Positions 1-64,000 of a DNA stretch of 64,000 nt are shown here, one piece after another (within the stretch, counting starts at the first letter, position 1; the number at the start of each line of letters is the position of its first letter). The position numbers were made by a program, and so were the translations under genes. The notes beneath the pieces are model-generated. The model searched no databases. It saw nothing but the letters and a program-made list of their open reading frames with translations, and was not told the origin of the DNA. Origin of the DNA: a virus; IMG/VR virus record IMGVR_UViG_3300027816_000051, positions 1 to 64,000 of that record; one strand, given 5' to 3'.

Positions 1-57
1 TCGAACTGGCATCTTCAGATTGGAAGTCTGAAGTAATGACCGTTATACGATATTCGC
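1..57 (-). tRNA. tRNA-Gly(TCC), 3' end cut by window edge
   Basis: Reading the minus strand, a 5-bp anticodon stem encloses the loop CTTCCAA, giving anticodon TCC. The D arm and 5' acceptor strand (GCGAATA) are present. The T arm is cut off at position 1. It is the last tRNA visible in the leftward array, which may continue outside the window. Confidence 0.9.
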
Positions 58-64
58 TTAAAAG

Positions 65-125
65 GTAGACCCGGGCCCAACAAGCCGTTTTCGTACGCAA
101 CGGAAGGGCCCTTTTTAAGGTCTAC
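65..125 (-). ncRNA. nested hairpin between tRNA-Gly(TCC) and the HNH gene
   Basis: Three nested inverted repeats are visible: GTAGACC (65-71) with GGTCTAC (119-125), GGGCCC (73-78) with GGGCCC (106-111), and CCGTT (85-89) with AACGG (99-103). It overlaps the stop codon of the HNH gene. It could be a processing structure or a small stable RNA. There is no long T-run after it on the minus strand, so a simple terminator is not the obvious reading. Confidence 0.5.
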
Positions 126-526
126 TTACTTTGATATCTCCATTTCCTACCCTTACCTCTTCGACCAAAAAATTCTGTTAAAGAATGACAGTTAGGACAG
201 AGTAACTCAACATTTGATAAATCATGATTATGTGGGTTACCATCTATATGATTAATTTGGATTGGGACTATCCCTGTATGTTCATTCACTTTATCCCATT
301 CACAAACCATACATTTTTCACCAAATTTTTCTATCAAATATTTTTTTGTTATCTCGTGGATTGTGTCACATCTTGTATATCTTTCAAAATTATTTTCCTC
401 TAAAGATTTGAAAATATTTTTTCTTTGATATTCGAATTGACACTTATTATTACAGTAAAGATTCCTATTAGGAATTTCACAACCACAATTCAAACATTGT
501 TTTTCTTTTTTTTCTCTATTTCTCAT
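122..526 (-). CDS. Free-standing HNH homing endonuclease
   Basis: A 134-aa protein with an N-terminal Cys pair motif (CLNCGC, then YCNNKC) and a C-terminal HNH fold: CMVC, then INHIDGN, then LLCPNCH. These are the metal-binding and catalytic positions of HNH nucleases that cut DNA to promote their own spread. It sits alone inside the tRNA array, a typical place for phage homing genes. The start codon lies 1 nt beyond an 8-bp inverted repeat whose loop holds a late-promoter-like box (528-563). This resembles the repressing hairpins known for T4 homing genes (inference). A non-homing HNH nuclease cannot be excluded. Confidence 0.85.
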   Translation of the reverse strand: MRNREKKEKQCLNCGCEIPNRNLYCNNKCQFEYQRKNIFKSLEENNFERYTRCDTIHEITKKYLIEKFGEKCMVCEWDKVNEHTGIVPIQINHIDGNPHNHDLSNVELLCPNCHSLTEFFGRRGKGRKWRYQSK

Positions 527-527
527 T

Positions 528-563
528 GGACAACCATTATGTAATAATAAATATTGGTTGTCC
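528..563 (-). promoter_or_regulatory. Hairpin with late-promoter-like box in its loop, upstream of HNH gene
   Basis: GGACAACC (528-535) is a perfect inverted repeat with GGTTGTCC (556-563). The 20-nt loop contains, on the minus strand, TATTTATT (546-553), a variant of the late box found upstream of many genes here. A long transcript would fold the region just upstream of the HNH start into a hairpin, whereas a late transcript starting inside the loop could not. This arrangement matches the logic known for T4 I-TevI and seg genes. It is inferred here. Confidence 0.5.
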
Positions 564-573
564 GATAAAAGTG

Positions 574-645
574 AGCGACAGAATGGAATTGAACCATCGT
601 CCCCACCTTGGCAAGGTGGTATAATAACCGTTATACGACTATCGC
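574..645 (-). tRNA. tRNA-Gly(GCC)
   Basis: Minus-strand cloverleaf: acceptor GCGATAG pairs with CTGTCGC, the anticodon loop TTGCCAA lies in a CACC/GGTG stem, and the T-loop is TTCAATT. CCA is not encoded. Confidence 0.95.
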
Positions 646-650
646 GTGGA

Positions 651-705
651 GTGGTCTTCCCATAACGATTTCCTTAACAGGTTTTGGAGTTAAGGGTGCG
701 ACCAC
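651..705 (-). ncRNA. Two-tier hairpin after tRNA-Gly(GCC)
   Basis: An outer stem GTGGTC (651-656)/GACCAC (700-705) encloses an inner 7-bp stem CCTTAAC (672-678)/GTTAAGG (689-695). It fills the gap between a tRNA and a protein gene and is not a tRNA. It may be a processing or stability element, or a small RNA. Confidence 0.5.
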
Positions 706-714
706 ATGATGATA

Positions 715-1167
715 TTATTTTTGATTTTTTTGTTGCCACTCATATGACACCGTATTTTCGGTAATCGGACCACCTTTTGCCCATGTTTTACATGTTCTTG
801 CGGAGTGACATTTAAAGTGATGCATCCAACAGTATCCTAATCTACCACTATCATCAGAAACCGAACCTGGCATACATTCATCCATTCTTGGTGATATATC
901 AAATGCAACACAATTACCACATAGTGATTTTTTAGCGGCTTCAACAGTCGTATTCCAATCGGATGCAACCATTTCCCAATAATCACCGGGTTCATCAATA
1001 TTAAGTGGACCATATTTTATATAATCCGCTTTTATTGATTTGTCTCTATTATTAGTGTTCAACTCTAAATCTTGAGTTGCTTTAGGACACTCCATTTCGG
1101 CTTCAGATAATAATCTTTTGTTTAATCTTTCGATAAGTTGTTTTTTCTTTTTTAATTCAATTCCCAT
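715..1167 (-). CDS. Cysteine-rich putative metal-binding phage protein
   Basis: A 150-aa protein starting MGIELKKKKQ. An upstream in-frame ATG at 1203 would run into tRNA-Ile2/Met, so the start at 1167 is preferred. It is also preceded by a TATTTATA box at 1180-1187. The C-terminal half has a spaced Cys/His pattern: CGNC near residue 94, then ECMPG, GYCWMHH, KCH and RTCKTW. This suggests a bound Zn ion or Fe-S cluster, loosely like small HiPIP-type phage proteins. The function is unknown. It lies between tRNA genes and is probably expressed late. Confidence 0.75.
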   Translation of the reverse strand: MGIELKKKKQLIERLNKRLLSEAEMECPKATQDLELNTNNRDKSIKADYIKYGPLNIDEPGDYWEMVASDWNTTVEAAKKSLCGNCVAFDISPRMDECMPGSVSDDSGRLGYCWMHHFKCHSARTCKTWAKGGPITENTVSYEWQQKNQK

Positions 1168-1179
1168 GATTTTTTTATA

Positions 1180-1187
1180 TATAAATA
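1180..1187 (-). promoter_or_regulatory. Late-type box TATTTATA
   Basis: The minus strand reads TATTTATA 12 nt before the start codon at 1167. It is the same box seen before head and tail genes in this window. Confidence 0.55.
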
Positions 1188-1192
1188 TCTCG

Positions 1193-1266
1193 TGGTCCCT
1201 CACGGGCTTGAACCGTGGACCTACCGATTATGAGTCGGGTGCTCTAACCAACTGAGCTAAGGGACC
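1193..1266 (-). tRNA. tRNA with CAT anticodon (Ile2-like or elongator Met)
   Basis: Acceptor GGTCCCT pairs with AGGGACC, discriminator A, anticodon loop CTCATAA. The body and anticodon stem (CCGA/TCGG) resemble bacterial tRNA-Ile2, whose C34 becomes lysidine to read AUA, more than elongator Met. CCA is not encoded. Confidence 0.9.
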
Positions 1267-1271
1267 AATGG

Positions 1272-1345
1272 TAGTGGTGACGGGATTTGAACCCATAACC
1301 TTGACGGTATAAGCGTCCTGCTCTCACCAATTGAGCTACACCACC
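1272..1345 (-). tRNA. tRNA-Ile(TAT)
   Basis: Anticodon loop CTTATAC in a GACG/CGTC stem gives TAT. Acceptor GGTGGTG pairs with CACCACT (G1-U72), discriminator A. CCA is encoded (1269-1271). UAU anticodons are uncommon in bacteria because AUA is usually read by Ile2. The 5' end overlaps the 3' end of the neighbouring protein gene by 10 nt. Confidence 0.85.
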
Positions 1346-1887
1346 AAATCCAACGAAAACTCTATAATCGTACTCATTAAATGTTCTTCGTCATAGATTT
1401 TTATGTTCTCAAGTTCGATGTTATAAGAACACATATCACAATCCCATAATGCAAATCTTAAACCTTTTTTGAAATCATCCATATCTCGAATGTTCAAAAC
1501 ACCCATGTGACAATAAAGAGGATTGGGTAGGTATTTCCTTTCCAACATTTTATTGTGTTGGTGGTATAAGTCCCATTTTTCTTTATTGCCACTTTCATCC
1601 TTACCATTCCATTCCCCACCATGTTGTGTTGTTACATACCATTCGGTGTCCAATCTTTCATTCTCTAATGAATCTTCTTCAGATACCTCAATGACATTAC
1701 GAGTTTGTAACATATCAGTTGATAGGGTTGGGAGATAATTGTGAACGATTTCCAAACCAACATAATGACCAAGTTGATATTCTGCGGTTAAACTATTTTT
1801 CCACTCGATTCTTTCTTGTTTGAACCTTTCCTCCATTTCAGGAGTGATTGAATCCATCATACTTTTAATAATGTTATTTCTTTCCAT
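1336..1887 (-). CDS. Unknown protein ending inside tRNA-Ile
   Basis: A 183-aa protein starting MERNNIIKSM. A longer frame to 1944 would run through tRNA-Tyr and is rejected. The N-terminus is charged and helical, and the middle is rich in Trp/Tyr/His. I do not recognise a family. Its start (MERN) resembles that of the unknown gene at 4578-5006, which also begins directly after a tRNA, so the two may be distant relatives. The stop codon (1336-1338) and last three sense codons lie inside the 5' acceptor strand of tRNA-Ile(TAT), so RNase P cleavage at 1345/1346 would remove the stop codon. Confidence 0.7.
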   Translation of the reverse strand: MERNNIIKSMMDSITPEMEERFKQERIEWKNSLTAEYQLGHYVGLEIVHNYLPTLSTDMLQTRNVIEVSEEDSLENERLDTEWYVTTQHGGEWNGKDESGNKEKWDLYHQHNKMLERKYLPNPLYCHMGVLNIRDMDDFKKGLRFALWDCDMCSYNIELENIKIYDEEHLMSTIIEFSLDLVV

Positions 1888-1901
1888 ACTATTACTTTTT
1901 G

Positions 1902-1984
1902 TTGAAAGGGAGGGATTCGAACCCCCGTACCCCGAAGAGAGCAAATTTACAGTCTGCCGGTTTTAACCACTCACCCACCTTTCA
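1902..1984 (-). tRNA. tRNA-Tyr(GTA)
   Basis: Class II cloverleaf with a long variable arm. Anticodon loop CTGTAAA in a GCAGA/TTTGC stem, acceptor TGAAAGG pairs with CCTTTCA, T-loop TTCGAAT. Confidence 0.94.
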
Positions 1985-1990
1985 TTGTTG

Positions 1991-2071
1991 TACCGAAGAA
2001 GGGACTCGAACCCCCACGCAATTACGCGCGACATCCTAAGTGTCGTGTGTCTACCATTCCACCACTTCGGC
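1991..2071 (-). tRNA. tRNA-Leu(TAG)
   Basis: Class II cloverleaf. Anticodon loop CTTAGGA in a CGACA/TGTCG stem, acceptor GCCGAAG pairs with CTTCGGT, T-loop TTCGAGT. Confidence 0.95.
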
Positions 2072-2147
2072 AAAGTGTAGGACATCGCTTAACCTACGGT
2101 GTTGCTAGCATTACACACCTTCGATGTTTCCATCAGCGATTTTTTTG

Positions 2148-2220
2148 CTCCCCGACCAAGATTCGAACTTGGGACCCAACGGTTAACAGCCGTTTGCTCT
2201 ACCACTGAGCTATCAAGGAA
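2148..2220 (-). tRNA. tRNA-Asn(GTT)
   Basis: Anticodon loop CTGTTAA in an AACGG/CCGTT stem, T arm CCAAG/CTTGG, discriminator G. The acceptor TTCCTTG/TCGGGGA has one mismatch and several G-U pairs. Confidence 0.93.
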
Positions 2221-2224
2221 TTTG

Positions 2225-2298
2225 TAGGGAAAACAGGACTCGAACCTGCGACCCCCTGGTCCCAAACCAGGTGCGCTAACCAACTGCGCTACTTCCCT
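2225..2298 (-). tRNA. tRNA-Pro(TGG)
   Basis: Anticodon loop TTTGGGA in a CCTGG/CCAGG stem, acceptor AGGGAAG pairs with TTTCCCT, T-loop TTCGAGT. Confidence 0.95.
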
Positions 2299-2305
2299 AT
2301 TAAAA

Positions 2306-2445
2306 AAGATAGTGATGGAGTACCCGTCTCGCTCCAATCTTAACGGCTTCTTCTGAGTTTTATCAGTGCACCGGCCGAGGGTGATGAACACTATGAACCT
2401 TACAACTACTTTGTCGACTTTCATTGTAAGAGTGACCACTATCTT
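2306..2445 (-). ncRNA. Candidate structured RNA: closed multi-hairpin domain between tRNA-Pro and tRNA-Arg
   Basis: A perfect 9-bp stem (AAGATAGTG 2306-2314 with CACTATCTT 2437-2445) closes a domain of 140 nt. Inside are hairpins TGGAG/CTCCA (2316-2320/2332-2336), CTGA/TCAG (2353-2356/2363-2366), CACC/GGTG (2369-2372/2380-2383) and CTTACAA/TTGTAAG (2399-2405/2424-2430). An open frame runs across it and two tRNAs but is judged not coding. The position is comparable to the stable species 1 and 2 RNAs inside the T4 tRNA cluster. The transcribed strand should be minus, like its neighbours. Confidence 0.6.
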
Positions 2446-2447
2446 AG

Positions 2448-2519
2448 TAGGCCCACCAAGACTCGAACTTGGAACATCTCATTAGAAGTGAGAAGTTATA
2501 TCCCTTTAACTATGGGCCC
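2448..2519 (-). tRNA. tRNA-Arg(TCT)
   Basis: Anticodon loop CTTCTAA in a TCTCA/TGAGA stem, acceptor GGGCCCA pairs with TGGGCCT, T arm CCAAG/CTTGG. Confidence 0.94.
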
Positions 2520-2520
2520 A

Positions 2521-2725
2521 TTAAAATGAAAACCTCCTTCTACGCTCACCGTAGTTGTAGATTTGATTGGACATAGTTTACTGTCCACCTGTTGACGTGC
2601 ACATCAGAGCAGGGTCCATCACAGTTCACTTTGGGTCATGTAACTCATTTGGGTAGCTAATCCCAAGAGCCAAAGTTTCTTTCAACGGTGCTAATCCGTC
2701 CTCTGTAAGGAGTTTTTCATTTTTG
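2521..2725 (-). ncRNA. Hairpin-rich non-coding segment between tRNA-Arg and tRNA-Leu
   Basis: No plausible gene. Local inverted repeats: CTACG/CGTAG (2540-2544/2550-2554), TGGACA/TGTCCA (2568-2573/2582-2587), TTGGG/CCCAA (2649-2653/2662-2666) and ACGG/CCGT with a 7-nt loop (2685-2688/2696-2699). This density of short hairpins suggests a structured transcript, though no single closing stem is obvious. Confidence 0.45.
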
Positions 2726-2810
2726 TACCGAGGATGGGAGTCGAACCCACACGAACATTACTGTCCAAGGGATTTTAAGTCCCTCATGTCTACCATTCCA
2801 TCACCTCGGC
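2726..2810 (-). tRNA. tRNA-Leu(TAA)
   Basis: Class II cloverleaf. Anticodon loop CTTAAAA in an AGGGA/TCCCT stem, acceptor GCCGAGG pairs with CCTCGGT, T-loop TTCGACT. Confidence 0.95.
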
Positions 2811-2821
2811 ATTTACCAATT

Positions 2822-2840
2822 CCAATATGTCAAAGAACAA
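2822..2840 (-). promoter_or_regulatory. boxA-like antitermination element (copy 1)
   Basis: The minus strand contains TGTTCTTTGACA, matching 10 of 12 bases of the E. coli rRNA boxA TGCTCTTTAACA. The surrounding 19 bases are identical to 5482-5500. It lies just upstream of tRNA-Leu(TAA) and downstream of a terminator hairpin, where an antitermination site would be useful. Confidence 0.6.
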
Positions 2841-2870
2841 ATCTAATCAAAATATAAACAACAAAATCTT

Positions 2871-2906
2871 AAAAACAAAAAACCCGAACTTTTTTTGAGT
2901 TCGGGT
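2871..2906 (-). terminator. Rho-independent terminator
   Basis: A 9-bp stem (2882-2890 with 2898-2906) is followed on the minus strand by a T-rich run. It ends the small transcription unit that starts near 3050. Confidence 0.8.
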
Positions 2907-2930
2907 CTTCTTATTAGTAGGTTAAGTTCC

Positions 2931-3035
2931 TTACACTTTTAAAAACTCCGAACATGGGTCACATAAATATATACCTCTCCCATTACCACTTAGTGGGTTG
3001 TTCAAGGGTTGTTGTATGTAAACCATTTTCATCAT
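2931..3035 (-). CDS. Small ORF (34 aa) in its own transcription unit
   Basis: The minus strand encodes a 34-residue peptide starting MMKMVYIQQP and ending CDPCSEFLKV, with a CxxC pair. It follows a host-type promoter (-7 box TATCTTTG at 3053-3060) and is followed by a strong terminator, so the region is clearly a separate unit. Whether the peptide or the RNA is the product cannot be told from sequence. A similar promoter/short ORF/terminator unit lies at 5583-5789. Confidence 0.45.
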   Translation of the reverse strand: MMKMVYIQQPLNNPLSGNGRGIYLCDPCSEFLKV

Positions 3036-3052
3036 TTTGTTTATAACTATCA

Positions 3053-3083
3053 CAAAGATACAAAAAGTTTTTTAATTTCCAAG
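3053..3083 (-). promoter_or_regulatory. Bacteroidetes-type promoter
   Basis: The minus strand has TATCTTTG (3053-3060), a perfect match to the -7 consensus TAnnTTTG. TTGG (3079-3082) lies 18 nt upstream as a partial -33 box. It drives the small unit ending at 2871. Confidence 0.6.
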
Positions 3084-3099
3084 TTTTTTTAAAAAAAAA

Positions 3100-3342
3100 T
3101 TAAAATAAATCTTCACACCATATTGGAGTCTTTTCACCAACGTAAGAACCGGAAACATTAAATTCAAAATATTCTACCGCTTCTGTCATATCCATTCCTT
3201 GATTCATAAGTATAGTGATACACTTCTCAACAGAATAGATTAATCTCATTGAAGATGTTTCAATTCCTATTACCGCATCATCAAATCCATCAGCAATTAA
3301 GATTTGTTCATCTTCGTATTGTTCTAAAATTTTTTCTAACAT
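3100..3342 (-). CDS. Small conserved-looking phage protein of unknown function
   Basis: 80 aa, starting MLEKILEQYE. A longer frame to 3402 would enter tRNA-Glu and is rejected. It is an acidic alpha/beta protein ending GEKTPIWCEDLF. The overall look is that of a widespread small phage protein of unknown role. It lies between tRNA-Glu and the small promoter at 3053-3083. Confidence 0.7.
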   Translation of the reverse strand: MLEKILEQYEDEQILIADGFDDAVIGIETSSMRLIYSVEKCITILMNQGMDMTEAVEYFEFNVSGSYVGEKTPIWCEDLF

Positions 3343-3370
3343 ATTGGTTTTTTTTAATTTAATTTCAGTG

Positions 3371-3442
3371 TAGCCCGACGGGGAATCGAACCCCGCTTTC
3401 ATCCGTGAAAGGGACGTGTCCTAACCGATAGACGACCGGGCC
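3371..3442 (-). tRNA. tRNA-Glu(TTC)
   Basis: Anticodon loop CTTTCAC in a CGTCC/GGATG stem, acceptor GGCCCGG pairs with TCGGGCT, T-loop TTCGATT. Confidence 0.95.
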
Positions 3443-3448
3443 AATTTG

Positions 3449-3536
3449 AGGAGAGTGAGGGATTCGAACCCCCGGAACCCTCACGAGTTCTCCTGATTTC
3501 AAGTCAGGTGCAATAAACCAACTCTACCAACTCTCC
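3449..3536 (-). tRNA. tRNA-Ser(TGA)
   Basis: Class II cloverleaf with a long variable arm. Anticodon loop CTTGAAA in a CCTGA/TCAGG stem, acceptor GGAGAGT pairs with ACTCTCC. Confidence 0.95.
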
Positions 3537-3540
3537 AATT

Positions 3541-3748
3541 ACCCCACCTGAGATTACGGTGAGTAGTCATTTCGGTTTATTTTCTTTCAAACAACCTGAA
3601 GGGCGTCCCCGTTAAAAAAAGTCAACACTACTGGGAGGAGGTGTGTCGCTCTCCTTTGTTCCCATGAAGTCCCACTCGCGCCGTAGACTTTCTGCGGAAT
3701 CATTCTTAAAGTCTTGATTCGAAGACTCTGAGTATCTCTTACTCATTG
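3541..3748 (-). ncRNA. Hairpin-rich non-coding segment between tRNA-Ser and tRNA-Asp
   Basis: No gene is seen. Strong hairpins: TGGGA+GGAG (3632-3640) with CTCC (3651-3654) and TCCCA (3660-3664); CCGTAGA (3681-3687) with TCTGCGG (3691-3697); AGTCTT (3710-3715) with AAGACT (3722-3727); TGAGTA (3729-3734) with TACTCA (3740-3745). Three of these lie back to back directly upstream of tRNA-Asp. Confidence 0.5.
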
Positions 3749-3820
3749 CGGTCCCACCGGGAATCGAACCCGGCACTTCGCCGTGACAGGGCGATATTAT
3801 AGCCGATTAACTATGAGACC
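3749..3820 (-). tRNA. tRNA-Asp(GTC)
   Basis: Anticodon loop CTGTCAC in a TCGCC/GGCGA stem, acceptor GGTCTCA pairs with TGGGACC, discriminator G. Confidence 0.95.
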
Positions 3821-3826
3821 AATCGG

Positions 3827-3900
3827 AGCCTCCTGTCGGATTCGAACCAACGACCCGCTGATTACAAATCAGCTGCTCTGGCCAACTGAGCTAAGGAGGC
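3827..3900 (-). tRNA. tRNA-Thr(TGT)
   Basis: Anticodon loop TTTGTAA in a GCTGA/TCAGC stem, acceptor GCCTCCT pairs with AGGAGGC, T-loop TTCGAAT. Confidence 0.95.
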
Positions 3901-3995
3901 AATAGTGGGTCAGAGTAGTCACGGCCACCTCTGTTCCTTCTGACCCTTGTCATAACCGTGGCAAGATGTGGCTCGACCCTAATTATGACCATTTG
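3901..3995 (-). ncRNA. Tandem long-stem hairpins between tRNA-Thr and tRNA-fMet
   Basis: An 8-bp stem GGGTCAGA (3907-3914)/TCTGACCC (3939-3946) is followed by a 7-bp stem GTCATAA (3949-3955)/TTATGAC (3983-3989). GCCAC and GTGGC repeats in the two loops could pair with each other. The whole 95-nt gap is taken up by these two stems. Confidence 0.55.
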
Positions 3996-4067
3996 TTGCG
4001 GGGGTCGGATTCGAACCGACGACCTTTAGGTTATGAGCCTAACGAGCTACCACTGCTCTACCCCACG
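3996..4067 (-). tRNA. Initiator tRNA-fMet(CAT)
   Basis: Anticodon loop CTCATAA. The acceptor 1-72 position is an unpaired C-A, the hallmark of bacterial initiators, with the remaining pairs GTGGGG/CCCCGC. The D arm GAGCAGTGGTAGCTC and T arm GTCGG/CCGAC fit Bacteroidetes initiators. The anticodon stem ends AGG/CCT rather than the canonical GGG/CCC. Confidence 0.9.
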
Positions 4068-4069
4068 AT

Positions 4070-4087
4070 ATATTTCAAAGAACAAAT
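4070..4087 (-). promoter_or_regulatory. boxA-like antitermination element (copy 2)
   Basis: The minus strand reads TTGTTCTTTGAAATAT immediately upstream of initiator tRNA-fMet. It shares TTGTTCTTTGA with the copies at 2822-2840 and 5482-5500. Confidence 0.5.
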
Positions 4088-4126
4088 AAAATATAAGAAG
4101 TAAATTCCATATTTCAAAATGTTTGG

Positions 4127-4201
4127 TTGCGGGACCCGGACTCGAACCGGGAACTTCAGCTTATGAGACTGACGAGATGACCACTTTCTACGCATCCCGC
4201 A
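4127..4201 (-). tRNA. tRNA-Met(CAT), probably elongator
   Basis: Anticodon loop CTCATAA in a TCAGT/GCTGA stem, acceptor TGCGGGA fully pairs with TCCCGCA (so not an initiator), discriminator A. CCA is encoded (4124-4126). Confidence 0.9.
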
Positions 4202-4209
4202 ATGTTTGG

Positions 4210-4283
4210 TTGGAATAATAGGAATCGAACCTATAACCTTTCGCGTATCAGACGAATGCTCTAACCAATTGAGCTATATTCCA
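4210..4283 (-). tRNA. tRNA-Ile(GAT)
   Basis: Anticodon loop CTGATAC in a TTCGT/GCGAA stem, acceptor TGGAATA pairs with TATTCCA. CCA is encoded (4207-4209). Confidence 0.95.
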
Positions 4284-4289
4284 ATTTGG

Positions 4290-4364
4290 GGTAAATAATC
4301 GGATTCGAACCGACGACCTTCTGGACCACAATCAGACGTTCTAACCAACTGAACTATATCTACC
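4290..4364 (-). tRNA. tRNA-His(GTG)
   Basis: Anticodon loop TTGTGGT, acceptor GTAGATA pairs with TATTTAC. An encoded extra G at -1 (position 4364) can pair with discriminator C (4290), the identity mark of tRNA-His. CCA is encoded (4287-4289). Confidence 0.94.
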
Positions 4365-4373
4365 ATTTATAAA

Positions 4374-4395
4374 TTATAAGGTTCAAACCTTATAA
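4374..4395 (-). repeat. Short inverted repeat between tRNA-His and tRNA-Cys
   Basis: TTATAAGG (4374-4381) and CCTTATAA (4388-4395) form an 8-bp stem with a 6-nt loop. It may serve in tRNA precursor processing. No T-run follows. Confidence 0.5.
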
Positions 4396-4426
4396 TGAAC
4401 CATTATAAGTCTCACACCTTATATTG

Positions 4427-4500
4427 AGGTCCCGAGTGGATTCGAACCACCGAATAAGAGTTTTGCAGACTCCCCCCTTAAGCCACTTGGGTACAGGACC
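4427..4500 (-). tRNA. tRNA-Cys(GCA)
   Basis: Anticodon loop CTGCAAA, acceptor GGTCCTG pairs with CGGGACC, discriminator U as expected for Cys. Confidence 0.94.
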
Positions 4501-4504
4501 GTGG

Positions 4505-4576
4505 TGATTCCTAAAGGACTCGAACCCTTACTTCAACGTCCGTAGCGTTGCGTGCTATCCATTACACCAAAGAACC
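4505..4576 (-). tRNA. tRNA-Arg(ACG)
   Basis: Anticodon loop CTACGGA in a CAACG/CGTTG stem, acceptor GGTTCTT pairs with AGGAATC. CCA is encoded (4502-4504). Confidence 0.94.
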
Positions 4577-4577
4577 A

Positions 4578-5006
4578 TTACTTAATTCGTTCATCCCATT
4601 CTTCTTGGGTCCCCAATCTAATTGGAACGAACAATGCAAATCCATCATCATCTTCAAAATGGTTACAATCATCCTCTCTCCAACCAAACTTATATCTCAT
4701 GTGTATAAATTTGTTTGTCTCTTGATTCCATCTTGCGATTGTGGTATTTCTATGTTCACCAATATAAATTTGACCATTTACTAAATCTTTTTTAGGAATC
4801 GCACCTGCGTCAATTAGTTTCGGAACATAGAACTCTCTCCATTCTTTTTCATCCACTCTTGGAAGAGTTGGGACATCTTCGGGATTATTAATCTTTGGTA
4901 AATTCTCCCAATGATTCCTAATCATTCTTTCCCTCTCTTCTTTTAGTTTCATTTTCTCCGCTTCAAATTTCATTTTGACGGCGTTGATGTTATCATTTCT
5001 TTCCAT
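4578..5006 (-). CDS. Unknown charged phage protein in tRNA array
   Basis: 142 aa starting MERNDNINAV. The longer frame to 5165 reads through tRNA-Trp and tRNA-Val and is rejected. The first 45 residues are highly charged and helical. The rest is a compact alpha/beta region with an Asp-rich stretch (HFEDDDGFALF). No family is recognised. It is squeezed between tRNA-Trp and tRNA-Arg(ACG), with its stop codon 2 nt from the latter. Its N-terminus resembles the protein at 1336-1887. Confidence 0.75.
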   Translation of the reverse strand: MERNDNINAVKMKFEAEKMKLKEERERMIRNHWENLPKINNPEDVPTLPRVDEKEWREFYVPKLIDAGAIPKKDLVNGQIYIGEHRNTTIARWNQETNKFIHMRYKFGWREDDCNHFEDDDGFALFVPIRLGTQEEWDERIK

Positions 5007-5028
5007 GTCGTTTATTTTTAAAAGTTTG

Positions 5029-5099
5029 CACAGGTGGAGAGATTCGAACTCCCAACAACGGTTTTGGAGACCGGTATGATACCCTTTCACTACACCTGT
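5029..5099 (-). tRNA. tRNA-Trp(CCA)
   Basis: Anticodon loop CTCCAAA in a CCGGT/ACCGT stem, acceptor ACAGGTG pairs with CACCTGT, discriminator G. Confidence 0.95.
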
Positions 5100-5107
5100 G
5101 TATTGTG

Positions 5108-5180
5108 TAGTCCCTGTCGGATTCGAACCGACGACCCTCTGCATGTAAGGCAGACGCTCTCCCAACTGAGCTAAGGAACT
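5108..5180 (-). tRNA. tRNA-Val(TAC)
   Basis: Anticodon loop CTTACAT in a TCTGC/GCAGA stem, acceptor AGTTCCT pairs with AGGGACT, T arm GTCGG/CCGAC. Confidence 0.95.
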
Positions 5181-5321
5181 ATGAAAGGAAAGAGGAAGAT
5201 GGTTCAGTGGACATCCTCTTTTACGATTGGCGTTACTTCAGGTGAATATCTGCAAACTCCGAATACATCATCCAATATTCACTCTCGAGATATTGATGTA
5301 TCATTCCCCAATCAACCTTTG
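5181..5321 (-). ncRNA. Candidate structured RNA with hairpin and pseudoknot between tRNA-Val and tRNA-Lys
   Basis: AAAGAGGA (5189-5196) pairs with TCCTCTTT (5214-5221). Two further perfect 8-bp helices interleave: GTGAATAT (5242-5249)/ATATTCAC (5275-5282) and ATACATCA (5263-5270)/TGATGTAT (5294-5301). Because one strand of the second lies inside the first and the other outside it, they form an H-type pseudoknot or two alternative folds. There is no coding potential here. Confidence 0.6.
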
Positions 5322-5395
5322 TGTCCCCGATGCGACTCGAACGCATAACCCCCACATTAAAAGTGTGGTGCTCTAACCAATTGAGCTACGAAGAC
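5322..5395 (-). tRNA. tRNA-Lys(TTT)
   Basis: Anticodon loop CTTTTAA in a CCACA/TGTGG stem, acceptor GTCTTCG pairs with CGGGGAC, discriminator A. Confidence 0.95.
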
Positions 5396-5400
5396 AAATG

Positions 5401-5473
5401 TGGTACCGACAGGAATTGAACCTGTGACACCCAGATTTTCAGTCTGGTGCTCTACCAACTGAGCTACGGTACC
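5401..5473 (-). tRNA. tRNA-Phe(GAA)
   Basis: Anticodon loop CTGAAAA in a CCAGA/TCTGG stem, acceptor GGTACCG pairs with CGGTACC, discriminator A. Confidence 0.95.
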
Positions 5474-5481
5474 ATTTTAAA

Positions 5482-5500
5482 CCAATATGTCAAAGAACAA
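5482..5500 (-). promoter_or_regulatory. boxA-like antitermination element (copy 3)
   Basis: 19 bases identical to 2822-2840, containing TGTTCTTTGACA on the minus strand. It lies between tRNA-Ala and tRNA-Phe, so nearly the whole array is downstream of it. Confidence 0.6.
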
Positions 5501-5505
5501 CTTTG

Positions 5506-5575
5506 TGGACACTGTGGGAATCGAACCCAATCGTTCTGATTGCAAATCAGACGGTCTGCCGTTGACATCAGGCCC
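5506..5575 (-). tRNA. tRNA-Ala(TGC), irregular acceptor stem
   Basis: Anticodon loop TTTGCAA in a perfect TCTGA/TCAGA stem gives TGC. The outer acceptor pairs are G1-C, G2-C, G3-U and C4-G, and the G3-U wobble with discriminator A is the classic alanine identity set. The inner acceptor (C5-U, G7-A) is poor, the D stem has 3 pairs and the T stem 4. It may be a functional odd tRNA or one that is decaying. Confidence 0.75.
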
Positions 5576-5582
5576 ATAAAAC

Positions 5583-5611
5583 AAAAAAACCTCGAGATTT
5601 CTCCCGAGGTT
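5583..5611 (-). terminator. Rho-independent terminator
   Basis: A 7-bp stem AACCTCG/CGAGGTT (5588-5594/5605-5611) is followed on the minus strand by TTTTTTTG. It lies between the small unit promoted at 5759-5789 and tRNA-Ala. Confidence 0.8.
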
Positions 5612-5638
5612 CCTTTATATCGTTTTAAACTAAACAAC

Positions 5639-5728
5639 TTACAAGACACCTCGGGACATGCAAATATCAGCCACCTCCGCCCATTTTGAACAGATTGTAA
5701 ATGACATTGTATGTGTAAAGCGTCTCAT
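5639..5728 (-). CDS. Small ORF (29 aa) in its own transcription unit
   Basis: The minus strand encodes a 29-residue peptide starting MRRFTHTMSF with two Cys. The unit has a -7 box TATCTTTG at 5759-5766 and a terminator at 5583-5611, the same organisation as 2871-3083. The peptide has no recognisable relatives, and the product may be the RNA itself. Confidence 0.35.
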   Translation of the reverse strand: MRRFTHTMSFTICSKWAEVADICMSRGVL

Positions 5729-5758
5729 TGAAGTTTTATTTAATTTTAAAATCTTTTA

Positions 5759-5790
5759 CAAAGATAATAATAAGTATGCTGAAAAACAAG
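5759..5790 (-). promoter_or_regulatory. Bacteroidetes-type promoter before the small unit and tRNA array
   Basis: The minus strand has -7 TATCTTTG (5759-5766) and CTTG (5787-5790), 20 nt upstream, as a partial -33. It is the best candidate for the start of leftward transcription into the array, provided the terminator at 5583 leaks or is overridden. Confidence 0.55.
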
Positions 5791-5843
5791 AAAAGTTTGA
5801 AATTTTTTTAAAAAAATATATATAACAATCTCGATTGCCGAGG

Positions 5844-5851
5844 TATTTATA
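5844..5851 (+). promoter_or_regulatory. Late-type box TATTTATA
   Basis: 36 nt before the start codon at 5888. It would drive the 84-aa membrane protein. Confidence 0.6.
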
Positions 5852-5887
5852 GTAAACCAAATAAATAAACTAAACTAAATTACAACT

Positions 5888-6142
5888 ATGAACTTCAAAA
5901 AATGGATTATTGACCTTTTCAAAGATGAAAGAGGGTCAACTTCAATCAAACCGGTAATCGCCCTTTTAGGTGCATTATTCCTTTGCGGAACCATGATGGC
6001 AAATTCTTTTACACATGGTGACATTAAACCATCAGAAGAATTGGTAAACGCGGTGATGGTCATTACCGCTATTGGAATGGGTGCAGATACTTTAGATAAG
6101 TTCTCACATAAAAAGAAATCAGACGACGAAGTTTCTGAGTAA
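5888..6142 (+). CDS. Small two-TM membrane protein, possible holin
   Basis: 84 aa. The charged N-terminus KKWIIDLFKDERGS is followed by a hydrophobic segment (residues 23-40), a short polar loop, a second hydrophobic segment (about 52-70), and a charged tail KKKSDDEVSE. Size and layout fit the small class II-type holins that let lysis proteins cross the inner membrane, and similar proteins are common in Bacteroidetes phages. No endolysin is visible next to it, so this is a tentative call. It has its own late box and its own terminator (6148-6180), so it is a single-gene unit. Confidence 0.55.
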   Translation: MNFKKWIIDLFKDERGSTSIKPVIALLGALFLCGTMMANSFTHGDIKPSEELVNAVMVITAIGMGADTLDKFSHKKKSDDEVSE

Positions 6143-6147
6143 AAATT

Positions 6148-6180
6148 ATGGGGTTAGATAACCCCATTTTTTCTTTTTTG
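6148..6180 (+). terminator. Rho-independent terminator
   Basis: 8-bp stem ATGGGGTT/AACCCCAT (6148-6155/6160-6167), then a long T-rich run. Confidence 0.85.
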
Positions 6181-6182
6181 TG

Positions 6183-6677
6183 ATGAAGAGACTGCCCATC
6201 ATATTATTATTATTTCTAATATCATTTGGATTTTCGAATCTGAATGCCCAAACTATTGTTGTTGATACGGTAATCAATAACATTAAAATTGGTCCGTTCA
6301 CCGAAAATAAGAATTTGGCTTTCGGTGTTAAAAATATAATTGAAGAAATCATCAATGAACAGGATAGTTTAATTCTGATTACAGATAAAAATAAAGCAGA
6401 CTACAAAATTAAAGTTGAACTCATATTTTTTGACATTGTAACGACTAACTCGGGGGTTAGTATTTTTCACGAAGACAAAACAACCACCGTCATAAGAATG
6501 AAAGGTGTATTGTACAAAGGTGATAAAAAAATTAAACAGGAATTTTCGGAAGGTAAATCAACCGAAATTTCAACCTCAACCATAATGATTGATGAGGGTG
6601 GTAAATTCAATCAACAATCTGCTAGTTCGGCATTAAAGAAAACAACTCAAAACCTAATAAACAAACTAATACTATGA
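6183..6677 (+). CDS. Exported protein of unknown function, first of surface operon
   Basis: 164 aa from ATG at 6183 (a GTG at 6180 is in frame). The signal peptide ends FSNLNAQ, the usual Bacteroidetes form, giving a periplasmic or outer-membrane protein. The mature part has alternating strands and ends with an amphipathic helix (SSALKKTTQNLINKLIL), a layout faintly like CsgG/LpoB-type periplasmic proteins. This is only a resemblance. It overlaps the next gene by 4 nt (ATGA), so the two are co-translated. Confidence 0.7.
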   Translation: MKRLPIILLLFLISFGFSNLNAQTIVVDTVINNIKIGPFTENKNLAFGVKNIIEEIINEQDSLILITDKNKADYKIKVELIFFDIVTTNSGVSIFHEDKTTTVIRMKGVLYKGDKKIKQEFSEGKSTEISTSTIMIDEGGKFNQQSASSALKKTTQNLINKLIL

Positions 6678-8590
6678 AAAAATTATTATTTATCCTAACC
6701 GCGTTAATTTTTACGACGACCGCGTTTTCTCAAACTACGCCACAGATTGGTAATCCTGTTGCGTATAAAACAATCAAAAGGGGTGACACCCTTGATGTTG
6801 TGTTTAAATACACACCAGCATCTTCTGTTGATGTTAGAACTTTCCAAGTTGATTTTCAATATAGAAAACAACTTTTCACTCACGTATCAACAACTGTCGA
6901 CCCAACTGTGAGTACTATGACACCAGCACTTTCGATTAAGTTCTTTAACAACTACAAATACTCAAGCTACAGTTCGGGAACTGGTTTGTACTCATATTCA
7001 ACGGATACAAATTACACTGTGGCAAGAAACTTTTTGGTTTTGTCAAGTGGTTCTCAAATCACCCAAGACACCTTTTTGATTCACAACAAATTTATCATCA
7101 ACGATGTTGAATCGAACTTCGACGCGGACAGTGTTGAAATAAACTGGGCTCGAATGTTCAAATATGACGGTACTACAATAGGTGATAACATTGCAATCTT
7201 AGATGTTCAAGACATGCATCTTGAACTTTTGGGTAACTTGGTTATCAGTGGTGTTGTTGAATTACCGCCAACAATGAAACTAAATGGTAGAAGACCAACA
7301 GTTATATGTACAAAATACAACACAGGTACATTTGTATCATCAGCACTTTGTGACACTGCGGGTTTCTACTCACTTAACAACGTAGATAAAAATACTAAGT
7401 ATAAATTACTTGTAAGATTCCCCGCGGATAGTATGGAAGTTTTCAGAGATTACGCAGTGACAATATCAGACGCGGTAAAAACATATGATGAATATACAGT
7501 AACTGATGTAAACCAAGGATTTGGTCAACAATATTTGAAAAATGGCTTGGCTTATCTAATAGGTGATATGAACCAAAACGGAAAGTTAGATGGTGGTGAC
7601 CCATACTTGATTTATGCAAACGTTAGTGGTATGAAAAAAATTGACACCACAACCATGATTAGAACATTCCACGCTGATGTTTATGATTCATTAGTGTTAG
7701 GTTCAACACAATGGAATGATTGGCCAAATCATTTAACCGCCACCAATTTTATTACTGATAGTGTTGGATTAACTAATAAGACAGTAAACATTAAGTACTT
7801 TATTCAAGGTGATGTTGACAGAACTTACTCATCGAGAGTATGGAACTCATCAGGTGTATTAGTAGCTAAGGCGGTGTTTAAAGGTAAATTAGATGTTGAG
7901 ATACCTAATACCGCATCATCAGGTAATCAACCAATATACGTACCATTTAATGTAAACACTAATGGTGATAATAATTATGGTCTACAGTTTGAAATGAAAT
8001 ATGATAAAAACAAGGTTAAATTTGAAGAAATCATATCTAATTTTAACGGAGGTCCATGGTTACAGTACGTTACACATGACGCAACTGCTGGTACAATTAG
8101 ATTTGGTGGTATGAATAACCAATTTAAAGATGGTTTAATTGGTCAAGCAACACCATTTAAATTAAAATTTTCACCTATTGGAAATAATGATATTGTGAGT
8201 AATATTTACGTTAGACAATTAATGGACGCATCCGATGAAAGAGGTGACCACTTGAATATTGACTTAGTTAGTAGTGTTGCTGTTATTATGTACAAAATGG
8301 CACCACCTATGAATCAAGACATTGATGAAATTACAGCATCAATTCGTCCAAACCCAACTGGTGGTTGGTTTGAATTAGAAGTAAAATTTCCCAACCCAAA
8401 CATGTCAATGAATGTTTCCATCTATGATAATAGAGGTCAACTAATTAAACAAGTTGGTTCTGTTACCACTAACTATATGGAAACAACTGCCTACAAACAA
8501 ATTGATATGAGTTCTGCATCATCAGGTAATTATTATCTGATTTTGAATAATTATAATAAACAATTAACAAGACAATTTATAAAAGTTTAA
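6674..8590 (+). CDS. T9SS-exported protein with dockerin-like repeat and C-terminal sorting domain
   Basis: 638 aa. Signal peptide (residues 1-19, ending TAFSQ). Beta-rich N-terminal domain. A carboxypeptidase-regulatory-like segment (about 205-285). A dockerin-type Ca loop GDMNQNGKLDGGDPYLIY near residue 295. A cohesin-like beta domain (about 395-545). A final 80 residues beginning IRPNPTGGWFELEV and ending RQFIKV, a type A T9SS sorting domain. T9SS is known only in Bacteroidetes, where this domain directs passage across the outer membrane and surface attachment. The phage therefore relies on host T9SS to display this protein. It sits in an operon with other exported proteins. The C-terminal architecture is shared with, but more complete than, 12080-14365. 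Confidence 0.85.
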   Translation: MKKLLFILTALIFTTTAFSQTTPQIGNPVAYKTIKRGDTLDVVFKYTPASSVDVRTFQVDFQYRKQLFTHVSTTVDPTVSTMTPALSIKFFNNYKYSSYSSGTGLYSYSTDTNYTVARNFLVLSSGSQITQDTFLIHNKFIINDVESNFDADSVEINWARMFKYDGTTIGDNIAILDVQDMHLELLGNLVISGVVELPPTMKLNGRRPTVICTKYNTGTFVSSALCDTAGFYSLNNVDKNTKYKLLVRFPADSMEVFRDYAVTISDAVKTYDEYTVTDVNQGFGQQYLKNGLAYLIGDMNQNGKLDGGDPYLIYANVSGMKKIDTTTMIRTFHADVYDSLVLGSTQWNDWPNHLTATNFITDSVGLTNKTVNIKYFIQGDVDRTYSSRVWNSSGVLVAKAVFKGKLDVEIPNTASSGNQPIYVPFNVNTNGDNNYGLQFEMKYDKNKVKFEEIISNFNGGPWLQYVTHDATAGTIRFGGMNNQFKDGLIGQATPFKLKFSPIGNNDIVSNIYVRQLMDASDERGDHLNIDLVSSVAVIMYKMAPPMNQDIDEITASIRPNPTGGWFELEVKFPNPNMSMNVSIYDNRGQLIKQVGSVTTNYMETTAYKQIDMSSASSGNYYLILNNYNKQLTRQFIKV

Positions 8591-8594
8591 AACT

Positions 8595-8933
8595 ATGAGC
8601 GACGAAACAAACGTACCAGAATCTGACGGAACATGGTCAGGCCTTAAGAAAACATTAATCGGAACTATTTCAACCGCAATTTTAGCTGGTGGTACATGGT
8701 TTACTACTACTCTTATGGGTGGTGGTGAAGAAAAAAATGAACCCACACCAACTCAACAATCGGCACCTGTTATTAATTTAAATGTAGATAATTCTTCTAA
8801 GAACACATCATCAAGTGGTGGGGGAAATACTACAATTATAAAAGAAAGAGTGGTTGAAAAACCATCCAAATCAGAACCTTCTAAACCTAAAAAAGAAGGT
8901 GATGAATTTAAAGAAAAAGAACCACAATGGTAA
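8595..8933 (+). CDS. Small single-TM protein with disordered charged tail
   Basis: 112 aa. No signal peptide. A hydrophobic segment covers about residues 19-42 (LIGTISTAILAGGTWFTTTL). The remainder is low-complexity, rich in Ser/Asn then Lys/Glu/Pro. It probably sits in the inner membrane with the tail on one side. It starts 5 nt after the T9SS protein and overlaps the next gene by 7 nt. A spanin- or holin-like role is possible but not supported by any motif. Confidence 0.65.
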   Translation: MSDETNVPESDGTWSGLKKTLIGTISTAILAGGTWFTTTLMGGGEEKNEPTPTQQSAPVINLNVDNSSKNTSSSGGGNTTIIKERVVEKPSKSEPSKPKKEGDEFKEKEPQW

Positions 8934-9475
8934 ATAATCAACCAACCGGATTTAAAGACCTTCTTAATTCAATGATGAAAAGAAGGTGGTTTATTACCGC
9001 GATTGTTTTAGGTGGATTTATGTTTATTATGGCTGGAATATTTGCCGCCATAATTGGTAAAAATGAAATAGGTGGAGAATGGAAAGAACTTCTTCTTTTA
9101 CTTCTTGGTGCTTTCATTGGTTCTTATGGTAAAATCATTGACTATTGGTTCAGTGATACCGATAAAGATAAAATGTTAGTACAAAAAATGGATGAGGAAG
9201 ATGGTACATCTTTGTCAAACACCGCCGATATGAAAACACCAATCAATCAAAGTTTAGATGAATCTACCCCTCAAGTCACTCCTCAAGTCACCCCCCAAGT
9301 TGGTGTGGAAATAGACGAAGATGGTGATGGTGTAATGGATGGTTTAGATTTTGATAATGATGGTATCATAGATGAATATTTTGAACATCGTCAATGTGAG
9401 CACGTTTGGGGCGACCAAGATAATGACGGTGATTTAGAATGTTTGAAATGTGGTAAGATTAAAGACCCTGAGTAA
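8927..9475 (+). CDS. Two-TM protein with Ca-binding repeats and a Cys/His Zn site
   Basis: 182 aa. TM segments at about 20-44 and 54-75. Then a short tandem repeat (TPQV three times), a calcium-binding DxDxDG series (DEDGDGVMDG, DFDNDGIIDE, DQDNDGDLE), and a Cys/His site (CEHVW then CLKC) that probably binds Zn. The combination of an inner-membrane anchor with thrombospondin type 3-like Ca loops is unusual for a phage. It is translationally coupled to its neighbours in the exported block. The function is unknown. Confidence 0.7.
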   Translation: MVNNQPTGFKDLLNSMMKRRWFITAIVLGGFMFIMAGIFAAIIGKNEIGGEWKELLLLLLGAFIGSYGKIIDYWFSDTDKDKMLVQKMDEEDGTSLSNTADMKTPINQSLDESTPQVTPQVTPQVGVEIDEDGDGVMDGLDFDNDGIIDEYFEHRQCEHVWGDQDNDGDLECLKCGKIKDPE

Positions 9476-9476
9476 T

Positions 9477-10235
9477 ATGAAAAATTTCTTATTTAAGAAA
9501 ATTTTATCTCCAATTGTTTTAGTAATACTATGGTTTTTGGCGATGTTACTATTTGCTAATACGGTAAGTGCTCAAGTTGTGGGTAAGACACAAACAGAAC
9601 AATATAAAGCGTCTTTTGAAACAAATGTGTCTATAGATTCTCTTATGGATTATGATGGCCCTCAAATCCCAATACAAATTTTGAAAATTGGTATTAGTGA
9701 TGAGGTGTATGAACAATATCCCGAACTAAAAGAAAAAAAAGTTGGTTTGGGTGTTGCCAATATTACACTTGAATATTTGGAGAATTTAAATAGATTCACA
9801 TTTACCGAAGACAAAACTGAAATCAAAAATCGTATGGTGAAACAATACCAAGCATCTCAAGCCGGTATTAGTTATGACACATTAAATGGTAGAGGTAAGA
9901 TAAGATTGGCACATTATTTTGTGACAATTGAAGTTTATGAATTTTCAGTGAGTGAGGATGAAACCGTAAATCTTAGTAATGGTGTTAAAAATACCGTTGT
10001 AACTAGATTAGGTTTACAGGTTAGATTTACAGACGCAGAAACCGGTCAAATAATCGCCGCAAGTGGTTTAGGTGAAGCGGTAACAGTAAGAGAACTCAGT
10101 CTTTTGAATGATGATAATTTAAGTGAAGTGAAGTTTAATCAATCAACAATAGGTATTAGTACAAAAAAAGCATTAGATATTGCTTGTTCAAGAATTCTAT
10201 TAAGAATGATAAAAAAGGGTGTATTCCCAAAATAA
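9477..10235 (+). CDS. CsgG-like outer-membrane secretion/assembly protein
   Basis: 252 aa from ATG 9477, 1 nt after the previous stop. A longer frame from 9450 exists but the downstream ATG precedes the signal peptide. Long signal peptide ending NTVSAQ (residues 1-33). The mature part follows the CsgG pattern: GVANITLEYLENLNRFTF, then KIRLAHYFVTIEVYEF, then RLGLQVRFTDAETGQIIAAS, then a helix STKKALDIACSRILLRMI. CsgG forms the outer-membrane channel for curli subunits. Here there is no Cys after the signal peptide, so the usual lipid anchor is missing. No clear CsgA/B/E/F genes are adjacent, so the substrate is unknown. It ends the operon (terminator at 10259). Confidence 0.75.
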   Translation: MKNFLFKKILSPIVLVILWFLAMLLFANTVSAQVVGKTQTEQYKASFETNVSIDSLMDYDGPQIPIQILKIGISDEVYEQYPELKEKKVGLGVANITLEYLENLNRFTFTEDKTEIKNRMVKQYQASQAGISYDTLNGRGKIRLAHYFVTIEVYEFSVSEDETVNLSNGVKNTVVTRLGLQVRFTDAETGQIIAASGLGEAVTVRELSLLNDDNLSEVKFNQSTIGISTKKALDIACSRILLRMIKKGVFPK

Positions 10236-10258
10236 CTTCATAATGTTTAAAAGTTAAT

Positions 10259-10283
10259 AAAAGGGGGGTTAAACCCCCTTTTT
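10259..10283 (+). terminator. Rho-independent terminator
   Basis: G-run/C-run stem (10264-10268 with 10274-10278, extended by A-T pairs) followed by T-run. It ends just before the start codon of the next gene. Confidence 0.85.
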
Positions 10284-10292
10284 AATATGGTT

Positions 10293-12083
10293 ATGAATTT
10301 TAAAACGTTAATATTAAGTTTTTTTCTTATTTTCGTATGTAACATATCGAAAGCACAGGTATCAACATATACCTTTATCGACCCTTGTACAAAAGAGGTA
10401 ACTATGTTTAGTGTACCAATACAGGGTGGTAAAACAATGATTATTTTTTTAGATAATGTTGGTTACTTTGATGCTAATGATTTGTCAAATGGTAATTTTT
10501 CAAATTGGGTAAATCAGGTTTACACAAAATACAGACAGACCAATCCCTGTTCACAACAACAAGGTCAGGTAATTCAAAATCAGATAACCGCACAAATAAT
10601 TGGAGGTACGATTCAGTCAGTTGTTAGTTCTATTTTGTCAAGCAGTCAATCACAATCAACAAGTTTAGAAAGTGGTTCGTCAAGTAGTGATGCTGGTGGA
10701 AAAGACAATAAAAATTCTGAAAAAAAGAAAAATAATAATTCATCCCAAACAAATGGAAATAATTCATCTCAATCAAATACAACGAGTACTACTTCAACTC
10801 AAACTGGAGGACAATCCCAAACGAATTCAGGAACTAATAACTCAAATGGAGGAAGTGGTTCAACATCAGGAAATGGGAATACAACGAATGGTGGAGGGAC
10901 ATCAGGTTCAGGTAACACAACTCAAGGTGGAAATTCAACGACTCAACCGTCTGTAGGAACAAACACGTCTACTAACAACAATTCAGGTTCAACCAATAGT
11001 GGTGGTTCTGGTGGTACTAACAATAGTTCGTCTAATAATACGAACACAACAACCGGTAACAATGGAACATCTACAAATACTTCGGGTGGTTCAACAACTA
11101 ATACAAACGGTTCGGCAACCACAAGTGGTAGTGGTGGTAGTAATACCAACAATTCAAATAGTGGAGGTTCTAATACAAACGGTTCTAATGGTAATACCAC
11201 AGGTGGTTCTACAAATGGTAATAGTGGGGGTTCTAATGGTGGTACCACTAGTGGTACAAATACAACAGGTGGAAGCGGTTCAAGTAATACTAATAACACC
11301 AACACAAATAATCAAAAGGGTGAGGAAGTTGGTGCCACAACACAAATGAATAATGATGCACACAATGATAATAATGCGGGTGGAGGTTCTAATAGTGGTG
11401 GTAAAGGTAAATCAGGGGGTAGTGGTAGTGCGAGGTCAAACCCTATAATAGTTTCTTCTGATATTACCTCAGCACAAAACTTGAATAGAACATTTACACC
11501 TATTGTTAATATAGGTACAAGTAAATCGTCAATGACGGGTTTATCAAGTTATGGTGTTACTGGTATGGTATGGTTAAACTTTAAACAGTTTGCTGTTTCG
11601 GCTAAATACACTAAAATACATTACAGTAAATCAAAAAAATTAAAATTCATACATAATTTAAATTTAACGGGTGTATATACTTACGGAAACTACTTGGGTT
11701 TTGTTGGTTATAGTGGGATTTTAAATGGTGGAAAATACGGTGTAACAGGTTTTAATATAAGTGGTGCAGCCACGATAATATCAGAAGAAAAAAGTGGTTA
11801 TTATTCACCATCAATTACCGCTTTTTATACAAGACCAATTAAGGTTAGTAAAAAAATGATAGTTAGTCCTGAATTATATGTTATTTCTACACCATTGGTT
11901 TATTCAACCAAAGACAAAGTATCAATAAGTGATAGATACGTGAGTGGGTTTATTGGGACGGGTATTGATTATCAAATATCAAAAAGATTTAAGTTAAATG
12001 TCAACTATAAAGCAAATATGAGTACAAATCCGGAATTTCCGATTTTGTCATTCTTTTTAATTGGTAGTAAGATAAATTTATGA
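10293..12083 (+). CDS. Outer-membrane beta-barrel protein with giant Ser/Gly/Asn/Thr linker
   Basis: 596 aa from ATG 10293 (ATG 10287 is also possible). Signal peptide ending ISKAQ. A small N-terminal domain with two Cys (residues 22-90). Then about 260 residues of low-complexity S/G/N/T/Q. Then a C-terminal domain of about 215 residues made of alternating amphipathic strands and ending IGSKINL, typical of an outer-membrane barrel. The order is unusual: a soluble head joined by a very long flexible tether to a membrane barrel. It may hold a receptor- or matrix-binding head off the cell surface. Its last 4 nt overlap the lectin gene (ATGA). Confidence 0.75.
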   Translation: MNFKTLILSFFLIFVCNISKAQVSTYTFIDPCTKEVTMFSVPIQGGKTMIIFLDNVGYFDANDLSNGNFSNWVNQVYTKYRQTNPCSQQQGQVIQNQITAQIIGGTIQSVVSSILSSSQSQSTSLESGSSSSDAGGKDNKNSEKKKNNNSSQTNGNNSSQSNTTSTTSTQTGGQSQTNSGTNNSNGGSGSTSGNGNTTNGGGTSGSGNTTQGGNSTTQPSVGTNTSTNNNSGSTNSGGSGGTNNSSSNNTNTTTGNNGTSTNTSGGSTTNTNGSATTSGSGGSNTNNSNSGGSNTNGSNGNTTGGSTNGNSGGSNGGTTSGTNTTGGSGSSNTNNTNTNNQKGEEVGATTQMNNDAHNDNNAGGGSNSGGKGKSGGSGSARSNPIIVSSDITSAQNLNRTFTPIVNIGTSKSSMTGLSSYGVTGMVWLNFKQFAVSAKYTKIHYSKSKKLKFIHNLNLTGVYTYGNYLGFVGYSGILNGGKYGVTGFNISGAATIISEEKSGYYSPSITAFYTRPIKVSKKMIVSPELYVISTPLVYSTKDKVSISDRYVSGFIGTGIDYQISKRFKLNVNYKANMSTNPEFPILSFFLIGSKINL

Positions 12084-14365
12084 GAAATGTACTATTTTTT
12101 ATATTGTTTTTGTTGTTACCTGTCTTAGCTTTTTCACAAGCAACAACAATGTCATTGGGTACAAGTAGTACGGGTGTGGTATCATCTACTTACAATACAT
12201 GGACCAAGGTTGACCCTAATTTAACAATTACAGCAAATGGGACAATAAATGGATTTAGAGTTCAAATATCTCAAACGTACACAAGTGGCGACCAATTGAG
12301 GTCAACATCAACTTTACCAACAGGTGTGAGTGCTTCTTTTAATACTACCACAGGTATATTAGTATTTTCGGGCACAGCAAGTGCAAGTGATTGGCAAACA
12401 GTATTGAGAGGTGTTGAATTTAAATCAACAACATCAACTTGTTACCCACTACAAAGGAGAGTCACATTTGTTGCTGGTTTAGTTTTTTACAACCCATTAA
12501 CTGAACATTTTTATGAATATGTTTCATCATCAGGTTCATGGACAACCGCAAAAACTAATTCTGAGTTAAGGTCTTATTTTGGTAGAGCCGGTTATTTAGC
12601 GACCATGTCTTCTGAAGCTGAAAATAATTTTATTTGGAAATTAATGTCATCAGATGGTTGGTTTGGGGCGTCGGATGAGATGAGTCAGGTTAATACCGCT
12701 AAGGGTTCTACCGTTTATACTTCACAAGCGGCGGTAGAACAAAAATGGCATTGGGTGTCAGGTCCTGAGAAGGGGACACAGTTTTCTAACGGTAGTACCG
12801 CGGTAACGGGTCAATACTCAAAATGGGCTGGTGGTGAACCAAATAATGCGGGTGGTGAACATTATGCACAATTTTATTCCGCGAACAGTGGACAATGGAA
12901 TGATTTACCTAACACTAACTTACCCGGTTATATTTGTGAATATGGAGACATGCCAAACGACCAAACATCAAGTATCACAATATTAACAAGGAATGTTGAA
13001 ATCAGTAACGCTTCAAGTGGTTACATAAGTGGTGGTAACATAAATGTTTGTTCGGGTAGTAACAGCACAACTTTAACGTTAAATGGGTATACAGGTAGTA
13101 TTGTTAGATGGGAATCTTCTTTTGATAACTTTTTTACCGCAGCAACCACAATATCGAGTACATCTTCAAGTATAACAGTAACCAACTTAACTAAAACCAC
13201 ATACTACAGAGCGGTAATAAATTCAACAAGTCCTGTGAGTTGTACAGGTTTAGTAACATCAAGTGTTTATCTGTCTGTAAAACCAACAAAATCAGGTTCA
13301 GTATTTGCGGTAAATAATAGTATATGTGCGGGAGGGCAATCCGAATTAACATTATCTGGTCAACAAGGTAATGTAAATAAATGGCAACGCTCAACTAATG
13401 GAACAACATGGACCGATATATCAAATACAACCACAAGTCTTACCGAAACAATTAGTAGCGCCGGAACTTATTATTATAGGGTAGAAGTTCAAACTCCAAA
13501 TTGTGGTAGTGCGGTCTTTTCTGATTCTAAAATAATCACAGTTACATCGGGAACACCTCCTGTTGGTGGTTCTATATCTTCATCAACACATACTTCTACA
13601 ACAAACTCAGGAACACTTACACTAAGTAGTTACACGGGTACAATTGTTAAATGGCAACGTTCAACAAATGATGGTGTAACATGGACTGACATTGTAAACA
13701 CATCGACAACTTATTCATACACAAATATAACCGTCAAAACATTGTTCAGAGCTCAATTACAAAGTGGTACTTGTGGTTTCGCTTATAGTTCATCAGGTTC
13801 TGTAACGATTATAACTGAAACAATAATCGGTACAATTACGATACCTACAGGTTTATCGGTAAGACCACAAGTAAAATTATATTTGGTTGAAAATGGTGTT
13901 GAGACACTGTTACAAACTGTCACGGTTGGTACAACAGGTACTTACACTTTAAACCCAACAAAATATAACTCAACTTATAAAATAGTTCCTTCGTTTTCAT
14001 CATCATTAACGTCCGCAGATTTTGATAATGTTTTTAATGAGTCACAAAACGAAAATACACCGAGTTTATTACAACCCGGTGTAGTATTGAATAATGGCCC
14101 GAAAATGAAAGCTGGCGATATTAATAAAGATGGTAAGGTAACAATATCGGATGCGTACTTATTAGGTGCTAATTTAACAAGTATGATAACATTTGATGAG
14201 GTTTATTGGTACACCGCGAATGATTTTAATTCGTTAACAATATCAAACTTCAATACAGTCACTCCATCAAATAATTTCTCAATAAATTTTACAAATACAT
14301 CAGTTACTTTTAACATCAAGTATATTGTAAAAGGAGATGCTAACTTATCTTCTTCGTCTTATTGA
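12080..14365 (+). CDS. Exported C-type lectin/Ig-like adhesin, C-terminally truncated
   Basis: 761 aa. Signal peptide ending AFSQ. A beta domain (20-135). A C-type lectin domain (about 140-290) with GYLATMSSEAENN, WHWVSG, WAGGEPNN, WNDLP and GYICEYG. Three Ig-like modules (about 310-580), two containing KWQRSTN. A carboxypeptidase-regulatory-like module (585-650). A dockerin-type loop GDINKDGKVTISDAY near 676. The protein stops after YIVKGDAN, exactly where the related protein 6674-8590 (YFIQGDVD) continues into its cohesin-like and T9SS domains. So the sorting domain is absent, by truncation or by design. EPN in the lectin suggests mannose-type Ca-dependent binding. Confidence 0.85.
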   Translation: MRNVLFFILFLLLPVLAFSQATTMSLGTSSTGVVSSTYNTWTKVDPNLTITANGTINGFRVQISQTYTSGDQLRSTSTLPTGVSASFNTTTGILVFSGTASASDWQTVLRGVEFKSTTSTCYPLQRRVTFVAGLVFYNPLTEHFYEYVSSSGSWTTAKTNSELRSYFGRAGYLATMSSEAENNFIWKLMSSDGWFGASDEMSQVNTAKGSTVYTSQAAVEQKWHWVSGPEKGTQFSNGSTAVTGQYSKWAGGEPNNAGGEHYAQFYSANSGQWNDLPNTNLPGYICEYGDMPNDQTSSITILTRNVEISNASSGYISGGNINVCSGSNSTTLTLNGYTGSIVRWESSFDNFFTAATTISSTSSSITVTNLTKTTYYRAVINSTSPVSCTGLVTSSVYLSVKPTKSGSVFAVNNSICAGGQSELTLSGQQGNVNKWQRSTNGTTWTDISNTTTSLTETISSAGTYYYRVEVQTPNCGSAVFSDSKIITVTSGTPPVGGSISSSTHTSTTNSGTLTLSSYTGTIVKWQRSTNDGVTWTDIVNTSTTYSYTNITVKTLFRAQLQSGTCGFAYSSSGSVTIITETIIGTITIPTGLSVRPQVKLYLVENGVETLLQTVTVGTTGTYTLNPTKYNSTYKIVPSFSSSLTSADFDNVFNESQNENTPSLLQPGVVLNNGPKMKAGDINKDGKVTISDAYLLGANLTSMITFDEVYWYTANDFNSLTISNFNTVTPSNNFSINFTNTSVTFNIKYIVKGDANLSSSSY

Positions 14366-14703
14366 ATTTGAATTATTTTATTGTAAGTGTCGGTAATCTC
14401 ACCACATGTTTCATAATCTTCATTGGTTTCAAAGAAAGGTAAGATATCTCTAACTAATACTATTGATTCTTGTCTCTTAAATTTTAATTCGGTCTCCCAC
14501 TGTAAACCATTTATCTTAGCGCCCAAGACTAAAGTTACATTGTTTTTATCTTTTCTTTTGAGACTTTTAAATAGATTCGCTAAGGTGCGATAAATAAGTT
14601 CTTTATTGACGTTGTAAAAATCACCAAAACTTTTATAGTCTTGTTTTAGTATTAACTTCTTGATTACGGTGTCATTTGGTTTTTTAGGTAGTTTTGTTGA
14701 CAT
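14359..14703 (-). CDS. Unknown small protein
   Basis: 114 aa, starting MSTKLPKKPN. Basic helical N-terminal half (a run YRTLANLFKSLKRK around residue 40) and a mixed second half. No family recognised. It converges on, and overlaps by 7 nt, the lectin gene. It lies downstream of the RNA-repair operon with an 83-nt gap, in which the minus strand carries CATATTTG, a 7/8 match to the host -7 box. Confidence 0.6.
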   Translation of the reverse strand: MSTKLPKKPNDTVIKKLILKQDYKSFGDFYNVNKELIYRTLANLFKSLKRKDKNNVTLVLGAKINGLQWETELKFKRQESIVLVRDILPFFETNEDYETCGEITDTYNKIIQIQ

Positions 14704-14786
14704 TGTCGATTTAATTATTGGTTCATCACAAATATGAACAATAAAGTCGACATAAACAAACTTTACCCCAAATTGTTTAAAGTATT

Positions 14787-15227
14787 TTATACAGTATGTT
14801 CAATCTGAACCCGTACACAATTTTGTGGTAATCTATGGATGTGTCTGTAATTGTTGATGTAACCCATCATATTGGCACTACCAATCGCGTTAGCTGAATG
14901 TATAACAACATCAACAACTGGTTTACCATCCAACCATTGTTCCACTAACCACTTGGTACAATCCATACCTGTTTTTTCTTTGATGTTGTTGTAGTCTAAT
15001 TCGTAATTATGATAAACATTACGATGCCATTCAGCCATTGCGGTATCACCTAAATCATGGTCAAGAGAAATTAAACTAATATTCTCCAATCCAATTTCTG
15101 ATACTTTCTCAACAAACTCCTCATATGTTCGAACAATGACCCATTCGTCCTTTAGTACTGGTGTTCTAACGTCATCTAAATAAATTCTTTTTTTCATTGT
15201 ATGATTTTTCTTACTAATTCTCTTCAT
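14787..15227 (-). CDS. Cyclic-phosphate processing receiver-domain protein (cREC)
   Basis: 146 aa (an internal start MKKRIYLDD at 15197 is also possible). Receiver-like fold: RIYLDDVRTP at the N-terminus, SLISLDHDLGD in the middle, then DCTKWLVEQW and VVIHSANAIGSANMMGYINN. These are the signatures of the cyclic-phosphate-processing receiver domain described from RNA-repair gene neighbourhoods. It is predicted to act on 2',3'-cyclic phosphate RNA ends. It follows the RNA ligase with a 14-nt overlap and the kinase upstream. It could supply the end-healing step missing from the kinase-only PNK here (inference). Confidence 0.8.
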   Translation of the reverse strand: MKRISKKNHTMKKRIYLDDVRTPVLKDEWVIVRTYEEFVEKVSEIGLENISLISLDHDLGDTAMAEWHRNVYHNYELDYNNIKEKTGMDCTKWLVEQWLDGKPVVDVVIHSANAIGSANMMGYINNYRHIHRLPQNCVRVQIEHTV

Positions 15228-16299
15228 CTTTTTTAAATGGTTTTGAATATGGTGGATATAATATTTTCCATATTATATTTTTATATGATTTACCATCCAA
15301 CATATTAAACAGTATTGAAGGGTGGGAATATCTTTTAGCTAATTCAGCAAACTCCGCTCGGGTAAATTCTTTTTGGTATGATTCAAAATAAACGTTACGA
15401 ATTTTGTTGAATATCCATTTATATTCCTTTTCGATATTTTCAAATCGAATCACAAAGTCCTTTACCGTTTCTTTCACCCAACTATTAAATTCATCTGGTA
15501 CCTTCTCAAGTAACTCATCAAATGGTTTATCTTCTTTAAGATATTCCCAAATATCTCTACTTGACACATTAGTTAGTATTCTATGTAAACGAACATACTC
15601 TTCGAATTTTATTTTCATTCTAAAGTTCGATGGGTAGAAACGAATAACAAACCCTTCACTATTTGGGGTGTTTAGTTTTTTATAGTTGTCAAATGTTTCC
15701 TTGTTGAAGGTTACCATAGTGCTATCGACAATATCTTTCTCTTCAATATCCGATGAATGAAAAATTGCTCGAGCGGTGTGCCAGTTTAATTCTCCTATGG
15801 GTGTTGTTACAGATAAAAAGGTAATCTTATCACAACCATAGTTCACTACTATCCTATTTTCGGGATAAATAATTTCACATAAATAGGTAACTTCCTTCAT
15901 GAATTTACTTAAATCATATTTTGATTTAAGAATTTCTAAACCACGAATGGATTGTTCCGAGGTAAAAGAACCTCTTGTTGACATAATCCATTCACCATCA
16001 TAAAAGAAAAGGATTCCAAGAGAACCATCCATTTTATCTTGGATGTGAGTATACTCACTATCCCAAGGAATTAAATTTTTATCAATAACCTCTTCGTAGT
16101 TGAAAAATTTACCAAATGGTTTTGATATTACTTCTCCTGAATGGGTTGTAATAAGACCACGACATTGCATAGTAATATCATCCCACAAAGATTCATATTG
16201 TACTCTTGGTGTGTAATTCCATATGTACAAATCTTTGGTTGGGTGAGTTTGTTTCATTAACAAACCATCCTTATGATATCTCTCTAAAACTTCAATCAC
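15214..16299 (-). CDS. RNA ligase (Rnl-type)
   Basis: 361 aa, close to T4 Rnl1 (374 aa). Nucleotidyltransferase motifs: catalytic KMDGS (Lys 89), RGLI (Arg 47), YLCEIIYPENR (motif III), SEGFVIRF (motif IV) and MKIKFEEY (motif V). The enzyme adenylates and joins RNA 5'-phosphate and 3'-OH ends, in T4 repairing tRNAs cut by host anticodon nucleases. It overlaps the kinase gene by 4 nt and the cREC gene by 14 nt, so this is a compact RNA-repair operon. The C-terminal 120 residues are helical, probably for substrate binding. Confidence 0.9.
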   Translation of the reverse strand: MIEVLERYHKDGLLMKQTHPTKDLYIWNYTPRVQYESLWDDITMQCRGLITTHSGEVISKPFGKFFNYEEVIDKNLIPWDSEYTHIQDKMDGSLGILFFYDGEWIMSTRGSFTSEQSIRGLEILKSKYDLSKFMKEVTYLCEIIYPENRIVVNYGCDKITFLSVTTPIGELNWHTARAIFHSSDIEEKDIVDSTMVTFNKETFDNYKKLNTPNSEGFVIRFYPSNFRMKIKFEEYVRLHRILTNVSSRDIWEYLKEDKPFDELLEKVPDEFNSWVKETVKDFVIRFENIEKEYKWIFNKIRNVYFESYQKEFTRAEFAELAKRYSHPSILFNMLDGKSYKNIIWKILYPPYSKPFKKDEEN

Positions 16300-16709
16300 A
16301 ACTTAATTTCAAAACGATTTTTCATAATCTCTAATTTGTCTTCAGGAACTCCATGTATGTTCTCACCACCGTGTCTGTTTTCAACCACAATAGTGTGAAC
16401 TCTGTAACCATATCTTTTAGCCATTTCAAAATATGGCTCCATTTCCCATTCTTGTGTAAAAGTGTTTGAAACAACAACCCTAACAACACTATTCATCATT
16501 AAATTGGCACATCTTTGTTGACAATCATTATGTGCTTCCCTTAATTTTGTTGGGTCGAAATTATAATTACCCTCTTTATCTGTAAAGTAATCGTCCGCAG
16601 ACAATGGTTTCAACGGGTTATTTGGAGTGTATAAAATTATCTCCCCTAAAGTAGATTTACCCGAACCAGGTAACCCTCTCACTAAAATCAAATCTTTTGT
16701 ATATTCCAT
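16296..16709 (-). CDS. Polynucleotide 5'-kinase-like P-loop protein
   Basis: 137 aa. Walker A GLPGSGKST (residues 12-20), LSADDYF (kinase lid/acceptor Asp), and a short helical C-terminal half. It matches the kinase half of T4 Pnkp-type enzymes but lacks the 3'-phosphatase domain (T4 Pnkp is 301 aa). The downstream ligase and cREC protein define its role as RNA 5'-end healing. It is driven by a good host-type promoter at 16728-16758. Confidence 0.85.
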   Translation of the reverse strand: MEYTKDLILVRGLPGSGKSTLGEIILYTPNNPLKPLSADDYFTDKEGNYNFDPTKLREAHNDCQQRCANLMMNSVVRVVVSNTFTQEWEMEPYFEMAKRYGYRVHTIVVENRHGGENIHGVPEDKLEIMKNRFEIKL

Positions 16710-16727
16710 GATAAATTAGATTTATCA

Positions 16728-16758
16728 CAAATATACGTATTAATTTTTAGAATACCAA
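16728..16758 (-). promoter_or_regulatory. Bacteroidetes-type promoter of RNA-repair operon
   Basis: The minus strand has -33 TTGG (16755-16758), a 19-nt spacer, and -7 TATATTTG (16728-16735), a perfect TAnnTTTG. It is 18 nt upstream of the kinase start codon. Confidence 0.75.
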
Positions 16759-16759
16759 A

Positions 16760-16842
16760 AAAAATAAAAACCCCCAACGGTGAGTCGGGGGTTTGCGGTC
16801 ATTTTGTGGATTCAACACCACGGACTATAAAACGAGAGGAAA
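16760..16842 (-). ncRNA. Candidate short RNA ending in a strong terminator
   Basis: A -7 box TATCTTTG (16847-16854) and a terminator (16768-16794) bracket about 80 nt on the minus strand with no convincing ORF. A small hairpin GTGG/CCAC lies inside. It sits between the ClpC-like gene and the RNA-repair promoter. It could instead be only the terminated 3' end of the ClpC-like mRNA. Confidence 0.4.
16768..16794 (-). terminator. Rho-independent terminator
   Basis: AAACCCCC (16768-16775) pairs with GGGGGTTT (16787-16794), followed on the minus strand by TTTTTATTTTTTT. Confidence 0.85.
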
Positions 16843-16901
16843 TCGGCAAAGATATCCTGTGTGAATATAAATATATATGTTTTTTTAAAAAGTCTGAATA
16901 T

Positions 16902-18920
16902 TTACCCCTTTTTTTTAAAAATTTTTATTTCTCCGTCTTTAATTTTCAAATTAATTGTTTCGTTTTCTTTGATTTCACCTCTTAAAATTGAATCACTTAA
17001 ATAATCTTCACACATATTTTGGATAATTCTTTTAATAGGTCTCGCACCAAAATCTTCTTGTGTATTCAATTCAGATATCCTTTCTACAATTGTTTTATCA
17101 AAAGAAACTTTAAAATTCTTTTCTTTAAGTCGGATTACTAATTTATTCAATTCAATCTCAATAATCTTTTTAATCACATCTTTATCTAAAGAATTAAAAC
17201 TGATTATATCATCTACTCGATTTAAAAACTCAGGATTAAAATGTTGTTTGAGTGATTTTTGAACAATTGACTTTTTGACTTCATAGTTTTGAGACGTTGA
17301 TGACGACGAACTAAACCCAACACCCTTACCGAATTCGGATACTTTTTTAGCACCGATGTTAGATGTCATAATCACAATAGTGTTGGTAAAATTCACTTTT
17401 CTTCCAAAAGAATCTGTCAAGTGCCCCTCATCCAATATTTGAAGTAGAATGTTGAACACATCTTTATGTGCTTTTTCAACCTCATCAAATAGAACTACTG
17501 AGAATGGATTATTTTTGATTTTTTCAGTGAGTTGTCCACCTTCATCATAACCAACATATCCTGGAGGTGACCCGATTAATTTAGCAACATTGTGTTTTTC
17601 CATGTACTCACTCATGTCAACACGAATTACTTTTTCAGCATCCCCAAAAAGTAGTTCGGCGATACTTTTAGCGAGATACGTTTTACCAACACCTGTTGAA
17701 CCTAAGAAAATAAAAGAACCGATTGGTTTATTGGTATCTTTGATACCAACTCTATTTCTTCTAATGGCTTTAGAGATGATTGATATTGCCTCGTCCTGTC
17801 CAATCACTTTAGATTTTAATTTTTCTTCTAAATTTAATAGATTTGTTGTTTCTCTGTCATCAATTTTAGAAAGAGGTACTCCAGTTATTTGTGATATTAT
17901 CTCGTAAACATCAGCAATTGTTACTGGTGTTTTATTGTCTTTTTGTTTATCTAACCATTTCTTTTTCTCTTCATCTAACTTACTTAATAACTTTCTTTCT
18001 TCATCACGTAACTTAGCTGCCTGTTCGTAGTTTTGACTTTTAACGACTTGTATTTTTTTATCCTTCAAATCATCAGATTCCTTTTTAAGTTTTTCAATAA
18101 TTTCGGGAATCTTTGTGTTGATTTTTTTATCAGAACCTAATTCGTCCATTACGTCAATCGCCTTATCGGGGAACTGACGGTCCGTGATAAATCTAGATGA
18201 GAGACTAACAATAGTTTCAAAAACTTCCGGTTCGTAAAAAACTTTATGGAAGTTTTGATAAGAATCTCTTAGGTTATTTAGAATTTGTACGGTTTCTTCT
18301 TTAGTTGGTTCTTTAAGGATTATCTTTTGGAATCTACGAACCAACGCACCATCTTTTTCGATATGTTTTTTAAATTCGTCAAATGTTGTTGCACCAATAC
18401 ATTGAATTTCACCCCTTGCTAAAGCGGGTTTCATAATATTAGCAGCATCCATTGAACCACTAGCATTACCCGCTCCAACCATAGTGTGAATCTCATCTAT
18501 GAATACAATTACGTTTGGTTCGTTCTGTAATTCATTTAGAATAGCTTTAATCCTTTCTTCAAACTGTCCTCTATATTTCGTGCCAGCAACTAAGGATGTT
18601 AAATCTAACGAGACTATTCTCTTATCTAAAAGATTTGATGGACAATCTCCCTTGACAATCATTTGTGCTAATTTTTCAACCAACGCTGATTTACCAACAC
18701 CCGCATCACCAACTATTACTACGTTGTTTTTCTTTTTTCGAGATAATATCTGTGCAATTCTCTTGACCTCACTATCTCGACCTATAACGGGGTCTACTTT
18801 ACCCTCTTCAACCATTTTATTCAAATCTCTTGAAAAGTTATCAAGGATAGGGGTGGTTGAACCCTTCCTTGTTTTCTTTGGGTTGGTTGTGTTTCCTTCT
18901 TCGAAAAAATCTACTGACAT
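16902..18920 (-). CDS. ClpC-like two-domain AAA+ unfoldase lacking the N-domain
   Basis: 672 aa against about 810-850 for ClpC/ClpA. The first AAA+ domain has Walker A GDAGVGKSALVEKL and Walker B VIFIDEIHT. A UVR-type middle segment is near residues 305-330 (QNYEQAAKLRDEERKLL). The second AAA+ domain has GSTGVGKTYLAK and VVLFDEVEKAH. The hydrophobic-Gly-Phe loop (GVGF) used to dock onto ClpP is kept. The N-terminal adaptor/substrate domain is absent: the protein starts almost directly with TTPILDNFSRDLNK. It probably unfolds proteins for host ClpP with changed substrate choice (inference). Confidence 0.9.
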   Translation of the reverse strand: MSVDFFEEGNTTNPKKTRKGSTTPILDNFSRDLNKMVEEGKVDPVIGRDSEVKRIAQILSRKKKNNVVIVGDAGVGKSALVEKLAQMIVKGDCPSNLLDKRIVSLDLTSLVAGTKYRGQFEERIKAILNELQNEPNVIVFIDEIHTMVGAGNASGSMDAANIMKPALARGEIQCIGATTFDEFKKHIEKDGALVRRFQKIILKEPTKEETVQILNNLRDSYQNFHKVFYEPEVFETIVSLSSRFITDRQFPDKAIDVMDELGSDKKINTKIPEIIEKLKKESDDLKDKKIQVVKSQNYEQAAKLRDEERKLLSKLDEEKKKWLDKQKDNKTPVTIADVYEIISQITGVPLSKIDDRETTNLLNLEEKLKSKVIGQDEAISIISKAIRRNRVGIKDTNKPIGSFIFLGSTGVGKTYLAKSIAELLFGDAEKVIRVDMSEYMEKHNVAKLIGSPPGYVGYDEGGQLTEKIKNNPFSVVLFDEVEKAHKDVFNILLQILDEGHLTDSFGRKVNFTNTIVIMTSNIGAKKVSEFGKGVGFSSSSSTSQNYEVKKSIVQKSLKQHFNPEFLNRVDDIISFNSLDKDVIKKIIEIELNKLVIRLKEKNFKVSFDKTIVERISELNTQEDFGARPIKRIIQNMCEDYLSDSILRGEIKENETINLKIKDGEIKIFKKKG

Positions 18921-18936
18921 ACGAAATAATTTTCTT

Positions 18937-18968
18937 TAAGTATACAAAAAGAATCCCGTAAAAACAAA
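18937..18968 (-). promoter_or_regulatory. Probable host-type promoter of ClpC-like gene
   Basis: The minus strand has TTTG (18965-18968), a 20-nt spacer and TATACTTA (18937-18944; 6/8 of TAnnTTTG-like). It is 17 nt from the start codon. Confidence 0.45.
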
Positions 18969-19030
18969 TGTTGACTCCGAGAAGTTGTTTTTAGGAATAT
19001 CAGTTTCTACAAACATAAATAAAAAATGAC

Positions 19031-19050
19031 ACCCCTACAAGGGGTTTTTT
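19031..19050 (+). terminator. Terminator-like hairpin without an upstream gene
   Basis: ACCCCT/AGGGGT with a 3-nt loop followed by TTTTTT on the plus strand. The only sequence upstream on this strand is the ClpC promoter region, so it may end a short antisense or unannotated RNA. Confidence 0.55.
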
Positions 19051-19056
19051 ATTTGA

Positions 19057-19064
19057 TATTTATT
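19057..19064 (+). promoter_or_regulatory. Late-type box variant TATTTATT
   Basis: 27 nt before the KTSC gene start at 19092. Confidence 0.4.
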
Positions 19065-19091
19065 ATGTATACTAATATCTAAAAAAAAATT

Positions 19092-19337
19092 ATGTCAATT
19101 ATTTTAGAAAAAACAGAAGGTAACATTACAGAGGTTGTGGTTTCATCATCAAATCTGAATCGAGCGATTTATAATTCCTCTGAAAACCATTTATCGATTG
19201 AATTTAATAATGGCTCTATTTATGAGTATGAAAATGTGCCGCTAGAGATTTTTGAAAATTTTAAAAAATCGGAATCTCAAGGTAAATTTTTTAATTCGAA
19301 TATATCGAGAACGTACAAATATAAAAAAATCAAATGA
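19092..19337 (+). CDS. KTSC-domain protein
   Basis: 81 aa. Pattern SSSNLNRAIYNSSENHLSI, then FNNGSIYEYENVP, then SQGKFFNSNISRTYKYKKI matches the KTSC domain, a small beta fold found alone or fused to lysyl-tRNA synthetase-like and DNA-processing proteins. The biochemical role is unknown. It overlaps the next gene by 4 nt, so it is the first gene of the packaging-side operon. Confidence 0.85.
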   Translation: MSIILEKTEGNITEVVVSSSNLNRAIYNSSENHLSIEFNNGSIYEYENVPLEIFENFKKSESQGKFFNSNISRTYKYKKIK

Positions 19338-20122
19338 GTGTAATTGATGAAATAATTGAAGATATGGAAAAGGACCAAGAGATTGTAAAGTCTTTTGTTC
19401 CAAAAGAGACATTACCAAAAAATATCTTTGATATTAATAATGGTAAATCTATTTTAAATTCTGAAGTCAGAAAAAAAATGTTAGAAATAACAGAAGAATT
19501 TATTGACTTTGTTGGAGTTAATTTTTTCATTTACGATATTATTTTTATTGGTTCATTAGCAAACTATAATTGGTCTGAATATTCAGACGTTGATATTCAC
19601 ATATTAATCGATTATGACGAATTTGATGAGTCCGAAAACAAAGACTTGGTCGTTTATCATCAAATTGTGCAAGAGTTTTTTGATGTCAAAAGAAGATTGT
19701 GGAATGAAACCACAGACATTAAAATAAAAGGATACGAGGTCGAAATGTACGTTCAAGACGTAGATGACAAATATGTTGCTACGGGTGTTTATTCAATTTT
19801 AAATAACGAATGGATTGTTGAACCTAAAAAAATTGAGTCGGCTTTCGATATAGATGAGAAGAAAATTTTAGAAAAGTCTGAAGAATATGCGAAAGAGGTA
19901 GAACGTTTAGAAGACTTAAACAACAAAGGTCAAGACGTTTCAAAAGAAATAAAAACCCTAAAAGATAAACTTAAAAAATTCAGACAGTCGGGATTAGAAA
20001 AAGGAGGTGAGTATTCTTATGAAAATTTAACCTTCAAATTATTAAGAAGAAATGGGTTTATCGAAAAACTTTTTAATATCAAAAGTTCAATACGAAATAA
20101 AAAATTGTCCTTACCGCAATAG
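19334..20122 (+). CDS. Pol-beta-type nucleotidyltransferase-fold protein
   Basis: 262 aa. The core motif FIGSLANYNWSEYSDVDIHI (GS followed by DxD) is the signature of the nucleotidyltransferase superfamily, which transfers NMPs to RNA, protein or small molecules. A third acidic residue is likely in VEMYVQDVDD. The C-terminal third is a charged helix with basic tail. It is co-transcribed with KTSC and sits upstream of head genes. The substrate cannot be named. Confidence 0.75.
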   Translation: MSVIDEIIEDMEKDQEIVKSFVPKETLPKNIFDINNGKSILNSEVRKKMLEITEEFIDFVGVNFFIYDIIFIGSLANYNWSEYSDVDIHILIDYDEFDESENKDLVVYHQIVQEFFDVKRRLWNETTDIKIKGYEVEMYVQDVDDKYVATGVYSILNNEWIVEPKKIESAFDIDEKKILEKSEEYAKEVERLEDLNNKGQDVSKEIKTLKDKLKKFRQSGLEKGGEYSYENLTFKLLRRNGFIEKLFNIKSSIRNKKLSLPQ

Positions 20123-20151
20123 AAACAATAAATTTTTTATCTATATGCATG

Positions 20152-20159
20152 TATTTATA
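20152..20159 (+). promoter_or_regulatory. Late-type box TATTTATA
   Basis: 37 nt before the start codon at 20197. Confidence 0.6.
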
Positions 20160-20196
20160 GGATACAAGAATAATATAATTATCAACATTTAAAGAA

Positions 20197-21234
20197 ATGG
20201 CAGATTTAAAACCATTAGGAAGCGAAAAACTTAACGGAGACGACAAACTAAGACGTATCCTCGAGTTGACCTATTACGGTAATGATAAAAAATCATCTAC
20301 CCCTAACCAATCACCAGTATCTAAAACTGAATATCTTTCTGAATCCGTAAGTGGTTTCAGATTTGGTATTGTAAGAGAAAAAGATGGATACTACGTAAAA
20401 AAAGGTTTAAACGAAAATTCATTAGACTACATTGGTGGTCTTTTCATGAAAAATAAAAACAGATTTAATTCATATGCTGAAGCACTAAAAAGATTAGAGT
20501 TATTATCGGGAGGTGAATTAAATGAAGCGACTAAGTACGTTTTAAAACAAAAACCAACTTCAGAACCCGCTAACGAAGCTCCTGTTCCATCACCAGAAAT
20601 GGGTGAGGTTCCGCCAGCTCCCGTAGCTCCTGAGGGTGACGTACCACCATCACCCGAAATGGGTGGTGATGTTCCGATGGCACCTGAAGGGGATGTTCCG
20701 ATGTCACCTGAAGGAGATGAAATGGGTGATGATTTACCATCTGATGAATCAGGTAAACCTTCTGATTATATGGCCGAAATCCAAAAATTTGCTGGAAAAT
20801 TGGGTCAAGAATTGAGAGACCAAAAAGATAAAATGGAAAGTGACGATATTAAATACGTACTTAACATGATTATCTCGGCTGTTGATTTAGACAAATTAGA
20901 AGATGATGATATTGAAGAAATTGGTAAAAAATTTGATAGAGACATAGAAGATGATGTTGCGTTATCTGACGAACCTTCTGATGATATGTCTGACGTTCCT
21001 TCTGATGATGAAACAACACCAGCTGAACCAACCGCAGATGATGATTTAGGTGAAATGCACGCAATGGACAAATTGGAAAGTTTTATAAACACACCAATGT
21101 CAACCGATGAAGAAATTGATTTATCTAAATACGCAGATTTGGGTGGTGATGATGTTAAAGAAATTGATTTAGATGAAATAAAAAAAGAAATCAACAAAAC
21201 TATATCTGATACTTTAGGTAAATACTTTAAGTAA
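20197..21234 (+). CDS. Acidic structural-type protein of unknown role
   Basis: 345 aa. N-terminal globular part (to about 120) with LSESVSGFRFGIVREKDGYY. Pro/Glu-rich repeats (PEMGG, PEGDVP) around 125-185. A very acidic C-terminal half. Composition resembles assembly scaffolds or internal virion proteins. It starts a run of tightly packed genes leading to the terminase. No family is recognised. Confidence 0.65.
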   Translation: MADLKPLGSEKLNGDDKLRRILELTYYGNDKKSSTPNQSPVSKTEYLSESVSGFRFGIVREKDGYYVKKGLNENSLDYIGGLFMKNKNRFNSYAEALKRLELLSGGELNEATKYVLKQKPTSEPANEAPVPSPEMGEVPPAPVAPEGDVPPSPEMGGDVPMAPEGDVPMSPEGDEMGDDLPSDESGKPSDYMAEIQKFAGKLGQELRDQKDKMESDDIKYVLNMIISAVDLDKLEDDDIEEIGKKFDRDIEDDVALSDEPSDDMSDVPSDDETTPAEPTADDDLGEMHAMDKLESFINTPMSTDEEIDLSKYADLGGDDVKEIDLDEIKKEINKTISDTLGKYFK

Positions 21235-21235
21235 A

Positions 21236-21637
21236 ATGCGTCTTATCTATGTCAACGAAATCGGAACCGATTATAAGGGTCAAAAACAGTATGAATTCAT
21301 CTTTAGTGAATCAACTGAAATAGACATGGACGAATGGTTTGACGTACCCGCATCATCGACCTCAACATCTAAATCACCAAACATAGAATATATAGACCAA
21401 GTAGGTCTCCTTCAAGACACCGATATAGTTTTTGAATTAATACAAAATTCAGACTATTTCGGTGTTATTGATGCTGTGGACGGTATAATAGCCATGGCTT
21501 GGGAAAAATCTAATTTTGATTTAGAAGAAGACAGATTGTTTTTTCGATTTGGTGAATCATATGAAAACGTTTCAAAAAAATTAAAAGAAAGGGGAATATC
21601 CCTTGAAAAAAAATCAATAAAATTCAAAGAATCATGA
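21236..21637 (+). CDS. Unknown protein
   Basis: 133 aa, starting MRLIYVNEIG, 1 nt after the previous stop. Mixed alpha/beta with acidic patches (STEIDMDEWFDVP) and a basic C-terminus. It overlaps the next gene by 4 nt. Genes of this size in this position are common in large T4-type phages, but I recognise no domain. Confidence 0.65.
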   Translation: MRLIYVNEIGTDYKGQKQYEFIFSESTEIDMDEWFDVPASSTSTSKSPNIEYIDQVGLLQDTDIVFELIQNSDYFGVIDAVDGIIAMAWEKSNFDLEEDRLFFRFGESYENVSKKLKERGISLEKKSIKFKES

Positions 21638-22239
21638 ATAGAAAATTAATCATTGAAAAATTAATAATAGAAGGGTTTTCAGAGAGAACTCTTTCTCGTT
21701 TAAATGATAACGAATTATCTACCCTATCAAAAACAGTTCTTAAAGAAGCTGTTATGATTAAAAAAGATAATTTAAAAGATATTGCAGCAGCTAAAGCCGC
21801 TGGTAAAACTATTGAAACTTACGAATCAAAAGTTTGTCCAAAATGTGGTATGAAAAACTGTAAGTGTAAGGATAAGAAACATCAAGACGTTAATGAAATT
21901 GAAGAGTGGGTGTTAGATTTAGCTGAATCAAAATATTCACAATTCACATCTAAAAACGATATCATGAGTATTATTAGTGAGAAAATAGAAACAACGTTCC
22001 AACCTATGCCAAAAACTAAAGCAAAAAAAGGTCACAATGGTGTACCTGAGTTTATGACATATGATTCTATCATGGCCGCAGCGCAACCCGCACCTGTTGA
22101 AACACCTGTTGAAACCCCAACAAAACCAAAAACACCAACAAGACCTCAAGAAGACGAACCATTTGACCCGTTTGAACCACAACCAGGTCCCGATACTAAA
22201 CCAAAGGCGTTAGCCGAAAAGAAAAAAATCAAAAAATGA
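21634..22239 (+). CDS. Unknown protein with Cys-rich site and Pro-rich tail
   Basis: 201 aa. Helical N-terminus. A likely Zn site CPKCGMKNCKCK near residues 69-80. A Pro/Thr/Lys-rich disordered C-terminus. It overlaps both neighbours by 4 nt. It may be a virion or packaging accessory, and no family is recognised. Confidence 0.6.
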   Translation: MNRKLIIEKLIIEGFSERTLSRLNDNELSTLSKTVLKEAVMIKKDNLKDIAAAKAAGKTIETYESKVCPKCGMKNCKCKDKKHQDVNEIEEWVLDLAESKYSQFTSKNDIMSIISEKIETTFQPMPKTKAKKGHNGVPEFMTYDSIMAAAQPAPVETPVETPTKPKTPTRPQEDEPFDPFEPQPGPDTKPKALAEKKKIKK

Positions 22240-23675
22240 AATTCAAAAAGAAAGATTTAATATCTTTACTGGAAGATATTAACGAAATGCCAATGGATTT
22301 TGATTCGGAAGATAGACCGAATATAGACATACAAAGGGCACTATCCACAGGTGATACTCCTCTTAAGAAAGTCCCACTACCTCAATCAGGTCAAGAACCT
22401 AATAAAAACTTTCAGGAATTATTAGCCTCCGAAAGATATAGACAAGTTGTTGCGAGATTAAGGGAACTTACAGGTTCTAATGTTAGATTAACAGATGATG
22501 AAGGCGGAATTATGCCGTTGGTTCAGATGATGATGACGGCACATAATGAAATTGTTCAAACAGAACAAAACCATAGACCCGAATTAATCGCATTAGGTGT
22601 TAAATTGGCTGTTGATGAGATACCTGTTTTATCAAGAAAAGAAATTGCAACCTTAAGTGAGGGTGACAATGGAGGAATTGAATTTGATAATGGAATTTAT
22701 AAAGTTTTTTATAGATTACCCGACGGTAGTAAAAAATATAAAATACAATACGACGCCAAACTTGTTAGTCAAGGTCAAGTAAATCCTGAAGGTTTTAACC
22801 GAGAAATGCAAAATCAACCAAACATCGACCCTGTTGATGTTGAGAAGGATTTAGCAACCGATTTGGAAAAAATGGATTTTGAAAAAGCTAAGAGAAGGAT
22901 GATTAACGCGATGATTCAAGGTGTATCAAAAAAAGGTCACTACATGTATTCATACGTCGCGGATAAACTCGCAGAAATTACTGGTTCTAATAATATAGTT
23001 AATAACTATGGTATTTTAATGTCAATAAATGACACATTATATTGGCAATTAAGTGATAATCAAATGAAAGGTATGATGGGGGGTGCTGGTATGGGTGGAA
23101 AAGAACAAGTTAAACGTAGTACAACACCACCAACAGTTTATGTAGAAGCGGTAAATTTTCCAATTTTAGTACATGAATTAATTAAGGGTACTTATGAATT
23201 ATTCGGTATTCAAGGAAGACCAAAAGATGATGAGGGTAAAGAAGACCCAAGATTCGCTGAAATTGAACAATCGGAAGATACTCTTGAAAAAGAGGTTTGG
23301 GATTTAAGATTAGGTCCCGCCATTTATGATAGAATCAGACAACAATTTCCCGATGAAATTTTTAATGAGGAAGAGTCATATTATCTTCAAAACTACCTAA
23401 TCACAAGTATTTTTAGATTACCAGCAAAAGAGTTCTTGGTTTTCACTAAAGAAGTTGTATCGGGTTCTCGTGAAGGTAAAAGATTAATGGGTGTTTTACT
23501 TCAAGGAATTAGTCAAATGTTACAAGACAAAGATTATAACGAAGCAATTAATAGATTTAACCAAGAATTGGAACAAGTTACCGATAAAATAGATGATGAT
23601 GATTTAAGAGATTTCTTAGGAGATATTGGTATACGATTATCGGATGACGATGGTCCACAAGGTCCTACGGTATAA
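22236..23675 (+). CDS. Large unknown protein upstream of terminase
   Basis: 479 aa. Mostly helical, with a Gly/Met-rich patch (MKGMMGGAGMGG near residue 285) and an acidic C-terminus ending DDDGPQGPTV. No catalytic motif is apparent. It is the last gene of the block before a terminator (23683-23708). The position suggests a head or packaging function (inference). Confidence 0.65.
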   Translation: MKFKKKDLISLLEDINEMPMDFDSEDRPNIDIQRALSTGDTPLKKVPLPQSGQEPNKNFQELLASERYRQVVARLRELTGSNVRLTDDEGGIMPLVQMMMTAHNEIVQTEQNHRPELIALGVKLAVDEIPVLSRKEIATLSEGDNGGIEFDNGIYKVFYRLPDGSKKYKIQYDAKLVSQGQVNPEGFNREMQNQPNIDPVDVEKDLATDLEKMDFEKAKRRMINAMIQGVSKKGHYMYSYVADKLAEITGSNNIVNNYGILMSINDTLYWQLSDNQMKGMMGGAGMGGKEQVKRSTTPPTVYVEAVNFPILVHELIKGTYELFGIQGRPKDDEGKEDPRFAEIEQSEDTLEKEVWDLRLGPAIYDRIRQQFPDEIFNEEESYYLQNYLITSIFRLPAKEFLVFTKEVVSGSREGKRLMGVLLQGISQMLQDKDYNEAINRFNQELEQVTDKIDDDDLRDFLGDIGIRLSDDDGPQGPTV

Positions 23676-23682
23676 AAGTTTT

Positions 23683-23708
23683 AAGGGTGGTTTTTAACCA
23701 CCCTTTTT
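23683..23708 (+). terminator. Rho-independent terminator
   Basis: AAGGGTGGTT (23683-23692) pairs with AACCACCCTT (23696-23705), followed by a T-run. It sits just before the terminase late box. Confidence 0.85.
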
Positions 23709-23710
23709 CA

Positions 23711-23718
23711 TATTTATA
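23711..23718 (+). promoter_or_regulatory. Late-type box TATTTATA
   Basis: Only 3 nt separate it from the terminase start at 23722. If it is a -10-type box the transcript would be leaderless or start inside the gene. Confidence 0.5.
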
Positions 23719-23721
23719 TAT

Positions 23722-25497
23722 ATGAGTAATCAAAAAATAGAACAATTAAAAGAGTATGCCCGTATTTTAAAAGATACACCATATGCTTTAAGAACATATC
23801 TACAGACTTACGATAACACTCAGAAAAGATACGTCCCGTTAGAACTTTTTCCTGACCAAATTCAATTGTTAAAAGACTACGAATCGTACAATGAAAATAT
23901 CACAAGAAAGTATAGACAGGCAGGTGTAACAACTGTTACCGCGGCTTGGATTTCTAAAAAGTTACAATTAGCAAAACCTGAAAATCCTGAAAGGGTTCTT
24001 GTTATTGCGAACAAAAAAGATACTGCGGTAGAAATGGCTAATAAGATTAGAAATTTCTTAGACCAATGGCCTGATTGGATTAATGTTGGGTTTTCACCCG
24101 ATAAAAACTCAGAAAGTAGATTTAGATTAAACAATGGATGTGAGGTAAAAGCTGTAGCAACTTCTGCGGATGCGTTACGTGGTTATACACCAACTATACT
24201 TGTATTTGACGAAGCTGCGTACATTGAAGCCGGTGAAGACTTTTGGGCTGCATCTATGGCGTCTCTATCTACGGGTGGTAAGATTATTCTTATTTCGACA
24301 CCAAACGGTTTTGACCCAATTTATTACGGTGTTTACGACCAAGCGATTAGAGGTGTAAACGATTTTCATATTACCGATTTAAGATGGTTTAAAGACCCGA
24401 GATACACAAAAGATTTAAGATGGGTTAAGTGTAGTGATATAGTCCATTACATGTTGAATAGAGAGCAATACGATGATGACGAAGTTGTAATGACCGACTT
24501 TGAAATTCAAAACTATAAACAATACGAAGAAGAAGGTTATAAACCTTTATCTTCTTGGTTTGAATCAATGTCAAAAAAATTCAAATTTGATAGAAGAAAA
24601 ATTGCACAGGAATTAGAGTGTGACTTTCTTGGTTCAGGTGATGGTGTAATTCCTTCAGATGTTCAAGACAATATTGTAAAAAATATGTTGAGAGACCCTA
24701 AGGAAAAATACATGCAAGGAACATTTTGGCAATGGAAAGAACCAATTCAAGGACACAAATACATAATGGGTGTTGATGTTTCTCGTGGGGATAGTGAAGA
24801 CTTTTCATCAATAAACATAATTGACTTTGATGAGAGGGAACAAGTGGCTGAATACATTGGTAAAATACCACCTGACGATTTGGCGTCCGTCGCATACAAA
24901 TGGGGTGTTCTTTATGAAGCATTTATTGTTGTTGATATCACTGGTGGAATGGGTGTTGCAACATCAAGAAAACTACAAGAATTGAACTACAAAAATCTCT
25001 ATATTGATGGTATCAACACAAAGAATATTTGGGAATATAATTCCAAAGCGATGGAGAAAATCCCCGGTATTAATTTCAATAATAAGAGGACTCAAATCGT
25101 TGCGGCATTTGAAGAACAATTAAGAAAAGGATTTCAGGTTAGGTCCGCAAGGTTAATGAATGAATTAAACACATTTGTTTACATCAATGGTAGACCAGAC
25201 CACATGAAAGGAGCTCACGATGATGCTATCATGAGTATGTCTATGGCTCTATATGTTGGGGACATTTCTTTCTCTCAACTAAGTAAAAATGAAAACGCAA
25301 ATAAAGCGATGTTAGAATCGTGGACAATATCTGAAAGGACGTATGAACCAAATAAATCTTTTTATTCATATGGTACCGCATTTGACCAAATAGGTTCAAT
25401 GTCTATGGATAATGACCCAAATGTCCCAAGACACAACAACAATGCAACAAAAGAACAATACGCACAGTATTCTTGGTTATTTGGTAAAAAAAGATAA
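23722..25497 (+). CDS. 17: Terminase large subunit (T4 gp17-like)
   Basis: 591 aa. ATPase domain with RKYRQAGVTTV near residue 62 (Walker A region), ILVFDEAAYI (Walker B plus catalytic Glu, about 157) and ISTPNG (coupling motif). Nuclease domain with MGVDVSRGDSEDFSSI (about 349) and DDAIMSMSMAL (about 499). It translocates DNA into the prohead and cuts concatemers. The Walker A lacks the usual GKT lysine (here GVTT), and a Lys/Arg just upstream may replace it, as in other terminases with deviant P-loops. Confidence 0.95.
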   Translation: MSNQKIEQLKEYARILKDTPYALRTYLQTYDNTQKRYVPLELFPDQIQLLKDYESYNENITRKYRQAGVTTVTAAWISKKLQLAKPENPERVLVIANKKDTAVEMANKIRNFLDQWPDWINVGFSPDKNSESRFRLNNGCEVKAVATSADALRGYTPTILVFDEAAYIEAGEDFWAASMASLSTGGKIILISTPNGFDPIYYGVYDQAIRGVNDFHITDLRWFKDPRYTKDLRWVKCSDIVHYMLNREQYDDDEVVMTDFEIQNYKQYEEEGYKPLSSWFESMSKKFKFDRRKIAQELECDFLGSGDGVIPSDVQDNIVKNMLRDPKEKYMQGTFWQWKEPIQGHKYIMGVDVSRGDSEDFSSINIIDFDEREQVAEYIGKIPPDDLASVAYKWGVLYEAFIVVDITGGMGVATSRKLQELNYKNLYIDGINTKNIWEYNSKAMEKIPGINFNNKRTQIVAAFEEQLRKGFQVRSARLMNELNTFVYINGRPDHMKGAHDDAIMSMSMALYVGDISFSQLSKNENANKAMLESWTISERTYEPNKSFYSYGTAFDQIGSMSMDNDPNVPRHNNNATKEQYAQYSWLFGKKR

Positions 25498-25538
25498 TCC
25501 TTTATTATAAAAATAAAATTAATTATATTCTCTTAAAC

Positions 25539-25546
25539 TATTTATA
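25539..25546 (+). promoter_or_regulatory. Late-type box TATTTATA
   Basis: 3 nt before the portal start at 25550. Confidence 0.5.
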
Positions 25547-25549
25547 TAC

Positions 25550-27358
25550 ATGGCGGAAAGTAATTTGACGGTATTTCAGAGATTGACAAAAATGTTTGGG
25601 TTTCCTGGTAAGGTAACTCCTGAAGAAGCTCCGTCTTTCAATTTTGACAAAGAACAAATTTTAAAAACAAGTAGTAGAGAGGAATACGAAAAGGCGATGT
25701 TACAAGCTCAACAGAGCCAGTACGTTGCGGATAAGTGGACAAAACTTGACCAATCTCTTTATAATCAATCTGTATACTATGAACCAAATAGGATATCAGC
25801 TTACTACGATTATGAATCAATGGAGTTTACTCCTGAAATTTCAGCAGCGTTAGACATTTATGCGGAAGAATCAACAACACTATCAGAAAAGGGTGAAATA
25901 TTAACTATTTTTTCAGAATCGACAAGAATTAAATCCATTCTTGAAGATTTGTTTATGAATAGATTGGATTTGAATACCAATCTACAGATGTGGACAAGAG
26001 GTGTTTGTAAATATGGTGATAATTTTGTTTACCTTAAAATAGACCCCGAAAGAGGTATAATTGGGTGTCAACAATTACCAAATATTGAAATAGAAAGACA
26101 CGAAGGAAAAGAGAGTAAAACTTCTAATCAACAAAACACAATGCAACTTCCTACAAGGGAATTGAGATTCCAATGGAAGAACAAAGATTTAGAATTTCAA
26201 GCTTGGGAAATTGCACATTTTAGGTTATTAGGTGATGATAGAAAACTTCCTTATGGTACATCTATGTTAGATAAAATCAGAAGGATTTGGAAACAGTTAC
26301 TTTTAGCTGAAGACGCTATGTTGATTTACAGAACAACAAGAGCACCTGAAAGAAGAGTCTTTAAAATATTTGTTGGAAACATGGACGATAAAGATATCGA
26401 AGCTTATGTTCAACGTGTGGCAAATAAATTTAAAAGAGACCAAATTGTTGATTCAAGAAACGGCCAGGTTGATATGAGGTATAACCAAATGGCGGTTGAC
26501 CAAGATTATTTTATTCCTGTTCGTGACCCTGCTCAAACAAACCCGATTGAAACATTAGCGGGAGCACAGAACTTAGGTGAGATTGCGGATATTGAATATA
26601 TCCAAAAGAAAATGTTAGCGGCTCTTCGTATACCAAAAGCTTTCTTAGGGTTTGAAGAGGTTGTAGGTGATGGTAAAACTCTCGCGTTAATGGATATACG
26701 TTTTGCGAGAACAATTAATAGAATTCAAAAATCAATTATTCAAGAATTAAATAAAATTGCACTAATACACCTTTATTTACTTGGATTAGAAGATGAGTTG
26801 GATAATTTTACATTGTCTTTAACTAATCCGTCGGCACAGTCTGACTTATTAAGAATTGAACAATGGAAAGAAAAAATTACACTATATAAAGACGCAACTT
26901 CAGACCAATCTCAGATTGGTATTCTTCCTGTTTCACATACTTGGGCTAAGAAAAATATTCTTGGTATGAGTGATAGTGAAGTAATTCTTGATTTACAACA
27001 ACAAAGAATTGAAAGAGCAATTGGATTTGAATTGACAAATACACAAAACGTTATTAAACGAAGTGGTGTATTTGATGATGTTGATTCCAAATATGGTGTT
27101 CCTGAAGAAGAAAGACAAGAGGGTGGTGAAACTGCCGGTGGTGAAGCTGGTGGAATGGATATGGGTGCGGGTGCACCACCACCTCCGCCACCAGCCGGTG
27201 GAGGGGAAGCTCCATTAAGCGAAAACGAAACAAAAAAACATAATATTTTAAGTATGTTGAGTGAAAACAATAAATTGGAAGATTTATTTGATATGAATAG
27301 AGCTCAACAGAATATTTATGAAATAGAAAATAAACTAAAAGACTTCTTAAACGAATAA
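25550..27358 (+). CDS. 20: Portal protein (T4 gp20-like)
   Basis: 602 aa. Typical portal sequence: RISAYYDYESMEFTPEISAA and LDIYAEESTT in the N-terminal part, EIADIEYIQKKMLAALRIPK around residue 345, and a Gly/Pro-rich C-terminal linker (AGAPPPPPPAGGG) followed by a helical tail. Twelve copies form the head vertex channel bound by the terminase. It follows the terminase and precedes the core proteins, as in T4. Confidence 0.95.
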   Translation: MAESNLTVFQRLTKMFGFPGKVTPEEAPSFNFDKEQILKTSSREEYEKAMLQAQQSQYVADKWTKLDQSLYNQSVYYEPNRISAYYDYESMEFTPEISAALDIYAEESTTLSEKGEILTIFSESTRIKSILEDLFMNRLDLNTNLQMWTRGVCKYGDNFVYLKIDPERGIIGCQQLPNIEIERHEGKESKTSNQQNTMQLPTRELRFQWKNKDLEFQAWEIAHFRLLGDDRKLPYGTSMLDKIRRIWKQLLLAEDAMLIYRTTRAPERRVFKIFVGNMDDKDIEAYVQRVANKFKRDQIVDSRNGQVDMRYNQMAVDQDYFIPVRDPAQTNPIETLAGAQNLGEIADIEYIQKKMLAALRIPKAFLGFEEVVGDGKTLALMDIRFARTINRIQKSIIQELNKIALIHLYLLGLEDELDNFTLSLTNPSAQSDLLRIEQWKEKITLYKDATSDQSQIGILPVSHTWAKKNILGMSDSEVILDLQQQRIERAIGFELTNTQNVIKRSGVFDDVDSKYGVPEEERQEGGETAGGEAGGMDMGAGAPPPPPPAGGGEAPLSENETKKHNILSMLSENNKLEDLFDMNRAQQNIYEIENKLKDFLNE

Positions 27359-27363
27359 TAAAA

Positions 27364-28104
27364 ATGACAAACTTTGGTGAATTAAAAACAAAACTGTTAA
27401 CAAAACTTACCGAATCTTACACCTCAAATAATAAAGGTGAAATTAAAGATTTAGTAAATAAACTAAAATCAAATAAATCTTTATCTGAAATGTATATGTT
27501 TTATGAAAATATTGAAAACTTAAACATTTCATCAAAAGATAAAGCCAAATTATATGTGGAATCTATTGAACCTATTTTGATTGAAAAAACAAAATCTTTG
27601 AAAAAAGAAATGAAGGAGTTTGGTAAATCACTCAAAGACGTTGTGGTGGAATCAAATTCACTTTATAATGATTTGGATGTTCTTTCAGAAGAGACTAATA
27701 TGCACAATATCGCGTCTAAGATTGACGCTAGAGAAAACTTAATGTCTCATTTAATTAAAGAAAAGAAAAAAGAGGTTTTTGAAAAACCTTCAGTTCAAAT
27801 TGAAAACCATTCTTTATTGAATACGGTATTGGTAAATAATTTCAATATTAAGTATGGTGATTTTTTAAATGAGGAACAAAAAGAAACTTTTAATAAGATT
27901 GTATCAATGACTAACGAGGAGTTGATTAGTGAAATGAACTCTGTTAAAAAAGAACTCAATAACAAATTAGATTCACTCTTAAAAGAATCTACTGAAGATT
28001 CTGTAGTTAGTAAACTTACGAATGTAAAATCGGAAGTGGAAAAATCGGAAATTTCAAAATTCAATTACTATAAATTAATTGAATTAAAGAACGGTTTAAT
28101 TTGA
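27364..28104 (+). CDS. Probable prohead core/accessory protein
   Basis: 246 aa. Almost entirely charged helix and coiled-coil-like, Lys/Glu/Ser-rich, no catalytic motif. In T4 the genes between portal and protease (67 and 68) encode small prohead core proteins, and position and composition fit such a role. It overlaps the bS21 gene tail to tail by 9 nt. Confidence 0.6.
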   Translation: MTNFGELKTKLLTKLTESYTSNNKGEIKDLVNKLKSNKSLSEMYMFYENIENLNISSKDKAKLYVESIEPILIEKTKSLKKEMKEFGKSLKDVVVESNSLYNDLDVLSEETNMHNIASKIDARENLMSHLIKEKKKEVFEKPSVQIENHSLLNTVLVNNFNIKYGDFLNEEQKETFNKIVSMTNEELISEMNSVKKELNNKLDSLLKESTEDSVVSKLTNVKSEVEKSEISKFNYYKLIELKNGLI

Positions 28105-28296
28105 TTTTTCTTCGTCGGTAAACAATTGTTGCTTATAAATCGCCTTTAATTTTTTACCCCTTCTTTCAACCGATGGTTTAGTGTATTCTTGTTTTTCTCT
28201 AAGTTTTTCGGTTTGTTTAGTTTTCTGAACCTTGTATTTGTATTTTTTTAATGCAGATTCAAGGTTCTTTTCTTTACTGACGTTTACTATTATCAT
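28096..28296 (-). CDS. rpsU: Ribosomal protein bS21
   Basis: 66 aa, the normal length. MIIVNVSKEKNLESALKKYK followed by basic helices and the conserved TKPSVERRGKK and KAIYKQQ segments identify bS21 of the small ribosomal subunit. bS21 binds near the 3' end of 16S rRNA by the anti-Shine-Dalgarno. In Bacteroidetes, bS21 with bS6 and bS18 is known to sequester that sequence. A phage copy may displace or supplement host bS21 and shift translation towards phage mRNA (inference). It is the only minus-strand gene within the head cluster, so it is expressed separately. Confidence 0.9.
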   Translation of the reverse strand: MIIVNVSKEKNLESALKKYKYKVQKTKQTEKLREKQEYTKPSVERRGKKLKAIYKQQLFTDEEKSN

Positions 28297-28393
28297 AATC
28301 TTTTTTTGAAATATAAATGAAAAGTTTTGATTTGTTAAGTTTATTTTGTATATTTTAAATACACCATAAAATATATAAGTATGATATTATTAA

Positions 28394-28819
28394 ATGAAAA
28401 AAGGAAAGTTTATTTCAATCGGTGTACACAATAATGTAAAAATTGGATACGGTACGGTTGATTATAAGAACTTAAAAACAATCTACGTCCAATTAAACTC
28501 ATGGACTCAACCACTAATAAATGACCACGATTTTGAAAAATTGATTTCAAAAACAAGAAGACAGATAAAAGAAAAAGTATATTCTTTAAATTCTGATTTA
28601 TTCAAAAAAGAATCAATTGTTGACTTGGATATTAAAACTAGTGGTATAAAGACAAACAAAAGGTCTTTTATGGACCTTGAAATTACCTTGTACGTTGATA
28701 AATTTTTTGATGTGCGTTCTAAAGAGGTTAAAAGTATTATCACCAACTTATCAGAATCTATAGTAGATACCGTTCTGACAGACGAAACTTTATTTAATTT
28801 CTTTGAAAAAAAGAATTAA
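28394..28819 (+). CDS. Unknown head-cluster protein
   Basis: 141 aa. Beta-rich first half (GKFISIGVHNNVKIGYG, IYVQLNSWTQP), a helix, then DLEITLYVDKFFDVRSKEVK and a helical end. It lies between the core protein and the prohead protease. No family is recognised. It is likely a head accessory protein from context. Confidence 0.6.
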   Translation: MKKGKFISIGVHNNVKIGYGTVDYKNLKTIYVQLNSWTQPLINDHDFEKLISKTRRQIKEKVYSLNSDLFKKESIVDLDIKTSGIKTNKRSFMDLEITLYVDKFFDVRSKEVKSIITNLSESIVDTVLTDETLFNFFEKKN

Positions 28820-28833
28820 TTCAGTATTCGGGG

Positions 28834-28841
28834 TATTTATT
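28834..28841 (+). promoter_or_regulatory. Late-type box variant TATTTATT
   Basis: 13 nt before the protease start at 28855. Confidence 0.5.
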
Positions 28842-28854
28842 ATAAAAAAGTTGG

Positions 28855-29538
28855 ATGAAAATACTCGGCCCAAATGAAACCGGTAAAGGTATATTAATAG
28901 AATACGACGCTGGTTATATATCACCAAAAGAAAATCAGAAAATTATTTCTGAAATGAAAGACGTGGACTACTCTCAGGATGTAGTTCTTTACGCTGTTTT
29001 ACAAAAATACGATACACCGAATAAAAACGGTAGAATCTACCCTGAAAGTATTCTTAAGAGAGAGAATGAAAAATATCAATCTCTTATAAAGAAGGGTAGT
29101 GCGTTAAATGAATTAAATCACCCAACTTCTTCCCTAATAGATTTAGATAGAGTTTCACATTCAATTTTAGAAACTTGGTGGGATGGTAAAATCCTAATGG
29201 GTAAAATCAAATTGTTCACATCTCCCGCTTGGAAAAAAATGGGTATTGTTAGTACTAAAGGCGACCAAGCCGCCATGTTATTAATGAATGGTGCAACACT
29301 TGGTATATCATCAAGAGGTGTTGGTTCCTTAAAAAATATTAAAGGTCAAAACATTGTTCAAGAAGATTTTGAATTAGTTTGTTTTGATTTGGTGTCATCC
29401 CCAAGTACACCAGGTGCCTATGTATTCTCCGATTTAAAAGACAGGGACCAATACCAAGAATCAATTCAAGAAAACCCAACAGACGCAAATAGAATGAAAA
29501 ATCTAATGTCTAAGTTGGATAGTTATTTAGGTAAATAA
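28855..29538 (+). CDS. 21: Prohead protease (T4 gp21-like)
   Basis: 227 aa. Serine protease of the herpes/T4 assembly type: NKNGRIYPESIL, then LNELNHPTSSLID (catalytic His in NHP), and GATLGISSRGVGSL (catalytic Ser in ISSRG). It matures scaffold and capsid proteins during head assembly. It is followed by scaffold and capsid genes as in T4. Confidence 0.93.
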   Translation: MKILGPNETGKGILIEYDAGYISPKENQKIISEMKDVDYSQDVVLYAVLQKYDTPNKNGRIYPESILKRENEKYQSLIKKGSALNELNHPTSSLIDLDRVSHSILETWWDGKILMGKIKLFTSPAWKKMGIVSTKGDQAAMLLMNGATLGISSRGVGSLKNIKGQNIVQEDFELVCFDLVSSPSTPGAYVFSDLKDRDQYQESIQENPTDANRMKNLMSKLDSYLGK

Positions 29539-29591
29539 TAATTTATTATTGGTTATCATACTATAATCAGTATTTTTTTACATTATCAGCA

Positions 29592-29599
29592 TATTTATA
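29592..29599 (+). promoter_or_regulatory. Late-type box TATTTATA
   Basis: 19 nt before the scaffold start at 29619. Confidence 0.6.
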
Positions 29600-29618
29600 G
29601 GTAAATATATTTAATAAA

Positions 29619-30872
29619 ATGAGCGAAAAATCCATTCTAGAACAAGCATTACTTCAAGTACAGACTCTTGAAGAGGCAGTAAAGGCAAACGCAAAAGGTA
29701 TACTTGCTTCAACTATGAAGCAAGAAATCGGCGATTTGTTGAAAGAATCAATGGAAGATGAGGAAGAAGTTGTTAAAGAACAACCTAATCCTGAAGAAGA
29801 CCCCGCAGACGATGTATCAGCTGATGCTGACGATAACACAGGGGATGATAAATCGGACGAAGATGATGATTCATCTGACGAACTATCTAAGGGCATCGAC
29901 TCAAAAGATTCATCTGATGACGACTTTGGCGACATGGGTAACATGAACGACTTTGGCGATATGGGTGATGACGTGGTTGATATGACCAACGCCGATGAAG
30001 ACGAAATTTTAAAGGTTTTCAAAGCAATGAGTCCTGAGGATGGTGTAATCGTTAAGAAAGATGATGACCACATTGAATTGTCTGATGGTGATGATGAGTA
30101 TATCATTAAGTTAGGTGAGGAAGATTTGGATGAAACCATGATGTCTGAAGATGATTACTATGAAGGTCACGACGAAGACCACTCTGATAAAGATTTAGAA
30201 GAGGGTGATGAGTCTGAATATTCAAATGAAGAATTGGAAGAAATGATGGATGACACTGAAGAAACTGTTTACGAAATCGAACTTGATGATGTTGATGAAG
30301 ACATGATGAGTGATGAAGACCCTAATATGGGAGATGAATCACTTGAAGAATATGTCGACGAGACTTACGAAGGTGATGAGCCTGTAGAAGGTGATGTTGA
30401 AGAATCTGCTCGTACTAAAGGTTACGGTTACCATGGAGGTCTTAAAAGTAAAAATGTATTTAAGGCCGGTAATAAAAGAGAAGAAATCAACGAAGAAGTT
30501 AGCAAACTTAGAAAACAAAATGATGAGTATAAGAAAGCTCTTGTATTATTCAAAGAAAAGTTAAATGAGGTTGCTGTATTTAACGCCAACTTAGCTTACG
30601 CTACTCGTTTGTTTACTGAACACTCAACCACCAAACAAGAGAAGTTAAACATCTTAAAAAGATTCGATTCAATTTCAACCTTGAAAGAGTCTAAGAACTT
30701 ATATAGTTCTATAAAAACTGAATTAGATACTAAAAAACCTGTAACTGAATCAGTGGTTGATAAAATAACAACGTCACAAACATCTTCTTCTTCAAAAGTA
30801 TTGTCGGAATCAAAAGCATATGAGAATCCACAATTCAAGAGAATGAAAGATTTAATGACAAAAATAAAATAA
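29619..30872 (+). CDS. 22: Prohead scaffold/core protein (T4 gp22-like)
   Basis: 417 aa. Extremely acidic middle (Asp/Glu-rich, residues about 45-260) flanked by a helical N-terminus (SILEQALLQVQTLEEAV) and a coiled-coil C-terminal part (KLRKQNDEYKKALVLFKEKL). This composition and the place between protease and capsid identify the internal scaffold that is removed by proteolysis. Confidence 0.8.
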   Translation: MSEKSILEQALLQVQTLEEAVKANAKGILASTMKQEIGDLLKESMEDEEEVVKEQPNPEEDPADDVSADADDNTGDDKSDEDDDSSDELSKGIDSKDSSDDDFGDMGNMNDFGDMGDDVVDMTNADEDEILKVFKAMSPEDGVIVKKDDDHIELSDGDDEYIIKLGEEDLDETMMSEDDYYEGHDEDHSDKDLEEGDESEYSNEELEEMMDDTEETVYEIELDDVDEDMMSDEDPNMGDESLEEYVDETYEGDEPVEGDVEESARTKGYGYHGGLKSKNVFKAGNKREEINEEVSKLRKQNDEYKKALVLFKEKLNEVAVFNANLAYATRLFTEHSTTKQEKLNILKRFDSISTLKESKNLYSSIKTELDTKKPVTESVVDKITTSQTSSSSKVLSESKAYENPQFKRMKDLMTKIK

Positions 30873-30899
30873 ACTTAAAAATTAAAAATCAATACTAAA

Positions 30900-32663
30900 A
30901 TGGGAGCATTATTAGAATCTGGTATGGTTGGTAACATTGGTCTTAAGCACCTACGTGTTATCAAAGAAGATACCATCAAAAAATGGGACGACTTAGGATT
31001 CCTTGAGGGTCTTAACGGTCACCAAAAAGACAACATCGCACAATTGTATGAAAACCAAGCTTCATACCTAATCAACGAATCGGCTGTGGCTGATGCTTCA
31101 GGTTCATTTGAAACTGTAGTATTCCCTATCATCCGTCGTGTTTTCTCTAAATTGTTAGCGAACGACATCGTATCTGTACAAGCAATGAACTTACCTATCG
31201 GTAAATTGTTCTACTTCGTACCTAAAATCCAAGACAGAACTGCAGGAGGTGCACACCGTCAACCATACGGTTTCCCTTCTTCTGAAACTGACCCAGCTGC
31301 CGGTTACACTGGTAACAACTTGTATGACCGTTTCTACGAAGCTGATGATTCAGTTGATTCTGGTTTGTTTGACTACTCAAAAGGTGCTTACACAACAATT
31401 ACTGGTGTAACATCTGAATTTGTTACTTTCAGTAACGGTGTTGCTTCAACTCAATCAGCTATCGCTTCAGGTACCTCAGTATCAAGTGTGATTGCTAAAA
31501 TTACAGGTTTCACAACTTACGAAGGTGCTGGTAAACTTGCGGGTCCTAACGGTCATGTTATGGATACTGAAGAGTTCTTAGCATCATTAACTGTTTATAC
31601 CCTATCAGGTCTTGATAGTTCATTGTATAGTCACTTAGGTGCTACAGTAGCTGCTAACATTCCTTTTAACGTAGTAACTCAAAAATACGGTAAAGGTATC
31701 GTTGAGTACGGTTCTAAAGACAGTGGTAGAACAGGTAAATATGCTAACATTTGTGACGCCGAAGGAGTTATCTACTTATCTATCGACTTACAAAAGTATA
31801 ACGGTACAACAACAGGTTTCACAAACTATACAGTTGCCGCTAATACATCATTAGCATCAACTGACATTAAGGTAAGTTGGAGAGAATATAGTTCATTAGA
31901 ATTCGAAGAAGAAATCGGTGAAGTATCTTTCGACCTTGAGTCAGTAACAGTTTCTGTAACTGAAAGAAAGTTGAGAGCTAGCTGGTCTCCTGAATTGGCA
32001 CAAGACGTAAGTGCATTCCACAACATCGATGCTGAAGCCGAATTGACAGCTTTATTGTCTGAGCAAATCGCAGCAGAAATCGACCGTGAAATCCTTCGTG
32101 ACCTTCGTAAAGGTGCGGCTTGGACAGCTAAGTGGGACTACAACGAATGGAGATACGGTAACAACGGTTCATCATTCGCTGGATACACTCAAAAAGATTG
32201 GAACCAAACTTTGGTTACCAAGATTAACCAAATCTCAGCTCAAATCCACAAAACTACCTTAAGAGGTGGAGCTAACTGGATTGTTGTATCTTCTGAGGTA
32301 TCTGCAGTATTTGATGACTTGGAATACTTCCACGTTTCAAACGCAAATCCTGAGCAAGACCAATACAACATGGGTATCGAGAAAATCGGTTCATTAGCAG
32401 GTCGTTACCAAGTGTTCAGAGACCCGTATTTACCAGCAGGTAAAATCATCATTGGACACAAAGGTAAATCATTGTTGGACGCTGGTTACATCTACGCACC
32501 ATACGTTCCATTACAATTGACACCTACAATGTACAATCCATTCAACTTTACACCAATCAAAGGTATCATGACCAGATACGCTAAGAAAATGGTTAACAAC
32601 CGTTACTTTGGTGTGGTAAACGTAAGTGGTTTGTCTACATTCAGTCTTGACACCTTGAGATAA
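30900..32663 (+). CDS. 23: Major capsid protein (T4 gp23-like)
   Basis: 587 aa, longer than T4 gp23 (521). Conserved VVFPIIRRVFSKLLANDIVS, LPIGKLFYFVPKIQ and SWSPELAQDVSAFHNID blocks. It forms the hexamers of the head. A Thr/Ser-rich insertion between about residues 165 and 320 may be a surface domain. Codon use shifts to C-ending codons (AAC, TAC, ATC) compared with neighbours, fitting very high expression. Confidence 0.95.
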   Translation: MGALLESGMVGNIGLKHLRVIKEDTIKKWDDLGFLEGLNGHQKDNIAQLYENQASYLINESAVADASGSFETVVFPIIRRVFSKLLANDIVSVQAMNLPIGKLFYFVPKIQDRTAGGAHRQPYGFPSSETDPAAGYTGNNLYDRFYEADDSVDSGLFDYSKGAYTTITGVTSEFVTFSNGVASTQSAIASGTSVSSVIAKITGFTTYEGAGKLAGPNGHVMDTEEFLASLTVYTLSGLDSSLYSHLGATVAANIPFNVVTQKYGKGIVEYGSKDSGRTGKYANICDAEGVIYLSIDLQKYNGTTTGFTNYTVAANTSLASTDIKVSWREYSSLEFEEEIGEVSFDLESVTVSVTERKLRASWSPELAQDVSAFHNIDAEAELTALLSEQIAAEIDREILRDLRKGAAWTAKWDYNEWRYGNNGSSFAGYTQKDWNQTLVTKINQISAQIHKTTLRGGANWIVVSSEVSAVFDDLEYFHVSNANPEQDQYNMGIEKIGSLAGRYQVFRDPYLPAGKIIIGHKGKSLLDAGYIYAPYVPLQLTPTMYNPFNFTPIKGIMTRYAKKMVNNRYFGVVNVSGLSTFSLDTLR

Positions 32664-32684
32664 TTTTAAAAAATCTCATAATAG

Positions 32685-32711
32685 AAAGGGGGACATTAGT
32701 CCCCCTTTTTT
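32685..32711 (+). terminator. Rho-independent terminator after capsid gene
   Basis: GGGGGAC (32688-32694) pairs with GTCCCCC (32699-32705), loop ATTA, then TTTTTT. Confidence 0.88.
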
Positions 32712-32729
32712 ATTGCGGTGTTTTTTACG

Positions 32730-32737
32730 TATATTTG
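32730..32737 (+). promoter_or_regulatory. Host-type -7 box TATATTTG
   Basis: Perfect TAnnTTTG 4 nt before the ATG at 32742, with TTTT 19 nt upstream as a partial -33. It would give an almost leaderless transcript. Confidence 0.5.
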
Positions 32738-32741
32738 TAAT

Positions 32742-33095
32742 ATGGGAAAAATATCAAAAAAAGATATACAAAAAACCATCAATTCCAACGAACCGTTTGA
32801 TTATGAAAAATTAAGATTGGATGTATTAAAAGGTTTGATAGAAAGTAGGAATATTGAGTGTAAACAAACAAAAGATGAGATGGTTAAACATCTTACCATG
32901 GACGACCAAGGTAAGTACATTAGACCTGTCACATATCAAAAGGCACCTGACGGTAAATTTATTGTTGGTATTGATATTGGTGATTCAGATAATTGTAGAG
33001 AGATGGGTAAATTAGTAGAAAAGGGTCTCGCTGAAAATCTTAGATTATATTACGATAACAGAGTACATTTTATTTCAAACCAAAAATTAATATGA
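32742..33095 (+). CDS. Small protein with SAP-like N-terminal region
   Basis: 117 aa from ATG 32742 (a GTG at 32718 is in frame but lies across the promoter). Residues 20-55 (LRLDVLKGLIESRNIECKQTKDEMVKHL) look like a SAP-type helix-extended loop-helix that binds nucleic acid. The second half is strand-rich (KFIVGIDIGDS). It overlaps the deaminase by 4 nt. The function is unknown. Confidence 0.6.
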   Translation: MGKISKKDIQKTINSNEPFDYEKLRLDVLKGLIESRNIECKQTKDEMVKHLTMDDQGKYIRPVTYQKAPDGKFIVGIDIGDSDNCREMGKLVEKGLAENLRLYYDNRVHFISNQKLI

Positions 33096-33532
33096 ATTGG
33101 ACAGATTATTTCTTAAACATTGCTGAACAGGTAAAATTAAAATCTAAAGACGAATCCACACAAATAGGTGCGGTAGTTGTTGGATTGGATAATGAGGTAC
33201 TTTCTACGGGTTATAATTCCTTTCCGAGAGGTTTAGATGACACAAAACAAGAACGTCAGGAAAGACCTGAAAAGTACTTTTGGTTTGAACATGCTGAACG
33301 TAACGCGATTTATAATGCAGCGAGAATAGGGGTATCTTTGAAGAATTCGAAAATTTATTTAACTTCAGGAATACCTTGTATGGACTGTGCTAGAGGTATA
33401 GTAAATAGTGGGATTAAAACTGTTTACTGTAAAGAGGTGTGTACCACAAAAAATAAGGAAAAGTGGGAAGAGTCTCAAAAGAAATCACTCCAACTTCTCC
33501 TCGAATGTGGGGTTGTTGTTAATTATTATTAA
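33092..33532 (+). CDS. dCMP deaminase
   Basis: 146 aa. Zn site: HAERNAIYNAA (His plus catalytic Glu) and PCMDCARGIV (two Cys). N-terminal KSKDESTQIGAVVVG is typical of the dCMP deaminase branch. It converts dCMP to dUMP for dTMP synthesis, in line with the dUTPase at 44698-45303. It converges on the next gene with adjacent stop codons. Confidence 0.93.
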   Translation: MNWTDYFLNIAEQVKLKSKDESTQIGAVVVGLDNEVLSTGYNSFPRGLDDTKQERQERPEKYFWFEHAERNAIYNAARIGVSLKNSKIYLTSGIPCMDCARGIVNSGIKTVYCKEVCTTKNKEKWEESQKKSLQLLLECGVVVNYY

Positions 33533-34561
33533 TTACCAAGTTTTACAAGCCCAATATCTCGCTTTCCATCTTGGTCCAGGATTATTACAATTGTGTCTGG
33601 CTCTAAATGATTTTCTTCTTTCGGGATTATTTTTTTTAATTCTCATTACTTTACCCTTAGCGGATTTGCCACCAAATCCAAAGTTTACTTTAACAACCTT
33701 TCCTTTATCGTTTTTAACGTAAACTTTAAATTTCTTTATATCACCTTGCATAATTTTACCAAGTTCTACCTTTCTTCCTTGGTATTCCGCCTCGTTTAAA
33801 ACGTTAATGACTTCATAATTAGTTTCTTCAATTGGACCATATTCGTTTTCGTAAATGAATGTAATTTCTTCATCTGATAAATCTATATAACCACTCAGAT
33901 ATAATTCTTTACATTCTTCTAATAATTGAAAAAAACTATCGGTACCTAATTTGTACACATTTTCTAATAATGATTTTTTTGAAGTAACATGATACTTCAA
34001 AGCGTTTGAAATTTCCACATTTTCAGTAATCAATTTTGGATATTGAATTGATTCTCGTATCAAAGATAAATCCAATTTAATATTGTTTTCCATATTTTCA
34101 TCAAATCTTGTCATTGTCGGTTTATTACCTTTACCAATTTTGGGCTCTTTTTTTTCTGCCCTTCTCTTTTGAGAAGTCATAGATTTTTTTTCTTTTTTAC
34201 TATATGAGGAAGCTATTTTTGGAGTTTCTTTTGAAACCTTTTTTTGTGGCCTACATTTTGGGTAACCCTTTCTACCTTCTTCACCGTTGGCAGATTTTCT
34301 ACCACAAGGTGGATGTTTACCATCAATCTTACGGGAAACATCGACCCATTTTTCTTTGAACCATCTGGATAAATCTTCTTTTATCACCTCACCAGATTCA
34401 ATAGATTCATTTACATAAGATAAATCTTCTTCACTAATATAAATCTTCATTGTGTACTTATCTGTATTATCATGACCACATTTATGACATGTATATGGGT
34501 CATCTCCACCATCAGATAGAGACCAATTCCAACCACATTCACAAACGATTTTTTTATCCAT
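33533..34561 (-). CDS. Multi-domain Zn-ribbon/basic virion-type protein
   Basis: 342 aa. N-terminal zinc ribbon (CECGWNW, then CHKCGHD). A Lys-rich segment with KHPPCGRKSANGEEGRKGYP. A middle helical domain (about 150-250). A C-terminal basic motif RHNCNNPGPRWKARYWACKTW-type (last 30 residues) that recurs at the ends of phage and giant-virus proteins. The parts look like separately mobile modules fused together. It overlaps the next gene by 1 nt. The function is unknown, perhaps packaged with DNA. Confidence 0.65.
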   Translation of the reverse strand: MDKKIVCECGWNWSLSDGGDDPYTCHKCGHDNTDKYTMKIYISEEDLSYVNESIESGEVIKEDLSRWFKEKWVDVSRKIDGKHPPCGRKSANGEEGRKGYPKCRPQKKVSKETPKIASSYSKKEKKSMTSQKRRAEKKEPKIGKGNKPTMTRFDENMENNIKLDLSLIRESIQYPKLITENVEISNALKYHVTSKKSLLENVYKLGTDSFFQLLEECKELYLSGYIDLSDEEITFIYENEYGPIEETNYEVINVLNEAEYQGRKVELGKIMQGDIKKFKVYVKNDKGKVVKVNFGFGGKSAKGKVMRIKKNNPERRKSFRARHNCNNPGPRWKARYWACKTW

Positions 34562-34992
34562 TATTTTTTACCTGAACAATATGAGCCAGAACATTTTTTC
34601 TTTCCGTCGAGACCTTTTATTTTACCTTTACAAACTTGAACAGCGTATCCATTTGCGTATGCACTTGGATAAACTTTAAATTTTGATTTAGCGGCCGATA
34701 CACCTCTTGCACATAATTTGTTTGATTTTGCCTCGTTTATTGATTCTTTGGTTGTGTTCATCATAAAATCAAAAACTTGGTCAATATTTTCTTTTGCAAC
34801 TGCGACATGGTCGTCAGCCCAATCGTGACCATTTTGTATAATAGATTCAACCACAGATGGGTCTAATTCCAACAACATTTGACACTGTCTATGTAATTGT
34901 TTTAAGTTACTGAAAAACATATAGTTTTCAGTGATATTACCATCTTTGAAACTATCAAGTTGGTTTTTGATTAAATTATCTAAATTATCCAT
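34561..34992 (-). CDS. Phage protein with basic Cys-rich C-terminal motif
   Basis: 143 aa. Helical acidic N-terminus (about 1-95). A compact basic C-terminal module with KLCARGVSAAKSKF, YPSAYANGYAVQVCKG and a Cys pair near the end (KKCSGSYCSGKK). This module is frequent in virion-associated phage proteins. The role is unknown. A TATTTATA box lies 3 nt upstream. Confidence 0.65.
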   Translation of the reverse strand: MDNLDNLIKNQLDSFKDGNITENYMFFSNLKQLHRQCQMLLELDPSVVESIIQNGHDWADDHVAVAKENIDQVFDFMMNTTKESINEAKSNKLCARGVSAAKSKFKVYPSAYANGYAVQVCKGKIKGLDGKKKCSGSYCSGKK

Positions 34993-34995
34993 AGT

Positions 34996-35003
34996 TATAA
35001 ATA
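34996..35003 (-). promoter_or_regulatory. Late-type box TATTTATA
   Basis: 3 nt before the start codon at 34992 (minus strand). Confidence 0.5.
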
Positions 35004-35006
35004 TTT

Positions 35007-36380
35007 TTAAATCTCTGATAATATTTCAAACTTCACGTAGTCATTGTAAAATATTTCCTCAGTATATGTCTTGGATTTAAACTCCATAAAGTATTCTCTT
35101 GGAATCATGTAGGATGTATCCAAATAGAAAGAGTTTTCGTTTGTCACATCAACCTTTGTCCAATCGTAAACAATTACATTTGTTTTACCTTCTTTTATAA
35201 AGATTCGGTAATAAACTTCATCAAACAATATTGTTTTTGACTGTTCAATAGATTTGAGATAAAGTACAATTTTCTTTAATTCACCTCTTATTATTTTTTC
35301 GTTCTGTTTTATGCCTGAGAACTGAATTTTGTAGTTTTGAGTTTCAGTTGGGTTCGTACCAATACTATATCCTGATGTGTATGGTTTTGGTACAAATTTT
35401 TGAGTAACGTCACTTACGGATATACCGTCAACTGATAGTCCTTTCCATTTATCATAGAAAAATCTTTTACCGTCACATAGTTGTCCTGTCAATCCAAATC
35501 TAACTTTGTATACCCCTTTTCTAACTCTTGTTGTTGTAAGACCTGTGAGACCTGAAATTGGGGTACTACTTGAGTTGAGAATGTCAACGGTTGGGTTGCT
35601 TGTTAAATTGTAATAATTAGAACCTTTTGTTACATACAAATAAAGGTTATTGTACCTCTCTTCTATAAAATTGTGTCGGTTATCATCAATTCTATCATCA
35701 AAAGTTGATTCAACAAATGGTTCAAAAAAAGTTTGTGTATATTTTGAGAAGAATGCAACAGATTGTTGTGTTTCACCAGTCGTGATTGTTTCGTAAGCTG
35801 ATGTAAATGCTAAACCCAATCCGTGGTCGGTGTTTCCTGATACAATAATACCATTTACATAATTCGTGATATCAACGTCAATGTCTTCATTACCATTATT
35901 AAAATGGATTGTACTTAAGACGGTTGCACCTGTATAAATACCCGGATACGTCCATCCTGAAGTGGTTGTCCTGTCGTACCAATTAGATGGTCTTGTATCG
36001 TACAATTTGTTTCCTAAACTATCGTCATATGTTGTGAATTCGTAATCGTATCCAACACCCTCATCCCAAGATTGTGGTATAGAAAATAATATTAAATCAA
36101 AAGAAGTTGCACGGTCTTTTCCGTTAGATTTACTGTCCCCTATTAATTTAGGGTCACCAACGACCGTGTTAGTCATTTTAAGATGATGAGTAGTTCCTGT
36201 GGTGATAACTAAATCACCATTAGATATTTTACTTTGTAAATCTGTAAAATCAACTTTAAATATGAATCTGGAAAACCCATCCCCATAATAAATCTCAGTT
36301 GTTGGATTTTTTGCGGTGTTGACCCTACTATTTTCTATGATAGTATTGTTCTTTGAAAAATATGAGCGATAGTACGACAT
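35007..36380 (-). CDS. Tail/baseplate structural protein
   Basis: 457 aa. Beta-rich throughout, with aromatic and Thr/Ser-rich strands and Asp loops and no catalytic motif. It belongs to the same late unit as the OB-fold hub protein and the large structural gene to its right. Most likely a baseplate or tail component (inference from context). Confidence 0.6.
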   Translation of the reverse strand: MSYYRSYFSKNNTIIENSRVNTAKNPTTEIYYGDGFSRFIFKVDFTDLQSKISNGDLVITTGTTHHLKMTNTVVGDPKLIGDSKSNGKDRATSFDLILFSIPQSWDEGVGYDYEFTTYDDSLGNKLYDTRPSNWYDRTTTSGWTYPGIYTGATVLSTIHFNNGNEDIDVDITNYVNGIIVSGNTDHGLGLAFTSAYETITTGETQQSVAFFSKYTQTFFEPFVESTFDDRIDDNRHNFIEERYNNLYLYVTKGSNYYNLTSNPTVDILNSSSTPISGLTGLTTTRVRKGVYKVRFGLTGQLCDGKRFFYDKWKGLSVDGISVSDVTQKFVPKPYTSGYSIGTNPTETQNYKIQFSGIKQNEKIIRGELKKIVLYLKSIEQSKTILFDEVYYRIFIKEGKTNVIVYDWTKVDVTNENSFYLDTSYMIPREYFMEFKSKTYTEEIFYNDYVKFEILSEI

Positions 36381-36391
36381 TCCTTTTATAG

Positions 36392-36399
36392 TATAAATA
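36392..36399 (-). promoter_or_regulatory. Late-type box TATTTATA
   Basis: 11 nt before the start codon at 36380 (minus strand). Confidence 0.55.
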
Positions 36400-36404
36400 T
36401 CGTT

Positions 36405-37964
36405 TTAGTTGATTTTAATAGATTTATTTGTTAACTCATCCCTTAATTTATTATATAGTATTTCCAATTTTGCGTGGTCAGAGTATCCATTTTTAACATA
36501 CTCTTTATTGATATTGTGAACATGACCAGTTAAAACATTGTAAAGAGCGTCAATAAAATCTAATAGTATTTCACCTCTAACTAAAGAATATGTGTTTGGT
36601 TCTATCTTTTCAATATAATCAGACTGTTCATATTCATAAGTGTTTAAAACAGGGAAATCAATTTTCTTATCAGTAAAATTGGTATCCGTTGAAAGTAAAT
36701 AAATTTTATCCGCGGTTATATTTCCAAAAGTTTGTTCAAAAGACGTGGTATCTGTTTTTAAAACTTTTACCGTTCTGTCTACTGTTCTTGTGTTAGGATT
36801 TACTTTGTCTTTACTATAAACCAAACTAGATTTAGATGTTGAACCCGGTAATTTAATGTTATTAAATAACGTTAATCTATCAGATTGTTCTGTTGTAGTA
36901 ACACTTCGGTTTTCAAATTCACTTGTTGGTCTATAAAAAAACGGATAGATGTTAGAATCTGATTGTGTAACTATTAAATCAGTCAAAATTTTAAATGAAA
37001 CAATACCATTAAATCCATTACTTTGAATTTGAGTTAATTTGTTTCTAATTTCTTGGTAAATTAATTTTATTTTATTTGTTAATGTTGACCCACTATAATC
37101 TGTTATTGTGTTTAACTCACTTCTAAAAGTATATGTGTTACCCGACTCGTATAAAAATACGGATTCACCAGCCAATATTTGTGTTGATTCAGTAAAGTTA
37201 CTTGAATTGTACTTTTTTGTTACATTTGGTTTTATTTGGTACAAATAAAAATTTACATAGTTTGGATTTGAAAGATTATCAACATCGTATTCTATTATGA
37301 ATTTTAAATTTGAATTTTCAGTGATACTTTCTTTTTTTGTCTCTTCTGTTACAAATTGTTTTGGTCCGAATTTTTTTAAATGAAGTTTTGCAACTTTATC
37401 GGAAACAATCGGAAATCCTTTTGTTAGGAGTTCTCTGTTTTGGTCACTGGTAACATCCTTTTGAACTAATTTACCACCTCTTAACACTAATCCGTCTTGT
37501 GTGAATAGAGCATCAGAGCCGTATTTTCCACCAACAGAGTAGTCTTTATATTTTGATAATGCATTTTTACAATTTTCGGGTAGTGTACCTTCTTCATTTT
37601 TTATAATATCCACTTTATCCTCCACAGATACACCATATGATGTTAAAGATATTTGGGTGTTAAATTCTTGAGAATTAAAATCGTACCTTGTTGAGAATGG
37701 TCCAGCGATGTATTCTTGGTTTACTGTTGTTTTATTCGTATCATAACGAATTATTTTTACCGCTTGTTTAAATTCAGGTATAAAATTTATGTTGTTAGGT
37801 AAAAATGGTGCAGCAACAAAAGGGTCATCCTTACTCCAATGTTGTATACCCTCTTTAATGTTTGATTTACCACCAATATAATCATCATAATCAACTACAC
37901 GAATTCTACCTAACCCTTTAGGGTCGTTATTATCTAAACAAACACCAATGTCAACTATTTTCAT
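36405..37964 (-). CDS. Baseplate hub/spike-type protein with N-terminal OB fold
   Basis: 519 aa. The first residues (VDIGVCLDNNDPKGLGRIRV) match the OB-fold opening of gp5/VgrG-type hub proteins (DNNDPxxLGRVRV). The rest is beta-rich. There is no lysozyme motif and no obvious C-terminal triple-helix repeat, so it may be a hub subunit rather than the needle. It overlaps the coiled-coil gene by 1 nt. Confidence 0.65.
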   Translation of the reverse strand: MKIVDIGVCLDNNDPKGLGRIRVVDYDDYIGGKSNIKEGIQHWSKDDPFVAAPFLPNNINFIPEFKQAVKIIRYDTNKTTVNQEYIAGPFSTRYDFNSQEFNTQISLTSYGVSVEDKVDIIKNEEGTLPENCKNALSKYKDYSVGGKYGSDALFTQDGLVLRGGKLVQKDVTSDQNRELLTKGFPIVSDKVAKLHLKKFGPKQFVTEETKKESITENSNLKFIIEYDVDNLSNPNYVNFYLYQIKPNVTKKYNSSNFTESTQILAGESVFLYESGNTYTFRSELNTITDYSGSTLTNKIKLIYQEIRNKLTQIQSNGFNGIVSFKILTDLIVTQSDSNIYPFFYRPTSEFENRSVTTTEQSDRLTLFNNIKLPGSTSKSSLVYSKDKVNPNTRTVDRTVKVLKTDTTSFEQTFGNITADKIYLLSTDTNFTDKKIDFPVLNTYEYEQSDYIEKIEPNTYSLVRGEILLDFIDALYNVLTGHVHNINKEYVKNGYSDHAKLEILYNKLRDELTNKSIKIN

Positions 37965-38161
37965 TATATTTTTCTATTTTCAATCTCTGTTGTTATCGTT
38001 TCATGTAGATTCTCAATAAACTCTAATTTTTTTGTCAATTCAACGATGTATAATTTTAATTCCTCGTGTTGTTTAAAAAGAAACTCCTCAGCATCAAATA
38101 AATCTTTATTTGATTTATCTTTAGCATTTTCTACAATGTTTTGTAATTTTTCAATATTCAT
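37964..38161 (-). CDS. Small coiled-coil protein
   Basis: 65 aa, nearly all charged heptad-like helix (EELKLYIVELTKKLEFIENL). It lies between two structural genes with 1-nt spacing on each side. It may be a chaperone or connector. No family is recognised. Confidence 0.6.
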   Translation of the reverse strand: MNIEKLQNIVENAKDKSNKDLFDAEEFLFKQHEELKLYIVELTKKLEFIENLHETITTEIENRKI

Positions 38162-38162
38162 A

Positions 38163-40121
38163 TTATTGTTTTTTACCTACGCCCGTTATAAAACCAGGTG
38201 GTATTACCGCCCCCCCTGCAAGTGGCGGTCCGGGTAACGTCCCACCTTTTAATACAATTTTTACAAATGAATTAGCGTCTTCTTCTTCGGTGTACCCATC
38301 AACAACAGATTTTACCAAATTACCTATGTCATTTGATTCACCATATAGTGGCCCTGTTGGTACTCCCGCAGCTTCTAGTTTATTCATAATGTTCATAAAC
38401 GCCCTGTCTTGACTAAATCCGGGTAATGAATCTGAGAATAATAAAAGAATTGACGGTATTGTTATTGGTGCTTTTTGTGATAACGCAGCTTCAATTGTTG
38501 ACAAAATTGTTTGAAACAAGTCATAACAATTATTAATTTCTGTTTCTAAAGCTTTTCTCAATAACGCAATTAATGATGTAATAATTAGTAGATATCTTTT
38601 ATACTTATTTTTAATAATTCTTTGTACAATACTTTGAATAAAAGCCAATAAATCTACTTTTATCAATCTCCAAAATTCTCTTATAAATAACCAAAATAAA
38701 TCTTTAATTATTGCACCTATAGCTTTGTAGAATTTCTTGGCTAGTTCTTTACTATTTAAATACACATTAGTCAATCCGGTTTTAAATATTTTATACAATA
38801 CTATAATTGGTAAAAATATTTTAGCCGATAAAATTGACATTACCAAAGCCTTCGGTAAACTTATAATAAAATTGTTTAATAGGTTATTTAAAAATGCACT
38901 AATATCAAAAGAAGAATCAGATTGTGATAAAGCGTCTTTGGATAAATTTTCTAAAGTTTTATCAACCGCTTTATCTACACTCTGATTGTTTGTTAAGTAA
39001 ATGAAATCTTCCACGTGCATATCATCCACAGGAATTTCAAAATTATAACAGTCTTTAAACCTTAATACTCTTTTAAATCTATTTTGTTCGTCATCTAAGT
39101 CAATACCTTCTACATCGTCGAAATCAAAATAAAATTCAATATCTTGGTCGTTTTCACTAAACATATCAACCGGTGTCTGATTCTTTAACTCATCTTTTTG
39201 AGTATTTGAACCACACACTTTGAATAATTTATCAATTAGTCTTAGAGATTTATTTAATGATACAGTAAATTTACTTGAGTCACTACAACTTGAACCACCT
39301 TGTATAGTTAACATCATAGCGGTCTTCATAATATCTTCAATATCAGGAAATTCCAAAGACTCATAATAATCTTTGATGAAGTCTTGTACTTTGGTTGTAC
39401 CCGTTGTACCTTGAGTTAATCCTGTGATTAAAAATTGTTGTGTTGAAGCACTCCATTGAGTACTAAATAGGTTTTTACCATTGTTTGATGAGTAAGTGTA
39501 TAAACCTCCTGAAGACATTAAATCATAAAATTTTCTATTCGCCTTTTGTTTGTTTTTATCCGGTGACTTTTTCTCATAAATTAATTGACCACAATCTGAA
39601 TCGGGGTCAATTGTAAAAATATCTAAAAAGTCAAATTCATCGGGTTTTAAAACTATTGAATCTATGTTAAAAACAGACTGACTGCCACAAATTCCATCAC
39701 CCATAAAAAGAGCTTCAGAAAAGTGTTTAATTGCTATTTGTTTTGCAGATTGTAAAGTTGTTTTTGCGGAAGAAACCGCATAACGTTTTATTTTTCCTTT
39801 TACAAGATTCTTATCAACGTTGACAGGTACACTGTCACTTTTTGTTGGTGTAGTATCGGTTTTTGTTTTTTTGTTACTGGTAATAAATTGTTCTGTAATT
39901 TCTAACAATTCTTTAAAGATGTCTTTATTATTTTCTACCTTGGATTTTAATTTGTTTTTTAAGTCCGCACTTTTTTTAGAAAATAACTCGTTTGGGTCCG
40001 GTATGTTTTTTTGATAAGAGTCAGCAACAGAACCCAATGAACCTTTTGGGTCGTCATTAATTTTTTTTATCGCCTCAATCGAAGCTTGAAGTTTTTTTTT
40101 GGGTTCTTTTGAATTAGCCAT
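38163..40121 (-). CDS. Large virion structural protein with hydrophobic helical C-terminal half
   Basis: 652 aa. Charged helical N-terminus, a middle domain with scattered Cys, then from about residue 400 a series of long hydrophobic helices (ALVMSILSAKIFLPIIVLYK, LFWLFIREFWRLIKVDLLAF, YLLIITSLIALLRKAL), and a Gly/Pro-rich end. Hydrophobic helices suggest membrane-interacting or tape-measure-like function in the tail tube (inference). It overlaps the next upstream gene by 1 nt. Confidence 0.6.
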   Translation of the reverse strand: MANSKEPKKKLQASIEAIKKINDDPKGSLGSVADSYQKNIPDPNELFSKKSADLKNKLKSKVENNKDIFKELLEITEQFITSNKKTKTDTTPTKSDSVPVNVDKNLVKGKIKRYAVSSAKTTLQSAKQIAIKHFSEALFMGDGICGSQSVFNIDSIVLKPDEFDFLDIFTIDPDSDCGQLIYEKKSPDKNKQKANRKFYDLMSSGGLYTYSSNNGKNLFSTQWSASTQQFLITGLTQGTTGTTKVQDFIKDYYESLEFPDIEDIMKTAMMLTIQGGSSCSDSSKFTVSLNKSLRLIDKLFKVCGSNTQKDELKNQTPVDMFSENDQDIEFYFDFDDVEGIDLDDEQNRFKRVLRFKDCYNFEIPVDDMHVEDFIYLTNNQSVDKAVDKTLENLSKDALSQSDSSFDISAFLNNLLNNFIISLPKALVMSILSAKIFLPIIVLYKIFKTGLTNVYLNSKELAKKFYKAIGAIIKDLFWLFIREFWRLIKVDLLAFIQSIVQRIIKNKYKRYLLIITSLIALLRKALETEINNCYDLFQTILSTIEAALSQKAPITIPSILLLFSDSLPGFSQDRAFMNIMNKLEAAGVPTGPLYGESNDIGNLVKSVVDGYTEEEDANSFVKIVLKGGTLPGPPLAGGAVIPPGFITGVGKKQ

Positions 40122-40495
40122 TAGTCTCTATATGTTCCTGACGACTCTCCCTCAGTATCATTCATCAGTTTTTCCAATATGACCCTATCTTCATCAGTAA
40201 GTTGTAATTTACCTCCACTTGAATTAGGTCCACTTCCTTGAGTTTGTTTTAATAAAGCACCTTGGAGTTTAACTAACGAAATCTTCTTTTCAGTACAATC
40301 GTTTAGTATTTTTTGTTGTTCTTTAATGACGGGACCAATAACACTCATGTCTTCAGCGTCTTTCATAAATGTTAACATTTTTTTAGTTATCATCGACGCG
40401 GTATTTTTCTGTTCAACAATATCATTGTAGATTTCTTGCATTAATGCCAATGCTGAGTCGGTGTCTAATGATATTATGTTTTTCTTTTCCCTCAT
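40121..40495 (-). CDS. Small helical structural-region protein
   Basis: 124 aa. Helical with a Gly/Ser linker (GSGPNSSGG) and an acidic C-terminus. It precedes the large structural gene and has its own TATTTATA box 4 nt upstream. It could be a chaperone or assembly factor. No family is recognised. Confidence 0.6.
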   Translation of the reverse strand: MREKKNIISLDTDSALALMQEIYNDIVEQKNTASMITKKMLTFMKDAEDMSVIGPVIKEQQKILNDCTEKKISLVKLQGALLKQTQGSGPNSSGGKLQLTDEDRVILEKLMNDTEGESSGTYRD

Positions 40496-40499
40496 AATA

Positions 40500-40507
40500 T
40501 ATAAATA
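40500..40507 (-). promoter_or_regulatory. Late-type box TATTTATA
   Basis: 4 nt before the start codon at 40495 (minus strand). Confidence 0.5.
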
Positions 40508-40516
40508 GAGAAATAG

Positions 40517-41215
40517 TTAATTTATGAATCCTACCATGATTCCTTCGTAAACTTTTTTATATCTCTTTAAAGAAAGTCTAATTTCTTTTGTGGATAATGA
40601 AGTCATTTCTCTTAGTGACAAAAGAATTAAATTTTTATTGAATTTATTTCCCTCACCCACTTGAAATATTTTTTCAAAGTTGCTAAAAATCTCAATCAAT
40701 GCATATCCTAATTTTTGTTCATTATCATTCAACTCTTCGACCTCCATAAAAGTTTCCAATTCAATTATAAATTTTATTATAACATCTTTATAATCAATAT
40801 GATATTCATCAATTGAGTATGAGTGTTCCGCACTTTCTTCTAAATCAGATGATATGTCATCATATGAGACACTTCGATTCATTTCCTTAGTGTCTTTTTG
40901 AATAGCACCCATCAAATAATTTTTACAGATGGTCCCAAAATAAGAATAAGCTTTATGGTTTTTGGTGTGGTCGAATTTGTTAATTTTTGTCATAAGAAAC
41001 GACATTGTATCTGCGTGTATGTCCACAAATTCAAAGTCTTTTCTATACAATTTATAACGTCGAATTATACTTTCGACCATTATTGTGAGAGGTTCTCTTA
41101 AATATTCGTTGAATATCTTATTCTTTTCTGTATCGGATTCGGATTCTAGGTATCTTACAACCGCTTGTTCTTGCTCCTCCCCAAAATATATTTTTTGGGT
41201 TCGTTTACGCGGCAT
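40517..41215 (-). CDS. 55: Late-transcription sigma factor (T4 gp55-like)
   Basis: 232 aa (T4 gp55 is 185). The region around residues 80-130 (MSFLMTKINKFDHTKNHKAY, SYFGTICKNYLMGAIQKDTK) resembles the sigma region 2 core of gp55-type factors. It lacks region 4, as in T4. It should direct host RNA polymerase to phage late promoters, and the repeated TATTTATA box in this window is the obvious candidate target. Confidence 0.75.
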   Translation of the reverse strand: MPRKRTQKIYFGEEQEQAVVRYLESESDTEKNKIFNEYLREPLTIMVESIIRRYKLYRKDFEFVDIHADTMSFLMTKINKFDHTKNHKAYSYFGTICKNYLMGAIQKDTKEMNRSVSYDDISSDLEESAEHSYSIDEYHIDYKDVIIKFIIELETFMEVEELNDNEQKLGYALIEIFSNFEKIFQVGEGNKFNKNLILLSLREMTSLSTKEIRLSLKRYKKVYEGIMVGFIN

Positions 41216-41218
41216 ATA

Positions 41219-41998
41219 TTAATTTTCTACATAGTTTATGTCTCTGTTATTTTTAAAGAAAAACTCTTTTTTTGCAGTGTCTAACCAAAATTTAACCTCT
41301 TCTTGTGAGAGTCTCATTTTCTCTGAATTTTTATAATTCCAAAATAAAGAATCCTCTCTAAAGTTTACGTGTTGGTATCCTAATCTTGGAATCGTCATCA
41401 CAATAACATTGTTATGTGTTAATCTTAATAAAAATTCATAACCAAACGTTAGTTTAATATTTGATTTTAATTTACCATACTCCGTTATAACAGAAGTTTT
41501 GTATAGACCACCATTAATTTGAAAGTTTTGATATTCTAATAAGGCTTCATTATCTAAGAATCCCTGTTTATCTGTGAATCCGTAAGCCCAAGTCGATTCA
41601 TTGGTGTAACTTAAAAATTTACCTTCAACATTGATATCTTTTACTAAACTTAAAAAGGCACCGACTTCAGGGTTTTCATTTCTGTATGAGTTTACTAATG
41701 TTAACCAGTTTTTGTGGTACTCATCATCAACTTCCAAAATTGAAAACCACTCTGTGTCACAATTTGTGATACCAAGATTAATTTGTGAACAAAAATCATG
41801 TTCTCCACTGTTTTCGATTATTTTATATTCTAAATTAGATTGTTCAATGTTTATTTTTGAAACGACACTTGATGGTCCAACAATCAACAATTTCACATCG
41901 TTATAAAATTGTTCAACTGAACTGAATGCGTTTTTAAACATTGTTTCATATTCCTCGTCCCATTTATGAATGGGTAAAATTATTGATATGTCTTTCAT
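41219..41998 (-). CDS. Family 2-type (GT-A) glycosyltransferase
   Basis: 259 aa. DISIILPIHKWDE opening, then LGITNCDTEWFSILEVDDEY with the nucleotide-sugar-binding acidic pair, typical of GT-A enzymes. It overlaps the next glycosyltransferase gene by 4 nt. The acceptor could be DNA, virion protein or host surface glycan. The sequence alone does not say. Confidence 0.8.
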   Translation of the reverse strand: MKDISIILPIHKWDEEYETMFKNAFSSVEQFYNDVKLLIVGPSSVVSKINIEQSNLEYKIIENSGEHDFCSQINLGITNCDTEWFSILEVDDEYHKNWLTLVNSYRNENPEVGAFLSLVKDINVEGKFLSYTNESTWAYGFTDKQGFLDNEALLEYQNFQINGGLYKTSVITEYGKLKSNIKLTFGYEFLLRLTHNNVIVMTIPRLGYQHVNFREDSLFWNYKNSEKMRLSQEEVKFWLDTAKKEFFFKNNRDINYVEN

Positions 41999-43068
41999 GC
42001 TACTTCTTCTTTATTTTCTTCTTTTATTTTATTTAACGCCTTTTCTATTGCGTCAATTCTTTTATTTATGAATGAATCAAAAATATTTAATATGTTACTT
42101 TTTGTAATATCTGATTCATATGGTAACAATGTGTCTTTCATTTTCTTTTTGACATCATCATTAATTTCAACTCCCTCTAACCAAGCGTTGATATATGTTC
42201 CAAGGATTTCAACAATTTTTGAATCGTCATATGTCCACATTCCATTCTCACTTAACCAATCTGGTTCGTTCTTTGGTATTTTACCGATTACAGGTACTCC
42301 TGACTTCATCGATTCTAACGGGAAGGTTCCAAATGTGGAATCTTCATCTACCCATACCGAAACAACACATTCTCTTAGGTTATCGGCGAATTCTTGGTAA
42401 GACATATTAACCATGTCTCTAAAAGTCAACCATCTCAAATGTGGGTATCTAATATAAAATTCAGATATAATTCTCTTATTTGTTGACCTGTCTTTACACA
42501 TTATTGCAATGATTGGTTTTGTGTTTTTATCACTAACCTTAAATTCATCACTAATAATTGGAGGAATAATATGCACTAAAGACTCAGGGAAAACCTCACT
42601 AATGTATTTTTTAGAAAATTCAGTAGTTGTGATTACTCTATCAAATCCGTAGTCAGACCATCTACTACCAATTGGTAATGTTTCAAAAATGTATTCTTTT
42701 TGTTGAACTAACATGACTTTTACACATCTAATATTTGTCATGGACTCCAAAACATTTGAATAGTACTCGGGAACAATAATAACGTCTTCAATTTTAATTT
42801 CAACTCGGTCGTCTTTAATTGTTACGATTTCCAATTCAGAGTATGTATCCCCTAACCAAGAGTTAACCCCTGAATATGTTTTATCTTCAACAAGTAATTT
42901 TGAATTATACCCATTTTGCTTTAAAGTTAAAGCAATGTCGTAAATGTGTTTTACTGACGCTCTTGGGTTGTTTTTGGTATCGTACACCAAAAAATATATG
43001 GTGTTAGTTTTGGTGTTTAGTTTTTCTAAAGCCACCGATAATTTTTCTATGTTTTCTTTGTTATTCAT
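41995..43068 (-). CDS. GT-B type glycosyltransferase
   Basis: 357 aa. Two Rossmann-like halves. The C-terminal half has VSVWVDEDSTFGTFPLESMK followed by SGVPVIGKIP, the donor-binding Glu region of GT4-like enzymes. The N-terminal start YFLVYDTKNNPRASVKH fits. It is coupled to the GT2-type gene and overlaps an unknown small gene upstream by 8 nt. Confidence 0.8.
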   Translation of the reverse strand: MNNKENIEKLSVALEKLNTKTNTIYFLVYDTKNNPRASVKHIYDIALTLKQNGYNSKLLVEDKTYSGVNSWLGDTYSELEIVTIKDDRVEIKIEDVIIVPEYYSNVLESMTNIRCVKVMLVQQKEYIFETLPIGSRWSDYGFDRVITTTEFSKKYISEVFPESLVHIIPPIISDEFKVSDKNTKPIIAIMCKDRSTNKRIISEFYIRYPHLRWLTFRDMVNMSYQEFADNLRECVVSVWVDEDSTFGTFPLESMKSGVPVIGKIPKNEPDWLSENGMWTYDDSKIVEILGTYINAWLEGVEINDDVKKKMKDTLLPYESDITKSNILNIFDSFINKRIDAIEKALNKIKEENKEEVA

Positions 43069-43342
43069 CTTCTGATATTAATATGTCATATTTTATTAGT
43101 GTGTTAAAAGCAATTTTAAAAGATATTGATAAACCGTTTTCACCGAATTCACCTAATCCTTCATCCACTTCTTCAAACTCATTTAGTATTCTTTCAATAC
43201 AAGTTTTGATAATCTCATATTTGAATAGGTTTATTTCTAATGTTGTGGTTCCGTCTTCATTTTGGATTTGATTACCCGTTTGACATTTGTTACTGATTCC
43301 ATCAACATCGATATAATAGTTTTTACCGAAAATTTCAACCAT
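43061..43342 (-). CDS. Unknown small protein, overlaps neighbour by 106 bp
   Basis: 93 aa, starting MVEIFGKNYYIDVDG, acidic, with a strand-rich first half and helical second half. It overlaps the preceding HAD-like gene out of frame by 106 bp, which is long for a phage. No other in-frame ATG lies nearby, so either the overlap is real or initiation is at a non-ATG codon further in. Confidence 0.55.
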   Translation of the reverse strand: MVEIFGKNYYIDVDGISNKCQTGNQIQNEDGTTTLEINLFKYEIIKTCIERILNEFEEVDEGLGEFGENGLSISFKIAFNTLIKYDILISEDE

Positions 43343-43917
43343 GTTTTATTTATTTCTGATAATTTATTTATTTGTAGTTTATTTGTAAAGTTATTATTAT
43401 AAAAGGTATTAAATTTTATAACCTTTTTGTGTATTGGACATTGTGAAACAACATTTATATCATCTGTTATCCATAAATCACATTTTTTCCATAATTTTTT
43501 TATCTCATCAGGCGTTGAAAAAACGATATTATCAGCCATAATACCGTTTTTTGAAAGAAAGAAAAGTGTGGCAGGTTTTGCTTTACCTTTTTCACTTAAA
43601 CCAACTAAAGTTATTTTAGCATTTTTGTTTTCAAAAATGAATGTGTTTAATTCAGTGGCGGCTTGATTATAACTTAAACCGGCGTGTCCATATATTTCAA
43701 TTGGGAAATCGAAATATAAAAATTTATTAAATTCATCGATTGATTGAAACTTGTAGGTACTTAACAAATTTTCAATAGATATTGGTACACCATTTACACC
43801 ATAATCAAACTTTTCTTCTTCGTCTGTTTCAGTGTTTAAGAAATAATCTTTATAATGGTAATCAAATTTCTGTATCGTGTTTCTTAAAACACCATCAATA
43901 CTAACAAATATTTCCAT
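43237..43917 (-). CDS. HAD-like protein, possibly catalytically altered
   Basis: 226 aa. FVSIDGVLRN at the N-terminus resembles HAD motif I (DxDG) with the first Asp replaced by Ser. ITLVGLSEKGKAKP could be motif II/III and CDLWITDDINVV motif IV. HAD enzymes are phosphatases or nucleotidases. The missing nucleophile suggests a non-catalytic or divergent member. It lies between glycosyltransferases and PhoH. Confidence 0.5.
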   Translation of the reverse strand: MEIFVSIDGVLRNTIQKFDYHYKDYFLNTETDEEEKFDYGVNGVPISIENLLSTYKFQSIDEFNKFLYFDFPIEIYGHAGLSYNQAATELNTFIFENKNAKITLVGLSEKGKAKPATLFFLSKNGIMADNIVFSTPDEIKKLWKKCDLWITDDINVVSQCPIHKKVIKFNTFYNNNFTNKLQINKLSEINKTWLKFSVKTIISMLMESVTNVKRVIKSKMKTEPQH

Positions 43918-43954
43918 ATAGGAAATATAATAGATAAAATATTATAAGTAAAGT

Positions 43955-44671
43955 TTAATCGTACCTTTTTAAGATTTGAGTGATGATTGGATTTCTAACA
44001 ATATCCTCATTACCAAATTCAAATACACCGACATTTTTTAAATCACCAAGTCTTACTTTTGCGTCGTATAATCCGGTTTTTGTTTTGTCTTTAAATTTGT
44101 CTGATTGTTCTAAATCTCCTGAAATAAAAAACTTTGAATTGAACCCAATACGGGTCAATAAAAGTTTCATTTGTGACGGGGTTGTGTTTTGAGCTTCTTC
44201 GAATACTAAAATTGTGTTGTCAACATTCCAACCTCTCATATAAGCCAATGCGGCAATTTCAATAAATCCTTCATCCTTTAATTTTTCTCTAGCATCTTTA
44301 CCAATTATTTTATTTAGTAAATAATATGAAGGATAGATGTATGGGTCAAGTTTTTCTTCTAATCCACCGGGTAGTGAACCTAATTTTTCCTCAGCTTCAA
44401 CCGCTGGTCTAACAATGATAATTTTTTCGTATTTATTACTGTCGTCCCAAAGTAAATCAACAGCCCTTTTCATTGCAATATATGATTTACCAACACCAGC
44501 AGGACCAAAACAAAGTGTTATTTCGTTTTCACCTAAAGTTCTCCAATAGTCTTCTTGATTCTTGGTTAGAAATTTTTCTTTAGGTTGTTTTATTATTTGC
44601 CTAATTCTATCTTTTTTAGGTGTTTTTTTATCTTCTACAAGATTTACGGTTTTTGTTGTTGATTTTCTCAA
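43955..44671 (-). CDS. phoH: PhoH-like ATPase
   Basis: 238 aa. Walker A CFGPAGVGKSYIAM (about residue 57), IIIVRPAVEAEEKLGSLPG (PhoH-specific), Walker B NTILVFEEAQNTTPSQMK. PhoH proteins are RNA/DNA-linked ATPases common in aquatic phages, with a helicase/RNase-associated role in bacteria. The protein lacks the PIN nuclease domain of PhoH2. Confidence 0.93.
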   Translation of the reverse strand: MRKSTTKTVNLVEDKKTPKKDRIRQIIKQPKEKFLTKNQEDYWRTLGENEITLCFGPAGVGKSYIAMKRAVDLLWDDSNKYEKIIIVRPAVEAEEKLGSLPGGLEEKLDPYIYPSYYLLNKIIGKDAREKLKDEGFIEIAALAYMRGWNVDNTILVFEEAQNTTPSQMKLLLTRIGFNSKFFISGDLEQSDKFKDKTKTGLYDAKVRLGDLKNVGVFEFGNEDIVRNPIITQILKRYD

Positions 44672-44697
44672 TTGAGTGTTTTTTATTAATATAATTA

Positions 44698-45303
44698 TTA
44701 TGAACCTGTAGAACCAAATCCACCTTCACCCCTATCTGTTTGAGACAATTCGTCCACCTCTACAAAGGTTACAGAAGGATAAGGTATTATCATTATTTGA
44801 GCAATTCTATCACCCACTTTATAATCTAATTCATCTAATCTGACATCGTTTTTACCAAAGACTTTTTTAAATGTTGCTTGGATTTCACCTCTATATCCAC
44901 TGTCAATAACCCCAACACAATTTGTAAGTGATAAATCGGTTTTTCTAATAGAAGAGCGAGGAAAAACTAAACCAACGTATCCTTTTGGTATTTCCATGGC
45001 GATTCCTGTACCATAAGTAACATCAAATGTGGTATTTGAAATTATTTCTGTTGCAACCAAATCCATACCAGCGTCCCCATCTTTTGCGTATTTGGGAATT
45101 ACCGCTTTCGGATGTAATCTTTTAACTTTAACTTCAAAACGATTAACCTGTTCCTCAACTTGATTTTTAATATCATCACCGAGATTAAATAATAAATTAT
45201 TTAAATCTCCCATAATTGATGTGTCGTCAGAATTATCACTAAGGATTTCTTTTTCTAATTCTTGTAGTCGTTTGATATACGACTCAATTTCATTTTTGTC
45301 CAT
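44698..45303 (-). CDS. dut: dUTPase with N-terminal coiled-coil extension
   Basis: 201 aa. The five motifs of trimeric dUTPases: DGDAGMDLVA, PRSSI, GVIDSGYRGE, RIAQIMI and C-terminal RGEGGFGSTG. It hydrolyses dUTP to dUMP plus PPi. An acidic, helical extension of about 60 residues precedes the catalytic core, longer than usual. It overlaps the HD-like gene by 14 nt. Confidence 0.95.
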   Translation of the reverse strand: MDKNEIESYIKRLQELEKEILSDNSDDTSIMGDLNNLLFNLGDDIKNQVEEQVNRFEVKVKRLHPKAVIPKYAKDGDAGMDLVATEIISNTTFDVTYGTGIAMEIPKGYVGLVFPRSSIRKTDLSLTNCVGVIDSGYRGEIQATFKKVFGKNDVRLDELDYKVGDRIAQIMIIPYPSVTFVEVDELSQTDRGEGGFGSTGS

Positions 45304-45856
45304 TTTTTTCTTCTATGATTGATAGTTCAAAACCGATTCTTATTACGTTGGATAAAGTACCCGAACGATATTTCGCCATTTTATCATCAGATTCTTTATC
45401 TGAATTCATAATTGATTGAAATTCATCTTCTGATAATTTTACTCCATTGTTTACCGCATAATATACTGCTCGTTCTCCTGATTTCATTGAAACTTCTTGT
45501 TCATTGAATTCGTACATTTTACCAAGGTTTTTTCTATGCCATTCACTTGGGTTTGGTTTAAACATAAAAGTTTTACCAATCTGTGATAAAAATATACACT
45601 TCAAAATAGAAGAAGTTTCTACCCTCATTGTTTCAGGGAGTAGTTCATTGGTTTTAACCGAATACTTCGCAGCTTTAAAACAATGACTTAATAGACCACC
45701 CGGAAAACACCCATACATGTCTAAAGATGTGGATGCTGGTGCTAAAAAAAAGTCATTACCCAAAAAGTCTAACAACTCTTCTGTAAAAATTTTATATTTT
45801 GAGTTCGTTTCAAGAAACTTTTTCTTGTTTGACTCTATTTGTTCTGCGGTTAACAT
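45290..45856 (-). CDS. HD-domain-like protein, degenerate active site
   Basis: 188 aa. Helical. GGLLSHCFKAAKYS supplies one His of an HD phosphohydrolase, but the HD dipeptide position reads LSQIGK and the second metal His is unclear. The active site may be lost or altered. Similar proteins occur beside dUTPase genes in large phages. Nucleotide metabolism is suggested by the neighbourhood. Confidence 0.55.
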   Translation of the reverse strand: MLTAEQIESNKKKFLETNSKYKIFTEELLDFLGNDFFLAPASTSLDMYGCFPGGLLSHCFKAAKYSVKTNELLPETMRVETSSILKCIFLSQIGKTFMFKPNPSEWHRKNLGKMYEFNEQEVSMKSGERAVYYAVNNGVKLSEDEFQSIMNSDKESDDKMAKYRSGTLSNVIRIGFELSIIEEKNGQK

Positions 45857-45861
45857 TTTAA

Positions 45862-46095
45862 TTATTTTTTAAAGTACTCAGGAGTATTTTGTGGGTCAAT
45901 AATACATTCGATTGGCATCTTTACAATCGCCAAACTTTCTGAAGACCTCATGTCTCCGGCTCTGTACTTTGAAACAACCAAAGTCGCTTCTTCAACCGAC
46001 TCAGCTTCTACAATGTACTTAACTTTTTGTAATCTTGGATTACCGTTTCTGTCTAAATTTTCGGTTTCATAACCTACTGTTACTAAATAATGCAT
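45862..46095 (-). CDS. Small Bacteroidetes-type protein (DUF4494-like)
   Basis: 77 aa. MHYLVTVGYETE opening, then KVKYIVEAESVEEATLVVSK and a C-terminal IVKMPIECII strand. This resembles the small DUF4494-type proteins of Bacteroidetes and their phages, of unknown function. It lies 5 nt upstream of the HD-like gene. Confidence 0.6.
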   Translation of the reverse strand: MHYLVTVGYETENLDRNGNPRLQKVKYIVEAESVEEATLVVSKYRAGDMRSSESLAIVKMPIECIIDPQNTPEYFKK

Positions 46096-46107
46096 GGTTT
46101 TTTGTTT

Positions 46108-47328
46108 TTAAATTATTGATTTGAAAAATTCTGTTCTGTTTTTTGAAACTGTTACTAAAGAGTATTTGTCTTTCACTGTTTCGTATAATCTATTACCCAA
46201 GTCTTCAACCATATTTGGATTGTCTATTAATAATTTCATATACTTTGACCACAGTTTATGGTTTTTGTTTTCATGTACTAATAAAGCATTACCGTCATCT
46301 AATAACTTACCTTCTTTGTATGCAGTTTTTAAATCAATTGTATACGGCATTGTTTCACTTGCAATGATAGGTTTTTTATGGAAGCCCGCCTCAATTATTT
46401 TTAATTGTGATTTACAGGAATTGAATTCTGATGGTATGATTGGTGCTAAAGATACATCAAATAAGTTATAATTAGAACCATATCTACCAATTGGTTGTGT
46501 CCAAACTCTTCTATATTTTTTATCACTAACGTCAATTTCTGGTGTTTGTGTAAAATTCATTAAATATGATTTATACTCGGGGTCAACTGTTTTGTAATTG
46601 TCCGTAAATATTTGTTCGTATTTGTACCAAACCGTTTCGGTGGGTTGAATTTGTCTTGTTTTTCTTTCGCCTGTTTGTGGATTTACTTCCGTGATTGAAC
46701 CCCTTAAATCGTAACCACACAAAACAAATTGAATATTATCGTATTGATTAGCAATCATTGAAATTCCACCTCTAATTTGTTCTAAATCATGTAAGTGAGT
46801 TGAACCTCCAAGCCACCCAAATCTAAGTCTATCTGACTCTGTGGGTTTAGGTTGGAATTGACTTTCATTCGGGTCAATTGCATTGGGGAATACTAAAACA
46901 TTTTTTAAATTTAATCTTTTTCTTAAAGTTTCAGCAAAATATTCGGTCGTACACGTAACGTAGTCCGACTCTTTCATCATGTCGGCTTTTTTCTTCGGTA
47001 ACTCGTTTTCTCTAATGTGAAAATACATTGGGTGTCTATGGTCGGGAGACCAATGGTCATCAATATCCATTACGATTTTAATACCTTGGGATTTTAACCA
47101 CTTAATTCTTGAAATATTTTCTTCGTGACTTGTTTGATGGATAAAACTATGGAATACTACAATATCGTAGTTCTTAAAAAAATTATCACTGTTTTCAACA
47201 GATAATGCAATGTCGACATGAAATTCGTCGGCATAATGGTCTCCAATAAATTTATATGGGTCTAATATTCTATATTTACCCACACCATGTGTATCGGGGG
47301 GTATTGCTAAAATTCTAATTTTTGACAT
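46108..47328 (-). CDS. GT-B glycosyltransferase
   Basis: 406 aa. IRILAIPPDTHGVGKYR (N-terminal Gly loop), VMDIDDHW, FGWLGGSTHLHDLEQI, and C-terminal FDVSLAPIIPSEFNSCKSQL, then EAGFHKKPIIAS, the donor-site region of GT4-like enzymes. It is the third glycosyltransferase in 6 kb. It may modify virion or host surface. Confidence 0.82.
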   Translation of the reverse strand: MSKIRILAIPPDTHGVGKYRILDPYKFIGDHYADEFHVDIALSVENSDNFFKNYDIVVFHSFIHQTSHEENISRIKWLKSQGIKIVMDIDDHWSPDHRHPMYFHIRENELPKKKADMMKESDYVTCTTEYFAETLRKRLNLKNVLVFPNAIDPNESQFQPKPTESDRLRFGWLGGSTHLHDLEQIRGGISMIANQYDNIQFVLCGYDLRGSITEVNPQTGERKTRQIQPTETVWYKYEQIFTDNYKTVDPEYKSYLMNFTQTPEIDVSDKKYRRVWTQPIGRYGSNYNLFDVSLAPIIPSEFNSCKSQLKIIEAGFHKKPIIASETMPYTIDLKTAYKEGKLLDDGNALLVHENKNHKLWSKYMKLLIDNPNMVEDLGNRLYETVKDKYSLVTVSKNRTEFFKSII

Positions 47329-47379
47329 TCAAATTTTTCCTTTTTATAAATTATAAGAAAAAAAATTGAAAAGTCAAAC

Positions 47380-47961
47380 TTACTTAGATTTATTTACGCC
47401 AGTAATTTTACCTTTAAAAACAGAATCACCAACCTTTAATACCAAATTTTCATTGATACTCATGGTTTGTTGTGCCGTTAAAATTTGATTGAGTTTGGAA
47501 TCCATAATTTCGACTACAGTCTTTCTTACAATGTTTTCAATTATTGGTGTAAGTTGTTTAACTAAATCTGAACTATCCACTTGTGAACTCCTTTGTTGTG
47601 TAGATTTTTTTGTGGCGACACCTTCAGATTCCATTAGTTTTTTTGTTTTTTCAACAAAGTTTAAATCTAAAGAATCTGATAAACTAATTTGAGGTATCGG
47701 ATTTTCAATCATCGCTCTTTTGATTGCTTCAGGTAATTTGGATTCTTGTATTTTTTGCAAATTAGGTTGTTGTGGTTGTCTAATTTGTGGATTTTGATTT
47801 GATGATGATAATACATCTTCAGGGTTACTTCTTAATATTTCTTCGTTTACATGGCCAGTTTCAAAGTCTCCAGTTTCAACTTTGTTCAATATTTTTTTGG
47901 CTTGTACTAGTCTTTGCATTAGGTCATTTTGTGATATCACCCCTTGTCCTGTTTTTTCCAT
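47380..47961 (-). CDS. Unknown protein with disordered Gln/Pro linker
   Basis: 193 aa. Helical N-terminus, Gln/Pro-rich middle (NPQIRQPQQPNLQKIQ), helical segment, and a small beta end (ENLVLKVGDSVFKGKITGVN). It looks like a structural accessory protein. No family is recognised. Confidence 0.55.
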   Translation of the reverse strand: MEKTGQGVISQNDLMQRLVQAKKILNKVETGDFETGHVNEEILRSNPEDVLSSSNQNPQIRQPQQPNLQKIQESKLPEAIKRAMIENPIPQISLSDSLDLNFVEKTKKLMESEGVATKKSTQQRSSQVDSSDLVKQLTPIIENIVRKTVVEIMDSKLNQILTAQQTMSINENLVLKVGDSVFKGKITGVNKSK

Positions 47962-47988
47962 ATTGATTTTTTTATAAAATAAGTATTT

Positions 47989-48843
47989 TTAAAAGAAAAT
48001 TAAAGTCTTGATTCTTTTTAATTGTTCTTGCAGTTCAACGGGTTCTTCCGATGACGGTTCAATAACTTTAATATTATCTTGTTTTAGTAGTCTATCTAAA
48101 TCTGACTCAGAATCTTTTTCCATTCTTCTTCTTGTTCCCTCACCCGCATTTACATTTCCACCAATTTCTGTTTGTGATTTTTTCCAATCATCCATTTTCT
48201 TTTTGTATAAATCATCAATCGCGGTTTTAAAATCTTCAGGATTAATTTGTTTTATATTGTCAACAACTTTTACTTTAGTTTTTAAATCATTGAAAACTTC
48301 GACTTCTCTTTTTGGTGTTTCAACCGGAGTGACCGTTGGTTTTTCTTTTGGTTTTGGTTGAGGTAGTTCCTGTCTTCTTGGTTCTTCTTTACGTTTTGGT
48401 TCAGGTGATGGTGTTGGTTTTGTTTGTTGGGGTTGTTTCACGGCTCCCCAATCACTTGTTACATATGTTGTGGAAAAACTTTTATCATCACCTTCTTTAT
48501 ATCCGGGTCTTTTTTGTGTGAATTGTTCGTCCTCGTAAACTTGTACTGAACCAGATGATATTCTGTCTAAAATAAATGTTCTCCATCCATGCTCTCTAAA
48601 TCCTTTTTTAGAAACTGACGGTGGTTGTACCCACCCTCTGACAGCTAAATTTCCTTTTTTAGTTAATCCCGATGCAACCAATTCGGCTTTAATTCTTCTA
48701 CCAGGTAAAACTTCACCTTTTGGTCCTCTATAATCAAAAGAAACGGGCATCCTATTTTTAATAGCATATTCAAGAGTTTTTTGGGTACCCCTTGAAGGTG
48801 CCTCAGTAAGAATGTTTGTTAATATTGATTCAAAGTTTATCAT
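47989..48843 (-). CDS. WYL-domain-like protein with Pro-rich tail
   Basis: 284 aa. Residues about 20-100 resemble a WYL domain: TLEYAIKNRMPVSFDYRGPK, then GRRIKAELVASGLTKKG, then LAVRGWVQ, then WRTFILDRI. WYL domains bind ligands in transcription regulators and CRISPR/defence proteins. No helix-turn-helix is present here. A Pro/Lys/Glu linker and helical tail follow. It overlaps the repeat-protein gene by 1 nt, in a virion-type gene cluster. Confidence 0.6.
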   Translation of the reverse strand: MINFESILTNILTEAPSRGTQKTLEYAIKNRMPVSFDYRGPKGEVLPGRRIKAELVASGLTKKGNLAVRGWVQPPSVSKKGFREHGWRTFILDRISSGSVQVYEDEQFTQKRPGYKEGDDKSFSTTYVTSDWGAVKQPQQTKPTPSPEPKRKEEPRRQELPQPKPKEKPTVTPVETPKREVEVFNDLKTKVKVVDNIKQINPEDFKTAIDDLYKKKMDDWKKSQTEIGGNVNAGEGTRRRMEKDSESDLDRLLKQDNIKVIEPSSEEPVELQEQLKRIKTLIFF

Positions 48844-49508
48844 TAAAAATCAGGATATGTTTTTGTACTACCGTATTTGTTTTTAGCGCCTAAAGTTGTC
48901 CTCTCATTTATGTCGGTAACAGTACCTACACCACCTGTATTATTTTCTCCTCTACCTCTTTCATCACCATCTGATATTGCATTTGGGTTAATGGTTGAGT
49001 ACCCAAAATTATTATTGTAAATATTTTTAGCTAATAGAGTTGTCCTCTCATTTATGTCGGTAACAGTGCCTACACCACCTGTATTATTTTCTCCTCTACC
49101 TCTTTCATCACCATCTGACAAAGCGTTTGGATTACCTGAAGAATATTGAAAAGAGTTATTGTAAATATTTTTAGCTAAAAGACTATTTCTTTCCGCGATG
49201 TCGGTTTTAGAACCAATACTATTATTCAGTTCTCCTTTACCTTTTTCATCACCGTCTGACAGTGCGTTAGGATTACCACTGTTATACTGATTTGTTGGAC
49301 CGTAAGGATTTTTTGCGACTAAAGAAGTTCTTTCCATGATATCAGTTTTAGAACCAATATTTCCGCTTAATTCACCTTTTCCTCTTTCATCACCGTCTGA
49401 TAACGCACCAGTATTATTTGAACTGTACAAATCTCCAAGATTGTATTCGTTCCTTGACATGAGAATGTTTCTCTCTCTATCTCCGATTATTTCTAATTGT
49501 GTTGGCAT
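48843..49508 (-). CDS. Tandem-repeat protein
   Basis: 221 aa. Four copies of a roughly 44-residue repeat with core LSDGDERGKGE, a T-D-I-x-E-R-x-(S/T)-L step and (L/G)AKN(I/P)Y. The DNA repeats are near-identical in the last two copies, showing recent duplication. It is probably a fibrous or polymerising virion protein. Its function is unknown. Confidence 0.7.
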   Translation of the reverse strand: MPTQLEIIGDRERNILMSRNEYNLGDLYSSNNTGALSDGDERGKGELSGNIGSKTDIMERTSLVAKNPYGPTNQYNSGNPNALSDGDEKGKGELNNSIGSKTDIAERNSLLAKNIYNNSFQYSSGNPNALSDGDERGRGENNTGGVGTVTDINERTTLLAKNIYNNNFGYSTINPNAISDGDERGRGENNTGGVGTVTDINERTTLGAKNKYGSTKTYPDF

Positions 49509-49509
49509 A

Positions 49510-50007
49510 TTAGTAACTAATTAATTTTTTTATTTTATCTATTTCTTCAAATAATTTCATTGATGTAAGTGGAGATACACTCGTCTTATGAGAATTACTC
49601 TTAATCAAATTTGTTGGAATTTTAAAACTAAATCTTTTTTTGTGTGATTTTAAATGACTGTTTTTTCTTTCCCCTGTCATTGACGTAATCTCATCGGCTC
49701 TTTTTTTGGAGTCTTTTCTATTACTTACTAAATCTCTTTCTCCTTGTAAAAATTGTTTAGCCCATTTTTCCATGAGGTCTCCGCCACATAAGTCGTACTT
49801 AGTTTTTTCTTGCATTTTATCCATATTTTGGATGTCATGGATAATTCTTTTAAGTTGACCGTATTTTACTTTTTTATCAATTAAAAGTTTTTTAGCTCTT
49901 TCAATACCTCGCACATTTTCACCGTTTAAACCAACTACAGTGTGGTTTATCTTGTCTAAAATATCTTGCGGGATATCAAAAATTCTACCTTTTAATTCTT
50001 TATTCAT
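49510..50007 (-). CDS. Unknown basic protein
   Basis: 165 aa. Highly charged, Lys-rich, helical, with MTGERKNSHLKSHKK and a C-terminal LTSMKLFEEIDKIKKLI helix. It overlaps the next upstream gene by 8 nt. It may be DNA-binding or a virion protein. No family is recognised. Confidence 0.6.
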   Translation of the reverse strand: MNKELKGRIFDIPQDILDKINHTVVGLNGENVRGIERAKKLLIDKKVKYGQLKRIIHDIQNMDKMQEKTKYDLCGGDLMEKWAKQFLQGERDLVSNRKDSKKRADEITSMTGERKNSHLKSHKKRFSFKIPTNLIKSNSHKTSVSPLTSMKLFEEIDKIKKLISY

Positions 50008-50761
50008 CGGAATCTTCTTCCTTTTTAAGGATATTAATTACATCTTCAACAGATACGTTATTTTTTACTAAAGTATTTTTTAAAGACATAACCTGTCTTT
50101 TAATAATTGGACTTAATTCTGTTTCAATATCTTCTGTTTGGTCTTTTTTTACTAAATCACTACTGTTAGATTTTTTATTAAGAACACTTTCAACATAATC
50201 ATTTACAAATTTTTTAGGATTTTCAATAAGTCTGACCTTGTCTCCTTTTAATTTTTCATCATAACCATAGGAAGATAATCTTTCTTTGCTCTCATCATCA
50301 CTCATACCTAAATCGTCTTCAAAATATTCATAAGCACCTTCAATGTCTTCGTCCTGACCTAAAGTTTTTTCATAACCTAAAGCTTTACTTAAATCAGACT
50401 CCGTCCAATATTTTATGGTTGTATTTGTCCCATGAGCAATACCATGTGTACCCATTTGACCAAAACCTGTTTTGACAACTTTATCGGTTATTGCGTGAGA
50501 ACCACCTTTACTTGCTTTAGAAATTGGAATTTTTCTTCTTGCTACGTTACCTTTTTCATCAACAATTTCATCTACCTCAGTTTCAACCTTTTCTGGAATT
50601 TTCTCAAAGTCGGTATCATCAGAATATTCTTTGGCCCACTTTGACCATTTTTTTCTTTCTTTCTTTGGGATTGACTTATCGTTTGCTTTCGCGTAGAAAT
50701 ATCTTTGTTGTTTTTTGGACGCAAATGTCTCTTCAATTATATTTTTAACATATTTATCCAT
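50000..50761 (-). CDS. Unknown virion-type protein
   Basis: 253 aa. N-terminal TFASKKQQRYFYAKAND, a motif seen in many phage proteins of unknown function. Gly/His-rich middle (GFGQMGTHGIAHG). Acidic helical C-terminus. It is the first gene of a leftward unit with a TATTTATA box 16 nt upstream. Confidence 0.6.
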   Translation of the reverse strand: MDKYVKNIIEETFASKKQQRYFYAKANDKSIPKKERKKWSKWAKEYSDDTDFEKIPEKVETEVDEIVDEKGNVARRKIPISKASKGGSHAITDKVVKTGFGQMGTHGIAHGTNTTIKYWTESDLSKALGYEKTLGQDEDIEGAYEYFEDDLGMSDDESKERLSSYGYDEKLKGDKVRLIENPKKFVNDYVESVLNKKSNSSDLVKKDQTEDIETELSPIIKRQVMSLKNTLVKNNVSVEDVINILKKEEDSDE

Positions 50762-50777
50762 GCAATTATCTTTTTAA

Positions 50778-50785
50778 TATAAATA
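50778..50785 (-). promoter_or_regulatory. Late-type box TATTTATA (leftward)
   Basis: 16 nt before the minus-strand start codon at 50761. It is paired divergently with 50803-50810. Confidence 0.6.
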
Positions 50786-50802
50786 TCAAAAGAAAGGAAA
50801 GA

Positions 50803-50810
50803 TATTTATA
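50803..50810 (+). promoter_or_regulatory. Late-type box TATTTATA (rightward)
   Basis: 7 nt before the plus-strand start codon at 50818. Confidence 0.6.
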
Positions 50811-50817
50811 GAATATC

Positions 50818-52161
50818 ATGAATAGTCAAAACATACTTAAATTTTGGGGGAGTAAATTAGATTTACAACTCGATTCTTCGGAATATTACGATTACGAAAT
50901 CTCTAAAACTGAATTAGATTACGATGATTTGGTTTTAGATTTAGATAACACTATCGTGTATACCGGATTGACTATTAATACAACGGGTTTATCGGGAACC
51001 GATTGTACAAGAGATACAATATCTTTGGTTGAATATAACAATACAGTCAATGATGCTTCCTATGTGTATTTGGGACTCTCTTGGACTTTACAATATTCTG
51101 CATTTACGGCTACATTAGGTAATTCCGATACTATATTACAAAACGACGTTTATTCTTATACACTGAATAATAACACTCATTATTTAATAAATAGTGGTTA
51201 TAACAACGCTTTATCAAATCCATTTTCTTTACAAACATCGGGATTAGGTTCTTCGTCATATGCGTGTACTGAACAATTAGGAGGAGATGATTGTTGTCCT
51301 CAGGATTTAATATCTGAAGCAAAACCTTGGGCTTATCAAATAAATCATGGTGCGGGGGTTGATAATTGTTCCTACAAAGTCAAAAGAAGAACAGAAAAAG
51401 GATGGACAATTGATTTGGTTTTAAATAGAAATAATTCAGGTTGGTCGAGCGGAAGAACCATTTATTATTTAGGTGTGAGAGGTGAATCTGATTTAAGAAA
51501 CTACGCAGATAATAACCTATCTTTTTCTTTTACAAATGACGGTAGAATTCAATGGAGAGCAATAAGATATTCGGGTATTTGTACAACAAACAGTGGATAC
51601 AGTGAAACTTTTTATACATCTTCAGGTCAAACACCTGTTTTATGTACAAGTGGAACATCTAAAGATTTTAATATCACAATAACTTTTGAAAGAGATAAAT
51701 ATTTTAATGATTGTGAATTAGAAAATGATGGTGGTTGGAATGATTTGATTACAGGTCGAACATTGACCACCCCGATTAGTAGTTGGTTAACGGGAGCGAC
51801 TCCAACATATGAAGACATTGAAATTTTAAATAAAAAATGGGCACTAGAAAGAAATAGAAGAATTGGTACATTAAAAATTTATTTAAATGGAAGAACCATA
51901 TATAAATTAAAAGGATGGGAAGAAGTTATCCCTTCAACAAGGGGTAATCAAATAATGATTCAATCGTGGGCTGGTGGTACACAATATTCTGGTGGCATAC
52001 ATAATATGGGTATTTCTTGTTTTAATTTTAAAAGAGTACAATATTATGAAGAACCATTAAATTTTGTAAGAGTAAGACATCATTATCTTGTTGATACTAA
52101 ACCCAACTATGACATAACGGAATGTGTTGAAAATTGTGTGGATAGTATGATTGGCCTTTAA
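50818..52161 (+). CDS. Adhesin/tail structural protein, lectin-like beta fold
   Basis: 447 aa. Beta-rich with a likely concanavalin/LamG-type jelly roll in the C-terminal part (WTIDLVLNRNNSGWSSGRTI, IGTLKIYLNGRTIYKLKGWE). Several Cys (GGDDCCPQD, CVENCVD) are unusual for a cytosolic phage protein. It is the first of a rightward fiber/adhesin group. Confidence 0.65.
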   Translation: MNSQNILKFWGSKLDLQLDSSEYYDYEISKTELDYDDLVLDLDNTIVYTGLTINTTGLSGTDCTRDTISLVEYNNTVNDASYVYLGLSWTLQYSAFTATLGNSDTILQNDVYSYTLNNNTHYLINSGYNNALSNPFSLQTSGLGSSSYACTEQLGGDDCCPQDLISEAKPWAYQINHGAGVDNCSYKVKRRTEKGWTIDLVLNRNNSGWSSGRTIYYLGVRGESDLRNYADNNLSFSFTNDGRIQWRAIRYSGICTTNSGYSETFYTSSGQTPVLCTSGTSKDFNITITFERDKYFNDCELENDGGWNDLITGRTLTTPISSWLTGATPTYEDIEILNKKWALERNRRIGTLKIYLNGRTIYKLKGWEEVIPSTRGNQIMIQSWAGGTQYSGGIHNMGISCFNFKRVQYYEEPLNFVRVRHHYLVDTKPNYDITECVENCVDSMIGL

Positions 52162-52193
52162 AAAAATGATACAAATTGATATAATTTAAATAA

Positions 52194-53120
52194 ATGGATA
52201 CTTTAAAAATAGTTTCGACAAATTATACAGGTCAAAGTGCGGTTATTACTTATTATCCAGATACTGGTGGTACTATTAATCTTGGCACCCAAGTATTACC
52301 CTATGATTATGTTGCGTCTTATTTTTATGGAACATATTCTTTATTTTTTCCCGCGTTTGGTAGTACTTGTACACTGTACGTAGAAGATTTATCAGGTAAT
52401 TTTTTACTACAAGAAAACGGTGATTATATTTTCCAAGAAAACTATTATAAAATAAAAATAGAAACAGGTCCATCTCCGACCCCAACAGTGACACCTTCAA
52501 CAAGTGTAACACCATCGATAACACCATCTGTTACACCGTCTATAACCCCAAGTGTAACACCATCTGTTACACCGTCTGTTACACCAAGTAGAACACCTTC
52601 AACAAGTGTAACACCATCAATAACACCAAGTAGAACACCGTCGGTTACCCCAACACCAACACCAACACCATCAAGACCCGCATACACATATTATAGGTGG
52701 CAGATTACTGAAAGTAAAACATCACCACCTAATGCGAATTGCATACAAGCATCCGAATTCGTTTTTCAAATAGGTGGTGTAGACCAAAGTATGGCTGGTG
52801 TTACGGTAACTAACCCAAGTGGTAATAACCCTGTTGGTGAGGAACCTCCAAAGTTAGCGGATGGTAATTTAACAACTAAAGCTTTGGATTTGAATTTTGT
52901 AACAAATGGAAATGTAAGTAATTTTATTTTTCAATTTAGTAGTGCAAAGGCGTTTACGGGTTATAGATGGGGTACCGCAAATGATGAAGAAAGTAGAGAC
53001 CCTAAATCATGGACGATTGCCGGTAGTAATAATGGAACAACTTGGACAACGTTACATACGGTATCAGGATTTAACTCTACCACCACAAGAAATACGTATC
53101 AAACACCTCAAACGTATTAA
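52194..53120 (+). CDS. Fiber protein: TPS-repeat linker plus discoidin-like domain
   Basis: 308 aa. A beta N-terminal domain (1-95). A linker of tandem TPS/SVTPS/SITPS units (about 98-160). A C-terminal F5/8 type C (discoidin)-like carbohydrate-binding domain ([24 protein letters not shown], then [20 protein letters not shown], then [15 protein letters not shown]). The TPS linker recurs in the protein starting at 61770. Probable receptor-binding or decoration protein. Confidence 0.75.
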
Positions 53121-53134
53121 AATATAAAAATAGA

Positions 53135-53142
53135 TATTTATA
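53135..53142 (+). promoter_or_regulatory. Late-type box TATTTATA
   Basis: 7 nt before the start codon at 53150. Confidence 0.6.
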
Positions 53143-53149
53143 AAATAAG

Positions 53150-53782
53150 ATGAATTTACCAATATCCCAATTACCCGAACTTACAGGTTTAACCGCAAAT
53201 GCGGAGTTTGCTGTTTCTCAAGGTGGAACCACATATAGAGTTAAAAATAGTGTTTTAGCTCCATTTCCAACGGTTTATGGTTTGTTTTCTCAAACAGGAA
53301 ATAGTGTAACTATAAGTGGTACAACATCAGAATTAAGTGTTATTGACGGTGGGGTTGGAACCTTAAGTGTTCCCGCTAATGGATTTAGGGTTGGTGATAG
53401 CTTTAGAGCGGATTTTGGTGGTCTTTTATCCGCAAAAAATGGTGATGATATAAGAATAAAAGTTAAAACTGGTTCGGTAATTTTAGCAGATTCTGGACTT
53501 CAAAATATGACAACATCAGTTGATGACGTTTGGCAACTTTCTATAAATTTCACAATTAGGTCTCTCGGTGTTGCGGGTGTTGCCAGTATAGTTGCTCTTG
53601 GTGTATTTCATACAACAAAACAATCTAATGGTTCACAAGGTGGGTTTGCGTTCAATACGGTTAATAGTACTACGTTTGATACCACCGTTTCAAATACAAT
53701 TGAAGTAACAGCTCAGTTTAGTTCAAGTGACCCCGCAAATAAAATATATAGTGACATTTTTGTATTAAATAAAATATATTAA
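53150..53782 (+). CDS. Fiber/collar-type structural protein
   Basis: 210 aa. Opening LPISQLPELTGLTANAEFAV, typical of virion attachment segments in aquatic phage fibers, followed by a TNF/C1q-like jelly-roll domain (Gly/Ser-rich strands, ending SDIFVLNKIY). Likely a head or tail fiber tip. It is co-oriented with its neighbours and has its own late box. Confidence 0.65.
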   Translation: MNLPISQLPELTGLTANAEFAVSQGGTTYRVKNSVLAPFPTVYGLFSQTGNSVTISGTTSELSVIDGGVGTLSVPANGFRVGDSFRADFGGLLSAKNGDDIRIKVKTGSVILADSGLQNMTTSVDDVWQLSINFTIRSLGVAGVASIVALGVFHTTKQSNGSQGGFAFNTVNSTTFDTTVSNTIEVTAQFSSSDPANKIYSDIFVLNKIY

Positions 53783-53787
53783 ATAAG

Positions 53788-54156
53788 ATGGAATTTTTTA
53801 TAAGACAAGGTGCTTCACAACCGATATTAAAAATGAGACTTATTGATGATGGAAAAAATGATAAATCCGGATTCAACGATATGTTGGAAAGTTGTGATAT
53901 TACTTTTGATATGTTTGATGTTGAGACAGGTGAACCTGAAATCCTAAACTCAACTTGTTTAATCACCACAAGAGACAAAAAGTACAATCAAACCACAGAC
54001 GAATATTATATTACCCACCAATTCACAGAATCACAAACCGCAAGAATTGGTAAGTATGAAGGTAAAGTTACAGTTCAATTTTTAGATACCAACTTAAATC
54101 CAACCACAAAACTGATTCTTCCTGTAAAGGAAAAATTATTTATCACCATATTTTGA
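53788..54156 (+). CDS. Small Ig-like virion protein
   Basis: 122 aa. Strand-rich: EFFIRQGASQPILKMRLIDD, CDITFDMFDVETGEP, GKVTVQFLDTNLNPTTKLIL. This is the fold of baseplate-upper-protein N-terminal domains that hold fibers. It starts 5 nt after the fiber gene. Its last bases overlap the -33 box of the polymerase promoter. Confidence 0.6.
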   Translation: MEFFIRQGASQPILKMRLIDDGKNDKSGFNDMLESCDITFDMFDVETGEPEILNSTCLITTRDKKYNQTTDEYYITHQFTESQTARIGKYEGKVTVQFLDTNLNPTTKLILPVKEKLFITIF

Positions 54157-54182
54157 TATGTGATGATTATTTCGTATAATTG
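54152..54182 (+). promoter_or_regulatory. Host-type promoter of DNA polymerase gene
   Basis: TTTG (54152-54155), 19-nt spacer, TATAATTG (54175-54182; one mismatch to TAnnTTTG). Confidence 0.7.
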
Positions 54183-54196
54183 TTAGCAAGACAAAC

Positions 54197-54213
54197 TACA
54201 ACACGGTGTTGTA
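54197..54213 (+). promoter_or_regulatory. Hairpin in 5' leader of DNA polymerase mRNA
   Basis: TACAAC/GTTGTA stem with loop ACGGT, about 30 nt before the start codon and downstream of the promoter. T4 gp43 represses its own translation by binding a leader hairpin. This could be the equivalent (inference). Confidence 0.45.
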
Positions 54214-54243
54214 AGCAAATGTGTCAAAACAAAAATATACGAT

Positions 54244-57141
54244 ATGTCAGAAGTTATTTCTCAAGAGGTAATCGAAAGTTTTTTAAATGGTTGGGACCCT
54301 GAAGAATACATTGTAGGGGTTGAATACGATTACCAAACCAACAAAATTTACAAAATTATTCAAGACCCTGTAAGGGGTAAGGTAGTAAAACCCGACACTT
54401 TAACTCCATTTCTATGGGTTGGTGATTTAAGTTCTTGTAATTTCTATCAAGGAAGTAAATCCATACAAAAGAAAAAAATGGGGGAATACGGTATTATTAT
54501 TGATAAACTTGAGACCCAAGGTAATGATAGACTTGAAAATGGACAAAATTTTTTAGTAAAAAGTCTAAAGGGTTATCGTGAATTAATTAGTTTTTTCAAA
54601 CAAGGCGGTATTGACCCGTGGGGTGATAATTTTAAACACTTATTTACTATTTTATCACCTGTAGAACAATATCTTATTCAAAAGAAAAAAAGATTATTTA
54701 AAGGTATTGATGATTATTCAGGTGTTCATCGATTTGTATTCGATATCGAGACCACGGGCCTTGAACCTGAGACTAATGAGATAATTCTTATTGGAGTAAA
54801 GGACAACCGTGGTTTACAAAAAACCATACCCGCTTTTGGTCCTGATGGTGAGAAAAAATGTATCGAAGAATTTTTTGAAATAATAAAAGAATTAAAACCA
54901 ACAATTATTGGTGGGTATAATTCAGCGTCATTTGACTTTCCATTCATATTAAAAAGAGCCGAAATTTTAGGTGTTGATATTGTTGAGTGTACATCAATAC
55001 TCACATCGGATGGGATTAAACAAAAAGAAGGTGTATTAAAGTTAGCAAATGAAATTGAACCTTACACTCAACATATCATTTGGGGTCATAATATTGTTGA
55101 TATCGCTCACGCAGTAAGAAGGGCACAAGCAATTAATTCGGAAATTAAATCTTGGGGATTGAAATACATTACCCAATATTTGGAAAAAGAAAAACCAAAT
55201 CGGGTATATGTCGATGGTGCTTTTATTTCAAAAATATATTTGGAAAATGATAGTTATTACGTTAACCCTAAAACAGGTAAATACAAAAAGATTGGTGAAC
55301 CCGGTACTGAAAATTTATTAGACAAATACCCTAATAAATACGAAATATGGCCAGGTCAAAGAATTGTAGAACAGTATCTTGATGATGACTTGTACGAAAC
55401 AATGATTGTGGATGATTCGTTCTCTCAATCTACGTTCTTACTTTCTAAATTGGTACCAACAACTTATGAAAGAATTGCAACGATGGGAACTGCAACACTT
55501 TGGAAAATTATCATGTTAGCTTGGTCATATGAAAACGGTTTGGCAATACCCACCAAAGATGAAAAAAGAGCAATTACAGGAGGTCTTTCAAGATTATTAA
55601 ATGTCGGATACTCCAAGAATATTGTAAAATTTGACTACGCATCTCTTTACCCATCAATCCAATTGGTTTATGATGTATTTCCTGAATGTGATGTTATGGG
55701 TGTTCAGAAGTCTATGTTAAAGTACTTTAGAAACATTCGTATCAAATATAAAAGACTTGCTGGTGAACTTAAAGATAGTGACCCCGTACAAGCAGAAATG
55801 TACGACCGTAAACAATTACCAATCAAGATTTTTATCAACGCTTATTTTGGTTCCTTGTCCGCACCACAGGTATTTCCATGGGGTGATATGAACATGGGTG
55901 AAACCATCACATGTACTGGTCGTCAGTGTCTTCGTATGATGATTATGTTCTTTGAGAAAAAAGGATATAAACCTCTTGTAATGGATACGGACGGTGTTAA
56001 CTTTTCTACTCCCGATGATATTGATACCCACATATACATTGGTAAAGGTTTGAATGAATTAGTAGAAGAAGGGAAAGAATACGTTGGTATCGAAGCAGAT
56101 ACCGCGGAATTCAATGACACTTTTATGAGAAATGAAATGGGTCTTGATATTGATTACACCGCACCTGCGTGTATCAACGTTTCAAGAAAAAATTACATCA
56201 TTAAACTTCTTAAAAAAGGTAAAGAAAAAATCAAACTTACGGGGAATACTATTAAATCAAAAAAACTTCAACAATATGTTGTAGAATTTTTAGATGAAGG
56301 ATTAAAACACCTATTAAATGGCGATGGATTATCTTTTGTTGAGCTTTATTACAGATATGTCCAACAAATTTATGATAAGAAAATCCCATTGTCTAAAATG
56401 GCTAATAAGTCTCGTGTAAAACAATCGGTCGAGGATTACAAAAAACATATTAAAAAAACCACGAAAGCTGGTTCTTTGATGTCTCGACAAGCACATATGG
56501 AGTTGGTTATTCAGAATAACTATCCCGCCAGTCTTGGTGAGACCATTTACTATATTAATAATGGTGAAAAAAAATCAGACGGTGATGTTCAGAAAATAAC
56601 AAAACCAACCAAAAAACAACAAGAGGAGTTTACTAAATTACACGGTAAACCAATGCCAGATAATTACATACAGATTAATTGTTACATGATTTCTGAAAAG
56701 GAGTTAACAAACAATCCCGACATGACTGGTGATTATAACGTGGCGAGATACTTGACTAATTTTAATAAGAGAATAGAACCATTGTTAGTTGTTTTCAACC
56801 CTGAAATACGTCACGATATTTTGGTTGAAAAACCCGAAGACAGACAATATTTTACAAGAGCTCAATGTGAATTAGTAAGTGGGTTTCCTCTTAAGGAAGA
56901 TGGTCAAGATAAGTACGATGAGGTAATGACACTATCTGATAGTGAAGTACTATTTTGGAATAGAGTAAAAAGAGACCCTTTCTTTATGTATGTGGAGGAC
57001 AGTTTGAAGTTAGCAGACCCTTATTGGGTGGATTTGAATAGAAAAGTGGTATCTCTACAAGCTGAAAGTATCAAGAGTAATGAGGATGAGATTATTCAGA
57101 CCAACGGTAATGATTACGCTTATCACGCAACCAATATCTAA
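54244..57141 (+). CDS. 43: DNA polymerase, family B (T4 gp43-like)
   Basis: 965 aa (T4 gp43 is 898). 3'-5' exonuclease: FDIETTGLEP (about 165), IIGGYNSASFDFPFI (Exo II) and a later Exo III region. Polymerase: DYASLYPSIQ (motif A, about 463), KIFINAYFGSLSAP (motif B) and MDTDGVNFS (motif C, about 580). It replicates the phage genome. It follows a host-type promoter and a leader hairpin. No intein or intron interruption is seen. Confidence 0.97.
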   Translation: MSEVISQEVIESFLNGWDPEEYIVGVEYDYQTNKIYKIIQDPVRGKVVKPDTLTPFLWVGDLSSCNFYQGSKSIQKKKMGEYGIIIDKLETQGNDRLENGQNFLVKSLKGYRELISFFKQGGIDPWGDNFKHLFTILSPVEQYLIQKKKRLFKGIDDYSGVHRFVFDIETTGLEPETNEIILIGVKDNRGLQKTIPAFGPDGEKKCIEEFFEIIKELKPTIIGGYNSASFDFPFILKRAEILGVDIVECTSILTSDGIKQKEGVLKLANEIEPYTQHIIWGHNIVDIAHAVRRAQAINSEIKSWGLKYITQYLEKEKPNRVYVDGAFISKIYLENDSYYVNPKTGKYKKIGEPGTENLLDKYPNKYEIWPGQRIVEQYLDDDLYETMIVDDSFSQSTFLLSKLVPTTYERIATMGTATLWKIIMLAWSYENGLAIPTKDEKRAITGGLSRLLNVGYSKNIVKFDYASLYPSIQLVYDVFPECDVMGVQKSMLKYFRNIRIKYKRLAGELKDSDPVQAEMYDRKQLPIKIFINAYFGSLSAPQVFPWGDMNMGETITCTGRQCLRMMIMFFEKKGYKPLVMDTDGVNFSTPDDIDTHIYIGKGLNELVEEGKEYVGIEADTAEFNDTFMRNEMGLDIDYTAPACINVSRKNYIIKLLKKGKEKIKLTGNTIKSKKLQQYVVEFLDEGLKHLLNGDGLSFVELYYRYVQQIYDKKIPLSKMANKSRVKQSVEDYKKHIKKTTKAGSLMSRQAHMELVIQNNYPASLGETIYYINNGEKKSDGDVQKITKPTKKQQEEFTKLHGKPMPDNYIQINCYMISEKELTNNPDMTGDYNVARYLTNFNKRIEPLLVVFNPEIRHDILVEKPEDRQYFTRAQCELVSGFPLKEDGQDKYDEVMTLSDSEVLFWNRVKRDPFFMYVEDSLKLADPYWVDLNRKVVSLQAESIKSNEDEIIQTNGNDYAYHATNI

Positions 57142-58260
57142 TTAGATTACGTTAAATGGTGATTGGAAAGGTCTGTACTTAAGTGCTTTGTTTAGGTTTT
57201 CCGCTTCCGCTCCTTTTCTTTCCATTAACTTATCGGGTCTTAATCTTTCTAAACGATTCATTAATTCCTCAATAAGTTTTAATTTTTCATCTTTACCTTC
57301 TTGTAACAATGTTGAATAATCTAACTTAACAGAACTATCAGGTACTTGTAAATCACCTGAGAATTTACCCCATATTCTACCTAAACCTTCTTTTGAATAT
57401 GCGATAAGATATTTCCTAACCCAGTTTTGTGCTGGTTTATTTAACATGTCCCAAGTAAGTTCTTCGGTTTCAACATCAGAAGGTAATTTTACAATACCAC
57501 TATTTTTGTCTAAACAAGTATCGGGGTCTGTGGTATCATAATACCAATACCACACTTTTTGTCTATTGTTTTGAATCGAACCAAAATCAAATCTACCACC
57601 TGGTACATTGTATAGGTGAACTATTTTTGTTCCGTTTGGTCCTGCCGTAATTCTATATGTTAAGTCACCACCAATTAATCGGTTTTTAATATTTCTATCG
57701 CCCATTCTTAATAATAAATCATAAGCTGGTAATAAGAAATAAGAACCCGAAGCTCCTTGTTGTGCAAATCCACCGACACCACCAAAAGCAACACCCCCAA
57801 GACCACCAAAACCGCCTAAAAATGGGTCAACAATTGAGTCTGTTAATTCCGCTCTTGAGAACCACAATAATTCATTAATCTCTCTACCAGCAGGAATCAC
57901 ATAAGTTTGTGTGTTCGCAGATAATGAAATATAATCTTTTTTTAATTCACTATTACCACCCGTCTGTAGACCTACAATCTTAGAGTAAGAATGGGTGTAT
58001 TGTGTCTCGTAATCTAAACTCCTTGTGGTAAACGCTCTTGTTAATGATTGTGTATCCACATTAAGACCAGCGAGTGCTGACCACTGTGATTCAATCAACC
58101 AATCACTTACATATTGTTCATATTCAGATACTGACAACTCTAAAAAGGTGTCCATTTGTTCTTCTGTGAGTTCAACTCCCCTAACGGGTAAACCCAATAA
58201 ATGAAACACTTGGGTGTACAATTTTTGTTTTTCAGTATTTGAAATGACAGTTGTTGACAT
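57142..58260 (-). CDS. 13: Neck protein (T4 gp13-like)
   Basis: 372 aa from MSTTVISNTE (the longer frame to 58389 would run into the divergent gene). LGLPVRGVELTEEQMDTFLE near the N-terminus and the helical C-terminus LQEGKDEKLKLIEELMNRLE correspond to T4 gp13 (309 aa). A Gly-rich insertion (GGFGGLGGVAFGGVGGF) sits near residue 165. It closes the portal after packaging, joining head to tail. It converges on the polymerase gene with adjacent stop codons. Confidence 0.8.
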   Translation of the reverse strand: MSTTVISNTEKQKLYTQVFHLLGLPVRGVELTEEQMDTFLELSVSEYEQYVSDWLIESQWSALAGLNVDTQSLTRAFTTRSLDYETQYTHSYSKIVGLQTGGNSELKKDYISLSANTQTYVIPAGREINELLWFSRAELTDSIVDPFLGGFGGLGGVAFGGVGGFAQQGASGSYFLLPAYDLLLRMGDRNIKNRLIGGDLTYRITAGPNGTKIVHLYNVPGGRFDFGSIQNNRQKVWYWYYDTTDPDTCLDKNSGIVKLPSDVETEELTWDMLNKPAQNWVRKYLIAYSKEGLGRIWGKFSGDLQVPDSSVKLDYSTLLQEGKDEKLKLIEELMNRLERLRPDKLMERKGAEAENLNKALKYRPFQSPFNVI

Positions 58261-58264
58261 TAAC

Positions 58265-58295
58265 TTTGATTTATCAATAAATATCTGTATATTTG
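58265..58295 (+). promoter_or_regulatory. Consensus Bacteroidetes promoter of the nuclease-like gene
   Basis: TTTG (58265-58268), exactly 19 nt, TATATTTG (58288-58295): full match to TTTG-N19-TAnnTTTG. It overlaps the leftward late box of gp13. Confidence 0.8.
58276..58283 (-). promoter_or_regulatory. Late-type box variant TATTTATT
   Basis: 15 nt before the gp13 start codon at 58260, on the opposite strand to the host-type promoter it overlaps. Confidence 0.5.
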
Positions 58296-58315
58296 TTTTA
58301 ATATTCCAAATATTA

Positions 58316-59470
58316 ATGTATTCCACCGGAAACTTAAGAAACATAGAAAACCACGTAAAAAAGATTTGCACAATAAAGGGACCTATCAAGGACCTTTTTT
58401 TGAGTGAATGGAGAGAGGTTTTTAAGGAATGCTACTTGAGTAAAAACCAATATGGTTTTTGTCAAAAAAATGGGACATATGGTGTTTTAACCCCAAGGGG
58501 GTCGTGGTCTCCTGTAAATCAGTTTAATACGAACTATATTGTCAACATAAAAATTGTTGAGAAATTAAACGAATGGATTTTTCAAGATTATTTTCTTAAG
58601 GGAATAAACAATCTAAATGGCGTACCATTAAAAGAAATTACTTTTGATGGTAATAGTTCAAGTTATATTGAAGAAGAAATAAAAAACTATTTTAAATGGT
58701 TTCGAGTATACAAAGACAAAATATTGATAGACCATAGGACTGTTGGTCCTAGCGATTTTTTATATGAACTTTTTCATATTGCATCCAAAACGATTGGTAC
58801 GGGTACATATGGTGAATTGTGTATTGAACATTATTTTAAAAAAAATGTAAAAACAGCTAAGATTTACAGGACATCATTGGTGAGGGGTTCTTCGATTGAC
58901 ATGGTTAACGGTTGTGATTTATTCACGGTCAACAACGATGATAATACAAAAGTTAAAAGAATCCAAAGCAAGGTTGTTAAATTTCAAGGTGATAGTTTTA
59001 AAAATATTATAGATGTAAGGGATTACATTGGTAAAAATATTGATTATTTAGTTTTGGTATCATTGAACTATGATTTTAGATTTCATACTGTGAACCCAAC
59101 GAGAATGATTTTTTTACATCTTAAAGAAGATACCATTATAACCGAATTAAATGGTTGGTATACATATAACAAAAATAATATACTAATGGAAGAAAAAATT
59201 GATGATATTTTTAACTCAAAAATTTTCTTTGAGTTTTTCATGTATTGTTCAAAAAACGATGTAGAGTTTTCTCTTGAAGTTTCTGAAGACACAAACTTAA
59301 ATTTTATAAAAGAAGAAAGAAAAGTTTGTGTGAGTTTGCCTTCAAGTAGTGAAAATTTTGATATTGATAAAATCCACGATGTGTGGGTTGAAATAATTCA
59401 GAGTATTTCTCAAAAACAAGAGGACATTGATTTCATGATGAATATCTTAAAGAATCTCTTTAAGAATTGA
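58316..59470 (+). CDS. PD-(D/E)xK nuclease-like protein
   Basis: 384 aa from MYSTGNLRNI (an upstream frame from 58214 crosses the promoter). Around residues 170-250: GTYGELCIEHYF (acidic helix), then GSSIDMVNGCDLFTVNN (Asp) and VKRIQSKVVKF (QxK). This spacing fits the PD-(D/E)xK fold of restriction and homing enzymes. A homing or defence role would suit its solitary insertion between gp13 and a helicase. It ends 24 nt inside the convergent helicase gene. Confidence 0.6.
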   Translation: MYSTGNLRNIENHVKKICTIKGPIKDLFLSEWREVFKECYLSKNQYGFCQKNGTYGVLTPRGSWSPVNQFNTNYIVNIKIVEKLNEWIFQDYFLKGINNLNGVPLKEITFDGNSSSYIEEEIKNYFKWFRVYKDKILIDHRTVGPSDFLYELFHIASKTIGTGTYGELCIEHYFKKNVKTAKIYRTSLVRGSSIDMVNGCDLFTVNNDDNTKVKRIQSKVVKFQGDSFKNIIDVRDYIGKNIDYLVLVSLNYDFRFHTVNPTRMIFLHLKEDTIITELNGWYTYNKNNILMEEKIDDIFNSKIFFEFFMYCSKNDVEFSLEVSEDTNLNFIKEERKVCVSLPSSSENFDIDKIHDVWVEIIQSISQKQEDIDFMMNILKNLFKN

Positions 59471-61201
59471 TTGTGCAAAACTTTCTGAGAAATCTCCATC
59501 ACCCATTACTTGGTCGATAATATTCTTTTTCTTTTGAAGCATATTATACACTATCTTTTCAATAGTATTTTCGAAAATCGGATAATACACTAATACATTT
59601 TTCTTTTGTCCGTATCTAAACGCTCTGTCTTCTGCTTGACTGTGATGTGCAGGAACAAATGATAAGTCATTCATAATCACACATTCCGCAGCGGTTAAGG
59701 TGATACCAACTCCACCTGCAATAATATTTGAAATAAACACTTTTACTTTGTCTTCATTTTGAAAACGGTCAACAGATTGTTGTCTTTTTTCTTTAGACAT
59801 TCTACCATCTAAAACCACCGAGTTCTTTTTGTATTTCTCATGTAACATATCTAAAGACATGGTGAAGTTCGTAAACACAATAACCTTTTTACCTTGTTCT
59901 AAACATCTATCAATAATCTCACAAGTATAATCAATTTTTTCCTGAGAGATAATTTGTCTAACTTTCATTAAACGATTAATAGTAACAGATAATGATTCTT
60001 TGTTTTTAGATTCACTTGTAATTCTTAAAAAGTCCTCAAGTTCTTCATCATAGTATGTACTCTTTAAATCTAAGAATATTGGTGTGATAATTTTATCGGG
60101 AAGGTCTAATATGTCAGTTTTCATTCTTCTTAAAACAAGATTTTTAGTTCTCATTCTAAGTTCATCTAAATTTGTTGCACCGTTAGTATTCCATATTTTC
60201 TTTTTGTTTACCGTGAATTGATAACCACCACAATACCTTTTAACATAACCTTGCCAATTTAACGTAACATTTGAATTTACGATTCTTAATAGATTATAAT
60301 AATTGATTGGTTTTGAGGTCATGGGTGTACCTGTAAGTAACCAAACTTTTGGTATATTTTTTAATATATCATTTATTAATTTAGTTCTTTGAGCGGTAGT
60401 ATTTGATATGTAATGAGCTTCATCTACTATTGCCAAATCAAATTTTTCATTGGCAATTAAATTAGTATTTTCTTGACCAATTTCAGGTGTTTCAGTTGAG
60501 TGATAGTTTTTTACAATATCATAATTTATAATATAGTAATTAAATGTTGAACCCCACTTACGACCTTCAACAATTAAAGTTTTCTTATCTGAGTAATTTT
60601 CAATTTCTCTCTGCCAATTAATCTTTAGAGATGCTGGGCATATTATTAAAATCTTTTTTGCTCCACTTTCTAAAGAGGCAATAATCGCTGATGTGGTTTT
60701 ACCCAGTCCCATATCATCAGCGAGAATATATTTGTCGTTGGCCAATAATTTCTCAATAGCTTCTTTTTGGTGAGGTAATGGAGGTCGGTTATCGTAAGAT
60801 GAATAATCAATCTCTCTGTTTAATTTTTTTTCCTCTTGGATGATTGCGGATTTAGGAACCCACATAGCTGAATTTTTTTCAGTTTCAAAAATTTTACCCC
60901 ATATGTGATATGCCATATCACTTTCACATAATAACTTTTCACACCATATTTTTTCGGGTGGTTTTGTTAGATGTTTAGATTCCATTAACTTGTCTGCAAA
61001 TCCATCAACAATACTGATATATTTTTTTGCAACCCGAGGAACTACCTCATGGTATTTTAAAACATACTCAGCTTGGGGTCTTGTTAACTGAAAACCTTTA
61101 ACTTCAGATAACTTTCTTTTCCACTCAATTAGTTGGTTGTTAAAACCTTCGTAAGTGGACAAAATTTCCCTTGCTTCTATCTCAGGAATCTTACTCTGCA
61201 T
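59447..61201 (-). CDS. SNF2-type helicase/translocase
   Basis: 584 aa. Motif I LADDMGLGKTTSA, motif II VDEAHYI, motif III LLTGTPMTS, then C-terminal motif V GVGITLTAAECVI and motif VI QAEDRAFRYGQKKN. This is the SWI2/SNF2 family (DNA-stimulated ATPase), closer to SMARCAL1/RapA types than to UvsW. It probably remodels replication forks or removes bound proteins. Confidence 0.92.
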   Translation of the reverse strand: MQSKIPEIEAREILSTYEGFNNQLIEWKRKLSEVKGFQLTRPQAEYVLKYHEVVPRVAKKYISIVDGFADKLMESKHLTKPPEKIWCEKLLCESDMAYHIWGKIFETEKNSAMWVPKSAIIQEEKKLNREIDYSSYDNRPPLPHQKEAIEKLLANDKYILADDMGLGKTTSAIIASLESGAKKILIICPASLKINWQREIENYSDKKTLIVEGRKWGSTFNYYIINYDIVKNYHSTETPEIGQENTNLIANEKFDLAIVDEAHYISNTTAQRTKLINDILKNIPKVWLLTGTPMTSKPINYYNLLRIVNSNVTLNWQGYVKRYCGGYQFTVNKKKIWNTNGATNLDELRMRTKNLVLRRMKTDILDLPDKIITPIFLDLKSTYYDEELEDFLRITSESKNKESLSVTINRLMKVRQIISQEKIDYTCEIIDRCLEQGKKVIVFTNFTMSLDMLHEKYKKNSVVLDGRMSKEKRQQSVDRFQNEDKVKVFISNIIAGGVGITLTAAECVIMNDLSFVPAHHSQAEDRAFRYGQKKNVLVYYPIFENTIEKIVYNMLQKKKNIIDQVMGDGDFSESFAQSILKEIL

Positions 61202-61242
61202 ACAATAAGTTAAATATAGTAAAATAGAATCAATAAATGAAC

Positions 61243-61250
61243 TATTTATA
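61243..61250 (+). promoter_or_regulatory. Late-type box TATTTATA
   Basis: 4 nt before the start codon at 61255. Confidence 0.55.
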
Positions 61251-61254
61251 GTAA

Positions 61255-61767
61255 ATGAAGAATAAACTACCGATAACCAGATTAAGTAAATTTTTTTCTC
61301 AAACTGATTTTGATTTAAATGTTCAGTTAGGGGAAGAATACTTGCATGGTGATTTAGGTATGAAATTAGTTTTATTTAGAGTAGATAGACAAAAAACCGA
61401 CACTGATGATGTATACGGTGAAGTTGGTAAAGACCAAATTAAATTTTTACCACCTACCGAATTTTTCGGATTGGTTAAAATTGAAGAACCTAAAAACAAT
61501 TCATATACTAAAGGTGTAAATAGATATTTGGAACCCGGTAATATGACCATTTCAGTTTATATAAAACACTTAGAAGAAATGGGTATTGATATTAGATATG
61601 GTGATTTTATTGGGTACCCCGAATCGGAAGAAAGAATTAGATACTATACGGTGGTAAACGATGGAAAAGTTACTTCCGATAATAAACATAATATGTTTGG
61701 TTTTAGACCTCATTATAGAACTATCACCTGTGCAATTGCACAAGAATCTGAATTTAGAGGAATTTAA
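61255..61767 (+). CDS. 14: Neck protein (T4 gp14-like)
   Basis: 170 aa (T4 gp14 is 256). [20 protein letters not shown] at the N-terminus and central [20 protein letters not shown] correspond to the gp14 pattern of a metal/phosphate-like loop followed by a FGEDL-type segment, and the C-terminal half has [18 protein letters not shown]. Together with the next gene it matches T4 gene order 13-14-15. Similarity is moderate, so it could be another tail-completion protein. Confidence 0.6.
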
Positions 61768-61769
61768 TT

Positions 61770-64000
61770 ATGGGATTACCAAAAAGAAAAAAAGATATTA
61801 AAGTATACGGTGTAAACCAAAACGCGGATGGTCCTGCAATTACCGGTAGAAGAAAAGAATTATTAGAAGAAATAATTAAATCTGATACTTTTCTTCCTGA
61901 TTCGATATTGCACGACGACCTTGATTTGGGTATGTTAGAATTTGTAAAAGAAAATTTTAAAGTAATATCTGACGGGGACCAAATACCAATGATTCCAAAA
62001 ATTCTCACAATTCAAAGATGGGGTGAGTATACCAACAATTGGTCTTTTAGTGATGAAGATGGAAATATTAAGTTACCATTTATTGCTGTTGTAAGAAAAC
62101 CTGAAGTTCAGTTAGGTACAAACCCATCTATTCAAAGAACTATTCCTGATAGAAGAGACTTTTTTTATGCATCGGTTCCGACTTGGGATGGAAATCAAAT
62201 GGGTGCGGACATATACAAAATACCTCAACCAATTGCGGTTGATATTAGTTTTGATGTAACTATTGTTTGTACAAAATTTAGAGATATAAATAAGTTCAAT
62301 CAAAAGGTTTTACAAAAGTTTTCATCTCGTCAAGCATACACTCGAGTAAAAGGTCATTATATCCCAATTGTATTAGATAGAATCGAAGATAATACTCCGA
62401 TGGATACTTTAGATGGTAGAAGATTCTACATTCAAAATTACGGGTTTACAATGTTAGGATTCTTAATTGATGATGAAGAATTTGAAGTTTCTCCTGCAAT
62501 TAACAGAAGTATTACCATGGTGGAACCCGATTTAAGGTCAATTCCATCTATAAAAAAAATTGAAAACTCAATAACAATATCATCAAATTATAGTAGTGGT
62601 TCAATCGTTGCGGACTACACCGCAACCGCAACAAATAAGGTAGATAAGACGGTTGAAATTTCATTTACTGACACTTTATTAACTGTGACTGGTAGTTCAA
62701 TATCAATTCCTGTTAAAATTTTTATTGAACCAAATCAATTAAGTGGTACTACACAATATACTGTCGATGGTACGTTTAGTAATTTAACTTTGGTTAATAA
62801 TTTTAGTTCGGTAGATATTAATACGTCGTCTAAAACAAAATTTAGATATGATTTTACAACACAATCAACTTTTACAATACCAATAACACCGACCCCAACA
62901 CCTTCAATAACACCATCTTCATCTGTAACACCATCAATAACCCCAACATCAACACCTACGGTTACCCCTACTTTAACCTCAACCTCTATTATCACCCCAA
63001 CCATAACTGTAACACCTTCAGTTACCCCCTCAGTAACACCGTCAATTACTCCGTCACTTACATCATCGGTTACACCAACCCCTACTTTAACCTCAACACC
63101 CACAGTTACCCCTTCGGTAACAATTGAGTCTTCACCGACACCATCACCAACTCAATCAGTAACACCATCCATTACTCCCAATAGTTCTGTCACACCATCG
63201 GCCACCCCAACACCATCATTGATGGTGGATGATAAACTATTAATTTCTGGTGGATTCTCATTATACAATGGCACATTATATAATGACATAATTAAATTAA
63301 ACTCAAATGGTTCAGTTGATAGTTCATTTAGCGGTGGAACCGGATTTGATAATTTCTTAGAAAATCACATAATATATAATAACAAAATTTACGGTGCGGG
63401 TTATTTTACAACATACAGTGGTGTATCGTCCAATTATATAATTAGATTAAACTTAGACGGTTCAATCGATAATACATTCAGTATCGGAACGGGATTCAAT
63501 AGTATCACAAAATTTGTTGTACCCCAATCTGATGGAAAACTATTAATCGGTGGATATTTTACATCATATAATGGCACGTCGGCGAATAAAATTATTAGGT
63601 TAAATTCTGACGGAACAATTGATAATACATTTAGTGGTTCAACGTCTACTACTTATGATGCAAACTCAACTGTTCAAGATGTTTCTTTACAATCAGATGG
63701 TAAAATGATTCTTTGTGGTAGTATGACCACAAGAAGAATTGAGAGACTTAATTCCGATAAGAGTCACGATTCTAGTTTTACAACTACAGTCGGTACGGGA
63801 TTTAATGCCTACACATACATGTCATCGGTACAATCAGATGGTAAGATTGTCGTTGGTGGAGATTTTACATCATATAGTGGAGTGACATCTAATAGAATAA
63901 TTAGATTAAATTCCGGAGGAACTATCGATGATACATTTATTATTGGAACCGGATTTAATAATAGTGTTTATTTTGTCTCGACTCTTTCAAGTGGTAAAAT
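61770..64000 (+). CDS. gp15-like tail-completion domain fused to TPS linker and delta-60 repeats (runs off window)
   Basis: At least 743 codons, no stop before 64000. N-terminal 280 residues resemble T4 gp15 (tail sheath completion): [18 protein letters not shown], then [20 protein letters not shown], then [20 protein letters not shown]. Then a beta domain to about 370, a 110-residue linker of TPS/SVTPS/SITPT units (62890-63215), and delta-60 (DUF5122) repeats ([30 protein letters not shown]) from 63235 on, which form a propeller-like surface domain. A tail-completion protein that also carries an adhesin is unusual. Confidence 0.75.

Follow-up and report, generated by a model that had tools for sequence, protein, structure and literature searches.

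A conserved, probable surface-export operon in a T4-like phage of Bacteroidota, with a possible cohesin scaffold for dockerin-bearing lectins

A 288-kb T4-like large phage of Bacteroidota carries a run of eight genes whose products include five predicted exported proteins, among them a client of the host type IX secretion system (T9SS) with cohesin domains, a lectin with a dockerin-like domain, and a protein of CsgG/PelC fold. The reading that we favor, tentatively and short of calling it probable, is that the run is a late operon that displays lectins with dockerin-like domains on a cohesin scaffold anchored by the T9SS, rebuilding the surface of the infected cell and gluing the host in place. 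A more elaborate version, to which we give less credence, is a phage cellulosome-like assembly in which a g018/g014 ring and a g019 barrel serve swappable dockerin-tagged adhesin heads, late in infection, as a core function of the lineage. An earlier note on this DNA had proposed a multi-gene exported program working through host export systems, and the predictions described below support such a program, whose members include a T9SS client as well as a protein of CsgG fold. The note had missed the cohesin and dockerin-like domains, the motif that precedes the block, and how widely the block is conserved.

Results

The window, that is, the whole stretch of DNA analyzed, is the first 64 kb of virus record IMGVR_UViG_3300027816_000051 (288,260 bases). 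Positions 5888-14365 are filled by eight tightly spaced, co-directional open reading frames, g013 to g020, all on the + strand, as are the domains described below. The block is flanked on one side by a cluster of 23 tRNA genes (573-5473, directly upstream) and on the other by minus-strand genes. Heuristics underlie both the gene calls and the signal peptides throughout. A simple one for signal peptides assigns cleavable Sec peptides to g014, g015, g018, g019 and g020, with cleavage between A or S and Q or between S and AQ, so that the earlier note's list of five exported genes with peptides ending in AQ or SQ was right. Small membrane proteins in the same run are likewise confirmed, though we count three (g013, g016 and g017) where the note had two. 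Signal peptides are found in five of the eight block genes versus about 14 of 363 elsewhere (Fisher p ~1e-5), a value that is approximate because the heuristic was combined with a hand-picked background.

The third gene of the block, g015 (6674-8590, 638 aa), encodes a predicted T9SS-anchored scaffold in which the signal peptide is followed by a cohesin-like domain, an X-dockerin-like domain, a cohesin domain and a T9SS C-terminal sorting domain (CTD). The N-terminal cohesin-like domain (6767-7222) was recognized with an HMM built here (COHN); elsewhere, in other lineages, the domain at this end is matched directly by the cohesin HMM. The X-dockerin-like domain (7322-7825) is common to g015 and g020 (BLASTP E 1e-7). 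The cohesin domain proper (7895-8260) matches PF00963 at E 0.0015 in the genome search, which is below cut-off, and at 1.4e-12 in homologues; g015's own cohesin matches range from E 0.0015 to 0.02, all under the Pfam cut-off. The type-A CTD (8342-8584) is firmer. The genome search matched it to PF18962 at 2.6e-10, which exceeds the cut-off; in the protein search PF18962 (3e-8) and TIGR04183 (2e-6) both exceed their curated cut-offs; and the match to the solved CTD 8glk is at 4e-7. It is the sole such match in the 288-kb record. Having both marks of a type-A cargo, a CTD above curated cut-off and a Sec signal peptide, g015 is the T9SS-sorted protein that the note had proposed, and is predicted to be a client of the host T9SS.

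The last gene of the block, g020 (12080-14365, 761 aa), encodes a signal peptide, a C-type lectin domain, an Ig-like region and an X-dockerin-like domain, and has no T9SS CTD. The lectin domain (12488-12949; PF00059, own HMM) is weak in g020 itself, at E 0.003 and below cut-off, and reaches 1.1e-17 in homologues, which bears out the C-type lectin adhesin of the earlier note. The X-dockerin-like domain (13892-14350) matches PF00404 at E 0.016, and the profile of its family matches solved dockerins (8ajy at 2.7e-6, also ScaB and CelL). Pfam Dockerin_1 is found in 14 of 28 family members. One full Ca-binding loop is clear, and the other repeat is degenerate. A Pfam scan of 42 representative homologues returned Cohesin in 16 (best 1.4e-12), Lectin_C in 12 (1.1e-17), the T9SS tail in 13 (best 1.6e-11) and Dockerin_1 in 12, with PA14, GEVED and LamG as alternative adhesin heads. 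The cohesin/dockerin case thus rests on homologues, because the window's own matches fall below Pfam cut-offs. Cohesin or dockerin domains also occur in many non-cellulosomal bacterial proteins without demonstrated pairing.

What would hold an unanchored lectin at the cell surface? Domain architecture was read across 164 loci with HMMs built here. A T9SS CTD was recognized on 129 proteins, every one of which also has a cohesin; no CTD was recognized on any of the 121 lectin proteins. Cohesin, CTD and lectin-dockerin occur together in 104 of the 164 loci. This confinement of the CTD to cohesin proteins, never to lectin proteins, is scaffoldin logic at the level of predicted domains. With a cohesin scaffold encoded in the same operon, the unanchored lectin g020 has a plausible docking partner, and we infer that its dockerin-like domain would dock to the g015 cohesin. 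In about a fifth of the loci the T9SS domain is not recognizable, so either another anchor exists or the T9SS step is not universal. Ten of the 164 lack recognized cohesin/lectin domains, some of them owing to contig ends. Separately, some g015 homologues without a T9SS domain (L096, L092, L079 and L076) share an IKLTGYNNF-like tail, possibly another sorting signal. A diversity-generating retroelement acting on the lectin was considered and rejected: the genome has no reverse transcriptase, and module DNA is not duplicated anywhere in it.

The protein encoded by g018 (9477-10235, 252 aa) is also predicted to be exported. Its AlphaFold2 model is of moderate quality (pLDDT 76, pTM 0.65). The top Foldseek match is CsgG (4uv2; E 1e-6, probability 1.0, TM 0.40-0.46), followed by PelC (4e-6) and then HP0492, FlgT and LptE; against viral models the best match is a phage CsgG. 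The sequence gives a different answer, as PF03783 (CsgG) has no match in the genome, the g018 protein or 17 homologues, and a PDB profile search with g018 gave no match; membership of the CsgG family by sequence was therefore dropped. No lipobox cysteine follows the signal peptide, which is cleaved between S and AQ and is of the AQ/SQ type throughout the alignment (A1). The tip of the long modeled hairpin is 32% charged and 30% hydrophobic, and no clear transmembrane hairpins are seen. Because g018 lacks the lipobox cysteine and its hairpin tip is so highly charged, there is no indication of a transmembrane pore like that of CsgG. Of the CsgG-like channel in the earlier note, then, the CsgG/PelC-type fold stands and the channel lacks support; among its anticipated profile matches, those to the T9SS CTD and the lectin were found, and that to CsgG was not. 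Our guess is that g018 is a periplasmic ring of PelC type. The small exported protein of the note, g014 (6183-6677, 164 aa, with a signal peptide), proves to be a g018 paralogue (hhalign 95%, E 2.5e-8 to the g018 family).

The structure of g019 (10287-12083, 598 aa) was deduced from an AlphaFold2 model of a short homologue, L090, and an alignment to it. In the model a disordered linker joins an N-terminal domain to a 12-strand barrel. By alignment, g019 has a signal peptide, an N-terminal domain with a conserved Asp-Pro-Cys, a long low-complexity tether and a C-terminal 12-strand barrel at approximately 11445-12080, in keeping with the outer-membrane barrel on a long tether described in the note. 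The best Foldseek match of the barrel is FapF (7.6e-5), with NanC and several other 12-strand barrels scoring nearly as well. The g019 profile does not match FapF. PDB matches of the full-length g019 profile were set aside as low-complexity noise.

The remaining three genes encode small membrane proteins. The product of g013 (5888-6142, 84 aa, family F6) is holin-like at most, with marginal matches to the phiLC3 holin (E 0.06) and a PHROG holin (E 0.3). That of g016 (8595-8933, 112 aa, family F2) has one hydrophobic stretch predicted to span the membrane and a Pro/Asn-rich tail ending in Trp. From its sequence, g017 (8927-9475, 182 aa, family F4) encodes about two transmembrane segments and C-terminal Ca/Zn-type motifs, and matches no known family. 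Its C-terminus, that of a predicted inner-membrane protein, has DxDxDG repeats followed by CxHxW...CxxCG, conserved in many homologues. A holin identity for these three proteins was rejected, as Pfam and PHROGs gave nothing solid.

The block is widely conserved. Relatives of g018, confirmed by tblastn, are coded in 523 viral stretches. The module was analyzed in 164 loci, all anchored on g018; as these loci are related, counts of them overstate independent events. Within them, cohesin/lectin proteins occur in 156, g019 in about 156 (two clusters summed), g016 in 148, g014 in 147, g017 in 113, an endolysin in 85 and g013 in 82, and the next commonest family in 44. Gene order is rearranged among loci while the gene set is kept. 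Seen from g019, g018 is adjacent in the best 80 loci except 10, nearly all of which lie at a contig edge; in one g019 locus without a nearby g018, insertions have probably pushed g018 beyond the flank. The earlier note had set the block apart from lone surface morons, and synteny in other phages agrees, the block being a conserved module and not scattered morons.

Among relatives by major capsid protein (MCP) longer than 100 kb, six of seven have g018; the seventh (287 kb), whose record may be incomplete, lacks g018, g019 and the dockerin-like domain. In these relatives the module thus appears, from the sequences, to be present all or none. The hundreds of copies are in uncultured viral contigs, and among 50,697 phage records only the Immutovirus isolates carry the module, its genes mostly annotated as hypothetical; tblastn of g014 and g017 against isolated phages gave no match. 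Of the 35 proteins matched to Flavobacterium phage immuto, in a comparison that covered its genome except the 28-78 kb part, g018 is the most conserved at 57%, as compared with 43% for the MCP, 36% for RecA and 29% for the terminase. Conservation of this kind makes the module look like a core function of the phage lineage. A bacterial origin was rejected: in 301 Flavobacteriaceae genomes, the family of a Flavobacterium MAG with a match, the one match is the MAG's own phage-like contig, and the other match in the genome collection is likewise to a contig with phage genes.

When would the block be expressed? The motif TATTTATA (5844-5851, + strand) lies 44 nt upstream of g013. It has 60 copies in the genome, on both strands, 43 of them in the sense orientation and ahead of a gene by no more than 100 nt, where 6.4% would be expected. 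It is common to the terminase, portal, scaffold, tail tube and GH19-type endolysin (g331) genes and g013, and is absent upstream of the recognized replication genes of this genome. Among 155 other loci, 63 have the motif upstream of their first module gene, versus 9.2% of other genes; counting distinct upstream regions, the figure is 22 of 80 (p 2e-6). There it also lies upstream of 38% of endolysin genes and of 0-2% of the internal genes g016, g017 and g018. We read the motif as a probable late promoter serving one operon. Late expression is probable because g013 has this motif in common with the terminase, portal and endolysin genes, and because an endolysin is often nearby; late transcription itself is inferred from the motif.

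Discussion

The favored reading is built from sequence and prediction: signal peptides, four kinds of domain (T9SS, cohesin, dockerin-like and lectin), the folds, and the way the genes are conserved and occur together. The secreted products would pass the inner membrane through host Sec. The host T9SS would then move g015, the scaffoldin-like, cohesin-bearing protein, over the outer membrane and anchor it. The g020 lectin, with no anchor of its own, would be kept at the surface by docking of its dockerin-like domain into a g015 cohesin. The CsgG/PelC-fold proteins g018 and g014 might form a periplasmic ring or cap which, with the FapF-like tethered barrel of g019, would export or seat the unanchored adhesin. 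The products of g013, g016 and g017 would sit in the inner membrane. At the surface, the lectins could bind glycans of neighboring cells or particles, so that the host is glued in place near lysis. Adhesion or aggregation as the purpose is the least certain step of this explanation.

Might the module instead serve lysis and release? Here g013, g016 and g017 would act with a holin and endolysin, and g018, g014 and g019 would stand in for spanins by opening or destabilizing the outer membrane, with only an accessory part for the surface proteins. This rival is a real one because of the endolysin neighborhood and because a lysis role has been proposed for the CsgG pore of the methylophage Melnitz (PMC9004378). 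Of the 164 loci, 85 have an endolysin, in these loci a peptidoglycan-binding plus GH19 protein, within 14 genes of the module, and in 65 it belongs to one contiguous co-directional run with the module; the endolysin too has the upstream motif, and the holin-like g013 is present in 82 loci. In the phage analyzed here, however, endolysin g331 is far from the module and outside the operon, and in immuto the holin and endolysin genes are annotated separately. No recognized holin or spanin was convincing in the block, where only marginal holin scores were obtained, and a lysis role leaves the cohesin, dockerin, lectin and T9SS domains unexplained. We consider lysis as the main function unlikely.

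The three other explanations have less support than lysis. One is superinfection exclusion or receptor masking, in which the coat would keep competitors from adsorbing, or progeny from adsorbing again to the cell and its debris. Exclusion has been suggested for the T9SS cargo of Cryophage (PMC7468147). It draws on the same surface evidence as the lectin-display reading, and the variety of heads among loci (lectin, PA14, GEVED, LamG) is what surface competition predicts. Exclusion genes generally act early, however, so the probable late promoter fits poorly and speaks mildly against a module made chiefly for exclusion. We hold it to be more doubtful than lysis.

One might also think of a secreted amyloid or fiber of curli or Fap type, with g018 and g019 as its export pore, since the leading fold matches, CsgG and FapF, are both amyloid exporters, and complete curli modules are known in pelagiphages (PMC9599517). 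Searches with Pfam and NCBIfam found no CsgA/CsgB-like repeat protein, CsgE or CsgF in any module protein, and identified no FapB or FapC. The missing CsgG profile match, lipobox and clear transmembrane hairpins of g018, and the other barrels that score near FapF, also weigh against this explanation, which we regard as improbable. Least probable of all is decoration of virions with glycan-attaching proteins: lectin and Ig-like domains are found on some phage particles and late expression would coincide with that of the structural genes, but Sec peptides and a T9SS domain would take the proteins away from the cytoplasm, the site of T4-like virion assembly, and the module stands apart from the structural genes both here and in immuto. 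We saw no evidence that places these proteins in the virion.

We know of no described phage system that works as a T9SS-anchored cohesin scaffold with dockerin-tagged adhesins. A literature search that left out most subscription journals found no report of phage cohesin or dockerin. The parts have precedents. Phage curli modules (CsgG/CsgF, type VIII secretion) have been published for pelagiphages and Melnitz (PMC7029224, PMC9599517, PMC9004378), csgG is abundant among marine phage genes (PMC7003362), and T9SS cargo proteins have been published for Cryophage (PMC7468147). The earlier note's claim of novelty therefore needs narrowing: what looks new, and is undescribed in the literature searched, is the union of a CsgG-fold protein and T9SS client with a cohesin/dockerin scaffold.

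Like the present module, the phage curli modules are multi-gene surface-export operons with a CsgG-fold protein; they occur in marine phages, some of them myophages, and aggregation ('sibling capture') or lysis has been proposed as their role. They differ in that their CsgG and CsgF are recognizable as such from sequence, and those of pelagiphages include curli repeats. The present module has neither a CsgG profile match nor CsgF or CsgA, and instead combines a cohesin, a dockerin, a lectin, T9SS sorting and a separate barrel. The Cryophage cargo (PMC7468147) is similar in being a T9SS type-A client of a Bacteroidota phage with variable adhesin-like domains such as PA14, but consists of variable single genes, whereas here one client lies in a conserved operon with envelope proteins of its own and a cohesin. 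The pairing of an anchored cohesin protein with unanchored dockerin-like proteins recalls the scaffoldin and dockerins of the cellulosome; unlike the cellulosome, the module is phage-encoded, has no cellulases and would use T9SS rather than S-layer or sortase anchoring, and its pairing is putative. The layout of g019, with signal peptide, N-terminal domain, disordered linker and C-terminal 12-strand barrel, is that of Pseudomonas FapF, without detectable sequence similarity and with Asp-Pro-Cys conserved in the N-terminal domain. Finally, g018 has an alpha/beta fold similar to that of PelC, of the Pel polysaccharide export ring, and of the FlgT and LptE types of CsgG-like fold, but lacks a lipobox and has a longer, charged hairpin.

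If the lectin-display reading is correct, infected cells of a major aquatic bacterial group turn sticky before bursting, which would alter aggregation, phage spread and carbon export. The role of the pelagiphage curli poses the same question as the present module, and a defined operon with a cultured isolate offers a test of what surface-export modules do for phages. A phage cohesin-dockerin pair, if real, would offer orthogonal docking parts from a new natural source.

Some features elsewhere in the 288-kb record, given in its coordinates, deserve mention. In immuto the module adjoins an endonuclease gene (immuto 9935-10513; PF01223 1e-25), and g337 of the present phage (261056-261658) encodes an exported member of the DNA/RNA non-specific endonuclease family that is 48% identical to it. 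Two large blocks of glycosyltransferase-like genes (153713-161061 and 265375-279367) are perhaps concerned with surface or DNA glycosylation. In the structural region g105 (107949-124367) is a single 5472-aa open reading frame, probably a giant fiber or tail protein. Beyond the window, at about 236600-257000 and at 283480-285100 (g304-g330, g367 and g368), many otherwise unlike genes encode a similar short N-terminus, for example xIIVTESQLKxLIxxxxNE, in seven genes by a strict pattern and in more by eye. It resembles the capsid-targeting leader of internal head proteins, and several of these genes also bear TATTTATA upstream.
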